Below are positions 1-64,000 of a stretch of DNA of 64,000 nt, in pieces. The stretch's first letter is position 1. The number at the start of each line of letters is the position of its first letter. The translations under genes were made by a program, and so were the position numbers. The notes under the pieces were generated by a model. That model was not told the DNA's origin. It saw nothing but the letters and a program-made list of their open reading frames with translations, and made no database searches. The stretch lies in contig WGMG01000005.1 in the NCBI GenBank assembly GCA_016125185.1, positions 1 to 64,000 of the forward strand, in the 5' to 3' direction. This stretch comes from Armatimonadota bacterium. GTDB taxonomy: Bacteria > Armatimonadota > Fimbriimonadia > Fimbriimonadales > Fimbriimonadaceae.

Positions 1-615
1 ACCTTCCACCACCCGAGCGTCCTCGGGAGGACCATCACAAAGAGTTTAAGACACGAGCCCGGGGTGCTTGCACCCCGGGATTTATCCGAAAACAGTCAAA
101 GTCCGAGGAGTCCCGAGAGTCGGGACGACCCGGGCGAAGCTGGGACTTACCAGTGATGGTAGGTGAGCATTCAGCCTCCTCCCCACCGCTTCACTGCGTT
201 CAGCGACTCCCCCTGGGAAGTAGCGTGGTTACAAGGCTTGAATTGAGTTGATCCCAATTCGCCATTTTGCAATAGTCCGTGTATGGTGATGTACCGACCA
301 GACTTCGAATTCCGAATATCCACGCTACTCCACGGGGGGAGTCGCTGAGCCGACCTTAGGCGAAGCGGTGGGGAGGATTCATTGGCGGGCGTGACGCCCA
401 CCTTCCAACGCGGCGAGACAAGTCTCGCAGGATAGAGCGCGGACAAGTCCGCGCACTCAACATCACCTGACCTCCCTCGCCCTAGCGAAGCGAGCCCTTG
501 TGCCAGCATTCATCCCGGAGTCTCCCAAGGGAGCAGCGTGGTTACGGGGCCTGAATGAAATTCATACCAACTCGCATCCGTTGCCAGAGCTTGAAATGGT
601 TAGCTCAAGCTGGGA
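1..615. repeat. Gene-free mosaic repeat block 1
   Basis: No credible gene is seen here. From left to right it holds a hairpin element around 54-150 (palindrome GCCCGGGGTGC/GCACCCCGGG, then GAGTCCCGAGAGTCGGGAC), an inverted-end unit at 174-380, an element at 383-485 containing the palindromes GCGAGACAAGTCTCGC and GCGCGGACAAGTCCGCGC, and part of a second inverted-end unit at about 505-600. The same pieces recur in the blocks near 6.3-7.3, 11.2-12.0, 20.8-21.3, 23.6-24.1, 26.3-26.7, 37.2-38.4 and 50.4-52.3 kb. Open frames inside it are products of the repeats. Confidence 0.85.
174..380. repeat. Repeat unit of about 200 bp with long inverted ends (type A/B)
   Basis: The left end (174-232) reads TCCTCCCCACCGCTTCACTG and continues GCGTTCAGCGACTCCCCC. 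The right end (319-380) is an imperfect reverse complement, running CCACGCTACTCC, GGGGGGAGTCGCTGAG, GCGAAGCGGTGGGGAGGA. The core between them (about 233-318) contains CCAATTCGCCATTTTG and AGTCCGTGTATGGTGATG. The same core and ends appear at 37705-37890 and 50757-50985. A diverged core lies between similar ends at 21033-21252. Mobility is not shown: I see no coding capacity and did not establish target duplications. Confidence 0.75.
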
Positions 616-942
616 TCACTGATGACTGCCAACCTTGATCGCCGCTTGCGCCGCCGCCATCAATATTGGAGTGAGGACCAAGTACACAAGCCCCATCGCT
701 AAAGCATAAAAGAGCCGGCCGTAAGAAAACCGCAGACCGTCTCGAAGGTCCTCCCAGACCGTTAAGCCGTAGCCAATCGCGAGGATAAGGAGGGTTGCGA
801 CCATGACGACGTACGCCCCTCGTCCATATGAATTGCCAAAATTCAAAACAAATGGCAACAGGAATGAAACGACCATCAGCGCTCGGCCAAGCGTCAAACG
901 GGGCCGAAATTCTACATTGGTCGGTTCACCGTCAATTCGCAT
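616..942 (-). CDS. Small integral membrane protein, unknown function
   Basis: The protein has about 108 residues. It has a short polar N-terminus (MRIDGEPTNVEFRPR) followed by three hydrophobic segments, roughly residues 22-36, 41-58 and 74-98, so it is probably membrane embedded. I chose the ATG at 942 because it lies four bases after the stop of the upstream DUF1501 gene. A longer start at 978 would overlap that gene by 32 bp. The spacing suggests it is the last gene of a DUF1553-DUF1501 transcription unit. I recognise no family. A function linked to the cytochrome-like partner upstream is conceivable but not supported by any motif. Confidence 0.6.
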   Translation of the reverse strand: MRIDGEPTNVEFRPRLTLGRALMVVSFLLPFVLNFGNSYGRGAYVVMVATLLILAIGYGLTVWEDLRDGLRFSYGRLFYALAMGLVYLVLTPILMAAAQAAIKVGSHQ

Positions 943-946
943 TGGC

Positions 947-2503
947 CTACGCCAGCAAGTCTTGCACGACGTGGCCATGCACGTCCGTCAGCCGGAAATC
1001 GCGTCCCTGATACCGGTACGTCAGCTTCGTGTGATCGATGCCCAATAGATGAAGCATCGTCGCGTTCATATCGTGGATATGCACCGCGCCGGGCGTGAAG
1101 TCGTCCACCGACGGATTGATGACCTTTCCATCGTTGTCCACAATGTTGTAGCCGTAGTCGTCGGTGTGGCCGTACGAGATGCCCGGCTTGACGCCGCCGC
1201 CCGCCATCCAGCGGGTGAAGCATCGCGGGTGGTGGTCGCGGCCGTAATTCTCGTGGGAAAGCGGCCCCTGACAATAAATCGTCCGCCCGAATTCGCCGCC
1301 CCAAACCACCAGCGTGTCGTCCAGCATCCCCAGGCGCTTGAGGTCTTTGACCAACGCGGCGCTCGCCTGATCCACGTCTTTACACTGCGACGGAAGGTCG
1401 TTGGCCAGGTTCCCGTGCTGGTCCCATCCGCGATGGAAAATCTGAATAAACCGCACGCCTCGCTCCGCCAAACGCCGCGCCAGCAGGCAGTTCGCGGCAA
1501 ACGTGCCGGGCATCTTCGAGTCGGACCCGTACAGGTCGAAGACCTCCTGCGGCTCATGGGAAAGGTCCATCAGTTCGGGCACGCTCGACTGCATGCGGTA
1601 CGCCATCTCGTACTGCGAGATGCGCGCGGCGATCTCCGGGTCGCCAAAATGGTCTAACTGCAGGTGGTTCAACTTCGACACATCGTCGAGCATCGACCGG
1701 CGCGTGTCGCGATCCACCCCGTTCGGGTCGCTGAGGTACAGCACCGGGTCGCCCGACGACCGCAGGCTGACGCCCTGATACTCGCTCGGCAGGAAGCCAG
1801 TTCCCCACAGCCGCGCGAACAGCGCCTGGTCCACCTTGCCGCTCGACACCTTGCTGTGGAGCACCACGTAGGTCGGCAGGTCCTCGTTCATGCTCCCCAG
1901 GCCGTAGCTCACCCACGCGCCGAGGCTGGGCCGACCCGGAAGCTGACTCCCCGTCTGAATGTACGTCACCGCCGGATCGTGGTTGATCGCCTCGGTCCAC
2001 ATCGTCTTGATCACGCACAGTTCGCTCGCGATCGACGCCGTATGGGGCAACAGTTCCGACACCCAAAGACCCTCGCCCTGATTGTCATACTTTTGGAACT
2101 TAAACTTCGACGGAGCGACTGGAAAACGCGCCTGTCCGCTGGTCATCGTCGTAATGCGTTGGCCGTTGCGGATATGGTCGGGAAGGTCCTTGTCGTACTC
2201 CTCGTTCATCTTCGGCTTATAGTCGAAGAGGTCCAACTGGCTCGGGCCGCCGTTCATGAACAGCATGATCACGCGCTTGGCTTTCGGCGCAAAGTTTGGC
2301 ATGCCGGGTAGACCCGGTCGTGGCTTGCCCATGTGGAACTGCGGTTGACCTTGTTGCCCAAACGCCTCGGCCGCCGCCAGCGCCAAGCCCATTCCACTTC
2401 CGCGCAGGAGCGTGTGCAGGGCCGCCGAGCCGACGCCCATCGCCGTCCGCCCGAAGAGTTCCCTTCGGGTCATCATCAATTCGTACTCGCGGATTGGGTC
2501 CAT
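947..2503 (-). CDS. DUF1501 family protein (sulfatase-like fold), Tat-exported
   Basis: The protein has 518 residues. Its N-terminus has a twin-arginine signal ([12 protein letters not shown]) and a hydrophobic stretch ending near residue 48, so export by Tat is likely. The body contains [24 protein letters not shown] and HNP/H-rich segments typical of DUF1501, a family related to alkaline phosphatase and sulfatase folds that is abundant in Planctomycetes and Armatimonadota. DUF1501 genes usually sit beside DUF1549/DUF1553 genes, as here: it starts 7 bp after the stop of the upstream gene at 2511-5408. The substrate is unknown. A role in the breakdown of complex polysaccharides has been suggested for the pair in other organisms but cannot be read from this sequence. 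Confidence 0.9.
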
Positions 2504-2510
2504 ATGGCTT

Positions 2511-5408
2511 CTAGTGTTGGGTCAAAAACTCGTCGAGGTTGAAGATCGTGTTGGCGATCATGGTCCAGGCCGCCACGTCGCTCTTGGGCAAGCCCGGCGC
2601 CTGCGGGGCAAGGCCAGAGGAGCAGAGCTTTTCGGCGTCCGCCGGATTGGCTTGGTACATCTGCTCGTAGCGCTTGGCCGACTGGAGCAAAATCTGGCTT
2701 TCCACCTTCGACGGCTCGCGTCCGAGCGCCCATTGATAGGCAAACTTGAGCCGTTCGTCGTCGGTCTTCTTCGTCTTCACGATCCGCTCGCCAAACACCC
2801 TTGCCGACTCGACAAATGCAGGCTCGTTCATCGCCGTTAGCGCCTGGAGCGGCGTGTTGGTTCGTTGGCGACGCACCACGCACGCCTCCCGCTCGGGAGC
2901 GTCGAAATTCAGCATCATCGGGTGCGGCGACGTGCGCTTCCAGAAGAGGTAGAGGGTGCGCCGGTAGATGCCGCTGTCCGTATCCTGCGTGTAGTGCGCC
3001 GTCGTGCTGGAGTCGAACGCGACCTCTTCCCACAGGCCCGCCGGCTGGTACGGATGGAAGCCCCGCCCGCCCTCACGATTGACCAAAAGTCCGCTGACCT
3101 GCAACACCTGATCCCGCAGAACCTCGGCGTCGAGCCGGAAGCGCGGGCCGTGCGAAATAAGCCGGTTTTCGGGGTCGATCTTTTCCTTTTCGGCCGTCAC
3201 CACCGACTGCTGTCGGAAGGCCGCGCTCGTCAAAATCAGCTTGTGGAGCTTCTTCAGCGAATATCCGCCCTCGATGAATTTCATCGTGAGATAGTCGAGC
3301 AATTCGTGGTGGCTGGGCCACTCGCCCTGGTTCCCAAAGTCCTCCGCCGTCTTCACGATGCCGGTGCCAAAGTGCTGTTGCCAAACCCGGTTCACGAACA
3401 CGCGCATGGTCAGCGGATTGTTCTTATCCACCAGCCATTCGGCTAACCCAAGGCGGTTCAACGGTGCGCCGTCCGGCAGTTTGCCGAGCGCCTCGGGGAT
3501 GCCTCGGTGGACCTCTTCGCCGCGCAAGTTATACTCGCCCCGGCGCAGAACATAAGCCGGACGGGGCTTATCCATCTCCTGCGCGATCAGGGTTCGCGGG
3601 ATGGCGGCGTCGATTTTCATCTTTCGGTCGTTTGCCGCCAGGTACTGCTTGGACATCTCGGTCTTCGGACCGGATCGCAGGTACGTCTGCCGCGTGAACA
3701 GCGGATCGTTCTTTTGATGCGCCAGTTCGGCGGCGGTCTCGGTCGCGTTGCCGTAGTCGAACACCACGCCGTCGCCACCCAGCGCATTGGTGATCTTCAC
3801 CACCAGCAGATTCGCACCCTTCTTCAGGTTGAGCTTTACTTCGTCCGTTGGAGTCTGGACGGTTCGTTGAACCTTGTTCGAGTGGACCAGGTCGCCATTC
3901 AGCCAAACTTTGATCCCGTCGTCGCTTCCAAAACGCATGGCCAGGGTCCGGTCTTGGTCTTCGGTGAGGGTCGTCCGCAAATAGTTGGAGGAGTTGTCGA
4001 GGCTCGCCAACGCGATGGCCGTCGCCCGGACCAGCTTGATCGGGCTCCACTTGTCCGGCTTCACGTCGGTGTCGAACGCCTCGTCGAAACTCTTGTGTCG
4101 GAAGGTCTGCGAGACCTCCCACGGGCCCATTTTCGGCGGGACGACGTAGTTCGCCTTCAGCCATTCCTCGGCGGTTTCCAGGCTGACGCCGTCCTCCAGC
4201 CGCTTCATTTCCGCCTTGGTGTCGTCCAGCGCCTTCGTCTCCTCCGGCGATGGCACGTACAAATTCGGCATCGGGTTGAGCTCGTTGCCATCTAGCGGCG
4301 CGTCCTTGGTCGAATTGAAGAAGGCGAAAAGCTGATAGTAGTTTTTCGTCGTAATCGGGTCGTATTTGTGGTCGTGGCACTTGGCGCATCCGACCGTCAT
4401 CCCCAGGAACACGGTCGACATCGTATCGACCCGGTCCATCGTGTTTTTGACCAGAAACTCCTCTTCGATGGCGCCGCCCTCGTCGGTGGTCGGATTCATC
4501 CGCACGTAACCCGTTGCCACCAGCATGTCGCGCGTCGGGTTCGGCATCAGGTCACCCGCCAGTTGCCAGAGCGTGAATTTGTCGTACGGCATGTCCTCGT
4601 TGAAGGCGTTCACCACCCAGTCTCGGTAGGGGTACACCATCCGCTCGTTGTCGAGGTGCAGACCGTGGGTGTCGCCGTACCGAACCGCGTCGAGCCAGTA
4701 CCGCGCCTGGTTTTCGCCGTACCGCGGGCTGGCCAACAGGCGATCCACCGCCCTGTCATAGGCGCCCGGCTTCTTGTCGCTCTCAAGTTGTTGAAGCTCC
4801 TCGGGCGTGGGCAAGAGGCCCGTCAACGATAGGCTTGCGCGGCGGAGTAAGGTGGCCGGATCGGCTTCCTTTTCCAGCTTCAGACCCTTCGGTTCCAGCT
4901 TTGCGAGTATGAAATTGTCGATCGGGTTTCGGACCTGATTCTTTGCCTTGACCTTCGGAATCTCGGGCATGACGGGCGGCACAAACGCCCAATGCTTTTC
5001 GTATTTCGCGCCCTGGTCGATCCATCGCCGGATGGTCTCGACCTGCTCCTTCGTCAGCGGCTCGACGCCCGAGTCTTTCGGCGGCATGGGGTCGTCGCCC
5101 CCGACCGCGATACGGGTCATGATCAGCGAATCTTTCGCGCTTCCCGACTTGATGACCCATTCGCCGTCTCGCTCGCGGGTCGCGTCCTTTTCGTCACTCA
5201 GGCGAAGGTTCGCCTTCACTTCCTTGCCGTCGGGTCCGTGGCACCGGAAGCAGTGCTCGCTGAGGATCGGGCGAATATCGCGATTGAAGTCGACCGCCTT
5301 AATCGTCTTCGTGGGTTTGCCCTTGTCTTGAGCCGGATTCGCCGCCAAGCCGTAGCCGAGGCAACCGGCTGCCGAGACGAACAAAATGAGGGAGCGGGCC
5401 TGCTTCAT
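2511..5408 (-). CDS. PSCyt1-DUF1549-DUF1553 secreted protein
   Basis: The protein has about 965 residues and a signal peptide ([20 protein letters not shown]). Near residue 50 is the c-type haem motif CFRCHGPDG, the PSCyt1 domain of planctomycete-type cytochromes, with MPP as a possible axial methionine region. The DUF1549 region follows, with a second CxxCH ([11 protein letters not shown]), then an insert that looks like a beta-sandwich, then DUF1553 in the C-terminal third ([32 protein letters not shown]). I chose the ATG at 5408, preceded by GGTGG, over a GTG at 5417. It is the first gene of a unit with the DUF1501 gene. The two haem motifs indicate a redox role outside the cytoplasm; substrate unknown. 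Confidence 0.9.
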
Positions 5409-5440
5409 TGCAACCACCGTGATCTTACGCCGTTTTGAGG

Positions 5441-5478
5441 CAAAAAGAAAAGGCTTCCAACCTGAATTGGAAGCCTTT
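5441..5478 (-). terminator. Rho-independent terminator of rplA
   Basis: A perfect 12-bp stem (AAAGGCTTCCAA at 5449-5460, TTGGAAGCCTTT at 5467-5478) encloses a 6-base loop. On the minus strand it is followed by TTTCTTTTTG. It lies 24 bp after the rplA stop and separates rplA from the DUF1553 gene. Confidence 0.92.
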
Positions 5479-5501
5479 CGTCGAATCCCGGTAACTGGGG
5501 T

Positions 5502-6227
5502 TTAGCCTGCGGCTTTGGATGCGCTCGTCGGGTCGATCGAGATGCCGGGGCCCATCGAGGCGCTGACGGTGATCGTTTGAACGTACTTGCCCTTCGCGCT
5601 GGACGGCTTGGCTCGCAGAACCGCACCGAAACCGGCGAGGAAGTTCTCCTGAAGCTGAGCGTCGGTGAAGTTGACCTTACCGATCGAAAGGTGGACAACA
5701 CCCTCCTTGTCGGCGCGGTACTCGATTCGGCTCGCGCTCTTGATTTCCTTGACCGCGTTGCCGATGGCGTTGGTGACGGTGCCGTTTCGCTTGTTCGGCG
5801 TTCGAGCGCCAAGCACGCGGCCAATCTTACCAAGCTGAGGGGCCATCTCTTCGGTGGCGAGAAGAACGTCGAACTTGAGGTCCTTGTCGCCGTTCTGAAT
5901 TCGGGTGATGAGCTCTTCGGCTCCGACCACGTCGGCGCCTGCGCCCTCGGCTTCCTTGGCCAGGTCGCCCTTGGCGAGAACCGCAACGGCTCGCGACTTG
6001 CCCGTTCCGTGCGGAAGGGTGGTCAGACCGCGGACGTTCTGATCGCTCTTTCGCGGGTCGATGCCGAGTCGGATCGCGACGTCGACGGACTCCACGAACT
6101 TGGCGGTAGCCGTCTTCTTGACCTGGGTCAGAGCTTCTTCGATGGTGAGTAGGTTGTCTTTGTCAACCGTCGCCGCCAGCGCAAAGTAGCGCGGCGAGTG
6201 CTTTTCTTTCTTCTTATTCTTTCGCAT
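5502..6227 (-). CDS. rplA: 50S ribosomal protein L1
   Basis: The protein has 241 residues, close to the usual 230-240. It shows the L1 pattern: an N-terminal VDVAIRLGIDPRKSDQNVRG segment, LPHGTGK, the middle domain with GKIGRVLGARTPNK, and a C-terminal domain ending MGPGISIDP. It forms the L1 stalk of the large subunit and in other bacteria represses its own mRNA. A lysine-rich extension of about 15 residues precedes the conserved part. Start ATG is preceded by CAGGTG. It stands alone: rplK is not next to it, the upstream side is a 1.1-kb repeat block and the downstream side has a strong terminator. In most bacteria rplK, rplA, rplJ and rplL are contiguous, so this cluster has been split. Confidence 0.97.
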   Translation of the reverse strand: MRKNKKKEKHSPRYFALAATVDKDNLLTIEEALTQVKKTATAKFVESVDVAIRLGIDPRKSDQNVRGLTTLPHGTGKSRAVAVLAKGDLAKEAEGAGADVVGAEELITRIQNGDKDLKFDVLLATEEMAPQLGKIGRVLGARTPNKRNGTVTNAIGNAVKEIKSASRIEYRADKEGVVHLSIGKVNFTDAQLQENFLAGFGAVLRAKPSSAKGKYVQTITVSASMGPGISIDPTSASKAAG

Positions 6228-6297
6228 GGTTCACCTGTGGTTCGCGCGGCCTGTTGGCCTCCCACTAAATTGCGAAGCAATATTGTACCTGAGAAAT

Positions 6298-7325
6298 GGC
6301 TTTTAGCTTCTAGCCGCAAGCTTCTAGCTTGTGGCTTGTGGCTTGTGGCTTCTAGCTTGAGGCTATCTTCCTCCCCACCGGCTCGCTTCGTTCGCCATCC
6401 ACATGAATCCTGCCTTTGTGGCAGGCTCCATTGCGGACCCTCCCCAGGGAGTAGCGTGGTCAATCGGAATTCGAAAGCGGGTTTGCATTAGCTTAAGTCA
6501 AGCCGACTAACCGAGATGCCCCTTGAGGAAGGGGCCGGTGAAATTCGAGGTACGAGGATTGAACCGGGGGATAGTTGATAGCTTCGCTTTGGGCCAAGCG
6601 CTTACCAGTGCCACCACTTAGCTTTTGCGAGCCTGACCATTAATGATCCTCCCCACGGCTTCACTGCGTTCAGCCACTCCACATGAATCCTCCCCACGAC
6701 TTCACTACGTTCAGCGACTCCACATGAATCCTGCCTTTGTGGCAGGCTCCATTGCGGACCCTCCCCAGGGAGTAGCTTGGCTATTTGGAAATCGGGGGTG
6801 GGCGGTGAACATTTCTGCTTTCAAAATTCGGACTTTTACAAAATGGCGAATTGGTATGAACTTCATCCGAACCTAGTAACTACGCTGCTCCCTGGGGGGA
6901 GCCGGTGAGTCGGGCCGTAGGGCGAACCGGAGGGGAGGAGGTTGATCGCATCCGTTCTAGCGGACGTTTTTACCAGTGCCACCGCTGAGCTTTGGCGAGC
7001 TTGACCATTAATGATCCTCCCCACGACTTCACTGCGTTCAGCCACTCCACATGAATCCTCCCCACCGCTTCACTACGTTCAGCGACTCCCCCCAGGGAGT
7101 AGCTTGGCTATTCCGAAATCAGAGTCGGGCCGACTAGCAAAGATGCCCCTTAGCGAAGGGGCCGGTGAAATTCGAGGCACGAGGATTGAACCGGGGGATA
7201 GTTGATAGCTTCGTTTTGGGCCAAGCGCTTACCAGTGCCACGTCTGGCTATGGTGGGCAAGATGCCCACCCTCCCAATGGGATGGCCTCGACTTACAAGG
7301 GCTTGCAGCTAGAAGCTAGAAGCTC
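6298..7325. repeat. Gene-free mosaic repeat block 2
   Basis: No gene is supported. The block starts with a 7-bp periodic tract (6302-6366). Then come a CCTGCC-TTTGT-GGCAGG hairpin element (about 6402-6460, again near 6725-6780), stem-loop elements with CCCCTT...AAGGGG and CCGGGGGATAG (6512-6577 and 7142-7203), pieces of the type A unit (6645-6790 and 7012-7110 plus strand; 6875-6945 reversed), and a GGGTGGGCAAGATGCCCACCC hairpin region near 7250-7275. Parts of 6510-6780 recur at about 6980-7250 in another order. The block separates rplA from the flotillin operon. Confidence 0.85.
6302..6366. repeat. Degenerate 7-bp tandem repeat (CTTCTAG/CTTGTGG)
   Basis: About nine heptamers follow without a break: CTTCTAG, CCGCAAG, CTTCTAG, CTTGTGG three times, CTTCTAG, CTTGAGG. 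A short relative in the opposite sense (CTAGAAG twice) ends the same block at about 7308-7325, and a purer heptamer array occurs at 50987-51028. Heptameric repeats are known as STRR in cyanobacteria; a link is only an analogy. Confidence 0.8.
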
Positions 7326-7332
7326 CCAGCCA

Positions 7333-8643
7333 CTACTTCTTAGGCGGTTCCTCGGGCGGAGGCAGGTGCGGGTTCACCGGCGCCGGAGAGGAAACATTCA
7401 CGTTAATCGGATTCGGGTTGCCGAGATTCTTGATCTTGTCCACCACGTCGATTCCGAAAACTTCCTTGGCCTGAGTCGCCATGTTCACGAGCGCGCCCAT
7501 CTGGCTACCGCCTTTGCTTCCACCCGAGACGATCGTCAGTTGCTCGACCGGCGTTGTAGAGATCGAATCGCCGATCGCGCGAATCAACGGCTCTAGCTTC
7601 TGAGAAAGCATCATCTCTCGGGCGCTTGGGCCCGCGGCTTCCCACGCCTCCGCCATCGCTCGCAGGGCGTCGCCTCGCGCCTGGCCGTCGGCGATCAGGT
7701 TGGCATATTGCGCCTTCGCCTTGGCCTGAGCGGCCTCTGCCGAGGCCTTGGCTGGCTGGACCACTTCGGCATCCAGTTTGTTTCGGACCTGATCGTATCG
7801 CGCCGTCTGAACGTTGACTTCGGCCTTCGCCTTGGCCACTTCCGCCGCGACGACCGACAGTTCTTCGGCCACGACCGCCGCTCGTTGGGTGGTCGCATCG
7901 ACGAGACGTTTTTCGGCGTCCGCCTTAGCGGTTTCGATTTGACCCTGGATAACGGCTCTCTGCTCCTGCTCGCGGTTCTCCGCCGACCGAATGATCGATT
8001 CGGCTTTGGCTTTGGCCTCGGCGATTCGTGCCGAGCTAATGACCTCAGCTCCTCGTTTTCGACCCATCGAGTCGAGGTACTTGACCTCATCGTGAACGTT
8101 CTGAATCTTGAGCGTATCGACCACGAGCCCGAGGGTCGTCATGTCGGTTTCAACCTCGTGGACCAGCCGCTCGGCAAAGAGAATCTTGTCCTCGTTCACC
8201 TGCTCCGGCGTCATCGTGCTGAGTACACCGCGCAGAGATCCCTCCAGCGTGGCCTTGGCGATGGCCATGATTTCTTCGCGCTGCTTGCCAAGAAAGCGCT
8301 CGATGGCGTTGTTCAGCACCGGCTCGTGTCCGGCGATCTTGACGTTGGCCACCCCTTGCACCGTCAGCGGTATTCCGCCTTTGCTATAGGCGTTGGACGC
8401 GCTCACGTCGATCGGCATGTTGGTCAGGTTGATCCGATCCACACGCTCCAGGAACGGGATTCGGATTCCCCGCCCGCCTTTCACCAGCCGATAGCCGTAT
8501 TCCCGTGTGCCGTCCTTTCTTCGTCCGCCCGAGAAGATCAACACTTCGTTCGGCGCGCAAATATAGATCAGCGAGGGAAGGCTGAGGAGGAAAATCAGAA
8601 TGAAGAAAATGATCACGCCAATGACGATTGCGGCTCCGGTCAT
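7333..8643 (-). CDS. Flotillin-like SPFH domain protein
   Basis: The protein has 436 residues. One N-terminal membrane segment (about 4-28) is followed by PNEVLIFSGG, an SPFH/band 7 domain to about residue 200, and a long Ala/Glu/Lys-rich coiled coil (about 200-340) typical of flotillins. The C-terminus is proline-rich. Flotillins scaffold membrane microdomains. It overlaps the upstream paralogue (8640-9962) by four bases (ATGA), and an NfeD-like gene starts the operon, an arrangement known for flotillin/NfeD pairs. It is not a duplicate of recent date: the two proteins are diverged throughout. The repeat block begins directly after its stop. Confidence 0.9.
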   Translation of the reverse strand: MTGAAIVIGVIIFFILIFLLSLPSLIYICAPNEVLIFSGGRRKDGTREYGYRLVKGGRGIRIPFLERVDRINLTNMPIDVSASNAYSKGGIPLTVQGVANVKIAGHEPVLNNAIERFLGKQREEIMAIAKATLEGSLRGVLSTMTPEQVNEDKILFAERLVHEVETDMTTLGLVVDTLKIQNVHDEVKYLDSMGRKRGAEVISSARIAEAKAKAESIIRSAENREQEQRAVIQGQIETAKADAEKRLVDATTQRAAVVAEELSVVAAEVAKAKAEVNVQTARYDQVRNKLDAEVVQPAKASAEAAQAKAKAQYANLIADGQARGDALRAMAEAWEAAGPSAREMMLSQKLEPLIRAIGDSISTTPVEQLTIVSGGSKGGSQMGALVNMATQAKEVFGIDVVDKIKNLGNPNPINVNVSSPAPVNPHLPPPEEPPKK

Positions 8644-9962
8644 TTCTTCACCTCCTTAGATTTCCTTTCCGAGGGTGTTTCGGGCTCTCCAGAGTTCGAG
8701 TCGGGGGCGGTGCCGTGGAGGATTTGGGGAACGTCGATTCCGACCGTATCCCGAACGCTGGCGAGGATCGCGTGGAAGATCGCCGGATAGGACGCAACGT
8801 AATTCGTCAGCGCTTGCCCATCGCCCGAATCCACGAGCTTGACGGTGCCGATTTTGACCTTCTTGACCGTGTCGGTGGTTGCCTTCAATATCTTCTCCAA
8901 GTCGTCCATCACCGCGATGTTCATCGCCGCTGGCCCCGCATCTCGCCACGCCGAATGGAGCGCTTCGAGAGCTTGTCCGGCGGCAAGGCCGCGCTCTCTC
9001 ACACTCGCTGCATCGCCCTTTGCTGAGTACTCGCGGGCCACCTTTTCGGCTTCCGCGGGCAAAATCTCGTCGACCTTCAATCGAAGCGCCTCGACCTGGG
9101 ATCGAATCTGCTGAAGCTCCTGCTCGGCCTTGGCTCGGGCCTCGCGGGCCGCCGCTTTCGTGGTTTCCTGTTCGGCCGTCACTTTGGCTTCCAAGTCCGC
9201 CTGAATGGTTCGAAGTTCGTTTCGCATTTTGGCGATGGCGGCGTCGGCGGTGGCTTCAGCGACTTTGGCTTTTGCCAATTCTTCGCTCTCAATTTTTTCT
9301 GCTTGCCGTTTGGCGTCCGATTCGGCGATTTCGGCGTCGCGGATGATATTGGCGATCGCTTCTCGTCCGATGGAGTCCAGGTAGTGGCTCTCATCGCTGA
9401 CGTGCTGAATCTTGAACGTATCGAGGTGCAATCCGAGCTTCTTGAGGTCGAGCTCGGACTCATTGCTCAGCTCTTCGGCAAATTTCAGTCGATCCTCGTT
9501 GATCTGCTCCGGAGTGAGCCGAGCCAAAACACCCCGCAGGTGCCCTTCCAGCGTTTCCTTCGAGACCTTGCCGATGGCGGTTGGCGGCTGGCCGAGAAAA
9601 CGTTCGATCGCGTTGCCCATCACCGCCGAATTGCTCGAGACCTTCACGTTCGCGACCGCCTCGACATTGAGCGCGATTCCGCCCTGAGAGTAAGCGCCGC
9701 GAATCGAAATCGGAACCTCGAACGTGTTCAGGTTCATTCGGTCCACCCGCTCCAAAATCGGCACTCGCCAGCCTCGCCCTCCGAACACCACTCGGAAACC
9801 GCGAATTGAACCATCAGGCTGTTTGTGGCGGCGACCCGAGAAGATGAGGGCTTCGTTCGGCGGGCAGATATAGAGCAACGACCGCAGAAAGATGTAGAAA
9901 ACGAGGAACGCGACGATGAGAAAGACCGCAAGATACAGCCCCGACAGAACCTCGGCGGGCAT
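8640..9962 (-). CDS. Flotillin-like SPFH domain protein, second paralogue
   Basis: The protein has about 440 residues and the same architecture as its neighbour: a membrane segment near the N-terminus, PNEALIFSGR, the SPFH domain, then an EA-rich coiled coil (about 210-330). I chose the ATG at 9962 because it has a very strong ribosome binding site (GGGGGGAGGG) six bases upstream; a longer start at 10004 has none. Two flotillins translated from overlapping genes suggests they form a hetero-oligomer. The C-terminal tail ends in a charged ERKSKEVKK segment. The upstream NfeD-like gene is probably part of the same membrane complex. Confidence 0.9.
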   Translation of the reverse strand: MPAEVLSGLYLAVFLIVAFLVFYIFLRSLLYICPPNEALIFSGRRHKQPDGSIRGFRVVFGGRGWRVPILERVDRMNLNTFEVPISIRGAYSQGGIALNVEAVANVKVSSNSAVMGNAIERFLGQPPTAIGKVSKETLEGHLRGVLARLTPEQINEDRLKFAEELSNESELDLKKLGLHLDTFKIQHVSDESHYLDSIGREAIANIIRDAEIAESDAKRQAEKIESEELAKAKVAEATADAAIAKMRNELRTIQADLEAKVTAEQETTKAAAREARAKAEQELQQIRSQVEALRLKVDEILPAEAEKVAREYSAKGDAASVRERGLAAGQALEALHSAWRDAGPAAMNIAVMDDLEKILKATTDTVKKVKIGTVKLVDSGDGQALTNYVASYPAIFHAILASVRDTVGIDVPQILHGTAPDSNSGEPETPSERKSKEVKK

Positions 9963-10009
9963 CGTCCCTCCCCCCACTTGAGAAAAAGTATAGAAAATGT
10001 TCATTGTCT

Positions 10010-10543
10010 TTAGCTTAGGACCTCGTCCTGAGAAATCACTTCCAGGGTGTCGCCTTCGACACCAACAACGATCACCGGCGAACCCGGCATGATCTCGGCA
10101 GTTGGACTGCTCGCCTTTGCGAAGATCTCGAGTACTTCGTCTTGACGGTTCAGTCGAACCTTACCCCGCGATTCCGGTCGGATCGGCACCGTGACGCTCC
10201 CGGTATGCCCCAAAAGGCTCTCCAACCGGTAGTCGCTGGTCGTCTCGGCCCGCCGAAGCAGGTACCGCGTGGCCGTACTGACCACCAGGCCCGTGAGAGC
10301 GCCGGTCACGATCGCCAACACGAGCGTATTGGGCACGCTCGCCAACGTGCAGAGGATGCCCGCCAACCCGAAGCTCCCCAGACCGTAGATCCAGAAGCGC
10401 GGGCTGAGAAATGGTATCCAAATCGGATTCTCCCCGTCGACCGTGTCGTGGTCGCCGAAGGAATGATCAAGATTGCCGGCTACGAGCCCAAAGACCAGGA
10501 TCGCGATTCCAACTAGGAAAGCGGCTACGTAAATGGCAACCAT
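10010..10543 (-). CDS. NfeD-like membrane protein
   Basis: The protein has 177 residues. It has an N-terminal membrane segment (about 2-22), two further hydrophobic segments (about 50-100), and a C-terminal domain (about 105-170) with the pattern GHTGSVTVPIRPESRGKVRL, which resembles the OB-fold of NfeD proteins. NfeD partners are commonly encoded next to flotillins and work with them at the membrane. It is the first gene of a three-gene operon; 47 bp separate its stop from the chosen start of the next gene. No serine protease domain is present, so it belongs to the short NfeD class. Confidence 0.8.
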   Translation of the reverse strand: MVAIYVAAFLVGIAILVFGLVAGNLDHSFGDHDTVDGENPIWIPFLSPRFWIYGLGSFGLAGILCTLASVPNTLVLAIVTGALTGLVVSTATRYLLRRAETTSDYRLESLLGHTGSVTVPIRPESRGKVRLNRQDEVLEIFAKASSPTAEIMPGSPVIVVGVEGDTLEVISQDEVLS

Positions 10544-10593
10544 TCATCAAATAGTACGACTTTTGGCCTAACAGGTTGCGAAGAATCTGGGAC

Positions 10594-11085
10594 CTATCGC
10601 TTAGCGACCTCCCAGAAGAGGTAGTCGGTATCGACCGTCTCCCCGCCCAATTCGTCGACGAGCAGCGCCACCTGTCCCCGATGGTAGAACGCGTGGCCAA
10701 CCAACTGCGTCAACTGAGTCTCGATCCGCAAGATGTAGTGCGTCCCGTCTCCGCCCTGAAACTCAAAGTTTTTCGGCAAGTCCTCGTCCTTCAACCGCTC
10801 CAAATATTCCGTCCATTGACGCTCGATTCGCTGGTATCGCGGACGCAAACCGCCAAGCTCAAAGTGATCGACAAACCAATCGGTTTGGTTCTCGCCGTCC
10901 GAATCCATCCGGTCCAGCCAGTTCTCGCGGCAGGCGGCCAAGTGCGCGGCGAGGCAGACGGCGCGGACAAAACGAGGGTCCTCGTGCCGTTCGAACGGCA
11001 CCGACTCGATCATTTCGATCATTCGGAGATTGGCGGCCTTCTCGTGCTCGTACCAATGGCGAAAACGGTCGATCATGCCGACCAT
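10594..11085 (-). CDS. DinB/YfiT-like putative metal-dependent enzyme
   Basis: The protein has 163 residues, the usual length for the DinB four-helix family. The three metal-ligand histidines are visible: H48 in AAHLAACREN, and H131 and H135 in GHAFYHRGQ. Family members include thiol transferases and proteins of unknown substrate. The start may be at residue 1 or at the second methionine (MIDRF); neither has a clear ribosome binding site. A 13-bp palindrome lies directly upstream. The 50-bp gap to the flotillin operon leaves open whether they are co-transcribed. Confidence 0.8.
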   Translation of the reverse strand: MVGMIDRFRHWYEHEKAANLRMIEMIESVPFERHEDPRFVRAVCLAAHLAACRENWLDRMDSDGENQTDWFVDHFELGGLRPRYQRIERQWTEYLERLKDEDLPKNFEFQGGDGTHYILRIETQLTQLVGHAFYHRGQVALLVDELGGETVDTDYLFWEVAKR

Positions 11086-11087
11086 TT

Positions 11088-11100
11088 TACATAAAATGTA
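11088..11100. promoter_or_regulatory. Small palindrome upstream of the DinB-like gene
   Basis: TACAT-AAA-ATGTA is a perfect 5-bp inverted repeat two bases from the start codon, in an AT-rich stretch that also contains AGACATTTTT. It could be an operator or part of the promoter. Nothing else supports it. Confidence 0.25.
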
Positions 11101-11169
11101 GAAAAATGTCTACCTTATTATTTTCGTGGATAGGCGTTGGTTGAAAATGTTCTCTCCACATCGGTTTGT

Positions 11170-11960
11170 GCCCCGTGGCTAATCCGTCATTCCGAAAGCT
11201 TGTCGTCTATCCCTCGGTTCGATTCTCTCACCGATCCCTTCGCCAAGGGATAGCCTTGTTTGACCGAGGCATTCGTCTTCTAGTCCTGCCCGCCGGCTCG
11301 CTTCTCTCGCCTTCCACATGAATCCTCCCCACCGCTTCACTACGTTCAGCGACTCCCCCCAGGGAGTAGCTTGGCTATTTGGAAATCGGGGGTGGGCGGT
11401 GAACATTTCAGCCTCAAGAGTCAGGCTCAAACAAAGTAGGTGAGTAGGTATCAACTCACTTCAAGCCTAGTAACTACGCTGCTCCCTGGGGAGGGTCCGC
11501 ATGAATCCTGCCACAACGGCAGGATTCATGTGGAGCCGGTGAGTCGGGCTGTAGGGCGAACCGGAGGGGAGGAGGCTGATCAGTCACCTACCAACAATGG
11601 TAAATCCCAGCTTCGCCTTCCTTCGTCCTCCTACTTCGGACTTCGGCCGACAAGCACGCGTCTTTGCCAACTTTGGTGGGCAGGATGCCCACCTTCCCAG
11701 TGGGCTGACCTCCCTTTGACTTCGACATGAATCCTGCCTTTGCGGCAGGCTCCATTGCGGACCCTCCCTGTGGAGTAGCGTGGTTCTTCGGAAATCGATG
11801 GTGAGGCGGTGTGCCGTTCAGTCTCCGATCTGGCATCAACTCGAATCGGGCCGACAACCCTAGATGCTCCTTGAGGAAGGAGCCGGTGAATGAAATGAAC
11901 CGGGGGATAGGCGGCTGCCTCGTCTTTGGTCCAACCACTTACCTGGACCACCCATTTCCA
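11170..11960. repeat. Gene-free mosaic repeat block 3
   Basis: No gene is supported. Visible parts: a reversed stem-loop element with CTATCCCTCGG...CCGATCCCTTCGCC (11205-11258), a type A end (11318-11390), a reversed type A end interrupted by a CCTGCCACAACGGCAGG hairpin (11468-11575), a GGTGGGCAGGATGCCCACC hairpin (about 11671-11690), another GCCTTTGCGGCAGGC element (11728-11790), and a CCTTGAGGAAGG/CCGGGGGATAG element (11862-11912). The order differs from every other block. Confidence 0.85.
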
Positions 11961-11984
11961 GCCTAGCAACCAAGCCGACGACGA

Positions 11985-12752
11985 CTAGTCGCCGTATTCA
12001 ACGTCGACCACGAAGGGCGCTCGCTTCTTCTCCAGGAACGCGGAAATCCCCGCCTGGCCCTCGTCGCTCACGCGGGCTTCGGCCAGCCGCCGCGCCGTCT
12101 CTTCCGCCGTCAGCGGAGCATCGTTCACCAACCGCTTAGCCCCCGCCACCGCTTGCGGACCCGAGCCCAGAATCGCCCGGACCTTCGTGTTGACCGCCGC
12201 CGACATACCCGCCGACGGAACGACTTCCTGCACCAAACCGATGTGCATCGCCCGCTGAGCCGTGAACACTTCGCCCGTGGCAAACAGCGCCCGCGAGTGG
12301 CCCTTGCCGATCTTGTCGATCACGAATGGCGAGATCGTCGCCGGAATTAGCCCCAGCTTCACTTCGGTGAAACCGAACTTCGCGTCTTCGGTCGAAATCG
12401 CGATGTCGCACGCCGCCACCAAGCCGCTTCCGCCGCCCAGCGCCGCTCCGTGCACGCTCGCAATCGTCACCGCCGCGCAGTCGCGAATCGCGGAAAACAT
12501 CTTCGAAATCCGCATCGCATCGCCCACGTTTTGCTCCTCGGTATAGCTGGCCGCCTTACGCATCCACTCCAGATCGCCGCCCGCGCAGAAGCTCGGACCG
12601 GCGCCCGAAATCACCACGGCCCGAATCTCGGGCGAAATTGTTGAGAAAAGTTGATACAGGGCGTCGATGAGTTCGTCGTTGAGAGCATTTCGCACGTCTG
12701 GACGATTCAGCTTCACGTGGAGGACGGCCCCCTCGCGATCAACTTTGAGCAT
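11985..12752 (-). CDS. Enoyl-CoA hydratase/isomerase, possibly methylglutaconyl-CoA hydratase
   Basis: The protein has about 255 residues, standard for the crotonase family. Oxyanion-hole motifs are clear: SGAGPSFCAGGDLEWM near residue 55 and VHGAALGGGSGLVAACD near residue 105. ADLxWM-type wording (GGDLEWMRKAASYT) and VKLGLIPATISPFV are typical of methylglutaconyl-CoA hydratase (LiuC) of leucine breakdown, so that is my best guess, but no other leucine genes are near. I chose the ATG at 12752 (MLKVDREG) because the longer frame from 12794 adds a non-conserved leader that overlaps the divergent gene at 12770. Confidence 0.85.
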   Translation of the reverse strand: MLKVDREGAVLHVKLNRPDVRNALNDELIDALYQLFSTISPEIRAVVISGAGPSFCAGGDLEWMRKAASYTEEQNVGDAMRISKMFSAIRDCAAVTIASVHGAALGGGSGLVAACDIAISTEDAKFGFTEVKLGLIPATISPFVIDKIGKGHSRALFATGEVFTAQRAMHIGLVQEVVPSAGMSAAVNTKVRAILGSGPQAVAGAKRLVNDAPLTAEETARRLAEARVSDEGQAGISAFLEKKRAPFVVDVEYGD

Positions 12753-12769
12753 GGCATCATAATACTTGG

Positions 12770-13240
12770 TTGTCGTTGGAAAGAATAGAGACAAATGAAT
12801 ATCGCGTGAGCCGCTCCCAACTGGTGTATTGGAGCGCCAACGAGTACGTGCGGCGGTTCTGGCCCGCGTTCATCGCCTTCCCCGTTTCGGGCATCCTCAT
12901 GTTAGTTCTCATGCCCAGCCAAGTGGGCATCGGATTGGGCATGTTGATGATCCTTTGGCCGCTCTCCATCCCCGCCCGGTCGATCCTCATCACTGGCCGC
13001 GCCGCCAAGCGGGTTCTGAGTCCGACGCGCATGGTCGCCGAGGGCGAACACCTCTATTTCATCACGACCCCGATGGACCACAACTACCGGGTCAACATCA
13101 AGTCCATCCGCGATGTGATCCAGCGCAAAGAGTACGTGGTGGTCGAGCTATGGAAGTTCAAGCTCATCTATGTGCCGCTGGAGAGCTTCCAATCCCCGAA
13201 GGACATCAAAAAGCTCCAGAAGTTCACCGGCGTCAACTAA
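12770..13240 (+). CDS. Small membrane protein, YcxB/PH-like, unknown function
   Basis: The protein has about 156 residues. Two hydrophobic segments (about 28-45 and 51-68) lie between short soluble parts, and the C-terminal half (EGEHLYFITTPMDHNYRVNI...VPLESFQSPKDIKKLQKF) resembles YcxB-like or bacterial PH-type membrane proteins. The start is uncertain: the listed codon is TTG, and a GTG near 12806 is an alternative. The gene is divergent from the enoyl-CoA hydratase, and its 3' end overlaps the 3' end of surE by 8 bp in convergent orientation, so the two stop codons share sequence. Confidence 0.65.
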   Translation: MSLERIETNEYRVSRSQLVYWSANEYVRRFWPAFIAFPVSGILMLVLMPSQVGIGLGMLMILWPLSIPARSILITGRAAKRVLSPTRMVAEGEHLYFITTPMDHNYRVNIKSIRDVIQRKEYVVVELWKFKLIYVPLESFQSPKDIKKLQKFTGVN

Positions 13241-14009
13241 GCTCGATCGGCCAGTCGTTTTCGTGCGCGATCTTCTCGGCCAGGGGCCGATTCGTCCAAT
13301 TCAGGCTCAGCGGCGTGATGCTGACAAACCCTTCGTTGACCGCCTTCACGTCGGTGTTGGGCTGGTTGGCCGACATCAGCGCCATGCCGCCCTGCCAGTA
13401 GTAGGGCCGCCCCCACGGGTCGTCGCGTTTCTCCACGCGGTCCTTATAAACCCGCTTGCCCATCTCGGCCACCTTGGCCCCGCGCAGTTCTTCGTAAACG
13501 ATCGACGGGATATTCACGTTCAAAAAGGTCAGGTCTTCCCAATCGGAATCGACCAGGTTCATGAAGTTTTCGTTCAGCCACTGCGACGCGGTTTCCCAGT
13601 GGGCCGGAGCCTCGGCCACGAAGACCGCCAGCGACAGCGCGATGGAATGGATGCCGTTGATCGCGCCCTCCATCGCTCCCGCCACCGTGCCTGAATAGGT
13701 AATGTCGAAGCCCAAGTTGGGGCCGTAGTTGATACCGCTCAGGATCAGGTCGCACCCGTCCGGGTACGCCACCGTCAGGCCGACGTTCACGCAGTCCACC
13801 GGAACGCCGTTGACCGCGTAGGCGGTCAGACCGTGGTACTCGACCTCCTTCACCCGCAACGGGTCGCGAAGGGTCATCGCGTGTCCGCACGCCGACCGCT
13901 CGCGATCTGGCGCAACGATCACCACATCGCCGAACTGCCGCGCCACCATCGCTAGTTCGTAGAGGCCGCGTCCGTGAATCCCATCATCGTTGGTGATGAG
14001 AATCTTCAC
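13233..14009 (-). CDS. surE: 5'/3'-nucleotidase SurE
   Basis: The protein has 258 residues. The N-terminal MKILITNDDGIHGRGL is the SurE signature with the metal-binding Asp pair, followed by VIVAPDRERSACGHAMTL and SGINYGPNLGFDITYSGTV. SurE removes phosphate from nucleoside monophosphates. The start overlaps the hom stop by four bases, so hom and surE are translationally coupled. The C-terminus shows W-rich segments usual in bacterial SurE. Convergent overlap with the small membrane gene on the plus strand leaves no room for a separate terminator. Confidence 0.96.
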   Translation of the reverse strand: MKILITNDDGIHGRGLYELAMVARQFGDVVIVAPDRERSACGHAMTLRDPLRVKEVEYHGLTAYAVNGVPVDCVNVGLTVAYPDGCDLILSGINYGPNLGFDITYSGTVAGAMEGAINGIHSIALSLAVFVAEAPAHWETASQWLNENFMNLVDSDWEDLTFLNVNIPSIVYEELRGAKVAEMGKRVYKDRVEKRDDPWGRPYYWQGGMALMSANQPNTDVKAVNEGFVSITPLSLNWTNRPLAEKIAHENDWPIELS

Positions 14010-15292
14010 GCTTTGTCCTCAACCCGAATGACCGCCGCCACCTGCGCCACCGCGTCGAGGTTTCCGACCTGCTCCAGCGCTTTGGCAAAGTCCCGCTCAG
14101 AGGCTCGGTGCGTCAGGAACACGATCTCGCCTTGGTCGTTCGGAAGGGTCTTCATCTGCATTTCCGCGATGCTGATGCCGAACTCGCCAAACACCATCGA
14201 AATCTCGCCCAGCGTCTTCGGTCGATCCAGCACGCGAAGGCGCATGTAGAACGCCGACTCCACCTCGTCGATCGGCACCGTCTTCATGCCGGTGTCGTAC
14301 GGAATCGCGCTGCCCGATCCGCCCACGACCATGTTTCGGCCTACGTCGATAAGGTCGCCGATAACCGCCGAGCCGGTCGGGTCGGAACCCGCGCCGCGGC
14401 CGCTAAACATCACGTCGCCCACGAAGTCGCCGTTGAGCCAAAGCGCGTTGTAAACCCCGTTCACCGATGCCAGCGGATGCGTCAGCGGAATCATCGTCGG
14501 GTGAACCCGCACGCACACCGCGTCGCCGCCCACCGCGTCCACCACGCCCACCAGCTTGATGCGGTAGTTCCACGACTTCGCGTACTCGATGTCGGTGATG
14601 CCGACCTTCGAGATGCCTTCGCGGTAGATGTCCTCGACCAACACCTGCTTGCCAAACGCGATCGAGGCGAGAATAGAAATCTTGTACGACGTGTCGATGC
14701 CTTCGACGTCGTTCGTCGGGTCGGCCTCGGCGTAGCCCGCCGCTTGGGCCTCGCGAAGCGCGTCGGCAAAGTCGGCCCCCTCCTGCTCCATCTTCGTCAG
14801 GATGTAGTTCGAGGTGCCGTTGAGGATGCCCATCATGCGGATGACGTCGTTACCCGCCAACTGGTGCTTGAGGGGTTGAACCAGCGGAATTCCGCCACCC
14901 ACTGCCGCTTCATAGTGCAGGTCCAAGCCGCGCGACTTGGCCAAATGCACCAAGCGTGAGCCGTGTTTCGCGATCAGTTCTTTGTTCGCCGTCACCACGT
15001 GTTTGCCGTTCATCAGGGCGCGTTCGACCAGTTCCGCCGCGGGCTCTACGCCGCCGATCAGTTCGCAAACCACATCGATATTCGGGTCAGCCACGATGCT
15101 GTCGAGATCGGTTGTAAAGACGGACGCATCCAGCGACCGCTCCTTGGAAGAATCGCGAATGCCGATGCGCGTAATCGCCATGGCGTGCCCCACCTTGTTC
15201 GTAATCGCGTCGCGATTGTTGACGAGCATCCGGTACGTGCCCGTGCCCACGGTGCCAAAGCCAAGCATGCCAATTCGAATATCGTGATTCAT
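14006..15292 (-). CDS. hom: Homoserine dehydrogenase with ACT domain
   Basis: The protein has 428 residues. It has an N-terminal NAD(P)-binding GFGTVGTGTY, a substrate segment TANKELIAKHG, YEAAVGGGIPLV and GILNGTSNYIL, and a C-terminal ACT domain (about 350-425, beginning AFYMRLRVLDRP), which normally gives feedback control by threonine. The enzyme reduces aspartate semialdehyde to homoserine for threonine and methionine. It is the first gene of a hom-surE pair. A 106-bp gap to the divergent metalloprotease gene must hold both promoters. Confidence 0.97.
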   Translation of the reverse strand: MNHDIRIGMLGFGTVGTGTYRMLVNNRDAITNKVGHAMAITRIGIRDSSKERSLDASVFTTDLDSIVADPNIDVVCELIGGVEPAAELVERALMNGKHVVTANKELIAKHGSRLVHLAKSRGLDLHYEAAVGGGIPLVQPLKHQLAGNDVIRMMGILNGTSNYILTKMEQEGADFADALREAQAAGYAEADPTNDVEGIDTSYKISILASIAFGKQVLVEDIYREGISKVGITDIEYAKSWNYRIKLVGVVDAVGGDAVCVRVHPTMIPLTHPLASVNGVYNALWLNGDFVGDVMFSGRGAGSDPTGSAVIGDLIDVGRNMVVGGSGSAIPYDTGMKTVPIDEVESAFYMRLRVLDRPKTLGEISMVFGEFGISIAEMQMKTLPNDQGEIVFLTHRASERDFAKALEQVGNLDAVAQVAAVIRVEDKA

Positions 15293-15398
15293 GAAGTCAG
15301 ATCATCATTATGACGCGACCAAAATTAGCCGAAAATTTCTTTCATCCAATCGAAACCTTTTAGAACCTAAAAAGCGTAAAGTTGGAGTTTAAGAAATC

Positions 15399-18020
15399 AT
15401 GAAGCGTGCTATTTTCCTCGCGTTGACCCTCGCATTCTCTGCTTCAACCATCTGGGCCCAAGCCGCTCCTCCCGCCACCCAAGGCAAGCAGGACGAGAAG
15501 AAGGAAGAGAAGAAAACCGACACCAAGCAAGAGGAAAAGAAGACCTCTGAGCAGAAGAAGTACGACGACCTGCTGAAGAACACCGAGCTCAAAACTCAGG
15601 AAGGCGTCTTCAAAATCTATCAGGTCGGCGACAAGGTCTATTTCGAAATTCCCGAAGACTTGTACGGAAAGCCGTTCCTGTGGCAGGCTGAAATCGCCGA
15701 AATGCCGAAGGCCCTCGGCTTCCCCGGCACGCCGGGCGGCACCAAAGTCATCAAGTTCGAGCGCAACGAAAAGAAAATCTACATGCGCGCCGTCGATGTC
15801 TCCACCCGGGCGATGGGCGACGACAAGGGCGTCAAGATCGGCGTCGAAAAGAACTCCATCGAGCCGATCATTCTCAGCTTCGACGAGTACGCCGAAGCTC
15901 CAAACAAGGCGGCGGTCGTCGACATGACGTCGTTCTACACCTCCGACCCGCAAGACTTCAGTGTCCGAACTTCGATCCCCGGCGCGATGGGCGTGGACAC
16001 GAGCAAAACGTCGATCAACAAGGTCAAGGCCTTCCCGCGAAACGTCGAAGTTCGAACCCAAATGACGTTCATGATGGGCCGCGGCCAGACCGGCGGCGGA
16101 AACCCGTTCCTCGGTGGCGGCAGCAACTACGACTCCAGCCGCGCCACCACCGTCGTCCACTACAGCCTGGTCGAACTCCCGGATACGCCGATGATGGGTC
16201 GCCTCAAGGACTCCCGAATCGGCTACTTCACCACCGGCTTTACCGCCTTTGGCGGCGAGGAGCGACCGGCGACCGACGTCGAGTACATCAACCGCTTCCG
16301 CCTGGAAAAGAAGGACCCGAACGCCAGCCTGAGCGAGCCGGTCCAGCCGATCGTGTTCTACGTCTCGCCCGAAGTGCCGGATAAGTGGAAGGAATCGGTT
16401 CGCGAATCCATCGAGGCGTGGCAACCCGCCTTCGAGGAGGCTGGATTCAAGAACGCCATCATCGGCAAGCTCGCCCCGACCAAGGAAGAAGACCCCGATT
16501 GGGACCCCGAAGACGCCCGCTACAACGTCATTCGCTGGGCGCCGAGCGAGATCGAGAACGCCATTGGCCCGTCCATCCAGGACCCTCGAAGCGGCGAAAC
16601 CGTCTCCGCCCACGTCATCATCTGGCACAACGTCGTCAACCTCGTCGAGAATTGGTACTTCAGCCAGTGCGCCGCCATCGACCCGCAGGTCCAGCATCTG
16701 CCGATTTCCGACGAACTGATGGGCAAGCTCATCAAGTACGTGGTCACCCACGAAGTCGGCCACACGCTCGGCCTGGAGCATAACTTCAAGGCCAGCGCCG
16801 CCTACACCATCGCCCAGCTTCGCGACCCTGAGTTCACAAAGACACACGGCGTGGCGGCGTCGATCATGAGCTATAGCCGCTACAACTACGTGGCCCAACC
16901 CGGCGACGGCGTGACGCAGACGATCGGCATGATCGGCCCGTACGACAAATTCGCCATCAAGTACGGCTACATGCCCATCAAGGCTTCGACACCCGACCAA
17001 GAGACTTCGACCCTCGACGCTCTCCTTGGTCAGCAGGTGCGCAACCCGTGGCTCCGATTCGGCAACTACAAGTACGCCGGTATCGACCCGCAGATGCAGT
17101 CCGAAATCATTAGCGACGACCCGGTCGAAGCGACCCGGCTCGGCATTTTGAACTTGGAGCGCATCTCCAAGAACTACCTCTTGCCCGCAACGTCGAAGTA
17201 CGGCAAGTCCTACGACCGCACACAAGACGCCTACCAAGCTCTCTTCAGCCAGTGGCTGACCGAGCTGATGCACGTGCAGGCATTGGTCGGCGGCGTGGTC
17301 GAGTACGACAACCACGTCGGACGCGGCTCGGACGACATCTTCCAGCCGGTTTCGGCCGAACAGCAGGCCAAGGCCGTCAAGCTCCTGATGATGAAGGGCG
17401 CTCGCCCGCCGATGGTGATCCTGAACCCGAACGTGTACGACAAGATTTCGCCCACCGGCTACGGCGACGCGATGAATTCGGTCCAGTCGATCATCCTTCG
17501 CGGCCTGATGTCGGATCGAAAGGTCCGCGCGCTGCAGGACTTCGAAGCCGAGTTCCCCGGCAAGGCGTACACCGTCACCCAACTCGTCAACGAGGTGGTC
17601 GGCGACACGTTCCTCGAACTCGATCAGCCGAAGATCACGACGTCGATCTACCAGCGAGGCCTGCATCGCAACTTCCTCAAGATGGCCGACGGCAAGATCA
17701 ACGGCAGCGGCGCGAGCCAAACCGACCTCCGCCCGCTCCTTCGCGAGGCGCTGAAGGGTCTGGAAGTGAAGGTCACCGCTGCGATTCCTCGCTCCGGAGA
17801 CACGATCACCAAGGCTCACCTGATCGACTGCAAGCACGACATCGATGCGATCCTGAACGACACGTACTCCAAGGCGAGCGGCGGTTCGCAGTCCATGAGC
17901 CTGCGCGAGTTGCTCGGCCTGCCGTGGCACTACGACGCGAAATCGCAGGAGGAATGCTGGCAATGGCACGTGCCCAACGAAATCCTCCAACTCATCAAGG
18001 ACGAAGAGAAGAAGAAGTAA
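15399..18020 (+). CDS. Secreted zinc metalloprotease, DUF5117/DUF5118/DUF4953 type
   Basis: The protein has 873 residues. A signal peptide (MKRAIFLALTLAFSASTIWA) is followed by a strongly charged Lys/Glu linker (about 28-55). The metzincin-like zinc motif HEVGHTLGLEH spans residues 451-461, followed by a Met-turn candidate SIMSYSRYN. The N-terminal third matches the usual DUF5117 layout (an ExxxxRAVDVSTRA segment). The family is common in Bacteroidetes and related phyla; natural substrates are unknown. A terminator follows directly. A long antisense frame covers nearly the whole gene but is a GC-rich shadow. Confidence 0.92.
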   Translation: MKRAIFLALTLAFSASTIWAQAAPPATQGKQDEKKEEKKTDTKQEEKKTSEQKKYDDLLKNTELKTQEGVFKIYQVGDKVYFEIPEDLYGKPFLWQAEIAEMPKALGFPGTPGGTKVIKFERNEKKIYMRAVDVSTRAMGDDKGVKIGVEKNSIEPIILSFDEYAEAPNKAAVVDMTSFYTSDPQDFSVRTSIPGAMGVDTSKTSINKVKAFPRNVEVRTQMTFMMGRGQTGGGNPFLGGGSNYDSSRATTVVHYSLVELPDTPMMGRLKDSRIGYFTTGFTAFGGEERPATDVEYINRFRLEKKDPNASLSEPVQPIVFYVSPEVPDKWKESVRESIEAWQPAFEEAGFKNAIIGKLAPTKEEDPDWDPEDARYNVIRWAPSEIENAIGPSIQDPRSGETVSAHVIIWHNVVNLVENWYFSQCAAIDPQVQHLPISDELMGKLIKYVVTHEVGHTLGLEHNFKASAAYTIAQLRDPEFTKTHGVAASIMSYSRYNYVAQPGDGVTQTIGMIGPYDKFAIKYGYMPIKASTPDQETSTLDALLGQQVRNPWLRFGNYKYAGIDPQMQSEIISDDPVEATRLGILNLERISKNYLLPATSKYGKSYDRTQDAYQALFSQWLTELMHVQALVGGVVEYDNHVGRGSDDIFQPVSAEQQAKAVKLLMMKGARPPMVILNPNVYDKISPTGYGDAMNSVQSIILRGLMSDRKVRALQDFEAEFPGKAYTVTQLVNEVVGDTFLELDQPKITTSIYQRGLHRNFLKMADGKINGSGASQTDLRPLLREALKGLEVKVTAAIPRSGDTITKAHLIDCKHDIDAILNDTYSKASGGSQSMSLRELLGLPWHYDAKSQEECWQWHVPNEILQLIKDEEKKK

Positions 18021-18022
18021 CC

Positions 18023-18042
18023 AGAGCCCCGAAAGGGGCTCT
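18023..18042 (+). terminator. Terminator after the metalloprotease
   Basis: An 8-bp perfect stem AGAGCCCC/GGGGCTCT with a GAAA tetraloop lies two bases after the stop codon, followed by ATTCATTC. The U tract is weak. Confidence 0.7.
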
Positions 18043-18062
18043 ATTCATTCATACTCAGTACC

Positions 18063-18638
18063 GTGGTCGAGGCCAAAAATCTGGGAAAGCGATATGGAAA
18101 GCGGTGGATCTTCCACAGCCTCGACTTTTCTCTGGTGCCGGGTGACTGCCTCATCGTCACCGGCCGCAACGGCATCGGCAAGTCCACCCTTCTCAAGGTT
18201 CTGTCCGGCCTGGAGCGGCCCAACAAGGGAAGCGTGGACCTCGCCATCGAGGACTACCGCGTCGACCTCGCCTACTGCGCCCTCGACCAGGCCGTTTTTG
18301 CCAACCTCACCGTCGCCGAGCATTTGGAACTCGCCGCCGACATCCGCGGCATCGACTCTCGATGCGACGAACTCATCGGTCTGACCGGCCTGACCGAGCA
18401 CCGCGACGTACAGTCGCAACACCTCTCGTCCGGCCTGCGATCCCGCCTCAAGATCGCCCTCGCGATCCAACCCAATCCCAAGATTTTGCTGTGGGACGAG
18501 CCGGGCGTCGCCCTCGACGAAGCCGGAAAGAGCCTCATCGAGCAGATTGTCGAGGAGCAGAAGCAACGCGGCGTGGTGGTGATCGCCACCAACGACCCGG
18601 GGGAAAGGAGGTTTGGCACCCATGCCCTCGAACTCTAG
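18063..18638 (+). CDS. ccmA: Cytochrome c biogenesis ABC transporter ATP-binding protein CcmA
   Basis: The protein has 191 residues, typical for CcmA. It has a Walker A motif GRNGIGKST (about 34-42), a signature-like LSSGLRSRLKIALAI, and a Walker B motif ILLWDEPGVALDEAG. The start is GTG at 18063. Followed by ccmB and ccmC it forms the haem-handling CcmABC part of system I cytochrome c maturation. The DUF1553 protein with CxxCH motifs elsewhere in the window shows that c-type cytochromes are made. The signature LSSG replaces the usual LSGG and is common in CcmA. Confidence 0.88.
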   Translation: MVEAKNLGKRYGKRWIFHSLDFSLVPGDCLIVTGRNGIGKSTLLKVLSGLERPNKGSVDLAIEDYRVDLAYCALDQAVFANLTVAEHLELAADIRGIDSRCDELIGLTGLTEHRDVQSQHLSSGLRSRLKIALAIQPNPKILLWDEPGVALDEAGKSLIEQIVEEQKQRGVVVIATNDPGERRFGTHALEL

Positions 18639-19299
18639 CTGGTCGCGCGAGATTCGCGCCGTCTTCATGAAGGAGTGGCACGCCGAAACGCGCGGTCTCA
18701 GCGGCTTCACCACCACCGGCCTCATCTGCCTCGTCAGCGTCATCACCGCCAACGCGATCACCTGGACCACATCGCTGAACCCGATGATCGCGGCCGGAAT
18801 CTACTGGATGATCCTCGTCTTCGCCGCCAGCGTCAGCCTCGCCCGAACGTTCCTCGGCGAGGAGGAGAACCACACCGCCGACTTCTGGCGGCTGTGTGCG
18901 CGGCCCGAGGCCGTGTATTGGGGCAAGGCGCTGTTCAACATCATCCAGATGATCGTCGCGACCTTGCTGATGAGCGTCGCCTTCGTCATCATCCTCAAGG
19001 TCAGGATCGCCAACCCTGGCGTCTTTGCCACCACCGCCCTCGGCGGAGCGATCGCCATCGCCAGCACCGTCACCCTTTCTGGCGCGATCGCCGCCCCCGC
19101 CAACAACCGCTATCCGCTCGCCGCCGCCATCTCGGTTCCGGTCCTGCTCTTCCTCATCAACCTCGGCGTCAGTGGAACCGCAACCGCCTTCGGCGAACCG
19201 CTGGAGAATGGCGAAAAAGCCGGAATTGTCATGATTGCCTATGCGATTGCCACATGTACCGTCGGACCTGTGGTTTACTCAAAGATATGGAAAGGCTAA
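18622..19299 (+). CDS. ccmB: Haem exporter permease CcmB
   Basis: The protein has about 225 residues with six hydrophobic segments and the CcmB-style opening REIRAVFMKEWHAETRGLSG. I chose the ATG at 18622, ten bases after AGGAGG, rather than a TTG at 18613. The start overlaps ccmA by 17 bp and the end overlaps ccmC by 13 bp. With CcmA it forms the ABC core that acts on CcmC and CcmE during cytochrome c maturation. Confidence 0.88.
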   Translation: MPSNSSWSREIRAVFMKEWHAETRGLSGFTTTGLICLVSVITANAITWTTSLNPMIAAGIYWMILVFAASVSLARTFLGEEENHTADFWRLCARPEAVYWGKALFNIIQMIVATLLMSVAFVIILKVRIANPGVFATTALGGAIAIASTVTLSGAIAAPANNRYPLAAAISVPVLLFLINLGVSGTATAFGEPLENGEKAGIVMIAYAIATCTVGPVVYSKIWKG

Positions 19300-20018
19300 G
19301 GAACCTTCTGCTCCTCGTTGGCATTCCCCTTGCCACGTTCCATTCCTACCTGGTGCCGGACGCCAAGAACTTCCAATCTCCCGAGTTCGCCCGCATCTTT
19401 TTTTGGCACTTTCCGTGCCCCATGATGGCGACCTTTTTCGTCGCCCTCGGCGCCTATTTCAGCTATCGCTACCTTTCTACAAGAGACGAGCGCTGGGACA
19501 TTCGATCGTCCGCCGCCCACGAACTCGCGATGATCTTCATCATCCTCACCATGATTTCCGGCATCTTCTTCAGCCGAATTCAGTGGTTAGCGTGGTGGCA
19601 AAACGACCCTCGCCAGACCTCGTTCCTGTTCGTGATGGTCATCTACCTGGCCTTCTTTGTGCTTCGCGCCGCCTTCCAAGACTCGGCCAAGCGGGCCACA
19701 AATTCTGCTGGTTATGCCTTAGCCGCTTTTCTCCCGTTCATGTTCTTCACGTTCGTCTATCCCCGGCTTCCCTCCATTCAAGGCGATAGCTTCCACCCGA
19801 CGGATACGATCATGAAGGGCAACCTCAAGGGCGGGTACGCCTTGGTCACCATCGAATTGCTGATCCTCGTCTCGCTCGTCACTCATTGGATTTACAGCCT
19901 CCGCAGTCGCGCCGGCATCCTCGAACTCGAAACTGAAAACTATGGACACGACCTTCAAAATTCTAGTCGCTCTGCCACCGATACTCCTGTGGTTCGGCGT
20001 ATATCTGTATCTGACTAA
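19287..20018 (+). CDS. ccmC: CcmC-like haem handling membrane protein
   Basis: The protein has about 243 residues and six hydrophobic segments. The WWD-type region of CcmC appears as QWLAWWQNDPRQTSFL (about 92-107), and conserved histidines lie in IFFWHFPCPMM and DSFHPTD. CcmC presents haem to CcmE in the periplasm. The start is the ATG at 19287 inside the end of ccmB; a longer frame starting near 18675 is an out-of-frame shadow of ccmA/ccmB. The WWD motif is slightly altered (WWQND), which is also seen in divergent CcmC proteins. Confidence 0.85.
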   Translation: MERLRNLLLLVGIPLATFHSYLVPDAKNFQSPEFARIFFWHFPCPMMATFFVALGAYFSYRYLSTRDERWDIRSSAAHELAMIFIILTMISGIFFSRIQWLAWWQNDPRQTSFLFVMVIYLAFFVLRAAFQDSAKRATNSAGYALAAFLPFMFFTFVYPRLPSIQGDSFHPTDTIMKGNLKGGYALVTIELLILVSLVTHWIYSLRSRAGILELETENYGHDLQNSSRSATDTPVVRRISVSD

Positions 20019-20076
20019 AGCGGACCGACGCCTGAAAGCCGCCGAAGCGAAACTCGAAGAACTCCGCGGGAAATAG
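19942..20076 (+). CDS. CcmD-like 44-residue membrane protein
   Basis: A short gene starts at an ATG inside the end of ccmC (77-bp overlap) in another frame. It encodes 44 residues: a short polar start, one membrane helix (KILVALPPILLWFGVYLYL), then a charged helix rich in Lys, Arg and Glu ending EELRGK. This is the layout of CcmD, the small protein that stabilises the CcmABC-haem-CcmE complex and follows ccmC in many operons. Sequence similarity of CcmD proteins is low, so the call rests on position, length and topology. Confidence 0.65.
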   Translation: MDTTFKILVALPPILLWFGVYLYLTKADRRLKAAEAKLEELRGK

Positions 20077-20091
20077 CGGACGATTGCGACC

Positions 20092-20841
20092 GTGAATAGC
20101 CTCGAGGCGGATAGCTTTACCAAGGTCGCCGAGTTCTACGACGAGCTCATGAAGCCGGTCCCGTACCGGATGTGGGTTTCGTACTACCTGCTCCTGCTGT
20201 CCATGCAGGAAATCCGCCCCAAAACGATGCTCGATATGTGCTGTGGCACCGGCATCATGACCGAGTTCATGTTCCGCGAAGGGTTCGAACTCGAAGGCTT
20301 CGATCTCTCCGCCGACATGATCGAGCAGGCCCGCAAGAAGGCCGCGCGCAAGAAACTACCCATCCGCTACGAGGTCGCCGACGCCGCCGATGTGGACATG
20401 GGCCGCACCTACGACGCCGTCTTTTGCTTCTTCGATAGCTTCAACAATATCACCGATAAGGGGCAATTGCAAAAGGCGTTTGAGTCCGCGTTCCGGCATG
20501 TCGTCCCCGGCGGATCGTTCATCTTCGATATGAACACCGCGTATGCGTTCGAGGCGAAGCTGTTCAACCAGCAGGACATGTCGAAGACCAGCCGCGTGCG
20601 CTACCGATGGCGCGGCGACTGGGACCCCAAGACGCGCCTGATTCATGTCTCGATGAAGTTCTGGATCGGCGATCAGGCGTTCGAGGAACTGCATATCCAA
20701 CGCGCCTACGGCCTCGAAGAGACGATCGAAATGCTGATGGAAGCGGGTTTTACCGACATTAAGTATTTCCACTCGTACACGCTTCAGCCGCCGCGCGGCA
20801 AAACGGATCGAATCCATTTCACCTGCATCCGACCGAAGTAG
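20092..20841 (+). CDS. Class I SAM-dependent methyltransferase
   Basis: The protein has 249 residues. Motif I is MLDMCCGTGIMTEF (about 44-57), followed by an acidic residue in LEGFDLSADM, and a VVPGGSFIFDMN post-motif. It binds S-adenosylmethionine and methylates an unknown acceptor; the fold and the C-terminal WRGDWDPKTRLIHVSMKF segment match the broad Methyltransf_25 group. The start is GTG at 20092, 15 bp after the CcmD-like gene, so it may be the last gene of the ccm operon. No motif indicates the substrate. Confidence 0.85.
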   Translation: MNSLEADSFTKVAEFYDELMKPVPYRMWVSYYLLLLSMQEIRPKTMLDMCCGTGIMTEFMFREGFELEGFDLSADMIEQARKKAARKKLPIRYEVADAADVDMGRTYDAVFCFFDSFNNITDKGQLQKAFESAFRHVVPGGSFIFDMNTAYAFEAKLFNQQDMSKTSRVRYRWRGDWDPKTRLIHVSMKFWIGDQAFEELHIQRAYGLEETIEMLMEAGFTDIKYFHSYTLQPPRGKTDRIHFTCIRPK

Positions 20842-20844
20842 GTT

Positions 20845-21260
20845 CTGGGCTTCTCGGGGGCCCAGGCGTCCCGCCTGTGGTTTGCGCGGACTTGTCCGCG
20901 CTTTCGTAGGCGAGACTTGTCTCGCCGCGTTGGAAAATGGTGCCACAAAGGCAATATTTTCTGAGGATGGAGCAAATCGGAATCGCCCGCCAGGAAGACG
21001 AGTATACGAATGGAGTGCGGGGTGCACATCAATGAATCCTCCCCACCGCTTCACTGCGTTCAGCGACTCCCCCCAGGGAGTAGCTTGATTAGTAGGCTCG
21101 GCATGAGTCGATGCCAAATCGCATTTCTATTGTAAATGCCTAAATTTGGAAGGCTGAATGGTGCGTTGACTCGACCTCGATTTCTGAATAACCACGCTAC
21201 TCCACAGGGGGGAGTCGCTGAGCCGACTTTAGGCGAAGCGGTGGGGAGGAGGACTCTATG
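20845..21260. repeat. Gene-free mosaic repeat block 4
   Basis: 20875-20935 holds the palindromic element in reverse (GCGCGGACTTGTCCGCGC, GGCGAGACTTGTCTCGCC). 21033-21252 is a complete inverted-end unit: TCCTCCCCACCGCTTCACTG at the left and CGAAGCGGTGGGGAGGA at the right, with a core diverged from the unit at 174-380. The remaining 190 bp up to the alpha-galactosidase gene contain only the terminator-like hairpin at 21404-21431 and a stem GGCTATCTC...GAGATAGCC (about 21263-21307). Confidence 0.85.
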
Positions 21261-21403
21261 CGAGGCTATCTCTTCGTGTTGGAGCGTGGGCGCGGTGAGA
21301 TAGCCCCGGGTGGCACGTATAGGTGCGATGGAGTCGGGCGCTTTGGATACTGGCCCATCCACCTATGCGTGAGGGGCTGGCCGAATCAGCGGATTTTCAC
21401 TTC

Positions 21404-21431
21404 CCGTCTCCTGACAAGAGTCAGGAGACGG
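21404..21431 (-). terminator. Strong hairpin after the alpha-galactosidase gene
   Basis: A perfect 12-bp stem CCGTCTCCTGAC/GTCAGGAGACGG with a four-base loop lies 18 bp beyond the stop at 21449. A U tract is lacking on the minus strand, so it may terminate inefficiently or protect the 3' end. Confidence 0.6.
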
Positions 21432-21448
21432 AAATGGCAGCCTGAAGC

Positions 21449-23353
21449 CTACTTGACCTTAAACATCAGAGCCCCGTGCGCCGGAACCGTCAGCTTCAGG
21501 CTCGACTTCCGACCGAGGTCCTTTCGTTGCCAAAGGTCGCGCACCGAATGCGACGATCCCTTCAGGTCGAACTGCTTCCACGCGAACTCGCGCGAAACCG
21601 GCATATGCCCGCGATTGAACACCGCGACAGCCGACGATCCGTCGTCCAGCGGACGCTTCCAAATCTCGACCTTTCCTTCCTGCCAAACTCGAACCGCGGC
21701 CTTGCCCATCGTATCCTGGTCCACGTCGATGACGTCGGGATTCGTGATCAGTCGCAGGGTGAAATCGTCGATCCGCGTCAGGTCGCAACCCAGCAGAAGC
21801 GGCGCCGCCAGCATCGACCACATCGTGATGTGCGTCACCTGCTCGTGCTTGGTCAGCTTCGTCGGACGAATGTTCGGACCCCAGCCCAGCCAGCCGACGA
21901 CCAGCATATCCGGGTCGTTCCAGCCGCCCGGACCCGCAAACGGCGATCGCCGCGAATGGTCGAAGCCGATGCCCGACATGCTTCCCCACGAGTCGTTGAT
22001 GTCGCCCGTGGTGCGCCACAGGTTTCCGCCCACGCTGCGGCCCCACTTGAACACGTCGCCCATACCGTACTGGCAAAGGCTGAACACGATGTCGCGGTCG
22101 CTGGCTTCTAGCGCGTTTTTCATCTTGATGTACGGGAGCTTCAGGCCGTCGAGGTCGGGGTTTCGCACGATCCCGCCGTACGAACACCAGTCGTACTTCA
22201 GGTAGTCGATGCCCCATTTGGCGTACGACTCGGCGTCCTCTTCCTCGTGCCGATAGCTACCCTCGTAGCCGCCGCACGTCTTCGGTCCCGGCGAACTGTA
22301 AATTCCAACCTTCAGGCCCAAGCTATGAACATAATCACACAGGCTCTTGATGTTCTGGAACCGCTCATTGGTCGTGATTTCGCCGTTGTCGGCGCGTCCC
22401 TTTTCCCAACCGTCATCCACGTTCACAAACGTGTAACCGTTGTCGGCCAGCCCCAGCTTGACGAAGGCGTCGGCTGCGGCGCGAACCTTGTCGGTGTCGA
22501 CCGAGAGACCCCAAACGTTCCAGCTATTCCAACCCATCGGCGGCGTCTGGGCGAGCTTATCCTTGCCCGCCACGATCTTCAGCGTCTCGCTGTCCTTGCC
22601 ACCCGGTCCCGAGGCGTCGATGCGCACTTTGTACACGCCCGCGGTCTTTACGCGACCAGTGATAATGCGTCGAGTCGAGTCGAACACCAGGCCGTCCGGC
22701 AGTTTGCCCGTCGTTACCTTGATCGGCATCTTGCCCGTGACCGGCACTCGGAAAACAAACTCCTTACCTGGAGTCGTACCGATCGCGCGTGCGCCGTTCA
22801 GCGATGTATGCACCTTGTCGATCGGCGCGAGGATCGGGTCCGGCTGATTCGAACTTACGACGTACGCCATCGGCTTCTTGGAGTGATACGAGATCGAGGC
22901 GTCGGCCCAGTCCGCGTGGTCGTGGTCGATCCCATCACCAGCATCCTCGACCTCGAGAGACAGAATTTTGGCTCCCTTCAGGTCGACGTCCACCGTCTTC
23001 GGCGGGGTTTTACCACGCATGGTTCCACTATCGAAAACCTTCTTGTCGTCGACGAAAACGATGAACCGAACGGACCCGAGGCCCTCCGTCTCGTCGTCGA
23101 CTCCCACAACGGCGTGGAACCGAGTTGCATCCTTCTGAAGCTGGATCGTGCACTCGCTCATCGCGTGCGTGCCAACGCCAGTTTCGTACGTCTTTCCGCC
23201 CAGGCGGAGAGGATGGCTATCTACGGATCGATTTTTCTGAGCCGTTCCCCAATCTTGGGAAAAACTCTTGAGATCAAGGTCGCCGAGATGGAACTCGTTC
23301 AGACCCTGCATGGCTAAGATCGTCGGAAGAAACATGCGTGGATAGCATATCAC
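21449..23353 (-). CDS. NPCBM-containing GH27 alpha-galactosidase
   Basis: The protein has 634 residues. A short hydrophobic N-terminus may be a signal peptide. NPCBM (about 18-158: GGKTYETGVGTHAMSEC, VGVDDETEG) is a carbohydrate-binding module. An Ig-like linker domain (about 180-262) follows, then the GH27 barrel starting TPPMGWNSWNVWG (271-283), with the nucleophile Asp388 in YLKYDWC and GRSVGGNLWRTTGDI near residue 440. The C-terminal 90 residues form the usual beta-sandwich. It should release terminal alpha-galactose from oligosaccharides or glycans. The start is GTG at 23353 or ATG at 23335; neither has a good ribosome binding site. Confidence 0.93.
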   Translation of the reverse strand: MICYPRMFLPTILAMQGLNEFHLGDLDLKSFSQDWGTAQKNRSVDSHPLRLGGKTYETGVGTHAMSECTIQLQKDATRFHAVVGVDDETEGLGSVRFIVFVDDKKVFDSGTMRGKTPPKTVDVDLKGAKILSLEVEDAGDGIDHDHADWADASISYHSKKPMAYVVSSNQPDPILAPIDKVHTSLNGARAIGTTPGKEFVFRVPVTGKMPIKVTTGKLPDGLVFDSTRRIITGRVKTAGVYKVRIDASGPGGKDSETLKIVAGKDKLAQTPPMGWNSWNVWGLSVDTDKVRAAADAFVKLGLADNGYTFVNVDDGWEKGRADNGEITTNERFQNIKSLCDYVHSLGLKVGIYSSPGPKTCGGYEGSYRHEEEDAESYAKWGIDYLKYDWCSYGGIVRNPDLDGLKLPYIKMKNALEASDRDIVFSLCQYGMGDVFKWGRSVGGNLWRTTGDINDSWGSMSGIGFDHSRRSPFAGPGGWNDPDMLVVGWLGWGPNIRPTKLTKHEQVTHITMWSMLAAPLLLGCDLTRIDDFTLRLITNPDVIDVDQDTMGKAAVRVWQEGKVEIWKRPLDDGSSAVAVFNRGHMPVSREFAWKQFDLKGSSHSVRDLWQRKDLGRKSSLKLTVPAHGALMFKVK

Positions 23354-23388
23354 TTCTCAAACCGACGCGCCGTGTGCTAAATTCCGCC

Positions 23389-23532
23389 ATGAAACGAATT
23401 CTTGCACTGTTTCTACTTTCGTCGTTTGTGTTAGCCGCATGCGGATCGCCCATCACGGACAAGTCCCACGAGAAGAGTCCGAACGCCGCCGAGCAGAAAG
23501 CCGAAAAGGCCGCCGGTACCGACGCCGACTAA
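23389..23532 (+). CDS. Small lipoprotein (47 residues)
   Basis: ATG at 23389 opens MKRILALFLLSSFVLAACGS, a lipoprotein signal with lipobox LAAC (Cys at residue 20). The mature part is only 28 residues, hydrophilic, and rich in Glu, Lys and Ala. A good terminator follows 22 bp after the stop, supporting a real transcribed gene. An upstream extension in the same frame to 23338 is not needed. It is divergent from the alpha-galactosidase gene. Function unknown; tiny lipoproteins of the entericidin kind have a similar look but no specific similarity is claimed. Confidence 0.7.
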   Translation: MKRILALFLLSSFVLAACGSPITDKSHEKSPNAAEQKAEKAAGTDAD

Positions 23533-23554
23533 CCTCTTAACAACCTTTCGCTGG

Positions 23555-23586
23555 GCCCCAGTCGTCTACGGCTGGGGCTTTTCTTT
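23555..23586 (+). terminator. Rho-independent terminator of the small lipoprotein gene
   Basis: Stem GCCCCAG (23555-23561) pairs with CTGGGGC (23572-23578), followed by TTTTCTTT. Confidence 0.88.
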
Positions 23587-23599
23587 GGGAACGTGGAAC

Positions 23600-24085
23600 T
23601 CCAAGTTTTGACCATTCAATCCTCCCCACCGTCCCGATGTCGCTTTGCTCCATTTTCCTTCGGCGGGATCTTAGGAGTTCATTGCATTCACCGACTCCAC
23701 ATGAATCCTGCCTTTGTGGCAGGCTCCATTGCGGACCCTCCCCGGGAAGTAGCGCGGCTATTCCGAAATCGATGTCGAGTCGGTATCAACTTAATTCGGA
23801 CCGACTAACCAAGATGCCCCTTAGCAAAGGGGCCGGTGAAATCCGAGGAATGAGGATTGAACCGGGGGATAGATGAAAAGCTTCCGACGAGCCGACTAAC
23901 CACGCTGCTCCCTGGGGGGAGCCGGTGAGTCGGGCTGTAGAGCGAACCGGAGGGGAGGAGGCTGATGGCACATTCACTAACACTGGTAAATCCCAGCTTC
24001 ACTTTCCGATTCCGCTCCGCTTCTCGGAATCGCATATGCGTCTTCCTGCGGGCGTGACGCCCACCCTCCAACCCCGCGAGTACCA
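23600..24085. repeat. Gene-free mosaic repeat block 5
   Basis: It contains a CCTGCCTTTGTGGCAGG element with flanks (23698-23765), a CCCCTTAGCAAAGGGG/CCGGGGGATAG element (23814-23873), a reversed inverted-unit end CTGCTCCCTGGGGGGAGCC...GGAGGGGAGGAGG (23895-23965), and GGCGGGCGTGACGCCCACC-type sequence near 24050. No gene is supported. Confidence 0.85.
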
Positions 24086-24121
24086 AAGACACCAAATCGG
24101 GTAGCGTGTTCACATTCGCCT

Positions 24122-26296
24122 ATGTTAAAACTGTCTTCTGCAATCATCTTAGGCTTAGCCATCACCCCCTTCGCCCTCGCCCAACGCGGCCAAGGAAACC
24201 CGTTCGCGCCCCCGCGCGCAAGCCTGCACTACGCGCTCGACCGCACCTGCGATCTCCAGCACATCGACATCACGATGGACATCGACTACGCCAACCGCTA
24301 CTTCAAGGGCACGACCATCAACACGCTCAGCCCCCTCCGAAGCGGCCTCACCGAGATCAAACTGATGGCGGGCAAATCGCTCGATATCAGCTCGGTCAAA
24401 GTCGATGGCAAGGACGCCAAATACCACCGAGGCGACAACACCGACCTCTTCATCGCCGTCCCCAAGACCGTCAAAGGCAAAGCCTTTAAGGTCACCATTT
24501 CTTACAGCGCGAAAAACTCTAAGGCTCGCTCGTTCGGCGGCGGTGGCGGCGGCTTCCACTGGATCGAGCCCCGCGAGGGCAACGCCTACCACGTCGGTTT
24601 TTGGACTCAAGGCGAGGCGGAAACCAACTGCGAGTGGGCCCCGACCTGGGACTATCCCAACGACCTGGCAACCAGCGAAACCCACTGCACCGTCGAATCC
24701 GACTGGCAGATGATCGGCAACGGCGTCCTCACCAGTACCAAGCTCAGCAAGGACAAATCCCGCAAGACCTTCAACTGGAAGATGGACCAGCCGCATGCGA
24801 CCTACCTACTCACGATGGTCGGCGGGCCGTTCGACATCAAGAAGGACACCTGGCAAGGCGTCGATCTTTGGTACGTGGTGCCGAAGGGCGAGGGCTACAT
24901 GATCGACGACTCGTTCGGCCACACCAAGGACATGCTCACGTTCTATTCGAACATCTTGGGCGTGAAATACGCCTGGCCGAAGTACGCGCAAAACGCGATG
25001 TACGACTTCGGCGGCGGCATGGAGAACGTCTCGGCCACCACGCTGGGCGAACCCAGCCTCACCGAGGCCCGTGACGGCTACTACCGCATGGATAGCCTGA
25101 ACTCCCACGAGCTTGGCCACCAGTGGTTCGGCGACCTCGTCACCTGCAAAGACTGGAGCGACACGTGGCTCAACGAGAGCTTCGCCACCTACATGCAGAT
25201 GATGTATTTCGAGCACAGCCGGGGCCAAGTGGCCTACGACTGGGAGGTCGAAGACGCGATGCAGTCCTACTTCCGCGAGGCTCGCCGCTACAAGCGGCCG
25301 ATCTCGGACAAGATGTACACCAACGGCGACGCGATGTTCGACTCGCACACCTACCCCAAGGGCGGCGTCGTGCTCCACACGCTCCGCCGGTGGCTGGGAG
25401 ACGAATCCTTCTTCGCCGGTCTGCACAACTACCTGACCATGTGGAAGCACACGCCGGTCGAAAGCGCCCAGCTTCGCCGCGCCATCACCGAGGCTTGCGG
25501 CATCAACACCGAGCCGTTCTGGGATCAGTGGTTCGATAAGCCCGGCCATCCGGTCATCGATTACACCTGGACGTACGAAAACGGCAAGGTTCGCCTGAAC
25601 GTCAAGCAGACGCAGGACACCAGCGACGGGACGCCGATCTACAACGTTCAGACCATGGTCGACATGATCGATTCCAGCGGCAACCATATGCTCGCTGGCG
25701 TGCACCTTTCGAAGGCGGAAGAGACCTTCGAAGCCACCGTTGGTACGAAGCCGGCCGCCGTGGTGTTCGATCCCCGGCACTACTTTCTGCGCGAGATTCC
25801 GACGCTGCACTGGAGCGACGAGGAACTGCCGTACATCCTGAAGTACGGCCTCAACGCGCCGGACCGAGCCGAGGCGATGAGCCGCATGATGAAGGCGGGC
25901 GGGTCAGCCAATATTCAGGCCGTCGTCGCCGCCGTTCAGGCCGATCGGGGCCAGAGCCTGGTGTTCCGCAACATCACGCCGCTGGTCGATCTGGCCAGCG
26001 CCGACCTTCGCTCGTTCTGGATGGGCATGCTGGATCACCCGAACTACGACCGTCGCGCCGCCGCCGTGCTCGCACTGTCGAAGTTGCCGCAGGACCCGGC
26101 CACCACCGCCAAACTCCGATCGTTCATCAACGACAAAGCGCCGATCATGGTGGTCGTGAACAGCATCCGCGCCCTCGCCGCGTGGGACAAGACGGCCAAC
26201 GCCGATGTCTTCCGCGCCGCCCAAAAGATCAAGGACCGACGGGGCCGCATCAAGCACGCCGCAGACGTCGCTCTTGGCGAAGCAAAGGACGAGTAG
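24122..26296 (+). CDS. M1 family aminopeptidase, secreted
   Basis: The protein has 724 residues. A signal peptide (MLKLSSAIILGLAITPFALA) is followed by the M1 N-terminal beta domain. The exopeptidase motif appears as GGGMENVSA in place of GAMEN. The zinc site is HELGHQWFG with H329, E330 and H333, and the third ligand E352 in LNESFATYM. The C-terminal part (about 575-720) has repeated helical segments like the HEAT-like end of M1 enzymes. It removes N-terminal residues from peptides outside the cytoplasm. The gene stands alone, flanked by repeat blocks on both sides. Confidence 0.93.
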   Translation: MLKLSSAIILGLAITPFALAQRGQGNPFAPPRASLHYALDRTCDLQHIDITMDIDYANRYFKGTTINTLSPLRSGLTEIKLMAGKSLDISSVKVDGKDAKYHRGDNTDLFIAVPKTVKGKAFKVTISYSAKNSKARSFGGGGGGFHWIEPREGNAYHVGFWTQGEAETNCEWAPTWDYPNDLATSETHCTVESDWQMIGNGVLTSTKLSKDKSRKTFNWKMDQPHATYLLTMVGGPFDIKKDTWQGVDLWYVVPKGEGYMIDDSFGHTKDMLTFYSNILGVKYAWPKYAQNAMYDFGGGMENVSATTLGEPSLTEARDGYYRMDSLNSHELGHQWFGDLVTCKDWSDTWLNESFATYMQMMYFEHSRGQVAYDWEVEDAMQSYFREARRYKRPISDKMYTNGDAMFDSHTYPKGGVVLHTLRRWLGDESFFAGLHNYLTMWKHTPVESAQLRRAITEACGINTEPFWDQWFDKPGHPVIDYTWTYENGKVRLNVKQTQDTSDGTPIYNVQTMVDMIDSSGNHMLAGVHLSKAEETFEATVGTKPAAVVFDPRHYFLREIPTLHWSDEELPYILKYGLNAPDRAEAMSRMMKAGGSANIQAVVAAVQADRGQSLVFRNITPLVDLASADLRSFWMGMLDHPNYDRRAAAVLALSKLPQDPATTAKLRSFINDKAPIMVVVNSIRALAAWDKTANADVFRAAQKIKDRRGRIKHAADVALGEAKDE

Positions 26297-26314
26297 AGTT
26301 CACCGTGGGTCTGC

Positions 26315-26343
26315 CGAACCCAGCCTTTTTCGGGCTGGGTTCG
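26315..26343. terminator. Hairpin after the aminopeptidase gene
   Basis: CGAACCCAGCC and GGCTGGGTTCG form a perfect 11-bp stem with loop TTTTTCG, 18 bp after the stop. The U run lies in the loop, not after the stem. Related AACCCA/GCCCAGCC hairpins occur in block 8 (about 51499-51520), so this may be a repeat element used as a terminator. Confidence 0.45.
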
Positions 26344-26344
26344 A

Positions 26345-26700
26345 GTCCGTTACACGTTTTCGTGGCGCCAATCTCGCGAGACAAGTCCGCGCACTCCAAA
26401 TGGGCCGACCTCCCTCGCCCTAGCGAAGAGTCGCCCTGTGCTCTGTGCTCAGAGCTCTGCACCCCTACCGTTCACGAACGACCTCGGAGAGGTCGCAGAC
26501 CTTAGCCCGGGGTGCGTGCACCCCGGGGAACAACCCGCAGCCGAAAAAGTCCAAGGAGTCCCGAGCATCGGGACGACCCGGGCGAAGCCCTCTTGGCGGG
26601 CGTGACGCCCACCCTCCAACGCGGCGAGACAAGTCTCGCCTACCAAAGCGCGGACAAGTCCGCGCACTCCAAATCGCCCCACCTCCCAGCACGCCCTCGA
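26345..26700. repeat. Gene-free mosaic repeat block 6
   Basis: It contains GACAAGTCCGCGCACTCCAAA pieces (26378-26400 and 26640-26672), the CTCGGAGAGGTCGCAGA...AGCCCGGGGTGCGTGCACCCCGGGG element (26480-26530), the GAGTCCCGAGCATCGGGAC hairpin (26556-26574), and a GGCGGGCGTGACGCCC-GGCGAGACAAGTCTCGCC pair (26594-26641). The long open frame entering the LCP gene from here is repeat sequence, not coding. Confidence 0.85.
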
Positions 26701-26798
26701 CCGGGCCCTGGTTCCCTTTTCCCGCCCAATCAGTCATAATTTCCTTCAGAGTTTTGCAGAGGAACCCAAAGAGCCCGCCCCGCGTTACTTCTAGTAGC

Positions 26799-28106
26799 AT
26801 GAAATGGCTTCGAACGAGCCTGTACGTCTTGTTTCTTGGTGCCTGCACGGCGCTCGGCGTCGGACTGCACGTCGCCAGCAAGGTCGTCAGCGCCTTCGGA
26901 CCCGACGCCACCCTCAGCAAGATCTTAATCGCGGGCAAGGACCCGCTCAGCTATTTTCCCAACCAAAAGCGCATGACCATCCTGCTCGTTGGGCAGGACT
27001 ACAACCACAACAACAAAGGCTTCGTCTACACCAAGGCCTCCCGCGCCGACACCGTCATGCTCCTGTCGGTCGATTTGGCTAAGAAATCGGTCCGAGCCTG
27101 CTCGATTCCGCGCGACACCTACGTGAAAGCACCGGATGGAAAGACGGGCAAAATCAACGCGACCTTCAGCCGCGGTGGCATCGACCTGCTGAAAGGAACC
27201 ATCAAGGACCTCTTCGGCGTGGAGGTCGATCACTACGTCGTCATCAAGCCGACGGCCGTGCGCGAAATCGTCGACTCGGTCGGCGGCGTCGAGGTAGAAG
27301 CCATCGACGACATGAACTACGACGACAACTGGGGCGGCCTTCACATCCACCTGCCCGCCGGTAAGCAGGTCGTCGACGGCAAGGGAGCCGAGGGCTTCGT
27401 CCGCTTCCGAGAAGTCAACCGATCGAAGATGGACGCCGACGGCCACATCATCCCCCTCCACAACGTCAAGAGCTCGAAGGAGGAAGGTGACCTCCGCCGC
27501 ACCGCCCGCCAACAGCAGATGGTCCACGCCCTCATGCTCGCCGCGAACACGCCGGGGAACATCATGCACGCGGACCAGATCATCGACACCGGCTTCAACC
27601 AAATCGAGACCGATTTGTCCAGGCTTCAGTGCCTAGCCCTCGCCAATATCTTCCGCGGGTCGGCGGGTCAGCAGATGGTCAGCGGCACGCTTCCCGGCGG
27701 CGACAAGAAGCTGAACGGCGTCTACTTCTACGTCCTCGACGACGACCGGGCCCAAGCCACCGTCGATTGGCTGATCAACTACGACGACGAAGCGATCAAG
27801 AAGACGCTGAGGATCGTGGTCACCAACGGCACGAAAACGCCGGGAGCCGCGTCGAAGGTCGCCAAGCTCCTGAACGAGAAGGGCTTTAACGCCACCGTGA
27901 TGGGCAACGCGCCCGCCGCCGCCGCGACCACCGTCGTGTACCAAAAGGCGTCTTACTTTGACATGGCCAAGCAGATTCAGGGCCTGATCGGTTCGACGAA
28001 TATCTCCAAGGCCCCGCCCTCCAGCCCGGCCAACGAGGACATCGCGATCACGATCGGGCAGGACACGGTTCAGGTCGCTGAAGTCCCCGGCCCCTCGCAC
28101 GGCTAA
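26799..28106 (+). CDS. LytR-CpsA-Psr (LCP) family protein with LytR_C domain
   Basis: The protein has about 435 residues. One N-terminal membrane segment (LYVLFLGACTALGVGLHVA) is followed by the LCP domain (about 58-290), with RADTVMLLSVD, CSIPRDTYV and a VRFREVNRSKMD stretch, and then a LytR_C domain (about 330-400, beginning LRIVVTNGTKTPGAA). LCP enzymes attach undecaprenyl-linked polymers to the cell wall or other acceptors. I chose the ATG at 26799 (MKWLRTS) because the frame upstream is made of repeat sequence. The RY pair of the active site is expressed as VRFREV, so the exact arginine set should be compared with the family. Confidence 0.88.
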   Translation: MKWLRTSLYVLFLGACTALGVGLHVASKVVSAFGPDATLSKILIAGKDPLSYFPNQKRMTILLVGQDYNHNNKGFVYTKASRADTVMLLSVDLAKKSVRACSIPRDTYVKAPDGKTGKINATFSRGGIDLLKGTIKDLFGVEVDHYVVIKPTAVREIVDSVGGVEVEAIDDMNYDDNWGGLHIHLPAGKQVVDGKGAEGFVRFREVNRSKMDADGHIIPLHNVKSSKEEGDLRRTARQQQMVHALMLAANTPGNIMHADQIIDTGFNQIETDLSRLQCLALANIFRGSAGQQMVSGTLPGGDKKLNGVYFYVLDDDRAQATVDWLINYDDEAIKKTLRIVVTNGTKTPGAASKVAKLLNEKGFNATVMGNAPAAAATTVVYQKASYFDMAKQIQGLIGSTNISKAPPSSPANEDIAITIGQDTVQVAEVPGPSHG

Positions 28107-28107
28107 G

Positions 28108-28131
28108 CCCACCCCCAAACGGAGGCGGGCA
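28108..28131. terminator. Shared hairpin between convergent genes
   Basis: GCCCACCCCC and GGAGGCGGGC pair with two mismatches around a four-base loop, followed on the plus strand by ATTTTGCGTTT. It lies between the LCP gene and the anti-sigma gene and could end both transcripts. Confidence 0.5.
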
Positions 28132-28144
28132 TTTTGCGTTTACG

Positions 28145-29383
28145 TTACCGACCTTTGGCCGGCGACGCCTTGGCGACGCCTCCCGCGCTCGATGAACGGT
28201 GCACCAGTTGCTCGGCAAACGGGGCGTACAAAACCTTGCCGGGACGGAACGTCGCCCAGCCGACAAACTTCCCGTCGCGATTCCAGGCTCCGATCTTGAC
28301 CGTCGGATTATCCGACGTCCCTTCGGTTCCCTCGACGTAAGCGCGAGTCGTCAGCAGTTGCTCGCCCTGGCGCAGGTTCAGCGTGGACAAATCGAGCCGC
28401 GTGGACAGGTAGGTCGCCCCCGAGACCTGGCAGTTCCGGTTGTCGTTGATATCGCCCTGCGCACCCGTCGTCGTGAAGAGCGCCGAATAGGTTCGATGGT
28501 CGCGAATCAGCGCCTTCAGGCAGATCGAGACTCCGCCCACGTTCTGCACGTCGCCGCCGTCCGCCAACCGCCTTTCAAGTTCGCGCCGAGCCGTCAGATA
28601 GTCGAAGAACGTGATCCCCGGCACCTGTGGTTGCTTGAAAGTCGGCTTGGGGAACGACGCCGGATAGTCGTACACGTCCCGCTCCCACAGCGTCTTGCCG
28701 TGGTCGTAAATCTCCCGTTGGGCGATCAGCTTCGTGTCGGGATCGACCCAAAGCCGGTAGTACCCGTTCGCCAGATCGTAGTAGTCGTAGGAGTGGCCGT
28801 TCAGTTCCACGCCGGTCTTCTTCACCACCGAATGCGTTCGAAAGAACGAGCTGTGCAGAAGCGAGTCGATCGAATCGATTCCCATGTGTCCCGAGTGGTC
28901 CTCGTCGATCGAGCCTCGCGCCGGTAGGCCGTTCAGGGCGTCACCCGAAAAGTAGTTCGAGCTCACGTCGCCGTTCCGCACCAGGGCCACCTGCAGGGTG
29001 CCGTCGGGCGCAAACTGCCGAAAGGTCTCGCTGTCGCCCTGAATGAACAGTTCGGTGACGAGGTACGGCTTGGCCTGACCGCCGAACAAGAACGACTTTT
29101 GGTACTTGGCCTGGCGGAAGTTCTGCGCGTTGGCGATGGCCTGAAGCTCACCCGCGTAGGCTTTGCCCGACGAGAGCGAGAACGCCAATGCGACCGCGCC
29201 GATCCCGACCGCGGGACCCAATCGAAGGAGCCATTTTCGACTGGTCGAGCCCTTGATTGTCGGCGTCGCCTGCATGGCCAAAATCGCGTCCCCCAGCCCG
29301 TGGACCGAGGAGGCTGGCTCACGCAACGCCTGAAGTTCGCGATCGATGAGTTCGTCGCTAGTGTGTCGTGTGTGGATGTGCAT
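28145..29383 (-). CDS. Probable anti-sigma factor/regulatory membrane protein
   Basis: The protein has 412 residues. A cytosolic N-terminus of about 48 residues (HTSDELIDRELQALRE) precedes one membrane segment (about 53-72, LGPAVGIGAVALAFSLSSG). The large outer part has beta-rich segments, such as HSYDYYDLANGYYRLWVDPDTK, resembling the MucB/RseB or LolA-like fold. The start overlaps the end of the ECF sigma gene by 26 bp, so the two are translationally coupled, as is normal for a sigma and its anti-sigma. No zinc-binding HxxxCxxC is present, so it is not a ZAS anti-sigma. Confidence 0.65.
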   Translation of the reverse strand: MHIHTRHTSDELIDRELQALREPASSVHGLGDAILAMQATPTIKGSTSRKWLLRLGPAVGIGAVALAFSLSSGKAYAGELQAIANAQNFRQAKYQKSFLFGGQAKPYLVTELFIQGDSETFRQFAPDGTLQVALVRNGDVSSNYFSGDALNGLPARGSIDEDHSGHMGIDSIDSLLHSSFFRTHSVVKKTGVELNGHSYDYYDLANGYYRLWVDPDTKLIAQREIYDHGKTLWERDVYDYPASFPKPTFKQPQVPGITFFDYLTARRELERRLADGGDVQNVGGVSICLKALIRDHRTYSALFTTTGAQGDINDNRNCQVSGATYLSTRLDLSTLNLRQGEQLLTTRAYVEGTEGTSDNPTVKIGAWNRDGKFVGWATFRPGKVLYAPFAEQLVHRSSSAGGVAKASPAKGR

Positions 29384-29906
29384 CTCTAATAACCTCTGGT
29401 CCTCCTTCCAACTGTCGTCGCAGGTACTGGCGGGCGTAGTGGACGCGCGCCTTGGCCGTTCCGACGGGGACGCCCAACACTTGGGCCGTTTCGCTCATCG
29501 AGAGCTGTTCGACTTCGAACAGGACGAACGCCTCGCGCTGCTTCTCCTCCATGCCGCGCATGGCGTTCAACAGCACATGCCCGGTCTCGAAGGCCGCAAT
29601 ACCGCCGTCGTTTGACGAGCGGTCGTGATCGACCAACGGAAGCGTGGTTCGCTTTCGCCGCCACTGGCGGTAGTGGTTCAGCGCGATTCGGTGAATCCAG
29701 GTTCGCAGGCTCGAACGCCCTCGATAGGTGTGAATCTTTTGACGAGCGGTCAGAAAAGTTTCTTGGGCGATGTCCTCCGCGTCCTCTTGGCGACCCGCAA
29801 GCCGCACGGCGAGGCGAAGCACGGCGGGATAATGGCCGCGGGCAAATTCCTCAGCCGCGGCCAAGTCGCCTTCGCAGATCCTTTTCGCCAGTTCCTTATC
29901 GGTCAT
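29358..29906 (-). CDS. ECF-type RNA polymerase sigma factor
   Basis: The protein has 182 residues. Region 2 (about 22-88) shows GRQEDAEDIAQETFLTARQK and RTWIHRIALNHYRQWRRK. Region 4 (about 118-170) shows MRGMEEKQREAFVLFEVEQL and the helix-turn-helix MSETAQVLGVPVGTAKARVH. It directs polymerase to a small regulon and is probably held by the protein encoded downstream. The start ATG is at 29906. It is divergent from the SARP gene with 158 bp between them. Confidence 0.93.
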   Translation of the reverse strand: MTDKELAKRICEGDLAAAEEFARGHYPAVLRLAVRLAGRQEDAEDIAQETFLTARQKIHTYRGRSSLRTWIHRIALNHYRQWRRKRTTLPLVDHDRSSNDGGIAAFETGHVLLNAMRGMEEKQREAFVLFEVEQLSMSETAQVLGVPVGTAKARVHYARQYLRRQLEGGPEVIRDAHPHTTH

Positions 29907-30064
29907 CTCGTCGATTCCTGTTCTCTTTGGAAGAAAGAACGGAAGGTTAGATGCATGATGGACGCAAACGGTTGGAAACGTTTTGGATTTCTCGCCAAAG
30001 CCAAGATTCCCGATAATGGCTGGGTAGCCCCTTTCGGCTCTGGCCCGCCCGTATAATTTTTGTT

Positions 30065-33000
30065 ATGAGGTCCATTTGGCGAATCGAAATGTTCGGCAGG
30101 CTCCAAGCCGAGTCCGAACATTTGACGATCAGCCGCTTCCGCACACGCCGAGTCGGCCTCCTCCTTGCCTACCTCGCTTATTATCCCAAGCGCCGACATT
30201 CGCGCGAAGAGCTCGCCGACATGCTCTGGCCCGACGGCGAAGTGGAAGCATCCCAAAGAAATCTTCGGCAAGCGCTTTCGTCGCTTCGCCATCATTTGGA
30301 ACCCCCTCCGATTCCAGCCGGCGCCATCATCGTTGCCAAGCAGGGGCTCGTCTCGTTCGACTCCGAACTTATTTCTACCGATGTCGCCGAGTTCAACCAC
30401 CTGATCGAAGCCGCCGAGGCCACCCCTTCCAACACAGAAAGGCTCGTGAAGCTATCGCGCGCCATCGACCTCTACCGGGGCGACTTTCTGCCCGGATATT
30501 ACGAAGACTGGGTTCAGCGCGAACGCCTTCACCTGGAGGATCAGTTTGTCTCCGCGCTTCAATCCCTGGTCCAGGCGTTGACCACCGAAGGCAAGAACGA
30601 AGAAGCGATTCGCTATGTCCGGCTCGCCCTCGCCAAAGACCACTTGCGTGAGGACTTCCACGCCTCGCTCATGCGCCTTTATTTGGCCTGCGGGCGACCC
30701 CACAGCGCTCTGCAGCACTTCCGCGAACTACGCGAAACCCTCGCCGAGGAGTTAAACGAAGAGCCCGGTGCAACCATCTCCGAACTCGCCAGCAAGGCTG
30801 AGCGGGAAGCCGGGGGCCAGTGGAATCCCTTACCGACGAATCAATCGGCATCCAACGATGAAGCCGACGCCGCGCCCGTTAGCGACTCAGAACCTATCGC
30901 TTCAAATCTTCCCATCCAGTTGACGCGGTTCTTCGGGCGCGGCAGCGAGCGAACGCAGATCGCAAAGACGCTCTCTGACCACCGCTCCCGCTTGGTGACG
31001 TTGATCGGCACGGCCGGGTCGGGGAAAACTCGACTTTCCATCGAAGTCGGGCGGGATATGGCCCAGATTCATGGCTGGAATGTCTGGTTCGTTCCCCTCG
31101 CCGACGTCTCCGACGGCAGCATGGCGCACCATGTCCTTTCCGAGTCGCTGCGGCTCCAAGCCGAACCCGGCAGCGATCCGATTGAAGTGCTCAATGGCTC
31201 TCTGTCCGGCGTCAAGAACCTTATCATTCTCGACAATTTGGAACATCTGGTCGATAGTGTGGCGCCATTTGTCGACTCCCTCCTCCGAAAGGTCCCTCAG
31301 CTTTCCATCCTTACGACGTCCCGTCAAGCGCTGAAGCTCGCGGGCGAGCACGAAATCGACCTCGCGACTCTGCCTATTCCCGATCCCGACCAGATTGGCG
31401 AAAACGACCTTCGCGAACTATCCACCGTCCCGAGCATCCAGCTTTTCCTCGATCGTGCTCAGGCCATCGTCCCTGATTTTCAGATCACACGCCATAATGC
31501 CCGTTCGATCGCTTCTATCTGCATTCAACTCGATGGCCTGCCCCTCGCGCTTGAGTTTGCGGCCGGCATATCCAACTCCTTCACGCCCGCCCAAATCCTC
31601 CAAAATCTGGAAAGTAGGCTCGAAATCCTCCGTAATCGAAGGCGTGATATCCCCAACCGCCACCGCACGCTCCGCGCCGCCATCGACTATAGCTACGATC
31701 TTCTAACCCCCGAACTCAAGCGTTTCTTTGCTCACTTGTCGGTTTTTCGAGGCGGGTTTACCATCGAAGCCGCCGCCAAAGTCTGCCTTCCCTGCTCCTG
31801 CGCATTCGACGGCCCTTGCGGAGAAAAGGGTGCCACAGAAGAATGCCTGGGCATGATCCTCGATCTCCGCGAGCGCTCCCTTTTGCGCATGGATGCGTCC
31901 AACGATGAATCCGCCCCGGCCAGATTTCGCCTGTTAGAGTCGTTCCGAGAATACGGCATAGGTCTGATCGAGGCCGCGGATTTCGATCCCTTGCGACAGC
32001 GACACGCCGAGTACTATCTCAATCTTCCGGCCACTCCAAATGTTTCGAGCGTCGACGAGGTGTCATGGGACCGTGACAATCGTCTCGCCGCCCTTCGTAC
32101 TTTCGAAAAGTCTGGCCGCATCTCTGAATGCGTCCGAATCCTCTATACGTTGCGCGGTTATAGCCAAGCCGGACGTCCCACCATTCTCGCCCTCTGCAAA
32201 TCGCCCGACTTCGACTCCTTCCCTCCGATGGACCAGATCATGCTGCTACGTCTGATGGCCGACGCCCAGCTCTACCCTTCCGAGTTCGAGGAGTCCTATG
32301 CCGTCTCCATGCGCGGGCTTGAGATTGCTCGAAAGCATGGACTGGAGGATCAAGAAGCCATTTGCCATCGATCGGTCGCCGCTGCCGCCGTTCATCTTGG
32401 GAGGTTGGATGAAGCCATCGCCCACGACGAGCATTTCCTTGCCTATGGGCTGAAGGCCCAAAATCCGCTCATCCTTGAGTCCGCCTACAGCGCCCTCGGA
32501 ACCAACCACTGGACCGCCGGCGATCTCCACGGTGCCTTGGAAGTGTTTTGCCAGGGTATGGCCGTCTCGAAATTCGCTCATGACGGAGAGCCCATGTGGC
32601 CCCTCCTCTACAACCTCGCGCGAGTTCACCTCGACCTTGGAAACCTTGACGACGGGCTTCAATTGGCCAGTGACGGACTGCGCCAGACGCAACGTCGCAA
32701 CGAGGAGTTCGGCATCTCGATGTTCCTCGCTCTGATTGCCCGCCACCAGCTAAAGCGAGGAAGCTTTCATGCGGCGCTTGCCACCAATCGGGAGGTTCTC
32801 ACCAAACGACGAAAGATCGGCTTCCGATACTGGACGCTCTGTGCTTTGCAAACCCACGCCGCCGTCCTCGCCGCTCTCGACCGCTTTACCGAAAGCGCAA
32901 CCCTTCTTGCGGCCTCCCGAGACACCCTCAAACTCCGTCGAAAAATCGACGATGACGAATACGCTGCGACGATCGAAAGGGTGAAGAAGGCGCTGCCGCT

Positions 33001-33082
33001 ACCCGACTTCGAGGAGGCTTGGGCGAGAGGCATCGCGATTCCGCTCGAAGACGCCTACCGGCTTGCTGTCGCCACAAAATAA
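30065..33082 (+). CDS. SARP/BTAD-type transcription factor with STAND ATPase and TPR repeats
   Basis: The protein has 1005 residues. The N-terminal OmpR-like DNA-binding domain (about 1-95; HSREELADMLWPDGEVEASQ) is followed by BTAD (about 97-240; YRGDFLPGYYEDWVQRERL). An AfsR-like ATPase follows with Walker A GTAGSGKT (315-322), a Walker B-like LIILDNLEHLVDS, and a GLPLALEFAA motif. A winged-helix-like and TPR-rich C-terminus (about 640-1000) completes it. In Streptomyces, AfsR-like proteins activate secondary metabolism; the target here is unknown. A C-x-C-rich stretch (CLPCSCAFDGPCGE, about 575-588) in the middle is unusual and could bind metal. Confidence 0.9.
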   Translation: MRSIWRIEMFGRLQAESEHLTISRFRTRRVGLLLAYLAYYPKRRHSREELADMLWPDGEVEASQRNLRQALSSLRHHLEPPPIPAGAIIVAKQGLVSFDSELISTDVAEFNHLIEAAEATPSNTERLVKLSRAIDLYRGDFLPGYYEDWVQRERLHLEDQFVSALQSLVQALTTEGKNEEAIRYVRLALAKDHLREDFHASLMRLYLACGRPHSALQHFRELRETLAEELNEEPGATISELASKAEREAGGQWNPLPTNQSASNDEADAAPVSDSEPIASNLPIQLTRFFGRGSERTQIAKTLSDHRSRLVTLIGTAGSGKTRLSIEVGRDMAQIHGWNVWFVPLADVSDGSMAHHVLSESLRLQAEPGSDPIEVLNGSLSGVKNLIILDNLEHLVDSVAPFVDSLLRKVPQLSILTTSRQALKLAGEHEIDLATLPIPDPDQIGENDLRELSTVPSIQLFLDRAQAIVPDFQITRHNARSIASICIQLDGLPLALEFAAGISNSFTPAQILQNLESRLEILRNRRRDIPNRHRTLRAAIDYSYDLLTPELKRFFAHLSVFRGGFTIEAAAKVCLPCSCAFDGPCGEKGATEECLGMILDLRERSLLRMDASNDESAPARFRLLESFREYGIGLIEAADFDPLRQRHAEYYLNLPATPNVSSVDEVSWDRDNRLAALRTFEKSGRISECVRILYTLRGYSQAGRPTILALCKSPDFDSFPPMDQIMLLRLMADAQLYPSEFEESYAVSMRGLEIARKHGLEDQEAICHRSVAAAAVHLGRLDEAIAHDEHFLAYGLKAQNPLILESAYSALGTNHWTAGDLHGALEVFCQGMAVSKFAHDGEPMWPLLYNLARVHLDLGNLDDGLQLASDGLRQTQRRNEEFGISMFLALIARHQLKRGSFHAALATNREVLTKRRKIGFRYWTLCALQTHAAVLAALDRFTESATLLAASRDTLKLRRKIDDDEYAATIERVKKALPLPDFEEAWARGIAIPLEDAYRLAVATK

Positions 33083-33257
33083 CCTCAAAGAAGAGCCGAA
33101 ACGCCCAATTCTTGCGGAATAAGTGGGCGTTCTAGACCAATTCAAGCGAAAATCATTCTTGTTTTCACATTGTTTACGTTTTGTTGATATCGGCTGAGCA
33201 TCATGCTCTTAAATCGCCCACCAGCGATCTGACTGTTAAGAGACTCGGAGAAATTAT

Positions 33258-34091
33258 ATGGACAGAAATCATTTGCGGACGAGAGGCTTCACGCTGATCG
33301 AACTGCTCGTCGTGATCGCCATCATTGCGATCCTGGCGGCAATCCTCTTCCCCGTCTTCGCCCAAGCCAAGGCTGCAGCCAAGAAAGCGGTCTGCCTAAG
33401 CGAAGTCAAGCAGATTGCCATGGCCCACCTGCTCTATGTCAGCGACTACGACGACATGGCTTGCTTTTCCGTCAACATCCTCGCCACCGACACCGAATTC
33501 CACCTCCAGGACTGGTATGTCGATGCCTACTACACCCTTCCCAACTTCGACGGCCCGTTCTTTAGCTCTCAAAATGGGCTTCTGTACCCCTACATGAAGA
33601 ATCAGCAGATTTATGGCTGCCCGGACGCTACCGGCTATCTTGCCAACGCGGGAGTCGCTCCCGAATATCCCAACGGGCACGGCGTCAACGCCAACGTAAT
33701 GGTTTTTGAGCTTACGGGCTGGGGATACCCGCCAAGCCCTTCCGTGAGCATGACGTCGGTCGTCGCCCCCGCCGAAACCATCCTAGTCGCCGACGCGGTT
33801 GCGGTTAACACCTCGGCCCCGATCCTCACCTACCAAACGTGGATTCAAAACCCGTCGGAAGTGGGACCACAAACGTGGGGACTGCACAACAAACAGGCCA
33901 ACGTTTCGTGGGTCGATGGCCACGCCAAAAGCATGCCCGTCACCGTCAGTAATCGCTTATCGGACTACTTCAACAACTCCACATTGATGAAGAACTGCCA
34001 ACAGTACAATGTCGGCTCCATCATCAACCCGAAGTACCCGCTTGGAGACCCGTGGATGGACTATTACTATGCCATCGACAAGCCGAACTAA
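33258..34091 (+). CDS. DUF1559-type pseudopilin-like protein
   Basis: The protein has 277 residues. A prepilin leader with cleavage after Gly ([10 protein letters not shown]) continues into the hydrophobic helix [19 protein letters not shown]. The C-terminal part has [17 protein letters not shown], the H-x-G type motif usual in DUF1559 proteins (often printed VxFxDGHA). These proteins are processed by prepilin peptidase and are multiplied in Armatimonadota and Planctomycetes. The ribosome binding site GGAG lies seven bases before the ATG. A small lipoprotein gene starts one base after the stop. A paralogue is at 61834. Confidence 0.92.
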
Positions 34092-34092
34092 G

Positions 34093-34341
34093 ATGGCGAA
34101 TCGACTAACCATCTTCCTGATTGGGTGCGCGTTGGTGGTCGTCGGCTGTAAGTCGGCACCGCCAGCGGGTCCGTCTGCGGCAGACGTTGAAGAAGGCAAG
34201 AAGGCAAAGGCCGATATGTCTTCAAAGCTGGAATCCATGCCTCCAGACAAGCGAGCCGAATACATCCGACAACACCCAGACGAAGTCAATAAGATTCTGA
34301 AGGGATCGGGAATCGGTCTCGGCGGTCCCCGCCGAAACTAG
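34093..34341 (+). CDS. Small lipoprotein (82 residues)
   Basis: ATG at 34093 is the second base after the pseudopilin stop, so the two form an operon. The signal MANRLTIFLIGCALVVVGC has a lipobox-like VVGC with Cys at residue 19. The mature part is charged and contains PPDKRAEYIRQHPDEVNKIL, followed by a glycine-rich end GSGIGLGGPRR. Its position suggests it works with the pseudopilin at the cell surface. A similar small lipoprotein after a DUF1559 gene is a recurring arrangement as far as I recall, but I cannot check it here. Confidence 0.8.
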   Translation: MANRLTIFLIGCALVVVGCKSAPPAGPSAADVEEGKKAKADMSSKLESMPPDKRAEYIRQHPDEVNKILKGSGIGLGGPRRN

Positions 34342-34348
34342 CGCAGCC

Positions 34349-36063
<1,715 letters not shown>

Positions 36064-36086
36064 CTAACGTCCGATCTTGAGAAGCC

Positions 36087-36184
36087 AAATTGTACAAAAG
36101 TCCGTGGCCTCGATGTGATGGAAATGGCCAATTGACTCTGCTGTGGTAAATTGTACGAGCCAATACCTCTCTGTCGCTTGTACG
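36087..36184. promoter_or_regulatory. Repeated AAATTGTAC sites between AKR and AraC genes
   Basis: AAATTGTAC occurs at 36087-36095 and 36148-36156, and CTTGTAC at 36178-36184, in the 225-bp divergent spacer. Repeats spaced by about 61 bp in front of an AraC gene suggest binding sites for that regulator. Confidence 0.35.
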
Positions 36185-36246
36185 TTTTTCCAGGAGTCTT
36201 GGAAGAAACTCCACAAGTGCTTGAGACCGGCCTTCGAGGCGTCAAG

Positions 36247-37164
36247 ATGAAGGAAATGAACGAACTCCGAGACCAGACGAACCGAGAAGAATTCGTCGAG
36301 CGGCTGGCCCGCATGATGACCGCCGACGGCGTCGAAGAACCCCAGCCGGGCCTCCGTCTTGCCCGAGCCTCCAAGCCCACCGACCGCACGTTTGGCGTCT
36401 CGCGACCGTCCGTCTGCGTCATCGCTCAAGGCGCAAAGGAGATCTTTCTGGGCGACATCCGATACCGGTACGACGCCGAGCACTACATGATCGCCTCGCT
36501 GGAGATGCCCGTCACCGGTTGCGTCATCGAAGCGTCGCCGGATCGCCCTTACCTCTCCGTCCGCCTCGAACTCGACCCGGCACTCATCGGCTCGGTGATG
36601 ATCGAATCCGGGCTCCCGTCGCCCAGCAATCCCGGCGACGCGCGGGCGGTTTTTGTGAGTCGTTTGGAGTCGGATTTGCTGGATGCGATGGTCCGGCTGG
36701 TGCGCCTGCTAGATAAGCCCGCCGAAGCTGCCGTCCTTCTGCCGCTCGTCAAACGGGAGATCGCGTTTCGACTCCTGATGGGTCCGCAAGGTGAGCGTCT
36801 GCGGCACCTGCCGATGCTCGGCGGGCATTCGCACCGCATCGCCAAGGCCGTCGACCGTCTGCGCCGCGATTTCGATCAGTCCGTCAGCATGGAAGGTCTC
36901 GCCCAGGATTTGGGCATGAGCACATCGGCTTTTCACCATCATTTTAAGACGGTGATGTCGATGAGCCCCCTGCAATTCCAGAAACTGCTCCGGCTCCAGC
37001 AGGCCCGCCAGCTCATGCTCGGCGAAAGCCTTGACGCCGCCAGCGCGGGGTACCGGGTCGGCTACGACGACCCGTCGCACTTCAGCCGAGACTATAAACG
37101 CCACTTCGGCGACGCGCCGATGCGCGACGTCGAACGCCTGCGCCAACTCGCGGTCGCCGACTAG
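36247..37164 (+). CDS. AraC family transcriptional regulator
   Basis: The protein has about 305 residues. The N-terminal part (RPSVCVIAQGAKEIFLGD, YMIASLEMPVTGCV) matches the AraC_N domain often paired with aldo/keto reductases. The C-terminal double helix-turn-helix contains MEGLAQDLGMSTSAFHHHFK and VGYDDPSHFSRDYKRHFG. I chose the ATG at 36247 (MKEMNEL) with GAGG upstream rather than the frame start at 36151, whose extra 32 residues are not conserved in style. It most likely senses a small molecule and controls the divergent reductase. Confidence 0.9.
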   Translation: MKEMNELRDQTNREEFVERLARMMTADGVEEPQPGLRLARASKPTDRTFGVSRPSVCVIAQGAKEIFLGDIRYRYDAEHYMIASLEMPVTGCVIEASPDRPYLSVRLELDPALIGSVMIESGLPSPSNPGDARAVFVSRLESDLLDAMVRLVRLLDKPAEAAVLLPLVKREIAFRLLMGPQGERLRHLPMLGGHSHRIAKAVDRLRRDFDQSVSMEGLAQDLGMSTSAFHHHFKTVMSMSPLQFQKLLRLQQARQLMLGESLDAASAGYRVGYDDPSHFSRDYKRHFGDAPMRDVERLRQLAVAD

Positions 37165-38437
37165 GACATCAGCCGCAAGTCTTCGTAAAACGAGGCTATC
37201 CCTTGGCGAAGGCAAATGGAGAATAGCGACATCGGGACGGTGGCGAGGATTCGTCGATGGTCAAAGGGGGTCAGCCCCCTGGGAGGGTGGGCATCTTGCC
37301 CACCAAAGCGAAATCGTGTCCTTGAAGACGAGGCTGTCGCCTATCCCCCGGTTCACGATGTTCACCGGCCCCTTCCTCAAGGGGCATCTTGGCTGGTCAG
37401 CACGATTTAGGTTGATGCACCGACTCGACCTCAATCTCCGAATAACCACGCTACTCCCAGGTAGGGTCCGCAATGAATACTGCCACAAAGGCAGGATTCA
37501 TGTGGAGTGGCTGAACGCAGTGAAGCCGTAGGGAGGATTCGTGGATGGTCAAAGGAGGTCAGCCCCCTGGGAGGGTGGGCATCTTGCCCACCAAAGCGAA
37601 ATCGTGGCACTGGTAAAGGCGTCTGCTTGTCCGCCGAAGTCCGAGGGACGAGGACGAAGGAGGGCGAAGCTGGGATTTACCAGTGTTGGTTGGTGAACAT
37701 TCAGCCTCCTCCCCTCCGGTTTGCTTCGCGCACCGGCTCCCCCCAGGGAGCAGCGTGGTTACTAGGCTTGAAGTGAGTTGATACCAATTCGCCGTTTTGT
37801 AAAAGTCCGTGTTTGATAGTGCACCGACTCGACCTCAATCTCCGAATATCCACGCTACTCCCAGGTAGGGTCCGCAATGAATCCTGCCATAAAGGCAGGA
37901 TTACAAGCCTTGTCCTCGCAGGACAAGGCTATCCCTTGGCGAAGGGATCGGTGAGAGAATCAAACCGAGGGATAGACGACAAACTGCAACGAATACCCCT
38001 CATTGGCGTATCGCGGTTAGTACGCGTCAGAGATGACGGGACGGCTCCATCGAAAAGAGACTTTTTTCCCCATACCGATGTCGCTACGCTCCACCTCATG
38101 CAAACGTGCCTCTGTGGACCTTTGCACAAGGGCTCTTCCTTCGGCGGGATCTAAGGAGTTCGCTTCGCTTACCGTCTCCTCCGTGGAGCAGCGTGGTTAG
38201 TCGGCTCGTCCGAAGCTTTTTCACCTATCCCCCGGTTCAATCCTCGTTCCTCGGATTTCACCGGCCCCTTCTTCAAGGGGCATCTTTGGGTTGCCGTCAA
38301 AATCAGAGGCCGTTGTGGTTCGTACTCTCAACTTCAATTCCTAAGTAGCCACGCTACTCCAAGGGAAATCGCGCTTCCAATCGTGCCACAAGGGCCGTCG
38401 TGATTACTCGGCGTGACTCAGGTTGATACCAACTCGC
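37165..38437. repeat. Gene-free mosaic repeat block 7
   Basis: No gene is supported in 1.27 kb. Visible parts: two copies of AGGTCAGCCCCCTGGGAGGG / GGGCATCTTGCCCACCAAAG (about 37263-37310 and 37555-37606), reversed stem-loop elements (37332-37388 and 38224-38285), CTATCCCTTGGCGAAGGGAT...CCGAGGGATAG (37928-37975), a complete inverted-end unit with the common core (37705-37890), and GCAGGATT hairpins (37480-37503 and 37880-37903). Neighbouring copies are close relatives, for example 37255-37310 and 37550-37606. Confidence 0.85.
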
Positions 38438-38728
38438 TTACTGAGGCGTGTGGAGCTTGCGACGCAGGATTTGCTGAGACTCCTGCAATTCGGTGATCGT
38501 CTGGCGGCCGACTCCTCGGATGTTTTCGATAACGGCTAGGTCGGCCTTGGCCAAAGCGTCGGCCGTGAGGATGCCATATTCGAAAAGAAAGTTGATCGAC
38601 CTCGTGGAGAGGGGCAACGCGTATTCATCCGCCATCGTCTCCAGTCGAATCGTTTTCCGATACACGGTATGGAATTCTACTTCGTAGGGCCAAGCGAGAA
38701 GGATAGGGCCGCCAAATTTGACGGCCAC
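38438..38728 (-). CDS. Small protein resembling the RNA polymerase alpha C-terminal domain
   Basis: The protein has 96 residues. Residues 38-90 (LPLSTRSINFLFEYGILTAD, ENIRGVGRQTITELQES) follow the helix-hairpin-helix pattern of alpha-CTD (usually ELSVRSxNCL...NxGRKSLxEI). The first 37 residues are unlike alpha. It begins three bases after the cysN stop, so it is the last gene of the sulfur operon. Alpha-CTD binds UP elements and activators, so a free domain could modulate transcription or simply bind DNA. The alternative is a HhH protein of other function; the fold call is firmer than the role. Confidence 0.6.
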   Translation of the reverse strand: MAVKFGGPILLAWPYEVEFHTVYRKTIRLETMADEYALPLSTRSINFLFEYGILTADALAKADLAVIENIRGVGRQTITELQESQQILRRKLHTPQ

Positions 38729-38731
38729 CCT

Positions 38732-40366
38732 CTATCCGGTGCCCACCAGATAGGGCTCCAGGCGGTGCGCCAAATCCGCCCCGTCCACGTCACCCGACCT
38801 CGCGTATAGCGTGCCCAGCTCGTCTTCCGGCAAGGCGTCGTCGGTCAGAATGATCTGCACATCACCGCCCTTGGCCAGCACAATCACGATCGCGCCCTGG
38901 CGGCTTAGCACCTGCGCGACGTTCCAAACCTCAGTCTCGAAGTCGAGGCCCGACCCATCGAACAGATCGGCGCCGAGGCGTACCGTCCGATATCCCGCCT
39001 CCCTCAGGTGTGCTTCCAGCTCAACCGCGATTGAAACCGAGCCTTCTAGCCCAACGATCAGACCTTTTTGAACCACCGATTCGCGCAGTCCCGCGTCAAC
39101 GTCTACCTGGGTCCGCGTGATCATTCCCGCCGCAACCGGCACGTTGACCGCCGGGTCGATGAGAATAAACCCGCCCGTCGCCCGATTGTCCTGATACGTG
39201 TCCAAAAACAGCGGTCGAGACGTCGTGATCGCCACGCGTCCGATCTCGTTGAGTTCCAGCGTTTCCGCCCCGACCCGCTCCAGCGTTTCGATATCTAGCC
39301 GATAGTCGATCGCCCGCACTTGGCCCGCCGCTTCCCGAGTCGAATGCGCCACGATGTAAGGTCGGTCGAGCTTCAGCGGTTGCTCGCCCATCCAGCAGAT
39401 CGTCGCCTCAAACGCTTGAGTCGAATCGATGGAATGCTCAACCCGGACCAGCGTATCGCCCCGGCTCACATCGATCTCGTCCTCCAGCGTCAGGATCACC
39501 GAGTCGCCGACCCGAGCCGACGTGAGTGAGCCATCGGCCGTCTCGACCGAACGAACTCGGGAACGAAGACCGTTTCGGGCCACCTTCACCTCCGCACCGA
39601 CGCTGATCTCCCCGCCCGTAATCCTCCCGGCAAAGCCGCGAAAGTTCTGGTCGGGCCGGATCACGCATTGAACCGGCAGCCGAAAGAGCCCATGCGAGGG
39701 GTCGGCTTCAAGCGGAACGGTCTCGAGGTACTCGAGGATTGCCGGTCCGCCGTACCAAGGCATATTCCGGCTCCGTTCGACCACGTTATCGCCCTGCAGG
39801 GCCGAAATCGGCACGAAGTCCACCGTCTGGTCGCTCATCCCGGCCAAAAAGGTTCGAAACTCAGACTCGATTTGGCGAAAAACGCTCTCCTCAAACCCCA
39901 CCAGGTCCATCTTGTTCACCGCGACCACGACCCTCGGCACCCGCAGCAAAGCCGCGATGACCGCGTGGCGGCGAGACTGATTCAGCAGGCCCTTTCGGGC
40001 ATCCACAAGAATCAGGGCGAGGTCCGCCGTCGAGGCGCCGGTCACCATGTTACGCGTGTATTGAGCGTGCCCCGGCGTGTCCGCGATGATGAATCGCCGC
40101 TTCGCCGTCGAAAAATAGCGATAGGCCACGTCGATGGTGATCTGCTGTTCCCGCTCGGCACGAAGCCCGTCGGTCAGCAGAGCGAGGTTAATATCCTCCC
40201 CATCGCTCACCCGCAGGATCGCCTCGTACTGGTCGTCGGGAATCGCCTTCGAGTCGAAAAGCAACCGCCCGATCAGCGTGCTCTTCCCATCGTCCACGCT
40301 TCCCGCCGTCGAGATGCGCAAGACCTCGTGTCCGCCTTCGGCGGTTTTTGGTTCTACGGTCGTCAT
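38732..40366 (-). CDS. cysN: Sulfate adenylyltransferase GTPase subunit CysN with degenerate APS kinase-like tail
   Basis: The protein has 544 residues. GTPase motifs are GSVDDGKS (22-29), DTPGH (96-100) and NKMD (151-154), followed by EF-Tu-like domains to about residue 420. With CysD it forms APS from sulfate and ATP. Residues 428-540 look like a shortened APS kinase (CysC) domain: GLEGSVSIA (439-447) stands where GLSGSGKSTIA is expected, so the P-loop Lys and Ser/Thr are lost, and the length is about two thirds of normal. CysN-CysC fusions (CysNC) are common, so this appears to be a fusion whose kinase has decayed. It starts one base from the cysD stop. Confidence 0.93.
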   Translation of the reverse strand: MTTVEPKTAEGGHEVLRISTAGSVDDGKSTLIGRLLFDSKAIPDDQYEAILRVSDGEDINLALLTDGLRAEREQQITIDVAYRYFSTAKRRFIIADTPGHAQYTRNMVTGASTADLALILVDARKGLLNQSRRHAVIAALLRVPRVVVAVNKMDLVGFEESVFRQIESEFRTFLAGMSDQTVDFVPISALQGDNVVERSRNMPWYGGPAILEYLETVPLEADPSHGLFRLPVQCVIRPDQNFRGFAGRITGGEISVGAEVKVARNGLRSRVRSVETADGSLTSARVGDSVILTLEDEIDVSRGDTLVRVEHSIDSTQAFEATICWMGEQPLKLDRPYIVAHSTREAAGQVRAIDYRLDIETLERVGAETLELNEIGRVAITTSRPLFLDTYQDNRATGGFILIDPAVNVPVAAGMITRTQVDVDAGLRESVVQKGLIVGLEGSVSIAVELEAHLREAGYRTVRLGADLFDGSGLDFETEVWNVAQVLSRQGAIVIVLAKGGDVQIILTDDALPEDELGTLYARSGDVDGADLAHRLEPYLVGTG

Positions 40367-40367
40367 C

Positions 40368-41288
40368 TCAGAAGTAGCCCAGTCGCTTGCGGTCCTCCAT
40401 CGCCGCCTCGGATCGCTTGTCGTCGCCCCGCGTATTTCGCTCCGTCACGCGAGTCAAGCCAAGCTCGACGATCACCTCTTCGATGGTCCGTGCCCGAGAC
40501 TCGATGGCCCCGGTACAGGTCGCGTCGCCGATGGTTCGGAACCGAACCTCCTTCTCCAAAACGGTCTCGCCGGGCAGGGCCGCCGTGTAAGGCGTGTCCG
40601 CATAGAGCACGCCTTGCCGCAATATCACGTGCCGACGATGGCTAAAGTACAGGCTTGGCATTTCGATTTCGCGGGCTGCGATATATCGCCAAATGTCAAG
40701 CTCGGTCCAGTTGCTGAGGGGGAACACTCGGAAGTGCTCGCCCGGATGCTTTCGGCCGTTGAACAGGCTCCAAAGTTCTGGTCGCTGGGCCTTGGGGTCC
40801 CATTGCCCAAACCGGTCTCTAAACGAGAAGAACCGCTCCTTGGCTCGCGCTTTTTCCTCGTCTCGGCGTGCGCCGCCCATCGCGGCGTCGGCCTTCAGGT
40901 CGGCAATCGCTTCCAGCAGGGTCTGCGTCTGCAGGCCGTTTCGGCTGGGGTGCGGCCCCGGCTCTTCCACGAGCCGCCCAGCGTCGATCAGTTCCTGCAC
41001 CTGCTTCACCACGAGGTCGCATCCGAGCGACTCGGCAAACCGTTCGCGAAACGCCAAAGTCTCCTCGAAGTTGTGGCCGGTATCGACGTGCACCAGCTTG
41101 AACGGAACCCGGGCCGGAGCGAAGGCGCGCGCCGCCAAGTGTGCGAGCACGATCGAATCCTTCCCACCCGAAAAGAGGAGGATTGGCCGCTCAAACTGCC
41201 CGAAAACCTCGCGGATCACATAGATCGCTTCCGACTCTAACGCGCGAAGTCCGGCGTCGAGCGGTTGTCTCACTTGCGTCATCACCAT
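40368..41288 (-). CDS. cysD: Sulfate adenylyltransferase subunit 2 CysD
   Basis: The protein has about 306 residues. The PP-loop SGGKDS (40-45) and HVDTGHNFEET, RRDEEKARAKERFFSFRD and SNWTELDIW are all CysD hallmarks. It makes APS and pyrophosphate from sulfate and ATP, driven by the CysN GTPase. I chose the ATG at 41288, six bases after GGGAGA; the longer frame is antisense to cobA. It overlaps the cobA stop by seven bases. Confidence 0.95.
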   Translation of the reverse strand: MVMTQVRQPLDAGLRALESEAIYVIREVFGQFERPILLFSGGKDSIVLAHLAARAFAPARVPFKLVHVDTGHNFEETLAFRERFAESLGCDLVVKQVQELIDAGRLVEEPGPHPSRNGLQTQTLLEAIADLKADAAMGGARRDEEKARAKERFFSFRDRFGQWDPKAQRPELWSLFNGRKHPGEHFRVFPLSNWTELDIWRYIAAREIEMPSLYFSHRRHVILRQGVLYADTPYTAALPGETVLEKEVRFRTIGDATCTGAIESRARTIEEVIVELGLTRVTERNTRGDDKRSEAAMEDRKRLGYF

Positions 41289-42085
41289 CGGGCATCTCCC
41301 GCATGGCAAAGCTCCCTTGACAGCTCGCGTAGGAGGTCGTTTTTGGCCGTCGATGCCGACGCCAGTCGCTCTCGAATGCCGACGGTATCGCCTACCACGA
41401 CGGTAGCGGGAGGGCGAACCTCCTTCGCTAAATCGACGATGGTCTCCAAAGTGCCGACGACCACTTCTTGCTCGGGCAAAGTCCCTTGCGAAACGATGGC
41501 AACCGGCGTTTTGGGCGACCGCCCGTAGCGAATCAAGTTCTCCACGATCACGGGCAGCCGCTCGACGCCCATCAGGAACACCGCCGTCGGAATCAGCGCC
41601 GCCGCCCGCCAGTTGTTCTCCTCCAGGCCGCTTTTCTGACCTTCCCGACCGGCAAAAACCGCAAACGCGCTCGCCACTCCGCGATGGCTGACCGGAATGC
41701 CTGCGCTTGCCGGAGCCGCGATCGCCGAGCTCACGCCCGGTACCACCGTAAACGAAAGACCTTCCGCCGCCAGGGCCAGCGCTTCCTCGCCGCCGCGTCC
41801 GAACACAAACGGATCGCCACCTTTCAGACGGACGACCGTTTTCCCTTTCCGGGCCCAAGCGATGAGGCGCTCGTTGATCGACTCCTGCCGATTGATGTTT
41901 CTTGCGCCAAGCTCTTTGCCGACGTACTCGCAGACCGCCTCTCGCGGCGCGTAGTCCAGCAACTCTGGATTCACCAGCCGGTCATAAAGAACCACCTCGG
42001 CCCGTCGCAGAGCGTCCGCCCCGCGAACCGTGATCAGTCCGGGATCGCCGGGACCGGCGCCGACGAGGTACACGTGGCCGCTCAT
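41282..42085 (-). CDS. cobA: Uroporphyrinogen-III C-methyltransferase
   Basis: The protein has about 267 residues. Motifs: VYLVGAGPGDPGLITVRGAD at the N-terminus, VVRLKGGDPFVFGRGGEEA and VVPGVSSAIAAPASAGIPV, all typical of SUMT. It adds two methyl groups to uroporphyrinogen III, the first step to sirohaem, the cofactor of the sulfite reductase encoded upstream. The start overlaps the upstream gene by four bases. In enterics this activity is fused to the dehydrogenase as CysG; here they are separate. Confidence 0.95.
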   Translation of the reverse strand: MSGHVYLVGAGPGDPGLITVRGADALRRAEVVLYDRLVNPELLDYAPREAVCEYVGKELGARNINRQESINERLIAWARKGKTVVRLKGGDPFVFGRGGEEALALAAEGLSFTVVPGVSSAIAAPASAGIPVSHRGVASAFAVFAGREGQKSGLEENNWRAAALIPTAVFLMGVERLPVIVENLIRYGRSPKTPVAIVSQGTLPEQEVVVGTLETIVDLAKEVRPPATVVVGDTVGIRERLASASTAKNDLLRELSRELCHAGDARW

Positions 42086-42750
42086 GAGACCCTCCGTTGC
42101 CCAGCCGCTGCCGTGTCGAGCAGGCGCTCCATCTCGGCGTCCGCCGCCAACGCGTTTCCGTCGGCGATGAAGCCGGGAACCGCCGACGCCAACACGTCTT
42201 CCCAAAAGCTCTTGCGAACTCCGTAGCCGACCAATCGATCCTTGACCGCCGGTCGCCACGAGCCCAAGAACTCGGCCAACAAGCCGGCTTCCGGTTCCAA
42301 AATCTCGTTCGCAATGCGATTGCGAATCTTCTGAGCCAGCGCTGGACTGCAACCCGACGAGGACACCGCGACCTGCACCGGCCCGCGCCGAACCATTGCC
42401 GCCATGATGAAGTTGCAGTAGTCCGGGTCGTCAACCGCATTCGCCAGCCGGTTCAGGCGGTTTCCCGCCTCGTAGACCTCGCGGTTGACCTCCATGTCGT
42501 CCGTCGCGCCGATGACCAAAAAGAACGGCAAAACGTCTTCGGGCACAAACTCGCGAGCCAGCCACTCCACCTCGCCTGCCTCGTGCCAGTCCGAAATCGT
42601 GTCCAGCGCCTGGGGTGCGATCACAGTCACCCGTGCGCCCGCATCCTTCAGACCGGTGATCTTTTCGACCGCGATTGGACCACCGCCAACGACGAGGCAC
42701 GAACGCCCCTCCAGGTGGAGGAACACCGAATGGTAGGTTGGGTAGCTCAC
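42082..42750 (-). CDS. Precorrin-2 dehydrogenase/sirohydrochlorin ferrochelatase (CysG N-terminal type)
   Basis: The protein has 222 residues, the size of Met8p/SirC/CysG-B. The NAD-binding SCLVVGGGPIAVEKITGLKD lies near the N-terminus, followed by VIAPQAL, VIGATDDMEVN and NAVDDPDYCNFIMAAMVRRG, then VAVSSSGCSPALAQKIRNRI. It oxidises precorrin-2 and probably inserts iron to give sirohaem. It overlaps the genes on both sides by four bases. Confidence 0.92.
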   Translation of the reverse strand: MSYPTYHSVFLHLEGRSCLVVGGGPIAVEKITGLKDAGARVTVIAPQALDTISDWHEAGEVEWLAREFVPEDVLPFFLVIGATDDMEVNREVYEAGNRLNRLANAVDDPDYCNFIMAAMVRRGPVQVAVSSSGCSPALAQKIRNRIANEILEPEAGLLAEFLGSWRPAVKDRLVGYGVRKSFWEDVLASAVPGFIADGNALAADAEMERLLDTAAAGQRRVS

Positions 42751-44360
42751 TCTTCCTGGACTCCCACCTGCACCGGTGTATCGACCCCTTCGGCAAACGG
42801 AACTTGCATCAGCGCGGCGAGGTCGTCGTCCGAATTGCGATCCACAAACCCGCTAAAGTCCTCGTCGATCTCTCGCTGATCCAAATAACCGTTGATCAGA
42901 TGCTCGATCGCATACTTCACCTGTGTCGCCGGGACCTTACGCCAAATCGGCCGAACGAACTTCGAGTCGCGTCCCAGTCGGCCGCCGAGCGAAATATCGT
43001 AGCCGTCGACCTTGTCGGTCCCCTGCTTCACCAAGCATCCCTGCAGGCCGATGTCCCCGATGTGGTGCTGGCCGCACGAGTTCGGACATCCGTTGAGGTT
43101 GATACGCAAAGGCTCGTCCAGCGAAACGGTTTCGTCCAAATGCTTCACGATTTCGATGAGCAGATTCTTTGTCTCCGTCAGGGCCAAATTGCAGAATTCG
43201 TTGCCGGTACACGCCACCGCCGCTCGCCGAATCGACGAGACTCGGTGATACAGTCCGGCCGCCTCCAGCTCCGTCAGAAACGCTTCCAATCGCGCTTCGG
43301 GGATATCCGAAAAGATCAGGTTTTGCTGGTTGGTCGTACGCAAAATGCCGTTGCCGTACTCTTCCGCCAGCCGCCCAGCTTCGATGAGTTGATCGCCGGT
43401 CATGCGTCCGGTCAGCACCACCGCCCCAACCCAGAAGAGCCCGGCTTGCTTCTGCTCGTGGACCCCCACGTGGTCGCGGAAGTTCTTTCGCGGATCGAGA
43501 ACGTTCAGGGCCGGATCGGGCGACCAGTCGAGCCGAGCCCGCACTTCTTCCTCGAACTTCTCGATGCCCCATTCGGCGACGAGGAACTTGATGCGTGCCT
43601 TCTTGCGATTCTCGCGGTTCCCATAGTCGCGGAAGACTTCGGTCGCCGCCCGAAAAACGTCGACCAGTTTGTCGCACGGCACAAACATATTCATCTGCTG
43701 GGCAAAGAAGGGCCGCGAAGACAGTCCGCCGCCCACCCGAATGTGGAACCCGTTTTCGAACTCGCCGTTCGGAAGTTCGCGGCGGACGCCGGTCGCGGCG
43801 ATGTCGTTGATCTCCGGCTGCGCGCAGTTCTCGGGGCATCCCGAAACCGCCAGCTTGTACTTTCGCGGCAGGTCGGAGAAGTCCTTGTTGTCTAAGAAGA
43901 ACTGGTGTACGGCCTCGACATACGGCTGGGCGTCGAACACTTCGTGGGGGTCGATGCCCGCCACCGGACAGCCGGTCACGTTGCGCGGAATATCGCCGCA
44001 AGCGCCCGACGAGGTGATTCCGACCGAATCGAGACGAGCAAAGATGTCGGGAATGTCCTCGACCGTCAGCCAGTGGAACTGGAAGTTCTGCCGCGTGGTG
44101 ATATCCGTGATACCCCGCGCATAGATGTTCGCGATCTCGCCGATCACCTTCGCCTGAGGGCTCGTGATGATGCCCCCCGGAATCTTGACTCGAAGCATGA
44201 AGTGGCCAACGTTCGGCTTCTGTTGGTACAGCCCGTACCAACGCATGCGCAGGAAGTCGTCGGGATCGATGGAATCGAACCCAGTTTTGGAGTAGCGAAC
44301 GATGTCTTCCCAGACATCGAGACCGTCTTTTTCTTTCTTAATGCGTTCTGCGTCGTTCAT
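42747..44360 (-). CDS. sir: Ferredoxin-dependent sulfite reductase (sirohaem)
   Basis: The protein has about 537 residues, the single-subunit ferredoxin type. Four cysteines ligate the 4Fe-4S/sirohaem: C384 and C390 in ACTGNEFCNLAL, and C425 and C429 in NGCPNSCGQH. The N-terminal half has TRQNFQFHWL. The family also contains assimilatory nitrite reductase; the operon (APS reductase, cysteine synthase, ferredoxin) favours sulfite. I chose the ATG at 44360 (MNDAERIKKEK); the upstream extension is antisense to cysH. The electron donor is probably the ferredoxin at 46838-47080. Confidence 0.9.
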   Translation of the reverse strand: MNDAERIKKEKDGLDVWEDIVRYSKTGFDSIDPDDFLRMRWYGLYQQKPNVGHFMLRVKIPGGIITSPQAKVIGEIANIYARGITDITTRQNFQFHWLTVEDIPDIFARLDSVGITSSGACGDIPRNVTGCPVAGIDPHEVFDAQPYVEAVHQFFLDNKDFSDLPRKYKLAVSGCPENCAQPEINDIAATGVRRELPNGEFENGFHIRVGGGLSSRPFFAQQMNMFVPCDKLVDVFRAATEVFRDYGNRENRKKARIKFLVAEWGIEKFEEEVRARLDWSPDPALNVLDPRKNFRDHVGVHEQKQAGLFWVGAVVLTGRMTGDQLIEAGRLAEEYGNGILRTTNQQNLIFSDIPEARLEAFLTELEAAGLYHRVSSIRRAAVACTGNEFCNLALTETKNLLIEIVKHLDETVSLDEPLRINLNGCPNSCGQHHIGDIGLQGCLVKQGTDKVDGYDISLGGRLGRDSKFVRPIWRKVPATQVKYAIEHLINGYLDQREIDEDFSGFVDRNSDDDLAALMQVPFAEGVDTPVQVGVQEE

Positions 44361-45088
44361 GATCGTTGGATCCTTGAGTGCAAACCGCACTCTTTGTGCT
44401 CGGGAGCCTCCCACCACCAGCGGCCGGCTCGAATGTCTTCTCCCGGCTGAATCGCTCGCGTACAGGGTGCGCAGCCAATGCTGGGAAATCCTTGGTCGTG
44501 GAGAGCGTTGTAGGGCACGTTGTTTTGGCGGATGTATTCCCAAATCTGGGCCTCCGTCCAATCTGCCAGCGGGTTGAGCTTGACAATGCCCCCGTGGCTC
44601 TCATCGATTTCAATCTTGGGGAGCGACGTCCTCGTCACCGCCTGCTCGCGGCGAAGGCCCGTCACCCATCCGTCGCACCCGCTCAAAGCCCGTCGAAGCG
44701 GTTCGACCTTTCGAATGCCGCAACACTCCTTCCGGTTCTCGATGGACTCGTAGAAGGAATTCGGTCCCTTCACACTCAGCAGGCGCTGAATCCGTTCGGT
44801 ATCTGGATAGTAGGTTTCAAACTCGATTCCGTACTTCGCCCGAAAGCGGTCCATCACCTCGTAGGTCTCTTGGTGCAGACGCCCGGTGTCCAGCACGAAG
44901 GGCACGATGCCGAGGCCGTTTCGGGAGACGATGTCCACCAGCGCGACGTCCTCTGCCCCAAAACTGCACGCCAGTCGAAGACGGTTTGGGAACCGCTCGA
45001 CCGCCCACGCCAAAAGCTTTTCGGGCGTTTCGTGCTCGAAAAGCCGGTTCAGGTCTTCGATCTCGGTGACTTCTAGGAGGGTGCTCAT
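44357..45088 (-). CDS. cysH: APS reductase (CysH)
   Basis: The protein has 243 residues. The paired cysteines C122-C123 in ECCGIRKVEPL and C206/C209 in IGCAPCTRA ligate a 4Fe-4S cluster, the mark of enzymes that reduce APS rather than PAPS. The catalytic Cys234 is in HKECGLH. This explains why the APS kinase part of CysN could decay. It overlaps sir by four bases and is one base from cysK. Confidence 0.95.
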   Translation of the reverse strand: MSTLLEVTEIEDLNRLFEHETPEKLLAWAVERFPNRLRLACSFGAEDVALVDIVSRNGLGIVPFVLDTGRLHQETYEVMDRFRAKYGIEFETYYPDTERIQRLLSVKGPNSFYESIENRKECCGIRKVEPLRRALSGCDGWVTGLRREQAVTRTSLPKIEIDESHGGIVKLNPLADWTEAQIWEYIRQNNVPYNALHDQGFPSIGCAPCTRAIQPGEDIRAGRWWWEAPEHKECGLHSRIQRS

Positions 45089-45089
45089 G

Positions 45090-46001
45090 TCAAAAAAGGT
45101 CGTCGATCGACAGGTATCGCTCGCCAGTGTCGTAGTTGAAGGTCAGCACCCGGCTGCCATCGGGAATCTCGGGCAGTTTCTGGTTCACCGCGGCCAGGGA
45201 TGCTCCCGTTGAAATGCCAACGAGCAAGCCTTCCTCCAGCGCCGCTCGGCGGGCAAAGCCGAAGGCGTCGGCCTCGTCGACCGGAATCGTTCCGTCCAAG
45301 ATGTCGGTGTGAAGGTTCTGCGGAATGAACCCCGCGCCGATGCCCTGGAGGCGGTGCGGACTGGGGGACCCGCCCGAAATCACCGCCGACTTCGCCGGTT
45401 CGACGGCGAACACCTTGAGGTTCGGATAGCGGGTCTTCAGGACCTCGGCCACACCGGTGATGTGCCCGCCCGTGCCCACGCCGGTGATCACGTAATCCAG
45501 CCCTTCGGGAAAGTCGGCAAAGATTTCCTCCGCCGTCGTTCGCTTATGCACCGCAATGTTAGCCTCGTTGTCGAACTGGCTGGGAATCCAGGCGTTGGGT
45601 AGGGTTGCTGCCAGCTCTTGGGCTCGCGCGATCGCGCCGTTCATGCCTTTCTCGCGCGGCGTCAGCTCGAACTTCGCTCCGTAGGCCGACATCAGCTTGC
45701 GCCGCTCGACGGACATCGATTCGGGCATCACAAGGATGATTTCGTAGCCCTTGACCGCTGCGACCATCGCCAAACCGACGCCGGTATTGCCCGAAGTCGG
45801 CTCGACAAGGACGCTGTCGGGGCTCAAAATCCCCCGCTCTTCTGCGTCCTCGATCATCGAAAGGGCGATGCGGTCCTTGATGCTCCCGCCCGGGTTGGTA
45901 CGCTCAAGCTTGATCCACACCTCGACATCGCGGTCAAAGAGGCGATTGATTTTGAGGTGGGGCGTATTGCCGATGAGGTTCAGTACTGATTCGCTTTTCA
46001 A
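45090..46001 (-). CDS. cysK: Cysteine synthase A
   Basis: The protein has 303 residues. The PLP lysine is in GGSIKDRIA (about 38-46), the substrate loop is TSGNTGVG (about 69-76), and the PLP phosphate loop is [10 protein letters not shown]. It makes cysteine from O-acetylserine and sulfide. The upstream cysE supplies O-acetylserine. The C-terminal part carries DTGERYLS, standard for CysK. Confidence 0.96.
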
Positions 46002-46017
46002 AGTTAAAACTCCTGGG

Positions 46018-46863
46018 TTAGATGTTGAAATCGTGTAGTTCGTAGGTTGTTTGGTCGTTGGTGCTGCGCACCGTGTTGCGGTGGCTGACCACCGAGTGGG
46101 GAGGAATGCTTTCCGTGATCCAGCTATTGCCGCCGATGACGGAACCAGCGCCGATGCGGGTGTCGCCGCCCAAGATCGTTGCGTGGGCGTAAATCACCAC
46201 CTCGTCCTCGATGGTTGGGTGGCGCTTCACCTTCGCCAGCCGTTTGTACACGTGGAGAGCCCCTAGCGTCACGCCTTGGTAAATCTTCACCCGGTCGCCG
46301 ATCGTCGAGGTCTCGCCGATCACCACACCGGTGCCGTGGTCGAGGAAGAAGGACCGCCCAATCGATGCGCCCGGATGGATGTCCACCCCGCTTTGCCGAT
46401 GGGCGTGCTCGCCCAATAGCCGCGGCAGGAGCGGCACGCCAAGCTCATACAGGGTGTGCGCGATCCGGTGGGTGGCGACGGCATAGAAGCCGGGGTAGGC
46501 GAGTATGATCTCATCCAGGCTCTCGGCCGCCGGGTCGTTTTGGTAAAACGCCTCGGCATCCTCCAGCAGAAGCTCGTAGACGTTCGGCAGAGCCGCCAAG
46601 AAGGACTCGGCGATCTCCAACCCTACGGTGGGGTAGGTCTCGCGCAGGTCCCTAAGAGCCTCGTTCAACTGCACTTTCAGCAGGTCGTATCGGTTCTCGA
46701 TGCGAACTCCATCCTGGGCAAAATGAGGAAAGAGGAGCGAGAGCGAACTCGCCACAAATCGGTTGGACCAGGCGCGAAGATCCGACCGGTATGGGTACCG
46801 GGCGTGCGCTTCTGCCAGTCGGTCGGTAAAGGCGGTCTCAGTCACGTTTGTAGCCGTTCTCAC
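46018..46863 (-). CDS. cysE: Serine O-acetyltransferase
   Basis: The protein has 281 residues. A helical N-terminus (about 1-150) is followed by the left-handed beta-helix with hexapeptide repeats and the active site [20 protein letters not shown], then [15 protein letters not shown]. It acetylates serine for cysteine synthesis. The long N-terminus resembles the EpsC/SrpH group. The C-terminus DFNI, ending in Ile, fits the tail by which CysE binds CysK. It overlaps the ferredoxin gene by 26 bp. Confidence 0.94.
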
Positions 46864-47080
46864 GGTTGAGATCGATGTAGTGCCGCCAGTTCTCGGGCAC
46901 TTCGCTGTCGATCATGATGGCGTTGACCGGGCACTCCGACTCGCAAAGTCCGCAGTCGATGCACTCCTCGGGGTTGATGTAAACCATGTCCTCCCCTTCG
47001 TAAATGCAGTCGACGGGGCAGACCGTGACGCAGGACTTATCCTTGACTCCGATGCAGGGTTCTAAAACGACGTAGGGCAT
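46838..47080 (-). CDS. Ferredoxin, seven- or eight-iron type
   Basis: The protein has 80 residues. The cysteine pattern is C-x7-C-x3-CP (CIGVKDKSCVTVCPVDCIYE) followed by CIDCGLCESECPVNAI. The second motif CxxCxxCxxxCP holds a 4Fe-4S cluster; the first has the spacing of a 3Fe-4S or modified 4Fe-4S cluster, as in FdxA-like proteins. The start is ATG at 47080; the longer frame adds non-conserved residues. It probably donates electrons to the sulfite reductase. A 112-bp gap separates it from ssuC. Confidence 0.93.
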   Translation of the reverse strand: MPYVVLEPCIGVKDKSCVTVCPVDCIYEGEDMVYINPEECIDCGLCESECPVNAIMIDSEVPENWRHYIDLNRENGYKRD

Positions 47081-47192
47081 ATCGATTTTCCGGTTGGGTG
47101 AAGTGAGGCGGCAACGGCGCGGCCCAAGGTTTGGCGAGAAGCAAGTGACTCGACGCGTCGTCGAAGTCGAATCACGGAAACAGAAAAGGTCG

Positions 47193-47948
47193 TCATGATG
47201 TGGCAAACCCCCAACGCTGACGAACATGGGTCTCGAGCGGACGGAAGAACAGATGCTCCGCCCCCAACCCCAGCGCCATGATGACGATCATCACCGCCAG
47301 CACCTGGCTCATATCCGCCAGTTCGCGCCCCATCATCAAGATGTGCCCCAGGCCGAGGCTGACGAACAGCAGTTCGCCGCTCATCAATGCGCGCCAGGCA
47401 TACGACCAGCCCAGCTTCGCCGCCGTCAGCAGGGCGGGTTGGGAAGCCGGAATCAGCACTTCGGTGTAGGTTCGCAAGGGCGAGGTGCCCATGGTTCGCG
47501 CCGCCCGGAGGTAACTCGGCGGAAGATGGCGAACGCCATCCTTGACCGCCATCGCGATGGAAACCAGCGACCCCATGACGATGACGAACAGGATCGCGCG
47601 GTCATTCAGCCCAAACCAAAGCAAGGCCAGAGGGAGCCAGCAGATGCTGGGCAACGTCTGAAATGCGCTGACCAGCGCCCCCACCGTATCCTCGATCCAT
47701 GCGACCTGGGCCAGCAGGGCTCCCAACGGCAGCCCGATCCCCAGCGAGATCGCATAGCCCAGGCACACCCGCCTCAGGCTCACAATCGTCGCATTCAGGA
47801 GCGTGCCGTCCCGACCGAGGTCCGCCAGGGTTCCCGCCACCTTGGCCGGCGACGGAAACAGCGTCGAATCCCAGATCTGACGCTGGGCCACAAACGCCCA
47901 CGCGGCGATGAGGAAGACGAAAAACAGGGCGGTGCGGAGCGCCTTCAT
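47193..47948 (-). CDS. ssuC: SsuC-like ABC transporter permease
   Basis: The protein has about 251 residues with six hydrophobic segments. The permease loop motif is ASQPALLTAAKLGWSYAWRALMSGEL, matching SsuC/TauC/NrtB permeases. The start ATG at 47948 overlaps the ATPase gene by four bases. Substrate: aliphatic sulfonates or sulfate esters are favoured by the neighbouring cysteine genes, but nitrate or taurine cannot be excluded by motif alone. Confidence 0.88.
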   Translation of the reverse strand: MKALRTALFFVFLIAAWAFVAQRQIWDSTLFPSPAKVAGTLADLGRDGTLLNATIVSLRRVCLGYAISLGIGLPLGALLAQVAWIEDTVGALVSAFQTLPSICWLPLALLWFGLNDRAILFVIVMGSLVSIAMAVKDGVRHLPPSYLRAARTMGTSPLRTYTEVLIPASQPALLTAAKLGWSYAWRALMSGELLFVSLGLGHILMMGRELADMSQVLAVMIVIMALGLGAEHLFFRPLETHVRQRWGFATS

Positions 47949-48730
47949 ATGTACATCGCCTCCGACACATCGTCGATGCCGATGCCGTACTTCATCTCCA
48001 TCGAGATGCGCTTGGCCAGCCGAGCCACGTCTGCGTCGTCCACTTGACGCGGCCGCAGAATGCGAACGTCGAAAATCGACTGAATACGCCCGGGTCGGGG
48101 CGTCATCAAAACGACTCGGTCGCCGAGCGTCACCGCCTCGCGGACGTTGTGGGTCACGAAGATCACACTCGTCGCCGAAGCCTGCCAAAGCTCCTGCATT
48201 TGGTCGTACAGGTCCTCCCGCGTCAGCGCATCGAGGGCGGAAAACGGCTCGTCCATCAAAACCACTTTCGGATTGGTGACCAGCGCCCGAGCGATCGCCA
48301 CCCGCTGCCGCATGCCACCCGAAAGCTCGTGGATGTTCCGATTCTCGAACCCTGCGAGTCCGACGTTGGCCAGAAATTCGCTTGCCCGCTCCGCTCGCTC
48401 TTTGTCCGAGACGCCCAACTGGCGAAGCCCAAACTCGACGTTCTTCTGCACCGTCAGCCAAGGAAAAAGCGCGCCGTCCTGGAATACGACGGCTCGGTCC
48501 GGCCCCGGACCTTCGATCGGCCGCCCATCGATCGTCAGCAGCCCCGAATCCACTTTTTCAAGGCCGGCGATCACGTTAAGCAAGGTCGATTTCCCGCACC
48601 CGGACGGCCCAACCAGCATCACAATTTCGCCTGGCTCGACCTCTAACGAAACATCCGAGAGAGCCTGGACCACATGCCCACGACTGCTAAAAGTCTTGTT
48701 GACGCCTTCGATCACCAGTTGAGAACTCAT
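47945..48730 (-). CDS. ssuB: SsuB-like ABC transporter ATP-binding protein
   Basis: The protein has about 261 residues. Walker A is GPSGCGKST, the signature is LSGGMRQRVAIARAL, and Walker B is VVLMDEPFSALD. FQDGALFPWLTVQKNVEFGL is typical of the SsuB/TauB/NrtD group. The start ATG is at 48730 (MSSQLVIEG); the in-frame upstream part is antisense-like to ssuA and not used. It overlaps both neighbours by four bases. Confidence 0.9.
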   Translation of the reverse strand: MSSQLVIEGVNKTFSSRGHVVQALSDVSLEVEPGEIVMLVGPSGCGKSTLLNVIAGLEKVDSGLLTIDGRPIEGPGPDRAVVFQDGALFPWLTVQKNVEFGLRQLGVSDKERAERASEFLANVGLAGFENRNIHELSGGMRQRVAIARALVTNPKVVLMDEPFSALDALTREDLYDQMQELWQASATSVIFVTHNVREAVTLGDRVVLMTPRPGRIQSIFDVRILRPRQVDDADVARLAKRISMEMKYGIGIDDVSEAMYI

Positions 48731-49767
48731 CGTTGGCGATCCTTGCGCGCTCGCGTGAGAGCTTGCGTATCGATCAATCCTGAAAGGCTGACCTCGGACG
48801 GCTTTTGGTACCCCGCTACCGTCGCGGCTTTTGCAAAGCTGTCGATGCTCTCCTCGTTCGGGTCCTCGCTGAACAAAACATGCGACCAAGCCTCGTTCAG
48901 CACGTCGCCCTCCAGCGCCTTGCCCGTCAGCCGCTTCAGCTCCGAGTTGACCGCCACCTTGGCCTCCGCATCGTGTTGCCGAATCCATTCGAGGGTGTCG
49001 AGGTGGGCCCGCAAGACGTTGGTCACGACATCCGGGTGGGCGTCGGCAAACTCGGCACGGACCACCAGCACCGTTGTGCTGAACTTCCCTTCCGGCCAAA
49101 GATCGCGCTCGTCGACGACGGTCTTAGCTCCCGCCTCCTTCTTGATGCGGGCCGCCCAGGGTTCGGGGACCCAGGCCGCGTCAACCTGTTTTTGGAGAAA
49201 GAGAGCGAGAATGTCGGGGTTTTTGATCGGCGCAATCTCGACCGTGCCCCCGCGCTCTTTTGCCCGTAGGCCGTTCTGACTGAGGAAATAGCGGCAAGAA
49301 ACGTCCTGGGTTCCGCCAAGCTGAGGCACCGCCACGCGCTTGCCGTCCAAATCGCGGACGCCGGAGATTTGGACATCGGCCCGCCGAATCAGCGACGCGC
49401 CACCCAGGCACGCCCCCGAGATGATCCGCAACGCCTTCCCGTTGGATTTCAGATAGGCATTGACCGCCGGACTGGGGCCGACGAAGCTAAAGTCGATTTC
49501 TTTGGCCAAGAGCGCTTCGATCGCCTCGGGTCCCGCGTTGACCACCATCGGTTCCACCCGGTAGCCCGCCAGGTCCCGTTGCCAAATCCCTTTTCCGATC
49601 CCGATCAGACCGGGCGCGTGGGTGATGTTGGGAAAGTAGGCAACGCGAATCGCTCCGCTTTTGCCCCGGCTAGCGGCCGGAGCATCCTTCGGACCCAGGA
49701 AGATCAGCCCCGCCGATACGGCGAAGAGGGTGAGCGCGGGCAACCCAAGCTGACTTCCGAAATTCAT
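48727..49767 (-). CDS. ssuA: SsuA-like substrate-binding protein of a sulfonate ABC transporter
   Basis: The protein has 346 residues. An N-terminal hydrophobic segment (about 6-25) acts as signal or anchor. Motifs VAYFPNITHAPGLIGIGKG and GPEAIEALLAKEIDFSFVGP match the NMT1/SsuA family. It captures the substrate outside the cell and delivers it to SsuBC. It is the first gene of the operon on the minus strand. No lipobox cysteine is visible, so it is probably soluble or N-terminally anchored. Confidence 0.88.
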   Translation of the reverse strand: MNFGSQLGLPALTLFAVSAGLIFLGPKDAPAASRGKSGAIRVAYFPNITHAPGLIGIGKGIWQRDLAGYRVEPMVVNAGPEAIEALLAKEIDFSFVGPSPAVNAYLKSNGKALRIISGACLGGASLIRRADVQISGVRDLDGKRVAVPQLGGTQDVSCRYFLSQNGLRAKERGGTVEIAPIKNPDILALFLQKQVDAAWVPEPWAARIKKEAGAKTVVDERDLWPEGKFSTTVLVVRAEFADAHPDVVTNVLRAHLDTLEWIRQHDAEAKVAVNSELKRLTGKALEGDVLNEAWSHVLFSEDPNEESIDSFAKAATVAGYQKPSEVSLSGLIDTQALTRARKDRQR

Positions 49768-49779
49768 CGTCTCTCCAGA

Positions 49780-49829
49780 ATAGACTATTTAGTCCATAGA
49801 GTATTAGATTAAACCTCAATACGGCACAA
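49780..49829 (-). promoter_or_regulatory. Candidate promoter and operator of the sulfur operon
   Basis: On the minus strand TTGTGC (49824-49829) and TAATAC (49801-49806) are 17 bases apart, a possible -35/-10. Just downstream is the 12-bp perfect palindrome GACTAAATAGTC (49783-49794), where a repressor would block the start site. The Rrf2 gene 90 bp upstream is the natural candidate regulator. Confidence 0.45.
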
Positions 49830-49884
49830 ATGGCCTACGAATTCGATTTGAAAGTTAACAAACGAAGGAAAATCGGCGCGACGC

Positions 49885-50343
49885 CTAAATGATGTAATTG
49901 AGAATCTCGTCCTGGCCTTCGTCAGCTTTGCGCTGTCGATCGCGAAGATCGGCGAAGGTCGTTTCGTTCAGGACTCCCAGCATCGCCTTGGCGACTTCGT
50001 CGAGGGCGTTGCGGATGGCGCAGGTCGACGGGTTTGGACAACCACAATCGTTAAAGTTGCCGGACACATTGCAGCTCAAATCGACAACGGCGCCGTCCAT
50101 GGCGGCAAGGACTTGACCGAGGGTGATGTCCTCGGGAGCCACCGCCAGGCAGTAGCCGCCGCCCGGCCCTTTTCGACTGGTGAGGAAGCCGGCCTGCTTG
50201 AGATCGAGCAGAATCTGCTGGAGATATTTGAGGGGCACCTTTTGCCGGTCGGCGATATCCTGAATGAGGATCGGCCCTCCCGGATACTGAAGACTGAGGT
50301 CCAAGAGAGCCCGCGTGGCATACCGGGCTCGGCTCGACAGCAT
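49885..50343 (-). CDS. Rrf2 family transcriptional regulator
   Basis: The protein has 152 residues. A winged helix-turn-helix (RYATRALLDLSLQY; IQDIADRQKVPLKYLQQILL; GFLTSRKGPGGGYCLA) is followed by a cysteine-rich segment SCNVSGNFNDCGCPNPSTCA with four cysteines close together, as in IscR/NsrR/CymR relatives. It could sense iron-sulfur status or, like CymR, cysteine supply. It is encoded directly upstream of ssuA in the same orientation. Confidence 0.9.
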   Translation of the reverse strand: MLSSRARYATRALLDLSLQYPGGPILIQDIADRQKVPLKYLQQILLDLKQAGFLTSRKGPGGGYCLAVAPEDITLGQVLAAMDGAVVDLSCNVSGNFNDCGCPNPSTCAIRNALDEVAKAMLGVLNETTFADLRDRQRKADEGQDEILNYII

Positions 50344-50429
50344 AGATGGATTATAGCTCCCCTGGTTCGTGGGTGGTCGGTTAGGTGGACGACATCTTCT
50401 CGCTTGCGGTGGCCATGTCTTTGTGGGAC

Positions 50430-52330
50430 GGGACGATTGAGGGCAAGGGCTTTCTACTTTCTGCCGAACCCACTTTGGGGGTGCTCAAGCCTGCTTCGCT
50501 GGCTGGTAGGGCCCATTCCCTCTCCGGTTTCTCGCAATGCGAAAAAGGGAGGGGAAAATCCATTGTCGTGACCGATCAAAGGAGTGCGGCCCATTGGGAG
50601 GGTGGGCATCCTGCCCACCATAGTTTGACGCGGCCCTGGTAAAGACGTCTGCCTTTTTGCCGAAGTCCGAGGTTGGAGGGTCACCAGTGCTGGGTAGTAG
50701 GCGTCACGCCCGCCAGGAAGACAAGTATACGAAAGGAGTGCGGGGTGCAAATCAATGAATCCTCCCCACCGCTTCACTGCGTTCAGCGACTCCCCCCGGG
50801 AAGTAGCGTGGCTAGTACGCTTGAACGAAGTTCATACCAATTCGCCATTTTGGAATAGTCCGTGTATGGTGATGCACCGACCAGACTCCGGATTCCGAAT
50901 AACCGCGCTACTCCCTGGTCCGCAATGGAGCCTGCCTTTGTGGCAGGATTCATGTGGAGTGGCTGAGCCGACCTTAGGCGAAGCCGTAAGCCTTAAGCCT
51001 TAAGCCTTAAGCCTTAAGCCTTAAGCCTTCGTAAAACGAGGCTATCCCTTGGCGAAGGGATCGGTGAGAGAATCGAACCGTGGGATAGATGACAAACCTC
51101 CGCAATAACAAGAGAACCACGCGGGAGTGTCTGAGATTAAGGGACTGCTCGGTCGAAAAGAGGCCATCGACTATCCCCCGGTTCGATTCTCTCACCGGCC
51201 ACTACATTTCTGCCTTTGTGGCAGGATTCCTTGGATGTTCCTAGACCTAGCGAATCACACCCTTTGCCTGCCTTCTGTGCTCAGCGCCACTGTTTATGCA
51301 GTGCCCCTACTTGTCTTGGAACGACCTCGGAGAGGTCGCAGAGCTTAGCCCGGGGTGCTTGCACCCCGGGAATTGTCCCGTATCAGCAAAGGGCCCGAGG
51401 AGTCCCGAGAATCGGGACTGGGGATAGAAATCCAGACCCGGCGCTCCATCCACCAAGCGCACAAACACTGACCAATGCAGGGCTGAAGGCCCGTTCTAAC
51501 TTAGCCCAGCCCAACCGGGCTGGGTAGAAGGTCGAGGCAAGAAAAGTCCGAGGAGTCCCGAGTATCGGGGCGACCCGGGCGAAGCCCCTTTGGCGGGCGT
51601 GGCGCCCAACCTCCAACCCCGCGAGACAAGTCTCGCCCCGATTCCGCTTCGCGTCATCCTCAGAAAATAGTGCCTTTGTGGCACTATTTTCCAAGGGCTC
51701 TTCCTCTCTTCGCTCGGCGGGGTCCAGCGACGTGCCAAAGCGTCCCGATCCTCGGGACGCACTCCAAATCGCCTGACCTCCCGCGCTCTGCTTTCTGTAC
51801 TCTGCGCCCTGCGCCCCTACCGTCCAACAACGACCTCGGAGAGGTCGCAGAGCTTAGCCCGGGGTGCTTGCACCCCGGGAATTGTCCCGCACACGAAGAA
51901 AGTCCAAGGAGTCCCGAGTACCGGGGCGACCCCGCCATTATGGCGGTCACAAAAGGTCATCCACCCCGTCGCTTCGCGACACCCCTCCAAGCTTTGGAGG
52001 GGAGATGGTTTTGACCCTGCTTCGGTGCTACGCGAGCAACTCCCTTTGAACCCTCAAAACCTCTGATCAAAGATTCATGCGTTCGCCCTGAGCCTCGGCG
52101 CTGAGGGTGCGGTCCGGGGTTGTCCCGCTCATTGAGCAACCCACATCTTGTCCACCAAAGCCACCCGGCCCCGGCTCATGATGAGCCAAAAACTAGAAAA
52201 GACAAGATTTACATTGCACAAGAAAAATATTGTGCAATTCTCCTCCTCTTCTCAAGGAACGCAATATTGGGCTGGGCGGGAACTTCGTGACGCCCGCCCT
52301 CCAACGCAGCGAGACAAGTCTCGCGCAAAC
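50430..52330. repeat. Gene-free mosaic repeat block 8
   Basis: The longest block; 50344-52443 shows no credible gene. Visible parts: GTGGGCATCCTGCCCACC (50600-50620), a complete inverted-end unit with the common core (50757-50985), a 7-bp array (50987-51028), stem-loop elements (51036-51095 and reversed 51170-51200), three copies of the CGGAGAGGTCGCAGAGCTTA / GCCCGGGGTGCTTGCACCCC element (51325-51380, 51834-51885 and a partial one near 51540), palindromes GCGAGACAAGTCTCGC (51620-51640, 52309-52325), and AAAATAGTGCC/GGCACTATTTT (51664-51692). Confidence 0.85.
50987..51028. repeat. 7-bp tandem repeat (TAAGCCT)6
   Basis: Six uninterrupted copies of TAAGCCT lie at the junction between the inverted-end unit and a stem-loop element. 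It is not a CRISPR: there are no spacers. Confidence 0.9.
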
Positions 52331-52443
52331 CGCACCGCCCGAAAACTTCCTCTACGCCCACCACACCGGACTCACCACCCGATTCGAAGCCAAGATGGTC
52401 CACCAATTCCTCGACTGGCTCGCCGACCCATAACGCTCCCGGT

Positions 52444-55023
52444 TTACGGCCCCGTTCCCGGTTCACGGTTCACGGCATCCAACATCACCGCCAAACTCGC
52501 CTGGGACATCTTAATACGCGGGTGGTCAGGGTTAAGAACTTCAAGACTGCTATCGATCACTTTTCGCATAAGAGCGATCGCCTCGTCTCGCCGCCCCAGA
52601 TTCCAATAGGTCCAAGCTAGGTTGTTCATCGCCGACAGGGTTTCGGGATGGCGCGGACCGGAAATCTCGGTCCTTAACTCCAGTACTTCTTCCATCAGCT
52701 TCAAGGCTTCTTCATGACGGCCAAGTTCGACGTAAGTGGAAGCCAGGTTATTCATCGCCGTTAAGGTGTCAGGGTGGCGTGGACCGGAAATCTCGGTCCT
52801 TAACTCCAGTACTTCTTCCATCAGCTTCAAGGCTTCTTCATGACGGCCAAGTTCGCTGTAAGTGGAAGCCAGGTTATTCATCGCCGCCAGGGTGCGGGGA
52901 TCGCGCGGACCAAGAATCTCGGTCCTTAACTCCAGAACTTCCTTTTGAAGGTTCAACGCCTCTTCGTGACGGCCAAGCGCACTATAGGTCCTGGCCAGGT
53001 TGCCTTTAGCCGTCAACGTGTTCCTGTCTCTTTCGCCAAGGTTCTCTCCAGAAAGTCGAACTGCGGCCTCATGCAGAGCAGATGCTTCGGTGTAGCGACC
53101 GTGGGCATCGAGGATCGATCCGTAGACACTCAAGGCCAAGAGTCGCCATCGATCCGATTCGGGCAGAAGCCGTTCCGCCAGACGGTACGCTCGTTCGGCT
53201 TCGGCCAGTATGCCGATCCCGCCCCATGCCTGAAAGCCATGATCGGCGATGATGTATAAGCATTGAATCACGGCTTCGGATTCCGGCGCTCGCTCGGCGA
53301 GGAAGCGCCAAACCGGAACCAGACGCTCGCGGGCTTGCCAGTCTTCGAATTCTTGGCCAGGATCAGCTAAGTCTGCCGCCCACGCTAACGCTTCGTACCG
53401 CTTCGGTTCTCCATCCTCTGCACCCGAATCGAGCAGGCGGACGATGCGCTGAAGGTGGCGGTGCATCGTCAGCAAATCGTGCTCGGAATCGACATGGATC
53501 AGTGATTGGTTCCGCGCGGCAAGGATCACGTTGTCCAGCGACATCCCTTGCAACGATTCGACGACCTCACCGTACTTGACGCGAAAAATCTCGGGTGGAA
53601 TGCCGTCCGGTGGCAGGTACGCACACCACCGCACCAATTGCCCTGCCTGTGGGCACGCTTCGTCTAGATGCTTCAGCGAAAGCTCGACGGTTGCGTAGGC
53701 CGGCTCGTGCTTCAGACCCAAACCGTCGGCCGCTTCTTTCGAAAGTTCGGCAAAGCGCGCGCGAAACTCGGCCAAGTACTTCGCCGGTCTCCACTGATAA
53801 GCAAACGCCGTCGCCCCTGCTTGGTCCAGGGCAAGCTGATAGCCGTCTACGTCGCGGCTCAACTCCAGCGCCGCCGCCCGATCCTCTTTCGAAAACGAAT
53901 CGAACGAAGCCTTTTCTCGGTTCAATGCCCGGCGCAAGAACATCAACGCTCCTTCCTCTTCCGGCAACTTCTCAACGCGAATCGTCGTCGCCAGTTGTCC
54001 CCAATGCTCCCGCCGCGAGGTAATCAGCACATGCGGACCATGAAGGTTGAGCAAGGCGTCGATGAACCCGACATCCTGTCCCAACTCCTTGGCTGCCGCC
54101 TCATCCTGAGCACGCAACCCCTCCAGGTCGTCCACGTTGTCCAGCACGACCAGGCATTCGCTCATCTCGCGCAAAGTCTCCCGCATTCGCAACGCCCGTT
54201 GCAGACCCACGTTCGGCTGACCCTCCAGCCCGTCATCCTTGCCAAACGTCCGCTCACACGCTCGCGCCAAGTCCGTCTGCAATGCCGCCCGGTCGCGTCC
54301 GCTAAACCAAAACACTCGCTCGTACTCGTCGGCAAACCGTTGGCAGTACTGCAAGGCAATCTCCGTCTTGCCGATGCCGCCCTCGCCCACCAGCCCCGCC
54401 GCCTGACCGAGGCTCACATGCCCCGTCGCCAGCTTGGTATGCACCTCCGTCAGCACCTCCTCCTGCCCGGTAAAGTACGGCGTCGGTCGGTTGGGAAGCA
54501 TCCAAAGTTTGTTGGGTACCGCCGAAGGTTTCGGAGCGAACGGCGACAAACCGACCGGCGGAATCTCGGGCCGAACCTTGTGCAAGGCCCGCAGAAGCTC
54601 TTGGTAGTTGTCTTCCGAGTAAGGTCGTCTAGCGAGGTCGATAAAGTATTTGCCCCTGGCATAGATCGGCAAAGAGGTCCCCTTGTCGCCCGATGCAATC
54701 ACGGGGATGAACTTTCGATGGTTCTCGTCGTACAGGATTTCGCTGGTGATGATATCGCCTTCGTAAGCGACTGCGCCCTTCCTCTCATCAGCCCGAACCT
54801 TGTATTTTGGAGTGCAGATGATGACGACGAAATCGTTGTCGGCAACCGCCTGCTCCATGAAGTGCGGAACCTGGTCGCCAGGCACCGAGTGCCATTGGTC
54901 GAGAATAGTCTCTACGCCATCGTTTCGCAGACGAGTGGCTAGTTCTCGCACCCAATCTTTGTGAGTGTCGTCATCCCACGAATAAGAAATGAACGCGGTT
55001 GGAGTCTTCTTTGGTTCGTCCAT
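52444..55023 (-). CDS. SEFIR-STAND ATPase-TPR protein, possible defence effector
   Basis: The protein has 859 residues. The N-terminal SEFIR domain (about 8-150: AFISYSWDDDTHKDWVREL; DFVVIICTPKYKVRAD) is a TIR relative. An NB-ARC/STAND ATPase follows with Walker A GEGGIGKT (213-220) and a Walker B-like ECLVVLDNVDDLEG. A helical middle and TPR repeats in the last 180 residues complete it; three TPR units are nearly identical. SEFIR and TIR-STAND proteins are known as anti-phage sensors that act by ligand-triggered oligomerisation. The cyclase-STAND gene lies 111 bp upstream in the same orientation, and they may be co-transcribed. Confidence 0.88.
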   Translation of the reverse strand: MDEPKKTPTAFISYSWDDDTHKDWVRELATRLRNDGVETILDQWHSVPGDQVPHFMEQAVADNDFVVIICTPKYKVRADERKGAVAYEGDIITSEILYDENHRKFIPVIASGDKGTSLPIYARGKYFIDLARRPYSEDNYQELLRALHKVRPEIPPVGLSPFAPKPSAVPNKLWMLPNRPTPYFTGQEEVLTEVHTKLATGHVSLGQAAGLVGEGGIGKTEIALQYCQRFADEYERVFWFSGRDRAALQTDLARACERTFGKDDGLEGQPNVGLQRALRMRETLREMSECLVVLDNVDDLEGLRAQDEAAAKELGQDVGFIDALLNLHGPHVLITSRREHWGQLATTIRVEKLPEEEGALMFLRRALNREKASFDSFSKEDRAAALELSRDVDGYQLALDQAGATAFAYQWRPAKYLAEFRARFAELSKEAADGLGLKHEPAYATVELSLKHLDEACPQAGQLVRWCAYLPPDGIPPEIFRVKYGEVVESLQGMSLDNVILAARNQSLIHVDSEHDLLTMHRHLQRIVRLLDSGAEDGEPKRYEALAWAADLADPGQEFEDWQARERLVPVWRFLAERAPESEAVIQCLYIIADHGFQAWGGIGILAEAERAYRLAERLLPESDRWRLLALSVYGSILDAHGRYTEASALHEAAVRLSGENLGERDRNTLTAKGNLARTYSALGRHEEALNLQKEVLELRTEILGPRDPRTLAAMNNLASTYSELGRHEEALKLMEEVLELRTEISGPRHPDTLTAMNNLASTYVELGRHEEALKLMEEVLELRTEISGPRHPETLSAMNNLAWTYWNLGRRDEAIALMRKVIDSSLEVLNPDHPRIKMSQASLAVMLDAVNREPGTGP
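52621..52998 (-). repeat. Near-identical 126-bp tandem repeats coding TPR units
   Basis: Three 126-bp units (starts 52621, 52747 and 52873) are almost identical, with a fourth diverged unit from 52999. Each codes 42 residues containing GRHEEALKL and EISGPRHP. The identity at DNA level shows recent expansion or gene conversion of the sensor part. Confidence 0.9.
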
Positions 55024-55134
55024 CGCTTATCGGTTACATTTTATCAGGCTGTCGTCGAATTTGAGAATCCTCGACGTCGGTGGCAAAAGGATGGGACGCT
55101 CACAACTCCCAGTCACCGTTGACCACTCCACCCC

Positions 55135-57861
55135 TCACAGACCCGCCGCGTCCTCCAAGCTCATTCCCTGACCCAACCGATAAGCCTCCTCGAAAGCCGC
55201 ATCCCCGATCGCCGAGCGCACAGCGCCTTCCGTCGCCGACCGACGCGCCATCAGCTTCTGCGGAAGCTCCGCCCTGGTCTGTTCCCGAAGGCTATCCGCT
55301 TTGCCGTATGCCTTGGCCGCATCCACCAAGCTCCCCTGAGTCCGAACCAAGAGTGTAGCCAGCACTTCCAGCGCATCCGCCATGAGGCGCAGCACACTGT
55401 TCTCCGAGGCAAACCGGAGGGCTGCCGACAAATACCGCCGAGCTCCGTCCACATCGCCAAGCTCCAACAACGTCGCCGAAAGATTCTGAGCCGACCTTGC
55501 CGCCATTCGAGGATGGTGATTTTCCTCTGCCAGCCGCAAAGCCTCCAACTGGACTTCGGCCGATTCTTCGAATCGACCCATTGTGTAGAGCAGATACCCG
55601 AGGTTGCCAAAATTGGCGGGCGGAGCGTCGGTGTCCCCGATCTCCTTCGCCTTCGAAATTGCCTCTCGAAGGAGGGCTTCAGATTCGATATCGTCGCCAA
55701 GTTGGCACACCGCCGCACCTAGGCTGCGGAGAACAGCGGCCTCGCCGATCTTGTTGCCGACCTCGCGCTCAGCCTTGAGTGAATCGCGAAGCAGCGGCAC
55801 CGCCTTCTCAAACTCTCCTAGCACGATTTGGTGGTTGGCCATGGCCCGCACGGCGGCAGTCTCCAAAAGCTTGTCACCCACCTGGCGAGCAATGGCTAAC
55901 GCTTCGTCGAGGTGATCTATCGACTCGGAATATCTGCCCAGCGGGCCCGCCATCGCCGATGCCGTCATCAGCGCTTGAGCGCGGGTCCGTGGTTCACCGG
56001 GCGTCGTCTGAAGGAAGGCTGTCGCCCATTCGTATCCCTCTTGAAAACGGCTTCCTCGACTCCAAAAGATGCGCATAAAGCCAATGAGCCGTAAGGCGGT
56101 CTCCGCCCGCTCGGGGTCGTCGCTCGCCCACATGAGGGCGGCGCGGATATTGTCGGTCTCCGCCGAAATAGCCTCTTGCCACTTGGCTTGATCGGGCCCA
56201 TGAAACAGCCGGTCGCCTTCTTCGGCCAGTTGGGTGATGGCTTCCAAATGACGATCTCGCCACACATCGGCCCTACTCCCCACGAGCTTTTCCGACGCAT
56301 AGTCGCGCACGGTTTCCAGTATTCGGTACCGGCTGGTTTCGCTGTCTCCTTCCAAGAAAATCAGCGATTTTTCCACTAAATTGGAGAGCAGGTCGAGGAC
56401 GTCGAACTCATCCACGATGTCGTCGCTGCACACCCGCTCGGCCAGCCGCACCGTCCATCCGCCGCGAAAAACGCTCAGGCGCAAAAGCAACTCCTGCTCC
56501 GCCTCCTGTAGAAGGTTGTACGACCAATCGATCAGGCCCTCTAGGGTCTGTTGACGCTTCAACGCCGTTTTCGACCCGCCTGTCAGCAGACGGAACTTCT
56601 GATCCAACCGACTGGAAATGTCCTGGGCCGACATCGAACGGAGACGAGCGGCGGCGAGTTCGATGGCCAGAGGAATGCCATCCAAGCGCGAACAGATCGA
56701 GGCCACCGCTGGGGCGTTCGCGTCCGTGACTCGGAAGTCGTGCCGGGCCAGACGGGCGCGCTCGACGAAGAGCTGTACCGAATCGCAATCGGCCAGAACG
56801 GAGGCGTCCACATTGGGCTTCGGCGTTGCCAACGACCGAACTCGGTACACCTGCTCCCCCGAGATGCCGAGGGCCTCGCGGCTGGTAGCCACAAGGCGCA
56901 GATTTGGGCACGCATGAAGCACTTCGTCGATGAGCTCCGCCGAGGCATCCAGCACATGCTCGCAGTTGTCGATGACGATCAGCATCGCCTTGTCTTTGAG
57001 TCTCTCGACCAAGGTTTGGGTCATCGTTCGCCCTTCCTCCGACCGATATTTGAACACGTCGGCCACGGCATTAGGGACGAGCTCGGGGTCGGCTAACGGG
57101 GCGAGATCGACGAACCAAACGCCGTGGGCAAACCGCCCCACCTGGTCGGCGGCAAACTCGATGGCGAGGCGGGTTTTGCCGGTGCCGCCCATGCCAGTCA
57201 GGGTGAGAAGCTGAGCTTTGGTGCTCAAAACTTCCAGGTCGAGCCGTTCGAGCTCACGACCAATGAAGCTGGTGCGGGGTCGGGGGAGATTGTTGGGCCG
57301 GTTATCCAGCGTCGCAAGAGCGGGAAACTCCTGGTCGAGGTCGGGGTGGTCGAGTTGGAAAACCTCGTCGGGGTGCGAGAGGTCGCGGAGGCGATGGGTG
57401 CCCATCGAGCGAAGTCCGGCTTGTTCCGGCAGTTGGTTTTGGACGGCTTCGCTTGCCGCGCCTGAGACCAGAACTTGGCCGCCGTGCCCAGCCGAGAGCA
57501 GGCGTCCCACCACGCTGAGCGTGACGCCGAAGTAGTCGCCGTCGCGCTGATGCGCCTCTCCGGTGTGAACCGATGCCCGAACCCGGATCGTCGCGCCCGG
57601 TGGCCAGTCAGCGGCTTTGAGCCGCTTTTGAATCTCCAGGACGGCCGCGACCGAGGCGGTCGGAGACTGAAACGCGGCGCAGAAGGCGTCGCCGACGGTC
57701 TTGAAAACATAGCCGCCGTGTTGCTCGATGGTTTTGCGGAGCAGAACGTCGTGAAGCTCTAGCGCGACTTTCATCGCCTCTGGCGATTCTTGCCAAAGGC
57801 GGGTGCTCCCCTCGATATCAGTGAATACAAAGGTGACGGTTCCGCAAGGTATTTCGACCAT
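55135..57861 (-). CDS. Class III nucleotidyl cyclase-like, STAND ATPase, TPR protein
   Basis: The protein has 908 residues. The cyclase domain (about 1-175) has the metal aspartates D15 (FTDIEGSTRLWQ) and D58 (KTVGDAF), and D109 in GDYFG. The transition-state Asn expected in VNxAxRL is Ser116 (TLSVVGRL) while Arg120 is kept, so activity may be reduced. The STAND ATPase has Walker A GMGGTGKT (223-230), VIDNCEHVLDAS and GIPLAIELAAARL. TPR-like helices fill residues 600-880. Its first 59 codons are duplicated at 59621-59797. Proteins of this type are usual regulators in Actinobacteria and Chloroflexi; the target is unknown. Confidence 0.9.
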   Translation of the reverse strand: MVEIPCGTVTFVFTDIEGSTRLWQESPEAMKVALELHDVLLRKTIEQHGGYVFKTVGDAFCAAFQSPTASVAAVLEIQKRLKAADWPPGATIRVRASVHTGEAHQRDGDYFGVTLSVVGRLLSAGHGGQVLVSGAASEAVQNQLPEQAGLRSMGTHRLRDLSHPDEVFQLDHPDLDQEFPALATLDNRPNNLPRPRTSFIGRELERLDLEVLSTKAQLLTLTGMGGTGKTRLAIEFAADQVGRFAHGVWFVDLAPLADPELVPNAVADVFKYRSEEGRTMTQTLVERLKDKAMLIVIDNCEHVLDASAELIDEVLHACPNLRLVATSREALGISGEQVYRVRSLATPKPNVDASVLADCDSVQLFVERARLARHDFRVTDANAPAVASICSRLDGIPLAIELAAARLRSMSAQDISSRLDQKFRLLTGGSKTALKRQQTLEGLIDWSYNLLQEAEQELLLRLSVFRGGWTVRLAERVCSDDIVDEFDVLDLLSNLVEKSLIFLEGDSETSRYRILETVRDYASEKLVGSRADVWRDRHLEAITQLAEEGDRLFHGPDQAKWQEAISAETDNIRAALMWASDDPERAETALRLIGFMRIFWSRGSRFQEGYEWATAFLQTTPGEPRTRAQALMTASAMAGPLGRYSESIDHLDEALAIARQVGDKLLETAAVRAMANHQIVLGEFEKAVPLLRDSLKAEREVGNKIGEAAVLRSLGAAVCQLGDDIESEALLREAISKAKEIGDTDAPPANFGNLGYLLYTMGRFEESAEVQLEALRLAEENHHPRMAARSAQNLSATLLELGDVDGARRYLSAALRFASENSVLRLMADALEVLATLLVRTQGSLVDAAKAYGKADSLREQTRAELPQKLMARRSATEGAVRSAIGDAAFEEAYRLGQGMSLEDAAGL

Positions 57862-57886
57862 TCCCCAGACTTATTATAAGCCGTTC
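57685..57886. repeat. Cyclase 5' region, copy 1 (in the intact gene)
   Basis: The first 177 bp of the cyclase gene plus about 25 bp upstream. 57685-57882 aligns without gaps to 59621-59818 (offset 1936) with few mismatches, and 57811-57886 is identical to 60784-60859 (offset 2973). Confidence 0.9.
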
Positions 57887-58112
57887 GGTTTGCGAGTCGT
57901 CGGTGCCGACGCTCGGGTCACGCGGCTTTCGGTTTTGGCTTTTTGCGCATGGTTTGGCACGCCGAAGGCGATTTTTAGCGAAATAGCAGGCTAGTTTCAT
58001 TTTTAGCGTATCATTTCAGTGACGTTACTGTTTTAGAGAAAATGATAAGGAAAGTTATCAAAATTACGAGAACATTACCGAAATTGTCAATATTAGGACC
58101 TAGATTAACGAA

Positions 58113-59648
58113 ATGGCACTGATCGGCGGAGCATGGCTGGCAAAAGAATACGGCATCGAGCCGGTTCAACCCTTGCGGTATCAAAGCAAGATCGGCGCGT
58201 CGCGCCTGCGTCATTTTGAATCTGGAATCTGGAGGAATCAGTTCCCTCCCCAGTACCAACCGCCCAACACCATCGCTGGGCACCTGGAATTCATGTTTCG
58301 CCACGAGGCCGTCCACCTCGAATTTTTCTACCGACTCTTCCGGACCATCGATTCCAACGAGCTTGCGGGATGGATTCGTTCGGCACCGACGGGCAAATAT
58401 GCTCGCCGGGCCGGATTTTTCTACGAGCACCTCACCGGCTTGGAACTCGACTTCGAGGGCGTTTCCAACGGGGGATACGTCGACGCGCTCGAGCCCGACC
58501 GCTACTTTACGAGCTCGATCGCGACTAATGACCAGCGCTGGCGGGTTCGACATAATCTGCCGGGCACCTCGTGGGCGACCCCGACCGTCCTCCTGACCGA
58601 CGAGGTGAAGGAGGCCATGCGCTACGACATTAGGGCCCAGTGGCAGGAGCTCGAACGGGAATTCGGCGCCGACCTCCTTCTCAAAAGCGCCGTCTGGCTC
58701 ACCACCAAAGAGAGCCGGGCCAGCTTCGCCATCGAGCATGAACAGGACGATACCGACCGCACCCAGCGGTTCGCCCGGGCGATCGCTGAATTTACCGGTC
58801 GGTACGAGAATCCCTTTGATATCCAGGCCCTCGAAAACCTCCAGAGAGCGATTCTCGGCGAGAATGCAACCCGTTATGGCCTGCGCCGCTCGCCGATTTT
58901 TGTGGGAGAGCAACGTTTAGCCGGGCAGACGGTGCACTACATTGGTCCGCATTACAACGAACTCGAACGACTGCTCAACGAACTTCGCACCCTCGACCTT
59001 CGGACAAGACACGCGAATTCGATCGTGAGGGCGGCCATCCTCTCGTTCCTGTTCGTATACATCCATCCGCTCTCCGACGGCAACGGCCGGGTTTCCAGAT
59101 ATTTGATCAACGATGTTTTCCGCCGAGACGGAGAGATTGCCGACCCATTCATCATTCCCGTTTCGTCGGTGATTAATTCGGCGATGCCCGACTACGACCG
59201 CGTCCTGGAGCAGTTCTCCAAGCCCTTTATGGCCCACTACCAGGGCCAGTATCGGTTCGGGCAAGAGGTGACCTACGAGGACGGCGTGATCTCCAATTTC
59301 GCGTTCGACGCCTACGACGACGCCCTCATCCCGCTCCGCTATCCCGACCTGACCAACCACGTGGCGTACCTCGCCCGGGTCGTTCGCCAAGGTATCGAAA
59401 CCGAAATGGTGGAGGAGGCCCGCTACCTGCTTGGCCACACCAACGCCCGAAAGGCGCTGAACGAAGTCATCGAGGGGTCCTCGCACGACCTCGACCGCAT
59501 GATCCGCTCGATTCGGCAGAATCAAGGAGCGGTGAGCGGCAAGCTCAGAGCCGAATTCCCGATTCTTGAGAATGAAGGGATCGCTTCGAGGGCGTCGCAG
59601 GCGGTGATGCAGGCATTCGAGGCATCGCCGACGGTCTTGAAAACATAG
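58113..59648 (+). CDS. Fic family protein (probable AMP-transferase)
   Basis: The protein has 511 residues. The Fic motif HPLSDGNGR (318-326) keeps the catalytic His318, the acidic residue and the GNGR phosphate loop; Leu replaces the usual Phe. An N-terminal region (about 1-150) is of unknown type. Fic enzymes modify proteins, usually by AMP transfer, and are often toxins or bacterial signalling factors. The last ten codons run into the duplicated cyclase fragment (from 59621), so the natural C-terminus was replaced. The upstream 150 bp are AT-rich, with TGATAA-GGAAAG-TTATCA at 58043-58060. Confidence 0.9.
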   Translation: MALIGGAWLAKEYGIEPVQPLRYQSKIGASRLRHFESGIWRNQFPPQYQPPNTIAGHLEFMFRHEAVHLEFFYRLFRTIDSNELAGWIRSAPTGKYARRAGFFYEHLTGLELDFEGVSNGGYVDALEPDRYFTSSIATNDQRWRVRHNLPGTSWATPTVLLTDEVKEAMRYDIRAQWQELEREFGADLLLKSAVWLTTKESRASFAIEHEQDDTDRTQRFARAIAEFTGRYENPFDIQALENLQRAILGENATRYGLRRSPIFVGEQRLAGQTVHYIGPHYNELERLLNELRTLDLRTRHANSIVRAAILSFLFVYIHPLSDGNGRVSRYLINDVFRRDGEIADPFIIPVSSVINSAMPDYDRVLEQFSKPFMAHYQGQYRFGQEVTYEDGVISNFAFDAYDDALIPLRYPDLTNHVAYLARVVRQGIETEMVEEARYLLGHTNARKALNEVIEGSSHDLDRMIRSIRQNQGAVSGKLRAEFPILENEGIASRASQAVMQAFEASPTVLKT

Positions 59649-59797
59649 CCGCCGTGCTGCTCGATGGTTTTGCGGAGCAGAACGTCGTGAAGCTCAAGCG
59701 CGACTTTCATCGCCTCTGGCGATTCTTGCCAAAGGCGGGTGCTCCCCTCGATATCAGTGAATACAAAGGTGACGGTTCCGCAAGGTATTTCGACCAT
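59621..59797 (-). pseudogene. Truncated copy of the cyclase gene (first 59 codons)
   Basis: From the ATG at 59797 the frame copies the cyclase start (MVEIPCGTVTFVFTDIEGST) through KTVGDA. At 59621 it leaves the homology and continues antisense to the Fic gene to a stop at 59522. The copy includes about 20 bp upstream of the start. It cannot make a working cyclase. Confidence 0.9.
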
Positions 59798-59840
59798 TCC
59801 CCAGATTCATTATAAGCGGCTGACCACCATCTACCGATTA

Positions 59841-59870
59841 TCGGGTAATGCTTACCGTTTTTCGGGTAAT
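59841..59870. promoter_or_regulatory. Direct repeats in front of the HTH gene (possible operator)
   Basis: TCGGGTAAT occurs at 59841-59849 and 59862-59870, 21 bp apart (two helical turns), with CGGGTAA-TGC-TTACCG between. It lies 10-40 bp before the start of the winged-helix gene, fitting autorepression. Confidence 0.5.
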
Positions 59871-59879
59871 AATAGCCGT

Positions 59880-60221
59880 ATGGAGAACGGAACGAAAGAA
59901 CCGGGGCTGTTTGGCAGTGAGGCGAAGACAAGAGTTCTCCTCGCGATCTATCTGCTGAATGAGACGTATGCGAGCGAGCTGGCCCAGCTCCTGGGGCGTA
60001 GCGTCAGCCGAATTCAGGAGGCGGTGGCCGGTTTTGAAACTGTGGGCGTGGTGGTGACCAGGATGTTTGGCGGCGCCCGCGTGATTACGCTTAATCCAAA
60101 CTATTTTGCGGCAGAGGAATTGAAAGAGTTGTTGCGAAAGCTGGGAACCGAGGACGTCGTTCTCCAGAAGATGCTCGCCAAAAAGCGACGACGCCCGCGC
60201 AGGATGGGGAAGGAACTGTGA
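59880..60221 (+). CDS. Winged helix-turn-helix protein (antitoxin or repressor candidate)
   Basis: The protein has about 113 residues. The winged helix is ETYASELAQLLGRSVSRIQE, then AVAGFETVGVVVTRMFGGAR, then VITLNPNYFAAEELKELL, ending in a very basic tail KKRRRPRRMGKEL. I chose the ATG at 59880 because the longer frame runs into the cyclase copy. It overlaps the next gene by four bases (GTGA), the mark of a two-gene operon. The pattern DNA-binding protein plus nucleotidyltransferase is known from type IV and type VII toxin-antitoxin pairs such as AbiE and MntA/HepT relatives. Confidence 0.75.
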   Translation: MENGTKEPGLFGSEAKTRVLLAIYLLNETYASELAQLLGRSVSRIQEAVAGFETVGVVVTRMFGGARVITLNPNYFAAEELKELLRKLGTEDVVLQKMLAKKRRRPRRMGKEL

Positions 60222-60766
60222 AGCTAGAACCTGGAATTTCAATCTCCGATCTTGCGTTTTGCGTTGGAGAAACCTTTATTGCCGATGGGGCGAAGGCAGT
60301 CCTTAGCGGTGGCGGAGCGGCGGTCATCTATGCTCCCGAGGCGTATCAATCCCACGACCTCGACTTCATTCTCGAATATTACGATGGGCTCTCACCACTT
60401 TTGACAAATCTTGGCTTCTATGAGAAACACAGGCAGTACAAGCATCCCAACTTTTCCTGGACTCTTGAGTTTCCTCCCGGTCCACTGGCAATCGGAGGAG
60501 ACTATGACATTGCTCCCACAAGGTTGGTTAATCCCGATACAGGATATCGACTGGACATTCTCTCTCCAACTGATTGCGTGCGAGATCGCTTAACTCACTT
60601 CCTTGCTCCTACTCACTCTGACTTCAGCGCATTGGATCAGGCTGTTGCCGTGGCTCACGCCATACGACCGAAGATTGACCTTGACTTAATTAGAGCGTGG
60701 GCATTGAAAGAAGAAAGCCAAAAGGGACGCTACGACCTGTTTGAGAGGCGACTGCTGGATTCTTAG
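60218..60766 (+). CDS. Nucleotidyltransferase-like protein (DUF6036/AbiEii-like)
   Basis: The protein has 182 residues. The fold signature is LSGGGAAVIYAPEAYQSHDL then DFIL, where the G-G and the acidic pair D47/D49 form a minimal nucleotidyltransferase active site. The rest, YRLDILSPTDCVRDRLTHFL, matches the DUF6036-type nucleotidyltransferases. The start is GTG at 60218 with GGGAAGGA upstream, overlapping the HTH gene. Acting as toxin or as antitoxin cannot be decided from sequence. Confidence 0.7.
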   Translation: MKLEPGISISDLAFCVGETFIADGAKAVLSGGGAAVIYAPEAYQSHDLDFILEYYDGLSPLLTNLGFYEKHRQYKHPNFSWTLEFPPGPLAIGGDYDIAPTRLVNPDTGYRLDILSPTDCVRDRLTHFLAPTHSDFSALDQAVAVAHAIRPKIDLDLIRAWALKEESQKGRYDLFERRLLDS

Positions 60767-60783
60767 GCCCCGCCGACGAGTCG

Positions 60784-60859
60784 CTCGATATCAGTGAATA
60801 CAAAGGTGACGGTTCCGCAAGGTATTTCGACCATTCCCCAGACTTATTATAAGCCGTTC
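60784..60859. repeat. Cyclase 5' region, copy 3
   Basis: 76 bp identical to 57811-57886: the first 51 bp of the cyclase gene in reverse plus 25 bp upstream. It follows 18 bp after the nucleotidyltransferase stop. Being identical to copy 1 while copy 2 differs, it points to two separate duplication events or conversion. Confidence 0.9.
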
Positions 60860-60969
60860 AAAAAACGGCCCGAGCTTTGTCATCCCCTCTGTTCGCGCCA
60901 AGCTATTCTCTGGGCAGGATCGAAATATGGCTAAGCCATCGTCGTGAGGCGCACCAGATCGCCCCACAT

Positions 60970-61638
60970 CTAGGGCAGGACGACGTGGAGAAGCAGGGGG
61001 GCCTCCGCGCCAATAGAGATCGGAGTTAGCGGTTCGAATCCGGTCGGCTGGGTCGAGTCGATCGTCGCCGCCTCTCCCTCACTCAACTCGAACGTCTCTG
61101 ATCCGACATGCACCAGCACCGAACCGCGAAGGCCCAACACGAACCGCTCACCCGACACGTCCTCGGAAACGTCAGTCGGAGCAAAAATCTCGGTGATCAT
61201 CGCAATGTATCGAGACCCTTCCCGGCGGCACCGGAGCGGCGAAATGAAGTGCGTCGCCAGATGGTACCAACCCATCCGGTTGCGCTCTTGCTGGTCGATT
61301 TGCTCCGAGTTTTTGAACACCTCGGCCGCTCCATCCTTGCCAATGCGTACCGGCAGCCAAGCGCGCGTCTCCAGCGGCTGCTTGCAGTAAAACTGTCCAG
61401 ACACCACCTTGGTTTGACGGTTCTGCGGAGATGCCGGCACCCGCCCATAAGCTCGCGAAACTTTCACGTGAGTCGACCAATTCACCGGTAGGCCCGCTTC
61501 CATGCGAATGATCGTGTTCTTGCTGACCCCCGCCTTCTCGGCAGCATCGCGCAAGCTAAGGCCGAGCAGAAGCCGGTTTTGGCGCATGGTGGAGCCGTAC
61601 TCCTTCAGGGACTCTTCCGATTCGGCGGGCTTGGGCAT
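60970..61638 (-). CDS. XRE family regulator with cupin domain
   Basis: The protein has 222 residues. The N-terminal helix-turn-helix (RLLLGLSLRDAAEKAGVSKN then TIIRMEAG) is followed from about residue 85 by a cupin fold (RFVLGLRGSVLVHVGSETFE then LSEGEAATID). Regulators of this layout bind a small ligand and control metabolic or stress genes. It is convergent to the nucleotidyltransferase gene. Target unknown. Confidence 0.85.
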   Translation of the reverse strand: MPKPAESEESLKEYGSTMRQNRLLLGLSLRDAAEKAGVSKNTIIRMEAGLPVNWSTHVKVSRAYGRVPASPQNRQTKVVSGQFYCKQPLETRAWLPVRIGKDGAAEVFKNSEQIDQQERNRMGWYHLATHFISPLRCRREGSRYIAMITEIFAPTDVSEDVSGERFVLGLRGSVLVHVGSETFELSEGEAATIDSTQPTGFEPLTPISIGAEAPLLLHVVLP

Positions 61639-61833
61639 GGGGTGCTTCTTCGATTATACGGTCGCGCGCCGTTCGGCAAGAGATGCAGGGACGTTTCTCG
61701 GGATTCGATGCGCCAAAGGCCAAAAAAGTTCGACAAGATTTGACCGGGTATTGGCTGAGTGGTCCAATATGCCGCCGCGATATTTCCTAGGCCCCAAAGA
61801 CTCGCTCGGCGACGTGGTTATCCTGTCTTCTTA

Positions 61834-62673
61834 ATGATTCGTCGTGCATTTACTCTTATCGAGCTGTTAGTTGTCATCGCCATCATTGCGATTCTCGCCG
61901 CTATTCTGTTCCCCGTTTTCGCCCAAGCCAAGGAGAGCGCGAAGCGTACCGCCTGCCTCAGCAACTCTAAGCAACAGGGCATGGCGCTGATGCTCTACAT
62001 GACCGACGTCGATGGCGTTGTTCCCAGCGCCTACCAAGACTCGAATACCGGCATCTATTACGATGTCTGGAACCATATCATGCCTTACACCAAGAATCAG
62101 GACTTGTTCTATTGCCCCGATCGAACTCAGACGGGATGCAACGGCGATCCTGGCAACGGCGACACGTCTCGGTGTATCGGCTATGGATTCAACTGGGGGC
62201 CGCTTCAGATGTTTCGAAATGGAGATTTTGAGGGCGGGCTCATGGATCGCTACCAGGTGGATAACGATTGGCAGGGCGCTATCGGCAGAAACGAGAGCGT
62301 GGTGGTGGCACCAGCCAGCATGTTTGCATTCTCGGACACCCACGACCGCACCTGGTACACCAACTCGATGAATACCGGACTGACGACATGGGCGGGCACG
62401 ACCAACCATGAATTGGTCCACGGCGGCCGCTTCAACAACGTCTTTTTCGATGGCCACGCCAAGATGGTCCAGTTCAAAGTCGGCTACGCTCGGCTCGTTA
62501 CATTCATCCCTGTTCACCTTCTGTTTCCTGCGAACCCAGCCAACGACGGAGATTGGTGTTCGGACCCCGATGAGATGATCAACATTCCCAGCGGCCTGTT
62601 TAACGCGACGATGCCGTGCGGCGAAGTGGTCGGAAACTTTCGCGGACGAGTGACCAAATGGGCCCAGGATTAG
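61834..62673 (+). CDS. DUF1559-type pseudopilin-like protein
   Basis: The protein has about 279 residues. [20 protein letters not shown] is the prepilin leader; unusually Ala precedes Phe at the cleavage site in place of Gly. [19 protein letters not shown] is the usual next segment, and [16 protein letters not shown] is the H-x-G type C-terminal motif. I chose the ATG at 61834; the longer frame lacks support. It is a paralogue of the gene at 33258 but with a different middle part. Confidence 0.9.
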
Positions 62674-62728
62674 CCGGGGCCTTTGGGACTGCGCGAATTT
62701 ATTCGCGCGGAACAGGTCGCATCACGAG

Positions 62729-62862
62729 CGGTGATGCGGGCATTCGAGGGGTCCACACCGGACGTTGAAGTGTGGCGTTGGATTGCCCCTTTGCTCGATG
62801 ATCGTTATACGTTAGGAGCCTGCGGGCCACGGAAAAACGAGAGTTGGAGATTCATTGCCTAA
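62729..62862 (+). pseudogene. Possible remnant of a Fic gene 3' end
   Basis: GCGGTGATGCGGGCATTCGA near 62735-62757 matches the Fic gene end at about 59600-59622 with one change. In that frame the sequence stays open to TAA at 62860-62862 and codes SRAVMRAFEGS then WRWIAPLLDDRYTLGACG. It may be the lost C-terminus of a Fic paralogue. Only about 25 bp of direct similarity supports it. 62693-62710 just before holds the palindrome GCGCGAATTTATTCGCGC. Confidence 0.3.
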
Positions 62863-62931
62863 GAAGATGCCTAGCAACTGCATTCGGTTTGCTGGCCCAG
62901 GGAGTCATTCTCGCGTGATTTGAACAGAATG

Positions 62932-62978
62932 GACGGCTCACAGCCGTTTGGCTGGGGGTTCAATTCCCCCCGACACAA
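62932..62978 (+). other. 3' half of a tRNA-Val(CAC)-like sequence, possible attachment site
   Basis: The right half of a tRNA fits exactly: anticodon stem GACGG/CCGTT with loop CTCACAG (anticodon CAC, U33, A37), a five-base variable loop, T arm GGGGG-TTCAATT-CCCCC, and a 7-base acceptor strand with discriminator A. The 5' side has no matching acceptor strand. Such 45-50 bp tRNA 3' ends are left as att repeats when tyrosine-integrase islands enter tRNA genes. Confidence 0.45.
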
Positions 62979-63041
62979 ATCGGGATCATTTTTGAGTGTT
63001 GCTGTACCAAGTGACGCTGGAAAACACCCGTCCGACAGGGA

Positions 63042-63998
63042 TCATTCGATCAATGCACTTGTTTCAATCAAAAAGTTAAGACAATCAAGGCTTCTCAAAT
63101 TGACCCCTTCGGGAAGATCTCGAATCGGCCATACATTTGAAAAGTTTCGACTCTTATCTCGAAGAACGGACATTAGTTTGTTAAGCCGAGACGCGGGTTC
63201 ATTGAAAGCGCTAAAATACCGCGCTGGTACGCCTCCATGGACTGAGCCGGTGAGTCCCAGCAAGTCAAGATTCTCACGGTGATATCCGAACCCGAGAATT
63301 ACTAGCCGTTCGGCAGAGTTCAATTTCTCTTGGATCCTTGAGAGATGGCCAGAATCCACTCTTTTTGCCTCACTAATCGTCAGCAAACTCTCGGAGGTGG
63401 CAAATATATCCCTTGATTGGCCAACATAAGGGCCCTCACCGAATAATCTACCCCCCGCAATAGGATGCCCGCCGGTCGTACCGAACACGTGCAGGACCGG
63501 AATTTGATCAAGCAATAAATTGGCATCTGTTGGCTTACACGATTCATATGCATGGAGATATCTTGAATATAGGAAGTTTTCTAGAGACGTATCGTAGTTG
63601 AAGGTTATCACCGCAAGGTCGTTTTCGAGCACGTCGGGATGGGAAGCTGCACCTTCCGTCATCCTAGACCAAAGGTACTGATACCAATTGCTCTCCCCAC
63701 TCTCAAATCTGCGGACGCTCTCTTCTTCGCAGCGAGTGATAGCGACCACAATTGCGATCTTTGCGATTTCGGCAAAAGTTGGATTCTTCTCTATGAAGAG
63801 GTCTATTGAGTCACTTCCAGATTTTCGTAATCGAGACTGAAGATTCTGCAATCCTTTGGTGTCGGTGTCTACGCCCCTGTTGATGTATGTGTAAGGATCT
63901 AATTCAAGGATATGCTCTACGAGGCTCTTTCCAGATGGGAATCCATACGGGATGCTCGCTCCTGCCCCTAGCACCAAAACAGTCTTGGTCTTAATCAC
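63042..63998 (-). CDS. SIR2-like domain protein, possible defence NADase
   Basis: The protein has 318 residues. The N-terminal VLVLGAGASIPYGFPSGKSL is the NAD-binding start of SIR2-like defence proteins; VITFNYDTSLENFLYSR and VLHVFGTTGG are the other core motifs, and LVILGFGYHRENLDLL follows. Related domains cut NAD on phage infection in Thoeris, DSR and SIR2-STAND systems. The gene is clearly lower in GC than the rest of the window and follows the tRNA-like remnant. The start ATG is two bases inside the window edge, so an upstream partner may lie outside. Confidence 0.8.
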   Translation of the reverse strand: MIKTKTVLVLGAGASIPYGFPSGKSLVEHILELDPYTYINRGVDTDTKGLQNLQSRLRKSGSDSIDLFIEKNPTFAEIAKIAIVVAITRCEEESVRRFESGESNWYQYLWSRMTEGAASHPDVLENDLAVITFNYDTSLENFLYSRYLHAYESCKPTDANLLLDQIPVLHVFGTTGGHPIAGGRLFGEGPYVGQSRDIFATSESLLTISEAKRVDSGHLSRIQEKLNSAERLVILGFGYHRENLDLLGLTGSVHGGVPARYFSAFNEPASRLNKLMSVLRDKSRNFSNVWPIRDLPEGVNLRSLDCLNFLIETSALIE

Positions 63999-64000
63999 GG

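Follow-up and report, generated by a model that had tools for sequence, protein, structure and literature searches.

The window, the 64,000-nucleotide stretch analyzed here, covers the first part of a 139.7 kb contig (C5) in the 4.52 Mb genome of an Armatimonadota bacterium, which is assembled in 13 contigs. Its DUF1501 protein has the nearest match among other genomes, at 71% identity, in a MAG named Chthonomonas sp. UBA2362, and this one protein points to an armatimonadote as the probable source. It carries a repeat of about 200 bp with inverted ends and no coding capacity, and it raises the question of what kind of element this is and how it spreads. The initial annotation saw in it the layout of a MITE. 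The repeat unit is a real, recurrent element: genome-wide we find ~11 complete units of about 200-225 bp and, besides these, at least five units that carry an insert or have a partial arm. Four contigs (C3, C5, C10 and C12) account for nearly all units, and ends also occur alone, as had been observed before, both inside tracts and on C1, C2, C6 and C7. The unit belongs to BIME-like palindrome mosaics with further hairpins inserted. The mosaic tracts (Table 1) are intergenic, lying between the main ORFs, a location expected of REPIN or REP sequences.

Each unit contains a conserved core of ~85 bp flanked by two modules in inverted orientation. The core pattern CCAATTCGCCNTTTTGNAANAGTCCGTGT has three exact matches in the window, within 174-380, 37704-37861 and 50757-50987, and a fourth match with two mismatches at 6826-6854; 100 shuffles yielded none of either kind. 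An end motif of 37 nt occurs five times with three or fewer mismatches and is absent from shuffles. Ends and core had been described as shared at three places. The core is present at all three, and two of them are without an intact right end: in the supposed full copy at 37705-37890 the outer part of the right end is missing and an insert takes its place, and in that at 50757-50985 the insert sits inside the right end. Among the places first named, only 174-380 and 21034-21253 are therefore complete, the latter having both ends and a diverged core, as reported.

Table 1. Units, modules and palindrome mosaic tracts of the window (positions in bp).
Feature	Position	Strand	Remarks
Complete unit	174-380	+	Inverted doublet of hairpin modules around conserved core
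Left end module of unit 174-380	177-231	-	Mini-hairpin type ACTGCGTTCA
Core between modules of unit 174-380	232-316	+	Contains CCAATTCGCC and AGTCCGTGT
Right end module of unit 174-380	317-380	+	Mini-hairpin type GCCGACCTTAGGC
Palindrome mosaic tract	6369-7287		Upstream of ribosomal protein L1 gene; gap 1105 bp here vs 167 bp in relative G002
Unit in reverse orientation	6740-6939	-	One end with insert, other end of CCGGT-GA type
Single end module	7053-7110	-	Without its own core
Palindrome mosaic tract	11202-11951
Unit in reverse orientation	11320-11580	-	Insert in one end
Palindrome mosaic tract	20883-21429		Convergent genes on either side
Complete unit	21034-21253	+	Core diverged
Palindrome mosaic tract	23630-24000		Divergent genes on either side
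Palindrome mosaic tract	37171-38289
Unit with CCTGCC insert hairpin	37704-37902	+	Insert in place of right outer module
Two adjoining palindrome mosaic tracts	50547-52125		Acido-Lenti-1 hairpin at 51479-51524 (-)
Unit with CCTGCC insert hairpin	50757-50987	+	Insert (about 50915-50955) inside right module

Other repeats in the window are three tandem 126-bp repeats (52559-52936; similarity 71-72%) in the 3′-terminal part of the reading frame 52444-55023 (minus strand), and stretches of 93-100% identity repeated 1-3 kb apart (57684-57881, 59620-59817 and 60784-60859).

The end module is ~58-65 nt long and has the form TAACCACGCTACTCCC-x-GGGGGAGTCGCT-GA-mini-hairpin-GA-AGCGGTGGGGAGGA, in which the mini-hairpin varies among copies (GAACGCAGTGA, GAGCCGACTTTAGGCGA, GAGCCAAGACATGGCGA and GAGAGGCACGAAGTGTCTCGA). 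The earlier description of imperfect inverted ends of about 60 bp holds, with the two ends of a unit about 74-81% alike, and needs the addition that each end also contains its own small swappable hairpin. Across 20 modules, hand-picked for diversity and including four from the relative G009, 95.5% of the cells of two local hairpins are paired, so that the modules have a conserved hairpin as REPINs and REPs do. Covariation in these hairpins is 0.271 vs 0.107 in shuffles and falls to 0.045 or less when the partners are slid; there are 18 two-sided changes vs 4.2 in shuffles, and here too sliding the partners removes the signal. The GA/GA internal loop is mostly retained and the stems below it vary (CGCT/AGCG, CCGGT/ACCGG, CGTT/AACG). 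By likeness to known YGAR motifs, the loop may form sheared G-A pairs. An outer pairing of 5′ CTCCCC with 3′ GGGGAG inside the module was rejected, as it has no covariation. By eye, an end module of G009 (L036, 1501-1650) has another hairpin, CTTGTAAAAGGTTGCCACAAGGGCAAGCTTTTATGAG, close to the position of the CCTGCC insert.

Compensatory changes had been named as the sign of a conserved RNA, and a terminator, mRNA stabilizer or sRNA retained for its RNA fold would account for the local covariation and for the very stable predicted folds of complete units (about -110 to -132 kcal/mol, on both strands). Hairpin covariation cannot tell RNA from single-stranded DNA. The compensatory changes are present in the local hairpins within the ends and absent from the long end-to-end stem, where matched changes on both sides were not found. 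The left and right modules of the same copy score 36.4 vs 39.6 after permutation; the two ends of one copy resemble each other no more than ends from different copies do. Since its two sides vary independently, a structured RNA with a long end-to-end stem is disfavored. An Rfam search of the unit gave no match at E up to 1, only a few relatives have the element at all, and its orientation to genes is not fixed, with tracts between convergent, divergent and tandem genes. We consider a transcript-level element very unlikely.

The modules form doublets. Of the 19 neighboring module pairs less than 300 bp apart on the four repeat-rich contigs, 15 are inverted with their outer ends outward (one is opposite and three are direct), and two modules inverted around a spacer is the arrangement of REPINs. 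The two mini-hairpins differ in type in 16/16 doublets (chance 0.010 or 0.018 under two null models; 0.044 or 0.12 for the 11 complete copies alone), and because the types were assigned by eye and the test was chosen after the pattern was seen, this is at most suggestive of doublets avoiding two identical mini-hairpin types. Such avoidance could stem from perfect palindromes being unstable. Enterobacterial REPs are reported to form loop heterodimers, and differing loops are common to the doublets here and the enterobacterial GTAG-3 dimers (PMC3733652). G009 has about 26 modules, none of them arranged as such a doublet by coordinates, and the core was not found in that genome.

Where copies in the tracts diverge, GGAG stands exactly at the homology start for 83 of the 1702 distinct breakpoints, which derive from related copies and hence are not independent, vs a mean of 20 per offset scanned. 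GGAG ranks first among the 256 tetramers at homology starts. The canonical foot of most REPs is GT[AG]G; the preferred boundary here is GGAG and not GTAG or GT[AG]G. A GTAG adjoins GGAG in GGAGTAGC, yet by eye it is not at the hairpin foot. The insert hairpin GGTCCGCAATGGAGCCTGCC-ACAAA-GGCAGGATTCATGT is itself flanked by two GGAG feet. It had been noticed, as CCTGCC-TTTGT-GGCAGG, at the same place in several copies, and BLAST indeed finds it at the same place of the end module in many (12 on C5, three on C3, two on C10 and three on C12). The suggestion that one element had inserted in another agrees with this, one hairpin element being found within another.

Much of C3 and C10, as well as the initial 23 kb of C5, has its orthologues on a single contig of the relative G002. 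Five orthologous gaps, picked because their lengths differ, measure 49 vs 2001, 165 vs 2397, 167 vs 1105, 91 vs 1471 and 89 vs 1344 bp (G002 vs here), and the first two long gaps (2001 and 2397 bp) seem to contain other sequence too, perhaps genes. Two cases stand out as clearest: C3:27285-28630 and window positions 6277-7383, in which about 0.92 kb of the 1.1 kb is tract. At other tract sites, gene content differs, the G002 gap is little shorter (C3:31056-32246, 1189 vs 928 bp) or the region is rearranged. The search for empty sites in relatives that had been advised thus gives short gaps in G002, in intergenic sequence whose divergence prevents an empty site from being defined to the base. 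A solo module at galK is absent from G002, where the intergenic sequence is not alignable. The carB 3′ region was dropped as an empty site, as the sequence downstream is not syntenic. An exact DNA pattern search of a contig database, which possibly does not include the records of this genome, returned no match. Because modules are rare in relatives other than G002, gain of the units here is a simpler reading than loss in G002, the one relative whose gaps were compared.

Absence from the orthologous gaps in G002, together with size, inverted ends and lack of coding capacity, is what a classical MITE would display, with terminal inverted repeats, a DDE transposase and a target duplication. What stands of the MITE proposal is a non-coding repeat with varied flanks that a relative lacks at orthologous sites; the classical form is not supported by the end anatomy and target sites. 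The left and right ends are unmatched and their local hairpins are under pairing constraint. The proposed look for target duplications found none above chance at nine solo modules (mean longest flanking direct repeat 3.0 vs 2.98 random). Single-strand (Y1/HUH) insertion makes no target duplication, so their absence fits insertion of that type and counts against a classical MITE, which we regard as highly improbable.

The genome encodes 13 Y1 genes, vs 22 in G002 and 26 in G009. With Y1 genes this numerous the enzymes are available, and we infer their link to the modules. A transposase with matching ends, which had also been proposed as a check, was sought in the Y1 class: none of 67 Y1 loci (this genome's full set of 13 and part of the relatives' Y1 genes) has a module beside the transposase gene, the one match being of 66% (E 0.026), and thus no cognate RAYT was found among them. 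Hairpins with a GGGAG foot flank two RAYT-like genes (L045 and L049) and have further copies in the mosaic tracts.

The Rfam hairpin Acido-Lenti-1 (RF01687) is, like the module, a short hairpin repeat in the same mosaic tract (Table 1), and its sequence is unrelated to that of the module. It is found on both sides of an IS200-like Y1 gene in G009 (L110:1384-1428 and 2151-2195) and beside an IS200-like Y1 gene in this genome (L042:1915-1960). Acido-Lenti-1 may be the end hairpin of IS200-like elements and not an sRNA.

The tracts might instead have spread chiefly via homologous recombination, gene conversion and segmental duplication, with a unit that is not currently transposing. Flank modules are common to several copies in different left-right combinations, two stretches inside one tract are near-identical (6602-6721 vs 6970-7089, 94%), contigs end in tracts, and gene order changes vs G002 at some tracts. 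Common flank modules, expected also from recombination or segment duplication, count against a REPIN-like reading, as do the long gaps that hold unique or possibly coding sequence beside the element. However, on C1, C2, C6 and C7 solo modules occupy unrelated sites whose flanks are unique, and plain recombination does not predict the GGAG preference of homology boundaries. Recombination as the chief route is unlikely, although the varied combinations of flank modules make it very likely that homologous recombination between tracts contributes. Since contigs end inside palindrome tracts, some tract joins, and apparent rearrangements relative to G002, may be assembly errors.

The four repeat-rich contigs comprise ~226 kb, about 5% of the chromosome. 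The searched module families cover 1.5-7.5% of these contigs vs 0-0.6% of the other stretches of the genome that were sampled. Contamination or a foreign replicon was rejected: the GC and tetranucleotide make-up of C3, C5, C10 and C12 resembles that of the other contigs (correlation with C6 0.91-0.98), and the ribosomal L1 gene in the window further counters a foreign origin. GC skew of the contigs does not switch clearly in a way that could account for the clustering, except in the first 10 kb of C12.

The best fit, and a probable one, is a REPIN-like, non-autonomous repeat that is moved as single-stranded DNA with the help of homologous recombination. We predict that the modules fold in single-stranded DNA, and that a candidate RAYT- or IS200-type Y1 (HUH) transposase cuts and joins them in trans beside the GGAG foot. 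New hairpins would land beside the GGAG feet of older hairpins, which would produce the nesting, and homologous recombination between tracts would then shuffle arms and flanks.

As in REPINs (Bertels and Rainey 2011, PMC3116915), two inverted palindromic modules surround a spacer and singlets occur elsewhere, and the unit is extragenic and MITE-like with no gene of its own; unlike REPINs, the modules are about 60 nt, the foot is GGAG and not GTAG, no cognate RAYT was found at the 67 Y1 loci, and units are confined to few contigs. BIMEs and GTAG REP dimers (PMC3733652) share with these tracts the mosaic structure and REPs inserted in other palindromes, whereas sequence and foot differ and many hairpin families are nested per tract here. 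Class 3 Y1 proteins (PMC6006769) are similar in that high-copy hairpins with an atypical foot occur in genomes with Y1 genes; those hairpins, with their CnGA foot, lie on the flanks of the Y1 gene, whereas no module was found flanking a Y1 gene here.

It is conceivable, if on balance doubtful, that these features make up a REP-like GGAG-foot system in which hairpins nest by insertion at earlier feet, RAYTs with same-foot REPs act in trans, doublets of identical modules are barred and spread stays within one region of the chromosome. This one genome has hairpins in empty, filled and doubly filled states next to each other, so that insertion order and site preference are directly readable. If RAYTs here do act on the modules, this would be cross-mobilization between REP families, and regional confinement would make local REP spread testable.

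Follow-up and report, generated by a model that had tools for sequence, protein, structure and literature searches.

An orphan protein with a free-standing alpha-CTD-like helix-hairpin-helix domain encoded after cysN in an Armatimonadota genome

The window, the whole 64,000-nucleotide stretch of DNA analysed here, carries directly after cysN a minus-strand gene whose product appears to consist of roughly one helix-hairpin-helix (HhH) domain resembling the C-terminal domain (CTD) of the RNA polymerase alpha subunit. The reading that we prefer, and hold with moderate confidence, is that this is a small orphan protein that would bind DNA, is of mobile origin and stands behind cysN incidentally. 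The window protein is an orphan addition to the free or modular alpha-CTD-like HhH domains. Outside RNA polymerase such domains seem little studied, and a free version of 75 amino acids (aa) that has most of the DNA-contact residues and lacks the sigma-facing acid would offer a simple test, in nature, of a stand-alone alpha module.

The small gene and its paralogue

The open reading frame (ORF) comprises 96 codons on the minus strand (38438-38728), and its first GTG lies 3 nt past the cysN stop codon. The initial annotation had described 96 residues beginning three bases after cysN; comparison with a second copy in the same genome (C1:249830-250042), 64% identical over the whole length, upheld the ORF and points to a later start. 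In the paralogue, an in-frame stop precedes the GTG aligned to window GTG 38665, with just seven codons in between and no start codon among them, and the DNA similarity of the two genes extends from 17 nt before GTG 38665 to near the stop codon. Because the paralogue frame is closed just upstream of the aligned GTG, the start is probably GTG 38665, judging from this alignment, which would give a product of 75 aa (38438-38665, minus strand) beginning 66 nt after cysN, so that 21 N-terminal residues would have to be dropped from the 96-aa version of the protein. The start 3 nt after cysN was rejected on the same comparison, and the in-frame extension up to the first GTG (38666-38728, minus strand), for which the paralogue has a stop upstream and no counterpart with a start codon, is probably untranslated; translation from GTG 38728 instead is possible.

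Between the window gene and the paralogue, dN was 0.27 and dS was 1.39, and the 71 codons compared held 20 first-, 14 second- and 36 third-position differences. By these substitution patterns the pair shows purifying selection, and the small gene is, at the level of sequence, real and under selection. Both copies also share an N-terminal RKTIRLE stretch, which is missing from RpoA tails, and have similar ends.

Resemblance to the alpha C-terminal domain

The protein had initially been called an alpha-CTD-like helix-hairpin-helix, and this call was borne out by Pfam, by PDB sequence matches and by hhalign against RpoA tails. Against PF03118 (RNA polymerase alpha C-terminal domain; curated cut-off 23.8 bits), the window protein scored above the cut-off both as 96 aa (26.6 bits) and as 75 aa (27.5 bits), and the stretch matched in the whole-genome search lay at 38480-38617 on the minus strand (profile positions 18-63 of 67, 26.5 bits); the paralogue scored 20.6 bits, under the cut-off. 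With a profile derived exclusively from 53 RpoA tails, the window protein reached 23.9 bits and the paralogue 19.1 bits, while the top score among 2000 shuffles of the window protein was 7.1 bits, so its resemblance to RpoA tails is not due to chance. PDB sequence matches at E <= 1 comprised 15 distinct sequences, 14 of them alpha subunits with the T. thermophilus alpha-CTD 1doq as the best (E 7.4e-4), the sole other being a dynein regulatory protein (E 0.79). When the small-protein family, defined by two sequences (the window protein and the paralogue), was compared with four RpoA tails, hhalign returned 94.4% (E 9.4e-8, 49 columns). By sequence, the domain is rightly called an alpha-CTD-like HhH, and the corresponding fold is predicted from that sequence. 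Its score of 17.6 against the NCBIfam rpoA model (cut-off 227.8) places the protein outside RpoA itself, and a separate rpoA of the same genome sits on contig C9; lacking the N-terminal domain of alpha, the small protein cannot serve as a subunit of RNA polymerase.

AlphaFold models predicted from the single sequence, which for proteins this short are weak tests of fold, were too unreliable to use and speak against an easy confirmation by structure. The 75-aa model was poor (pLDDT 58.0), and in a 62-aa model (pLDDT 80.4, pTM 0.41) the second helix comprised residues 22-58 and ran through the expected hairpin, with no HhH fold shown. When the two models were searched against PDB folds, one had 5 matches and the other 23 at E <= 10, with no match at E 0.001 and no significant alpha-CTD.

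For the residue comparison, both copies were aligned to 53 distinct RpoA tails from related genomes, and we take the DNA-contact residues of alpha-CTD to be R265, N268, G296, K298, S299 and E302 (E. coli numbering). The equivalents of R265, N268, G296 and E302 are retained in both copies, and the window protein is ungapped between the R265 and G296 positions; at the S299 position both copies have T, K298 is replaced by Q or N, and C269 by F or L. Because the contact residues are largely kept, DNA contact by the small protein is plausible, and binding would occur via the hairpin and helix face used by alpha. A passage of PMC4495994 describes the alpha residues that contact the UP element as conserved between bacteria; a literature search for papers that name three or more of four of these residues returned none. 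As for sigma, E261 of alpha-CTD points to sigma domain 4 according to a passage of PMC7419079, and the 261 position holds D or E in 47 of the 53 RpoA tails, is gapped in 6 and is proline in both free copies; sigma contact is unsupported because this acid is replaced. The earlier proposal of a DNA- or sigma-contacting domain thus stays plausible in its DNA half and is unsupported in its sigma half. Taken together, the window protein is like the RpoA CTD in its family match over the cut-off and in the four retained equivalents, but unlike it in the proline at the acidic 261 position, the altered K298 and C269 positions and an N-terminal extension of its own, and unlike RpoA as a whole in having neither the alpha N-terminal domain nor the linker.

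Relatives and signs of mobile origin

With the protein as query, matches at E 0.01 were found in 9 of 61 genomes, the own genome included, and in the other eight they fell in 331-352-aa frames with scores of 18-21 bits, which is what RpoA would give. Across 291 genomes of the phylum, the same query gave matches at E 0.001 in 7, namely the own genome, five with frames of 335-344 aa and one (G265) with a 378-aa frame. The two-sequence profile matched in 56 of the 291 at E 0.01, mostly, own genome aside, in frames of more than 300 aa; two short-frame matches (G022 and G126) scored over 70 bits against PF03118 and are thus pieces of RpoA, and two profile rows (G143 and G131) covered profile positions 2-21 alone. 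A 78-aa frame in G139 (E 4e-4) was rejected as a probable chance match; an ATG is lacking ahead of its final residues. Protein and two-sequence-profile searches together recognised no copy in the other 290 phylum genomes. Pattern-based contig scans, which may miss diverged copies, recovered no relative at E 1e-3 in genome contigs, whether by protein or by alignment, and no close homologue in viral contigs. The window protein had no tblastn match at E 0.1 in phage and plasmid collections; the paralogue matched two Novosphingobium plasmid records at the chance level of E 3, and their translated region held, by eye, no alpha-CTD-like protein. A PHROGs search gave nothing useful and an Rfam search gave no match, and among the papers listed by literature searches we found no report of a free-standing alpha-CTD protein, which is no proof of absence.

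Domains of this type occur in larger proteins of the phylum. The best match outside the own genome was the G265 protein, whose 378-aa frame carries two alpha-CTD-like domains, and in the 15 genomes chosen because more than one match was counted in each, the second matches were mostly to frames of 323-1599 aa, with shorter ones of 92, 153 and 179 aa. The two-repeat gene of G265 (contig C184, locus L073, 523-1647) is divergent from a frame that resembles, by eye, a type I restriction methylase subunit, and an 864-aa frame in G239 (contig C55, locus L087, 1366-3138) combines two alpha-CTD-like domains with what looks by eye like a sigma-region-4-like HTH.

Among the best non-RpoA models were those of PglW (PDLC02512, PADLOC E 5.8e-5; NF033442, NCBIfam E 1.1e-4), a BREX protein in which, according to a passage of PMC12839542, a domain structurally like alpha-CTD is located after the kinase. 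The match covers about 60 of about 1400 positions at 20.1 bits against a cut-off of 990, which leaves the small protein outside the PglW family; in contrast to the window domain, which stands alone, that of PglW is part of a very large kinase with several domains. A hypothetical free protein of 72 aa from Bacillus phage vB_BpsM-61, BpsM61_00022, has its domain similarly placed, but it is 22% identical over 54 aa and does not keep the R265 and N268 equivalents. Its match is weak (E 0.02 with the paralogue as query; none at E 0.1 with the window protein), and its own scores against Pfam HHH_5 and PF03118 lie beneath their cut-offs; the gene is at 2956-3174 of phage locus L111, between ssb and more small genes. 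HhH frames of 64-83 aa (LPKxxxPAxRAL type; L101-L109) form a family of their own, present in congeners and also in the own genome (L108). These proteins are likewise free-standing with weak PF03118 matches, but they have another consensus and, by eye, differ at the R265 and N268 positions, and they were rejected as a different family; outside the own genome there were 11 weakly matching rows, of which eight were read, all except G144:C44, G014:C13 and G146:C162.

The two copies differ in their surroundings. The paralogue lies downstream of an HTH_Tnp_1 transposase frame, in a region whose families include an RHS-repeat protein, ArdC, an N6_N4_Mtase DNA methylase, a ThiF/JAB protein, a Multi_ubiq/Prok-E2_E ubiquitin-like protein and an HTH/Peptidase_M78 protein, and no cys gene was seen in the 19.9 kb read. 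This island (C1:240000-259900) contains the ThiF/JAB and Multi_ubiq/Prok-E2_E genes as a pair. The stop codon of the window copy adjoins a dispersed-repeat tract of about 1.2 kb (37200-38437; families D1-D7), with 102 own-genome matches, the tract included, and with local repeat families in two and three copies; the last repeat ends at 38437, and its 16-base end has only two exact occurrences in the genome, both inside the tract. The small gene probably arrived with mobile DNA, given that two diverged copies exist here while the 290 other phylum genomes searched yielded none, and that one copy is located among mobile and conflict genes and the other next to dispersed repeats. No integrase, att site or element end was noticed at the window copy in the course of the reading. 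The GC content of the small gene is 0.553, vs 0.589-0.638 in eight cys genes (cysD, SUMT and sir being taken with approximate starts), and its GC3 is 0.711, vs 0.720-0.786; because GC3 is close to that of the cys genes, base composition argues only weakly that the gene is foreign. Many of the own-genome repeat matches lie on contig C5, and the tract itself separates the small gene from what looks by eye like an AraC-type gene.

The sulfur operon and alternative explanations

The small gene follows a same-strand run whose families are typical of a sulfate-assimilation operon, all on the minus strand. Next to it lie cysN, for the large subunit of sulfate adenylyltransferase (38732-40366; TIGR02034 546.8 bits, cut-off 336.1), and the cysD frame (40368-41858; TIGR02039 407.2 bits, cut-off 396.6), an over-long ORF in which the CysD match starts at residue 203-204. 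Beyond them, NCBIfam models identify siroheme genes (uroporphyrinogen-III methyltransferase and a siroheme synthase N-terminal domain), a gene of NirA/sulfite reductase type, cysH, cysK, cysE, an ssu-type ABC transporter and Rrf2 (41282-50343). Neither a terminator-like nor a sigma-70-like site was found in 38100-39200, and since shuffles of this interval average only 1.1 terminator-like sites, the missing terminator is weak support for co-transcription. The small gene is probably co-transcribed with cysN by read-through from the cys operon; of the earlier statement that it closes the sulfur operon, the same-strand position after cysN stands, and the closing of a transcript is something we infer.

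CysN-like matches at E 1e-60 occurred in 10 of 20 genomes of the genus, at 16 places. The small gene is beside none of the 15 cysN loci other than its own (14 in nine other genomes and one further cysN in the own genome), each read about 1.0-1.4 kb past the cysN frame; the CysN proteins at these loci are 41-53% identical to that of the window, and not all need be orthologues. The initial annotation had tied the gene to cysteine biosynthesis and named a survey of cys operons in relatives as a check, with absence next to cysN counting against the idea; this survey found the gene absent beside cysN throughout. As there is also no close homologue elsewhere in the phylum sample, and the sole close relative lies in a mobile-looking region, a conserved role in cysteine synthesis is not supported, and we rejected a conserved cys link. 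Most likely the gene stands after cysN by chance and would be transcribed by read-through from the cys operon, with no dedicated regulatory link.

A dedicated regulator of the cys operon would be a free domain, made together with the sulfur enzymes, that sits at the cys promoter, either on UP-element-like DNA or on the alpha-CTD target of an activator, and exerts feedback by competition with RNA polymerase. The same-strand location directly past cysN, with no terminator-like site between, and the largely retained DNA-contact residues agree with such a role, but the empty positions beside the other 15 cysN genes, a phylum sample that holds no copy except in the own genome, the distance of the paralogue from cys genes in the region read and the lost acid for sigma contact make it improbable. 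A cys regulator, if true, would matter more than the orphan reading, and it is against this that the comparative evidence speaks. Since the DNA face is kept, the protein could also be a free alpha-CTD decoy, co-expressed with the sulfur genes, which would compete with alpha for activators or for UP-element DNA and leave core and sigma untouched; we see a slim chance of this, and if true, transcription would be tuned by a stand-alone copy of the polymerase's own upstream-DNA-binding domain.

Another alternative to the preferred reading of an incidental mobile orphan is a DNA-binding accessory of a mobile or anti-phage system, in the manner of PglW or the tandem-domain G265 protein, whose domains are now free and kept for that role. 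The standing of the PglW models among the best family matches, the two-domain 378-aa-frame protein as best match elsewhere in the phylum and the conflict-type genes of the paralogue island all point this way, but no defence gene was seen adjoining the window copy and the PglW matches span so small a part of that protein, and we consider the accessory role possible though rather unlikely. That such domains sit within larger phylum frames (as do the majority of second matches from the 15 genomes) would also fit a decaying piece of a larger gene, e.g., of an alpha subunit or a multidomain protein; a start common to both copies, a shared RKTIRLE stretch unlike RpoA tails, a near-identical place of the stop codon and purifying selection leave this origin very improbable. 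Elsewhere in the window, a large frame at 30065-33082 looks by eye like a regulator of BTAD/SARP type that includes an NTPase portion.
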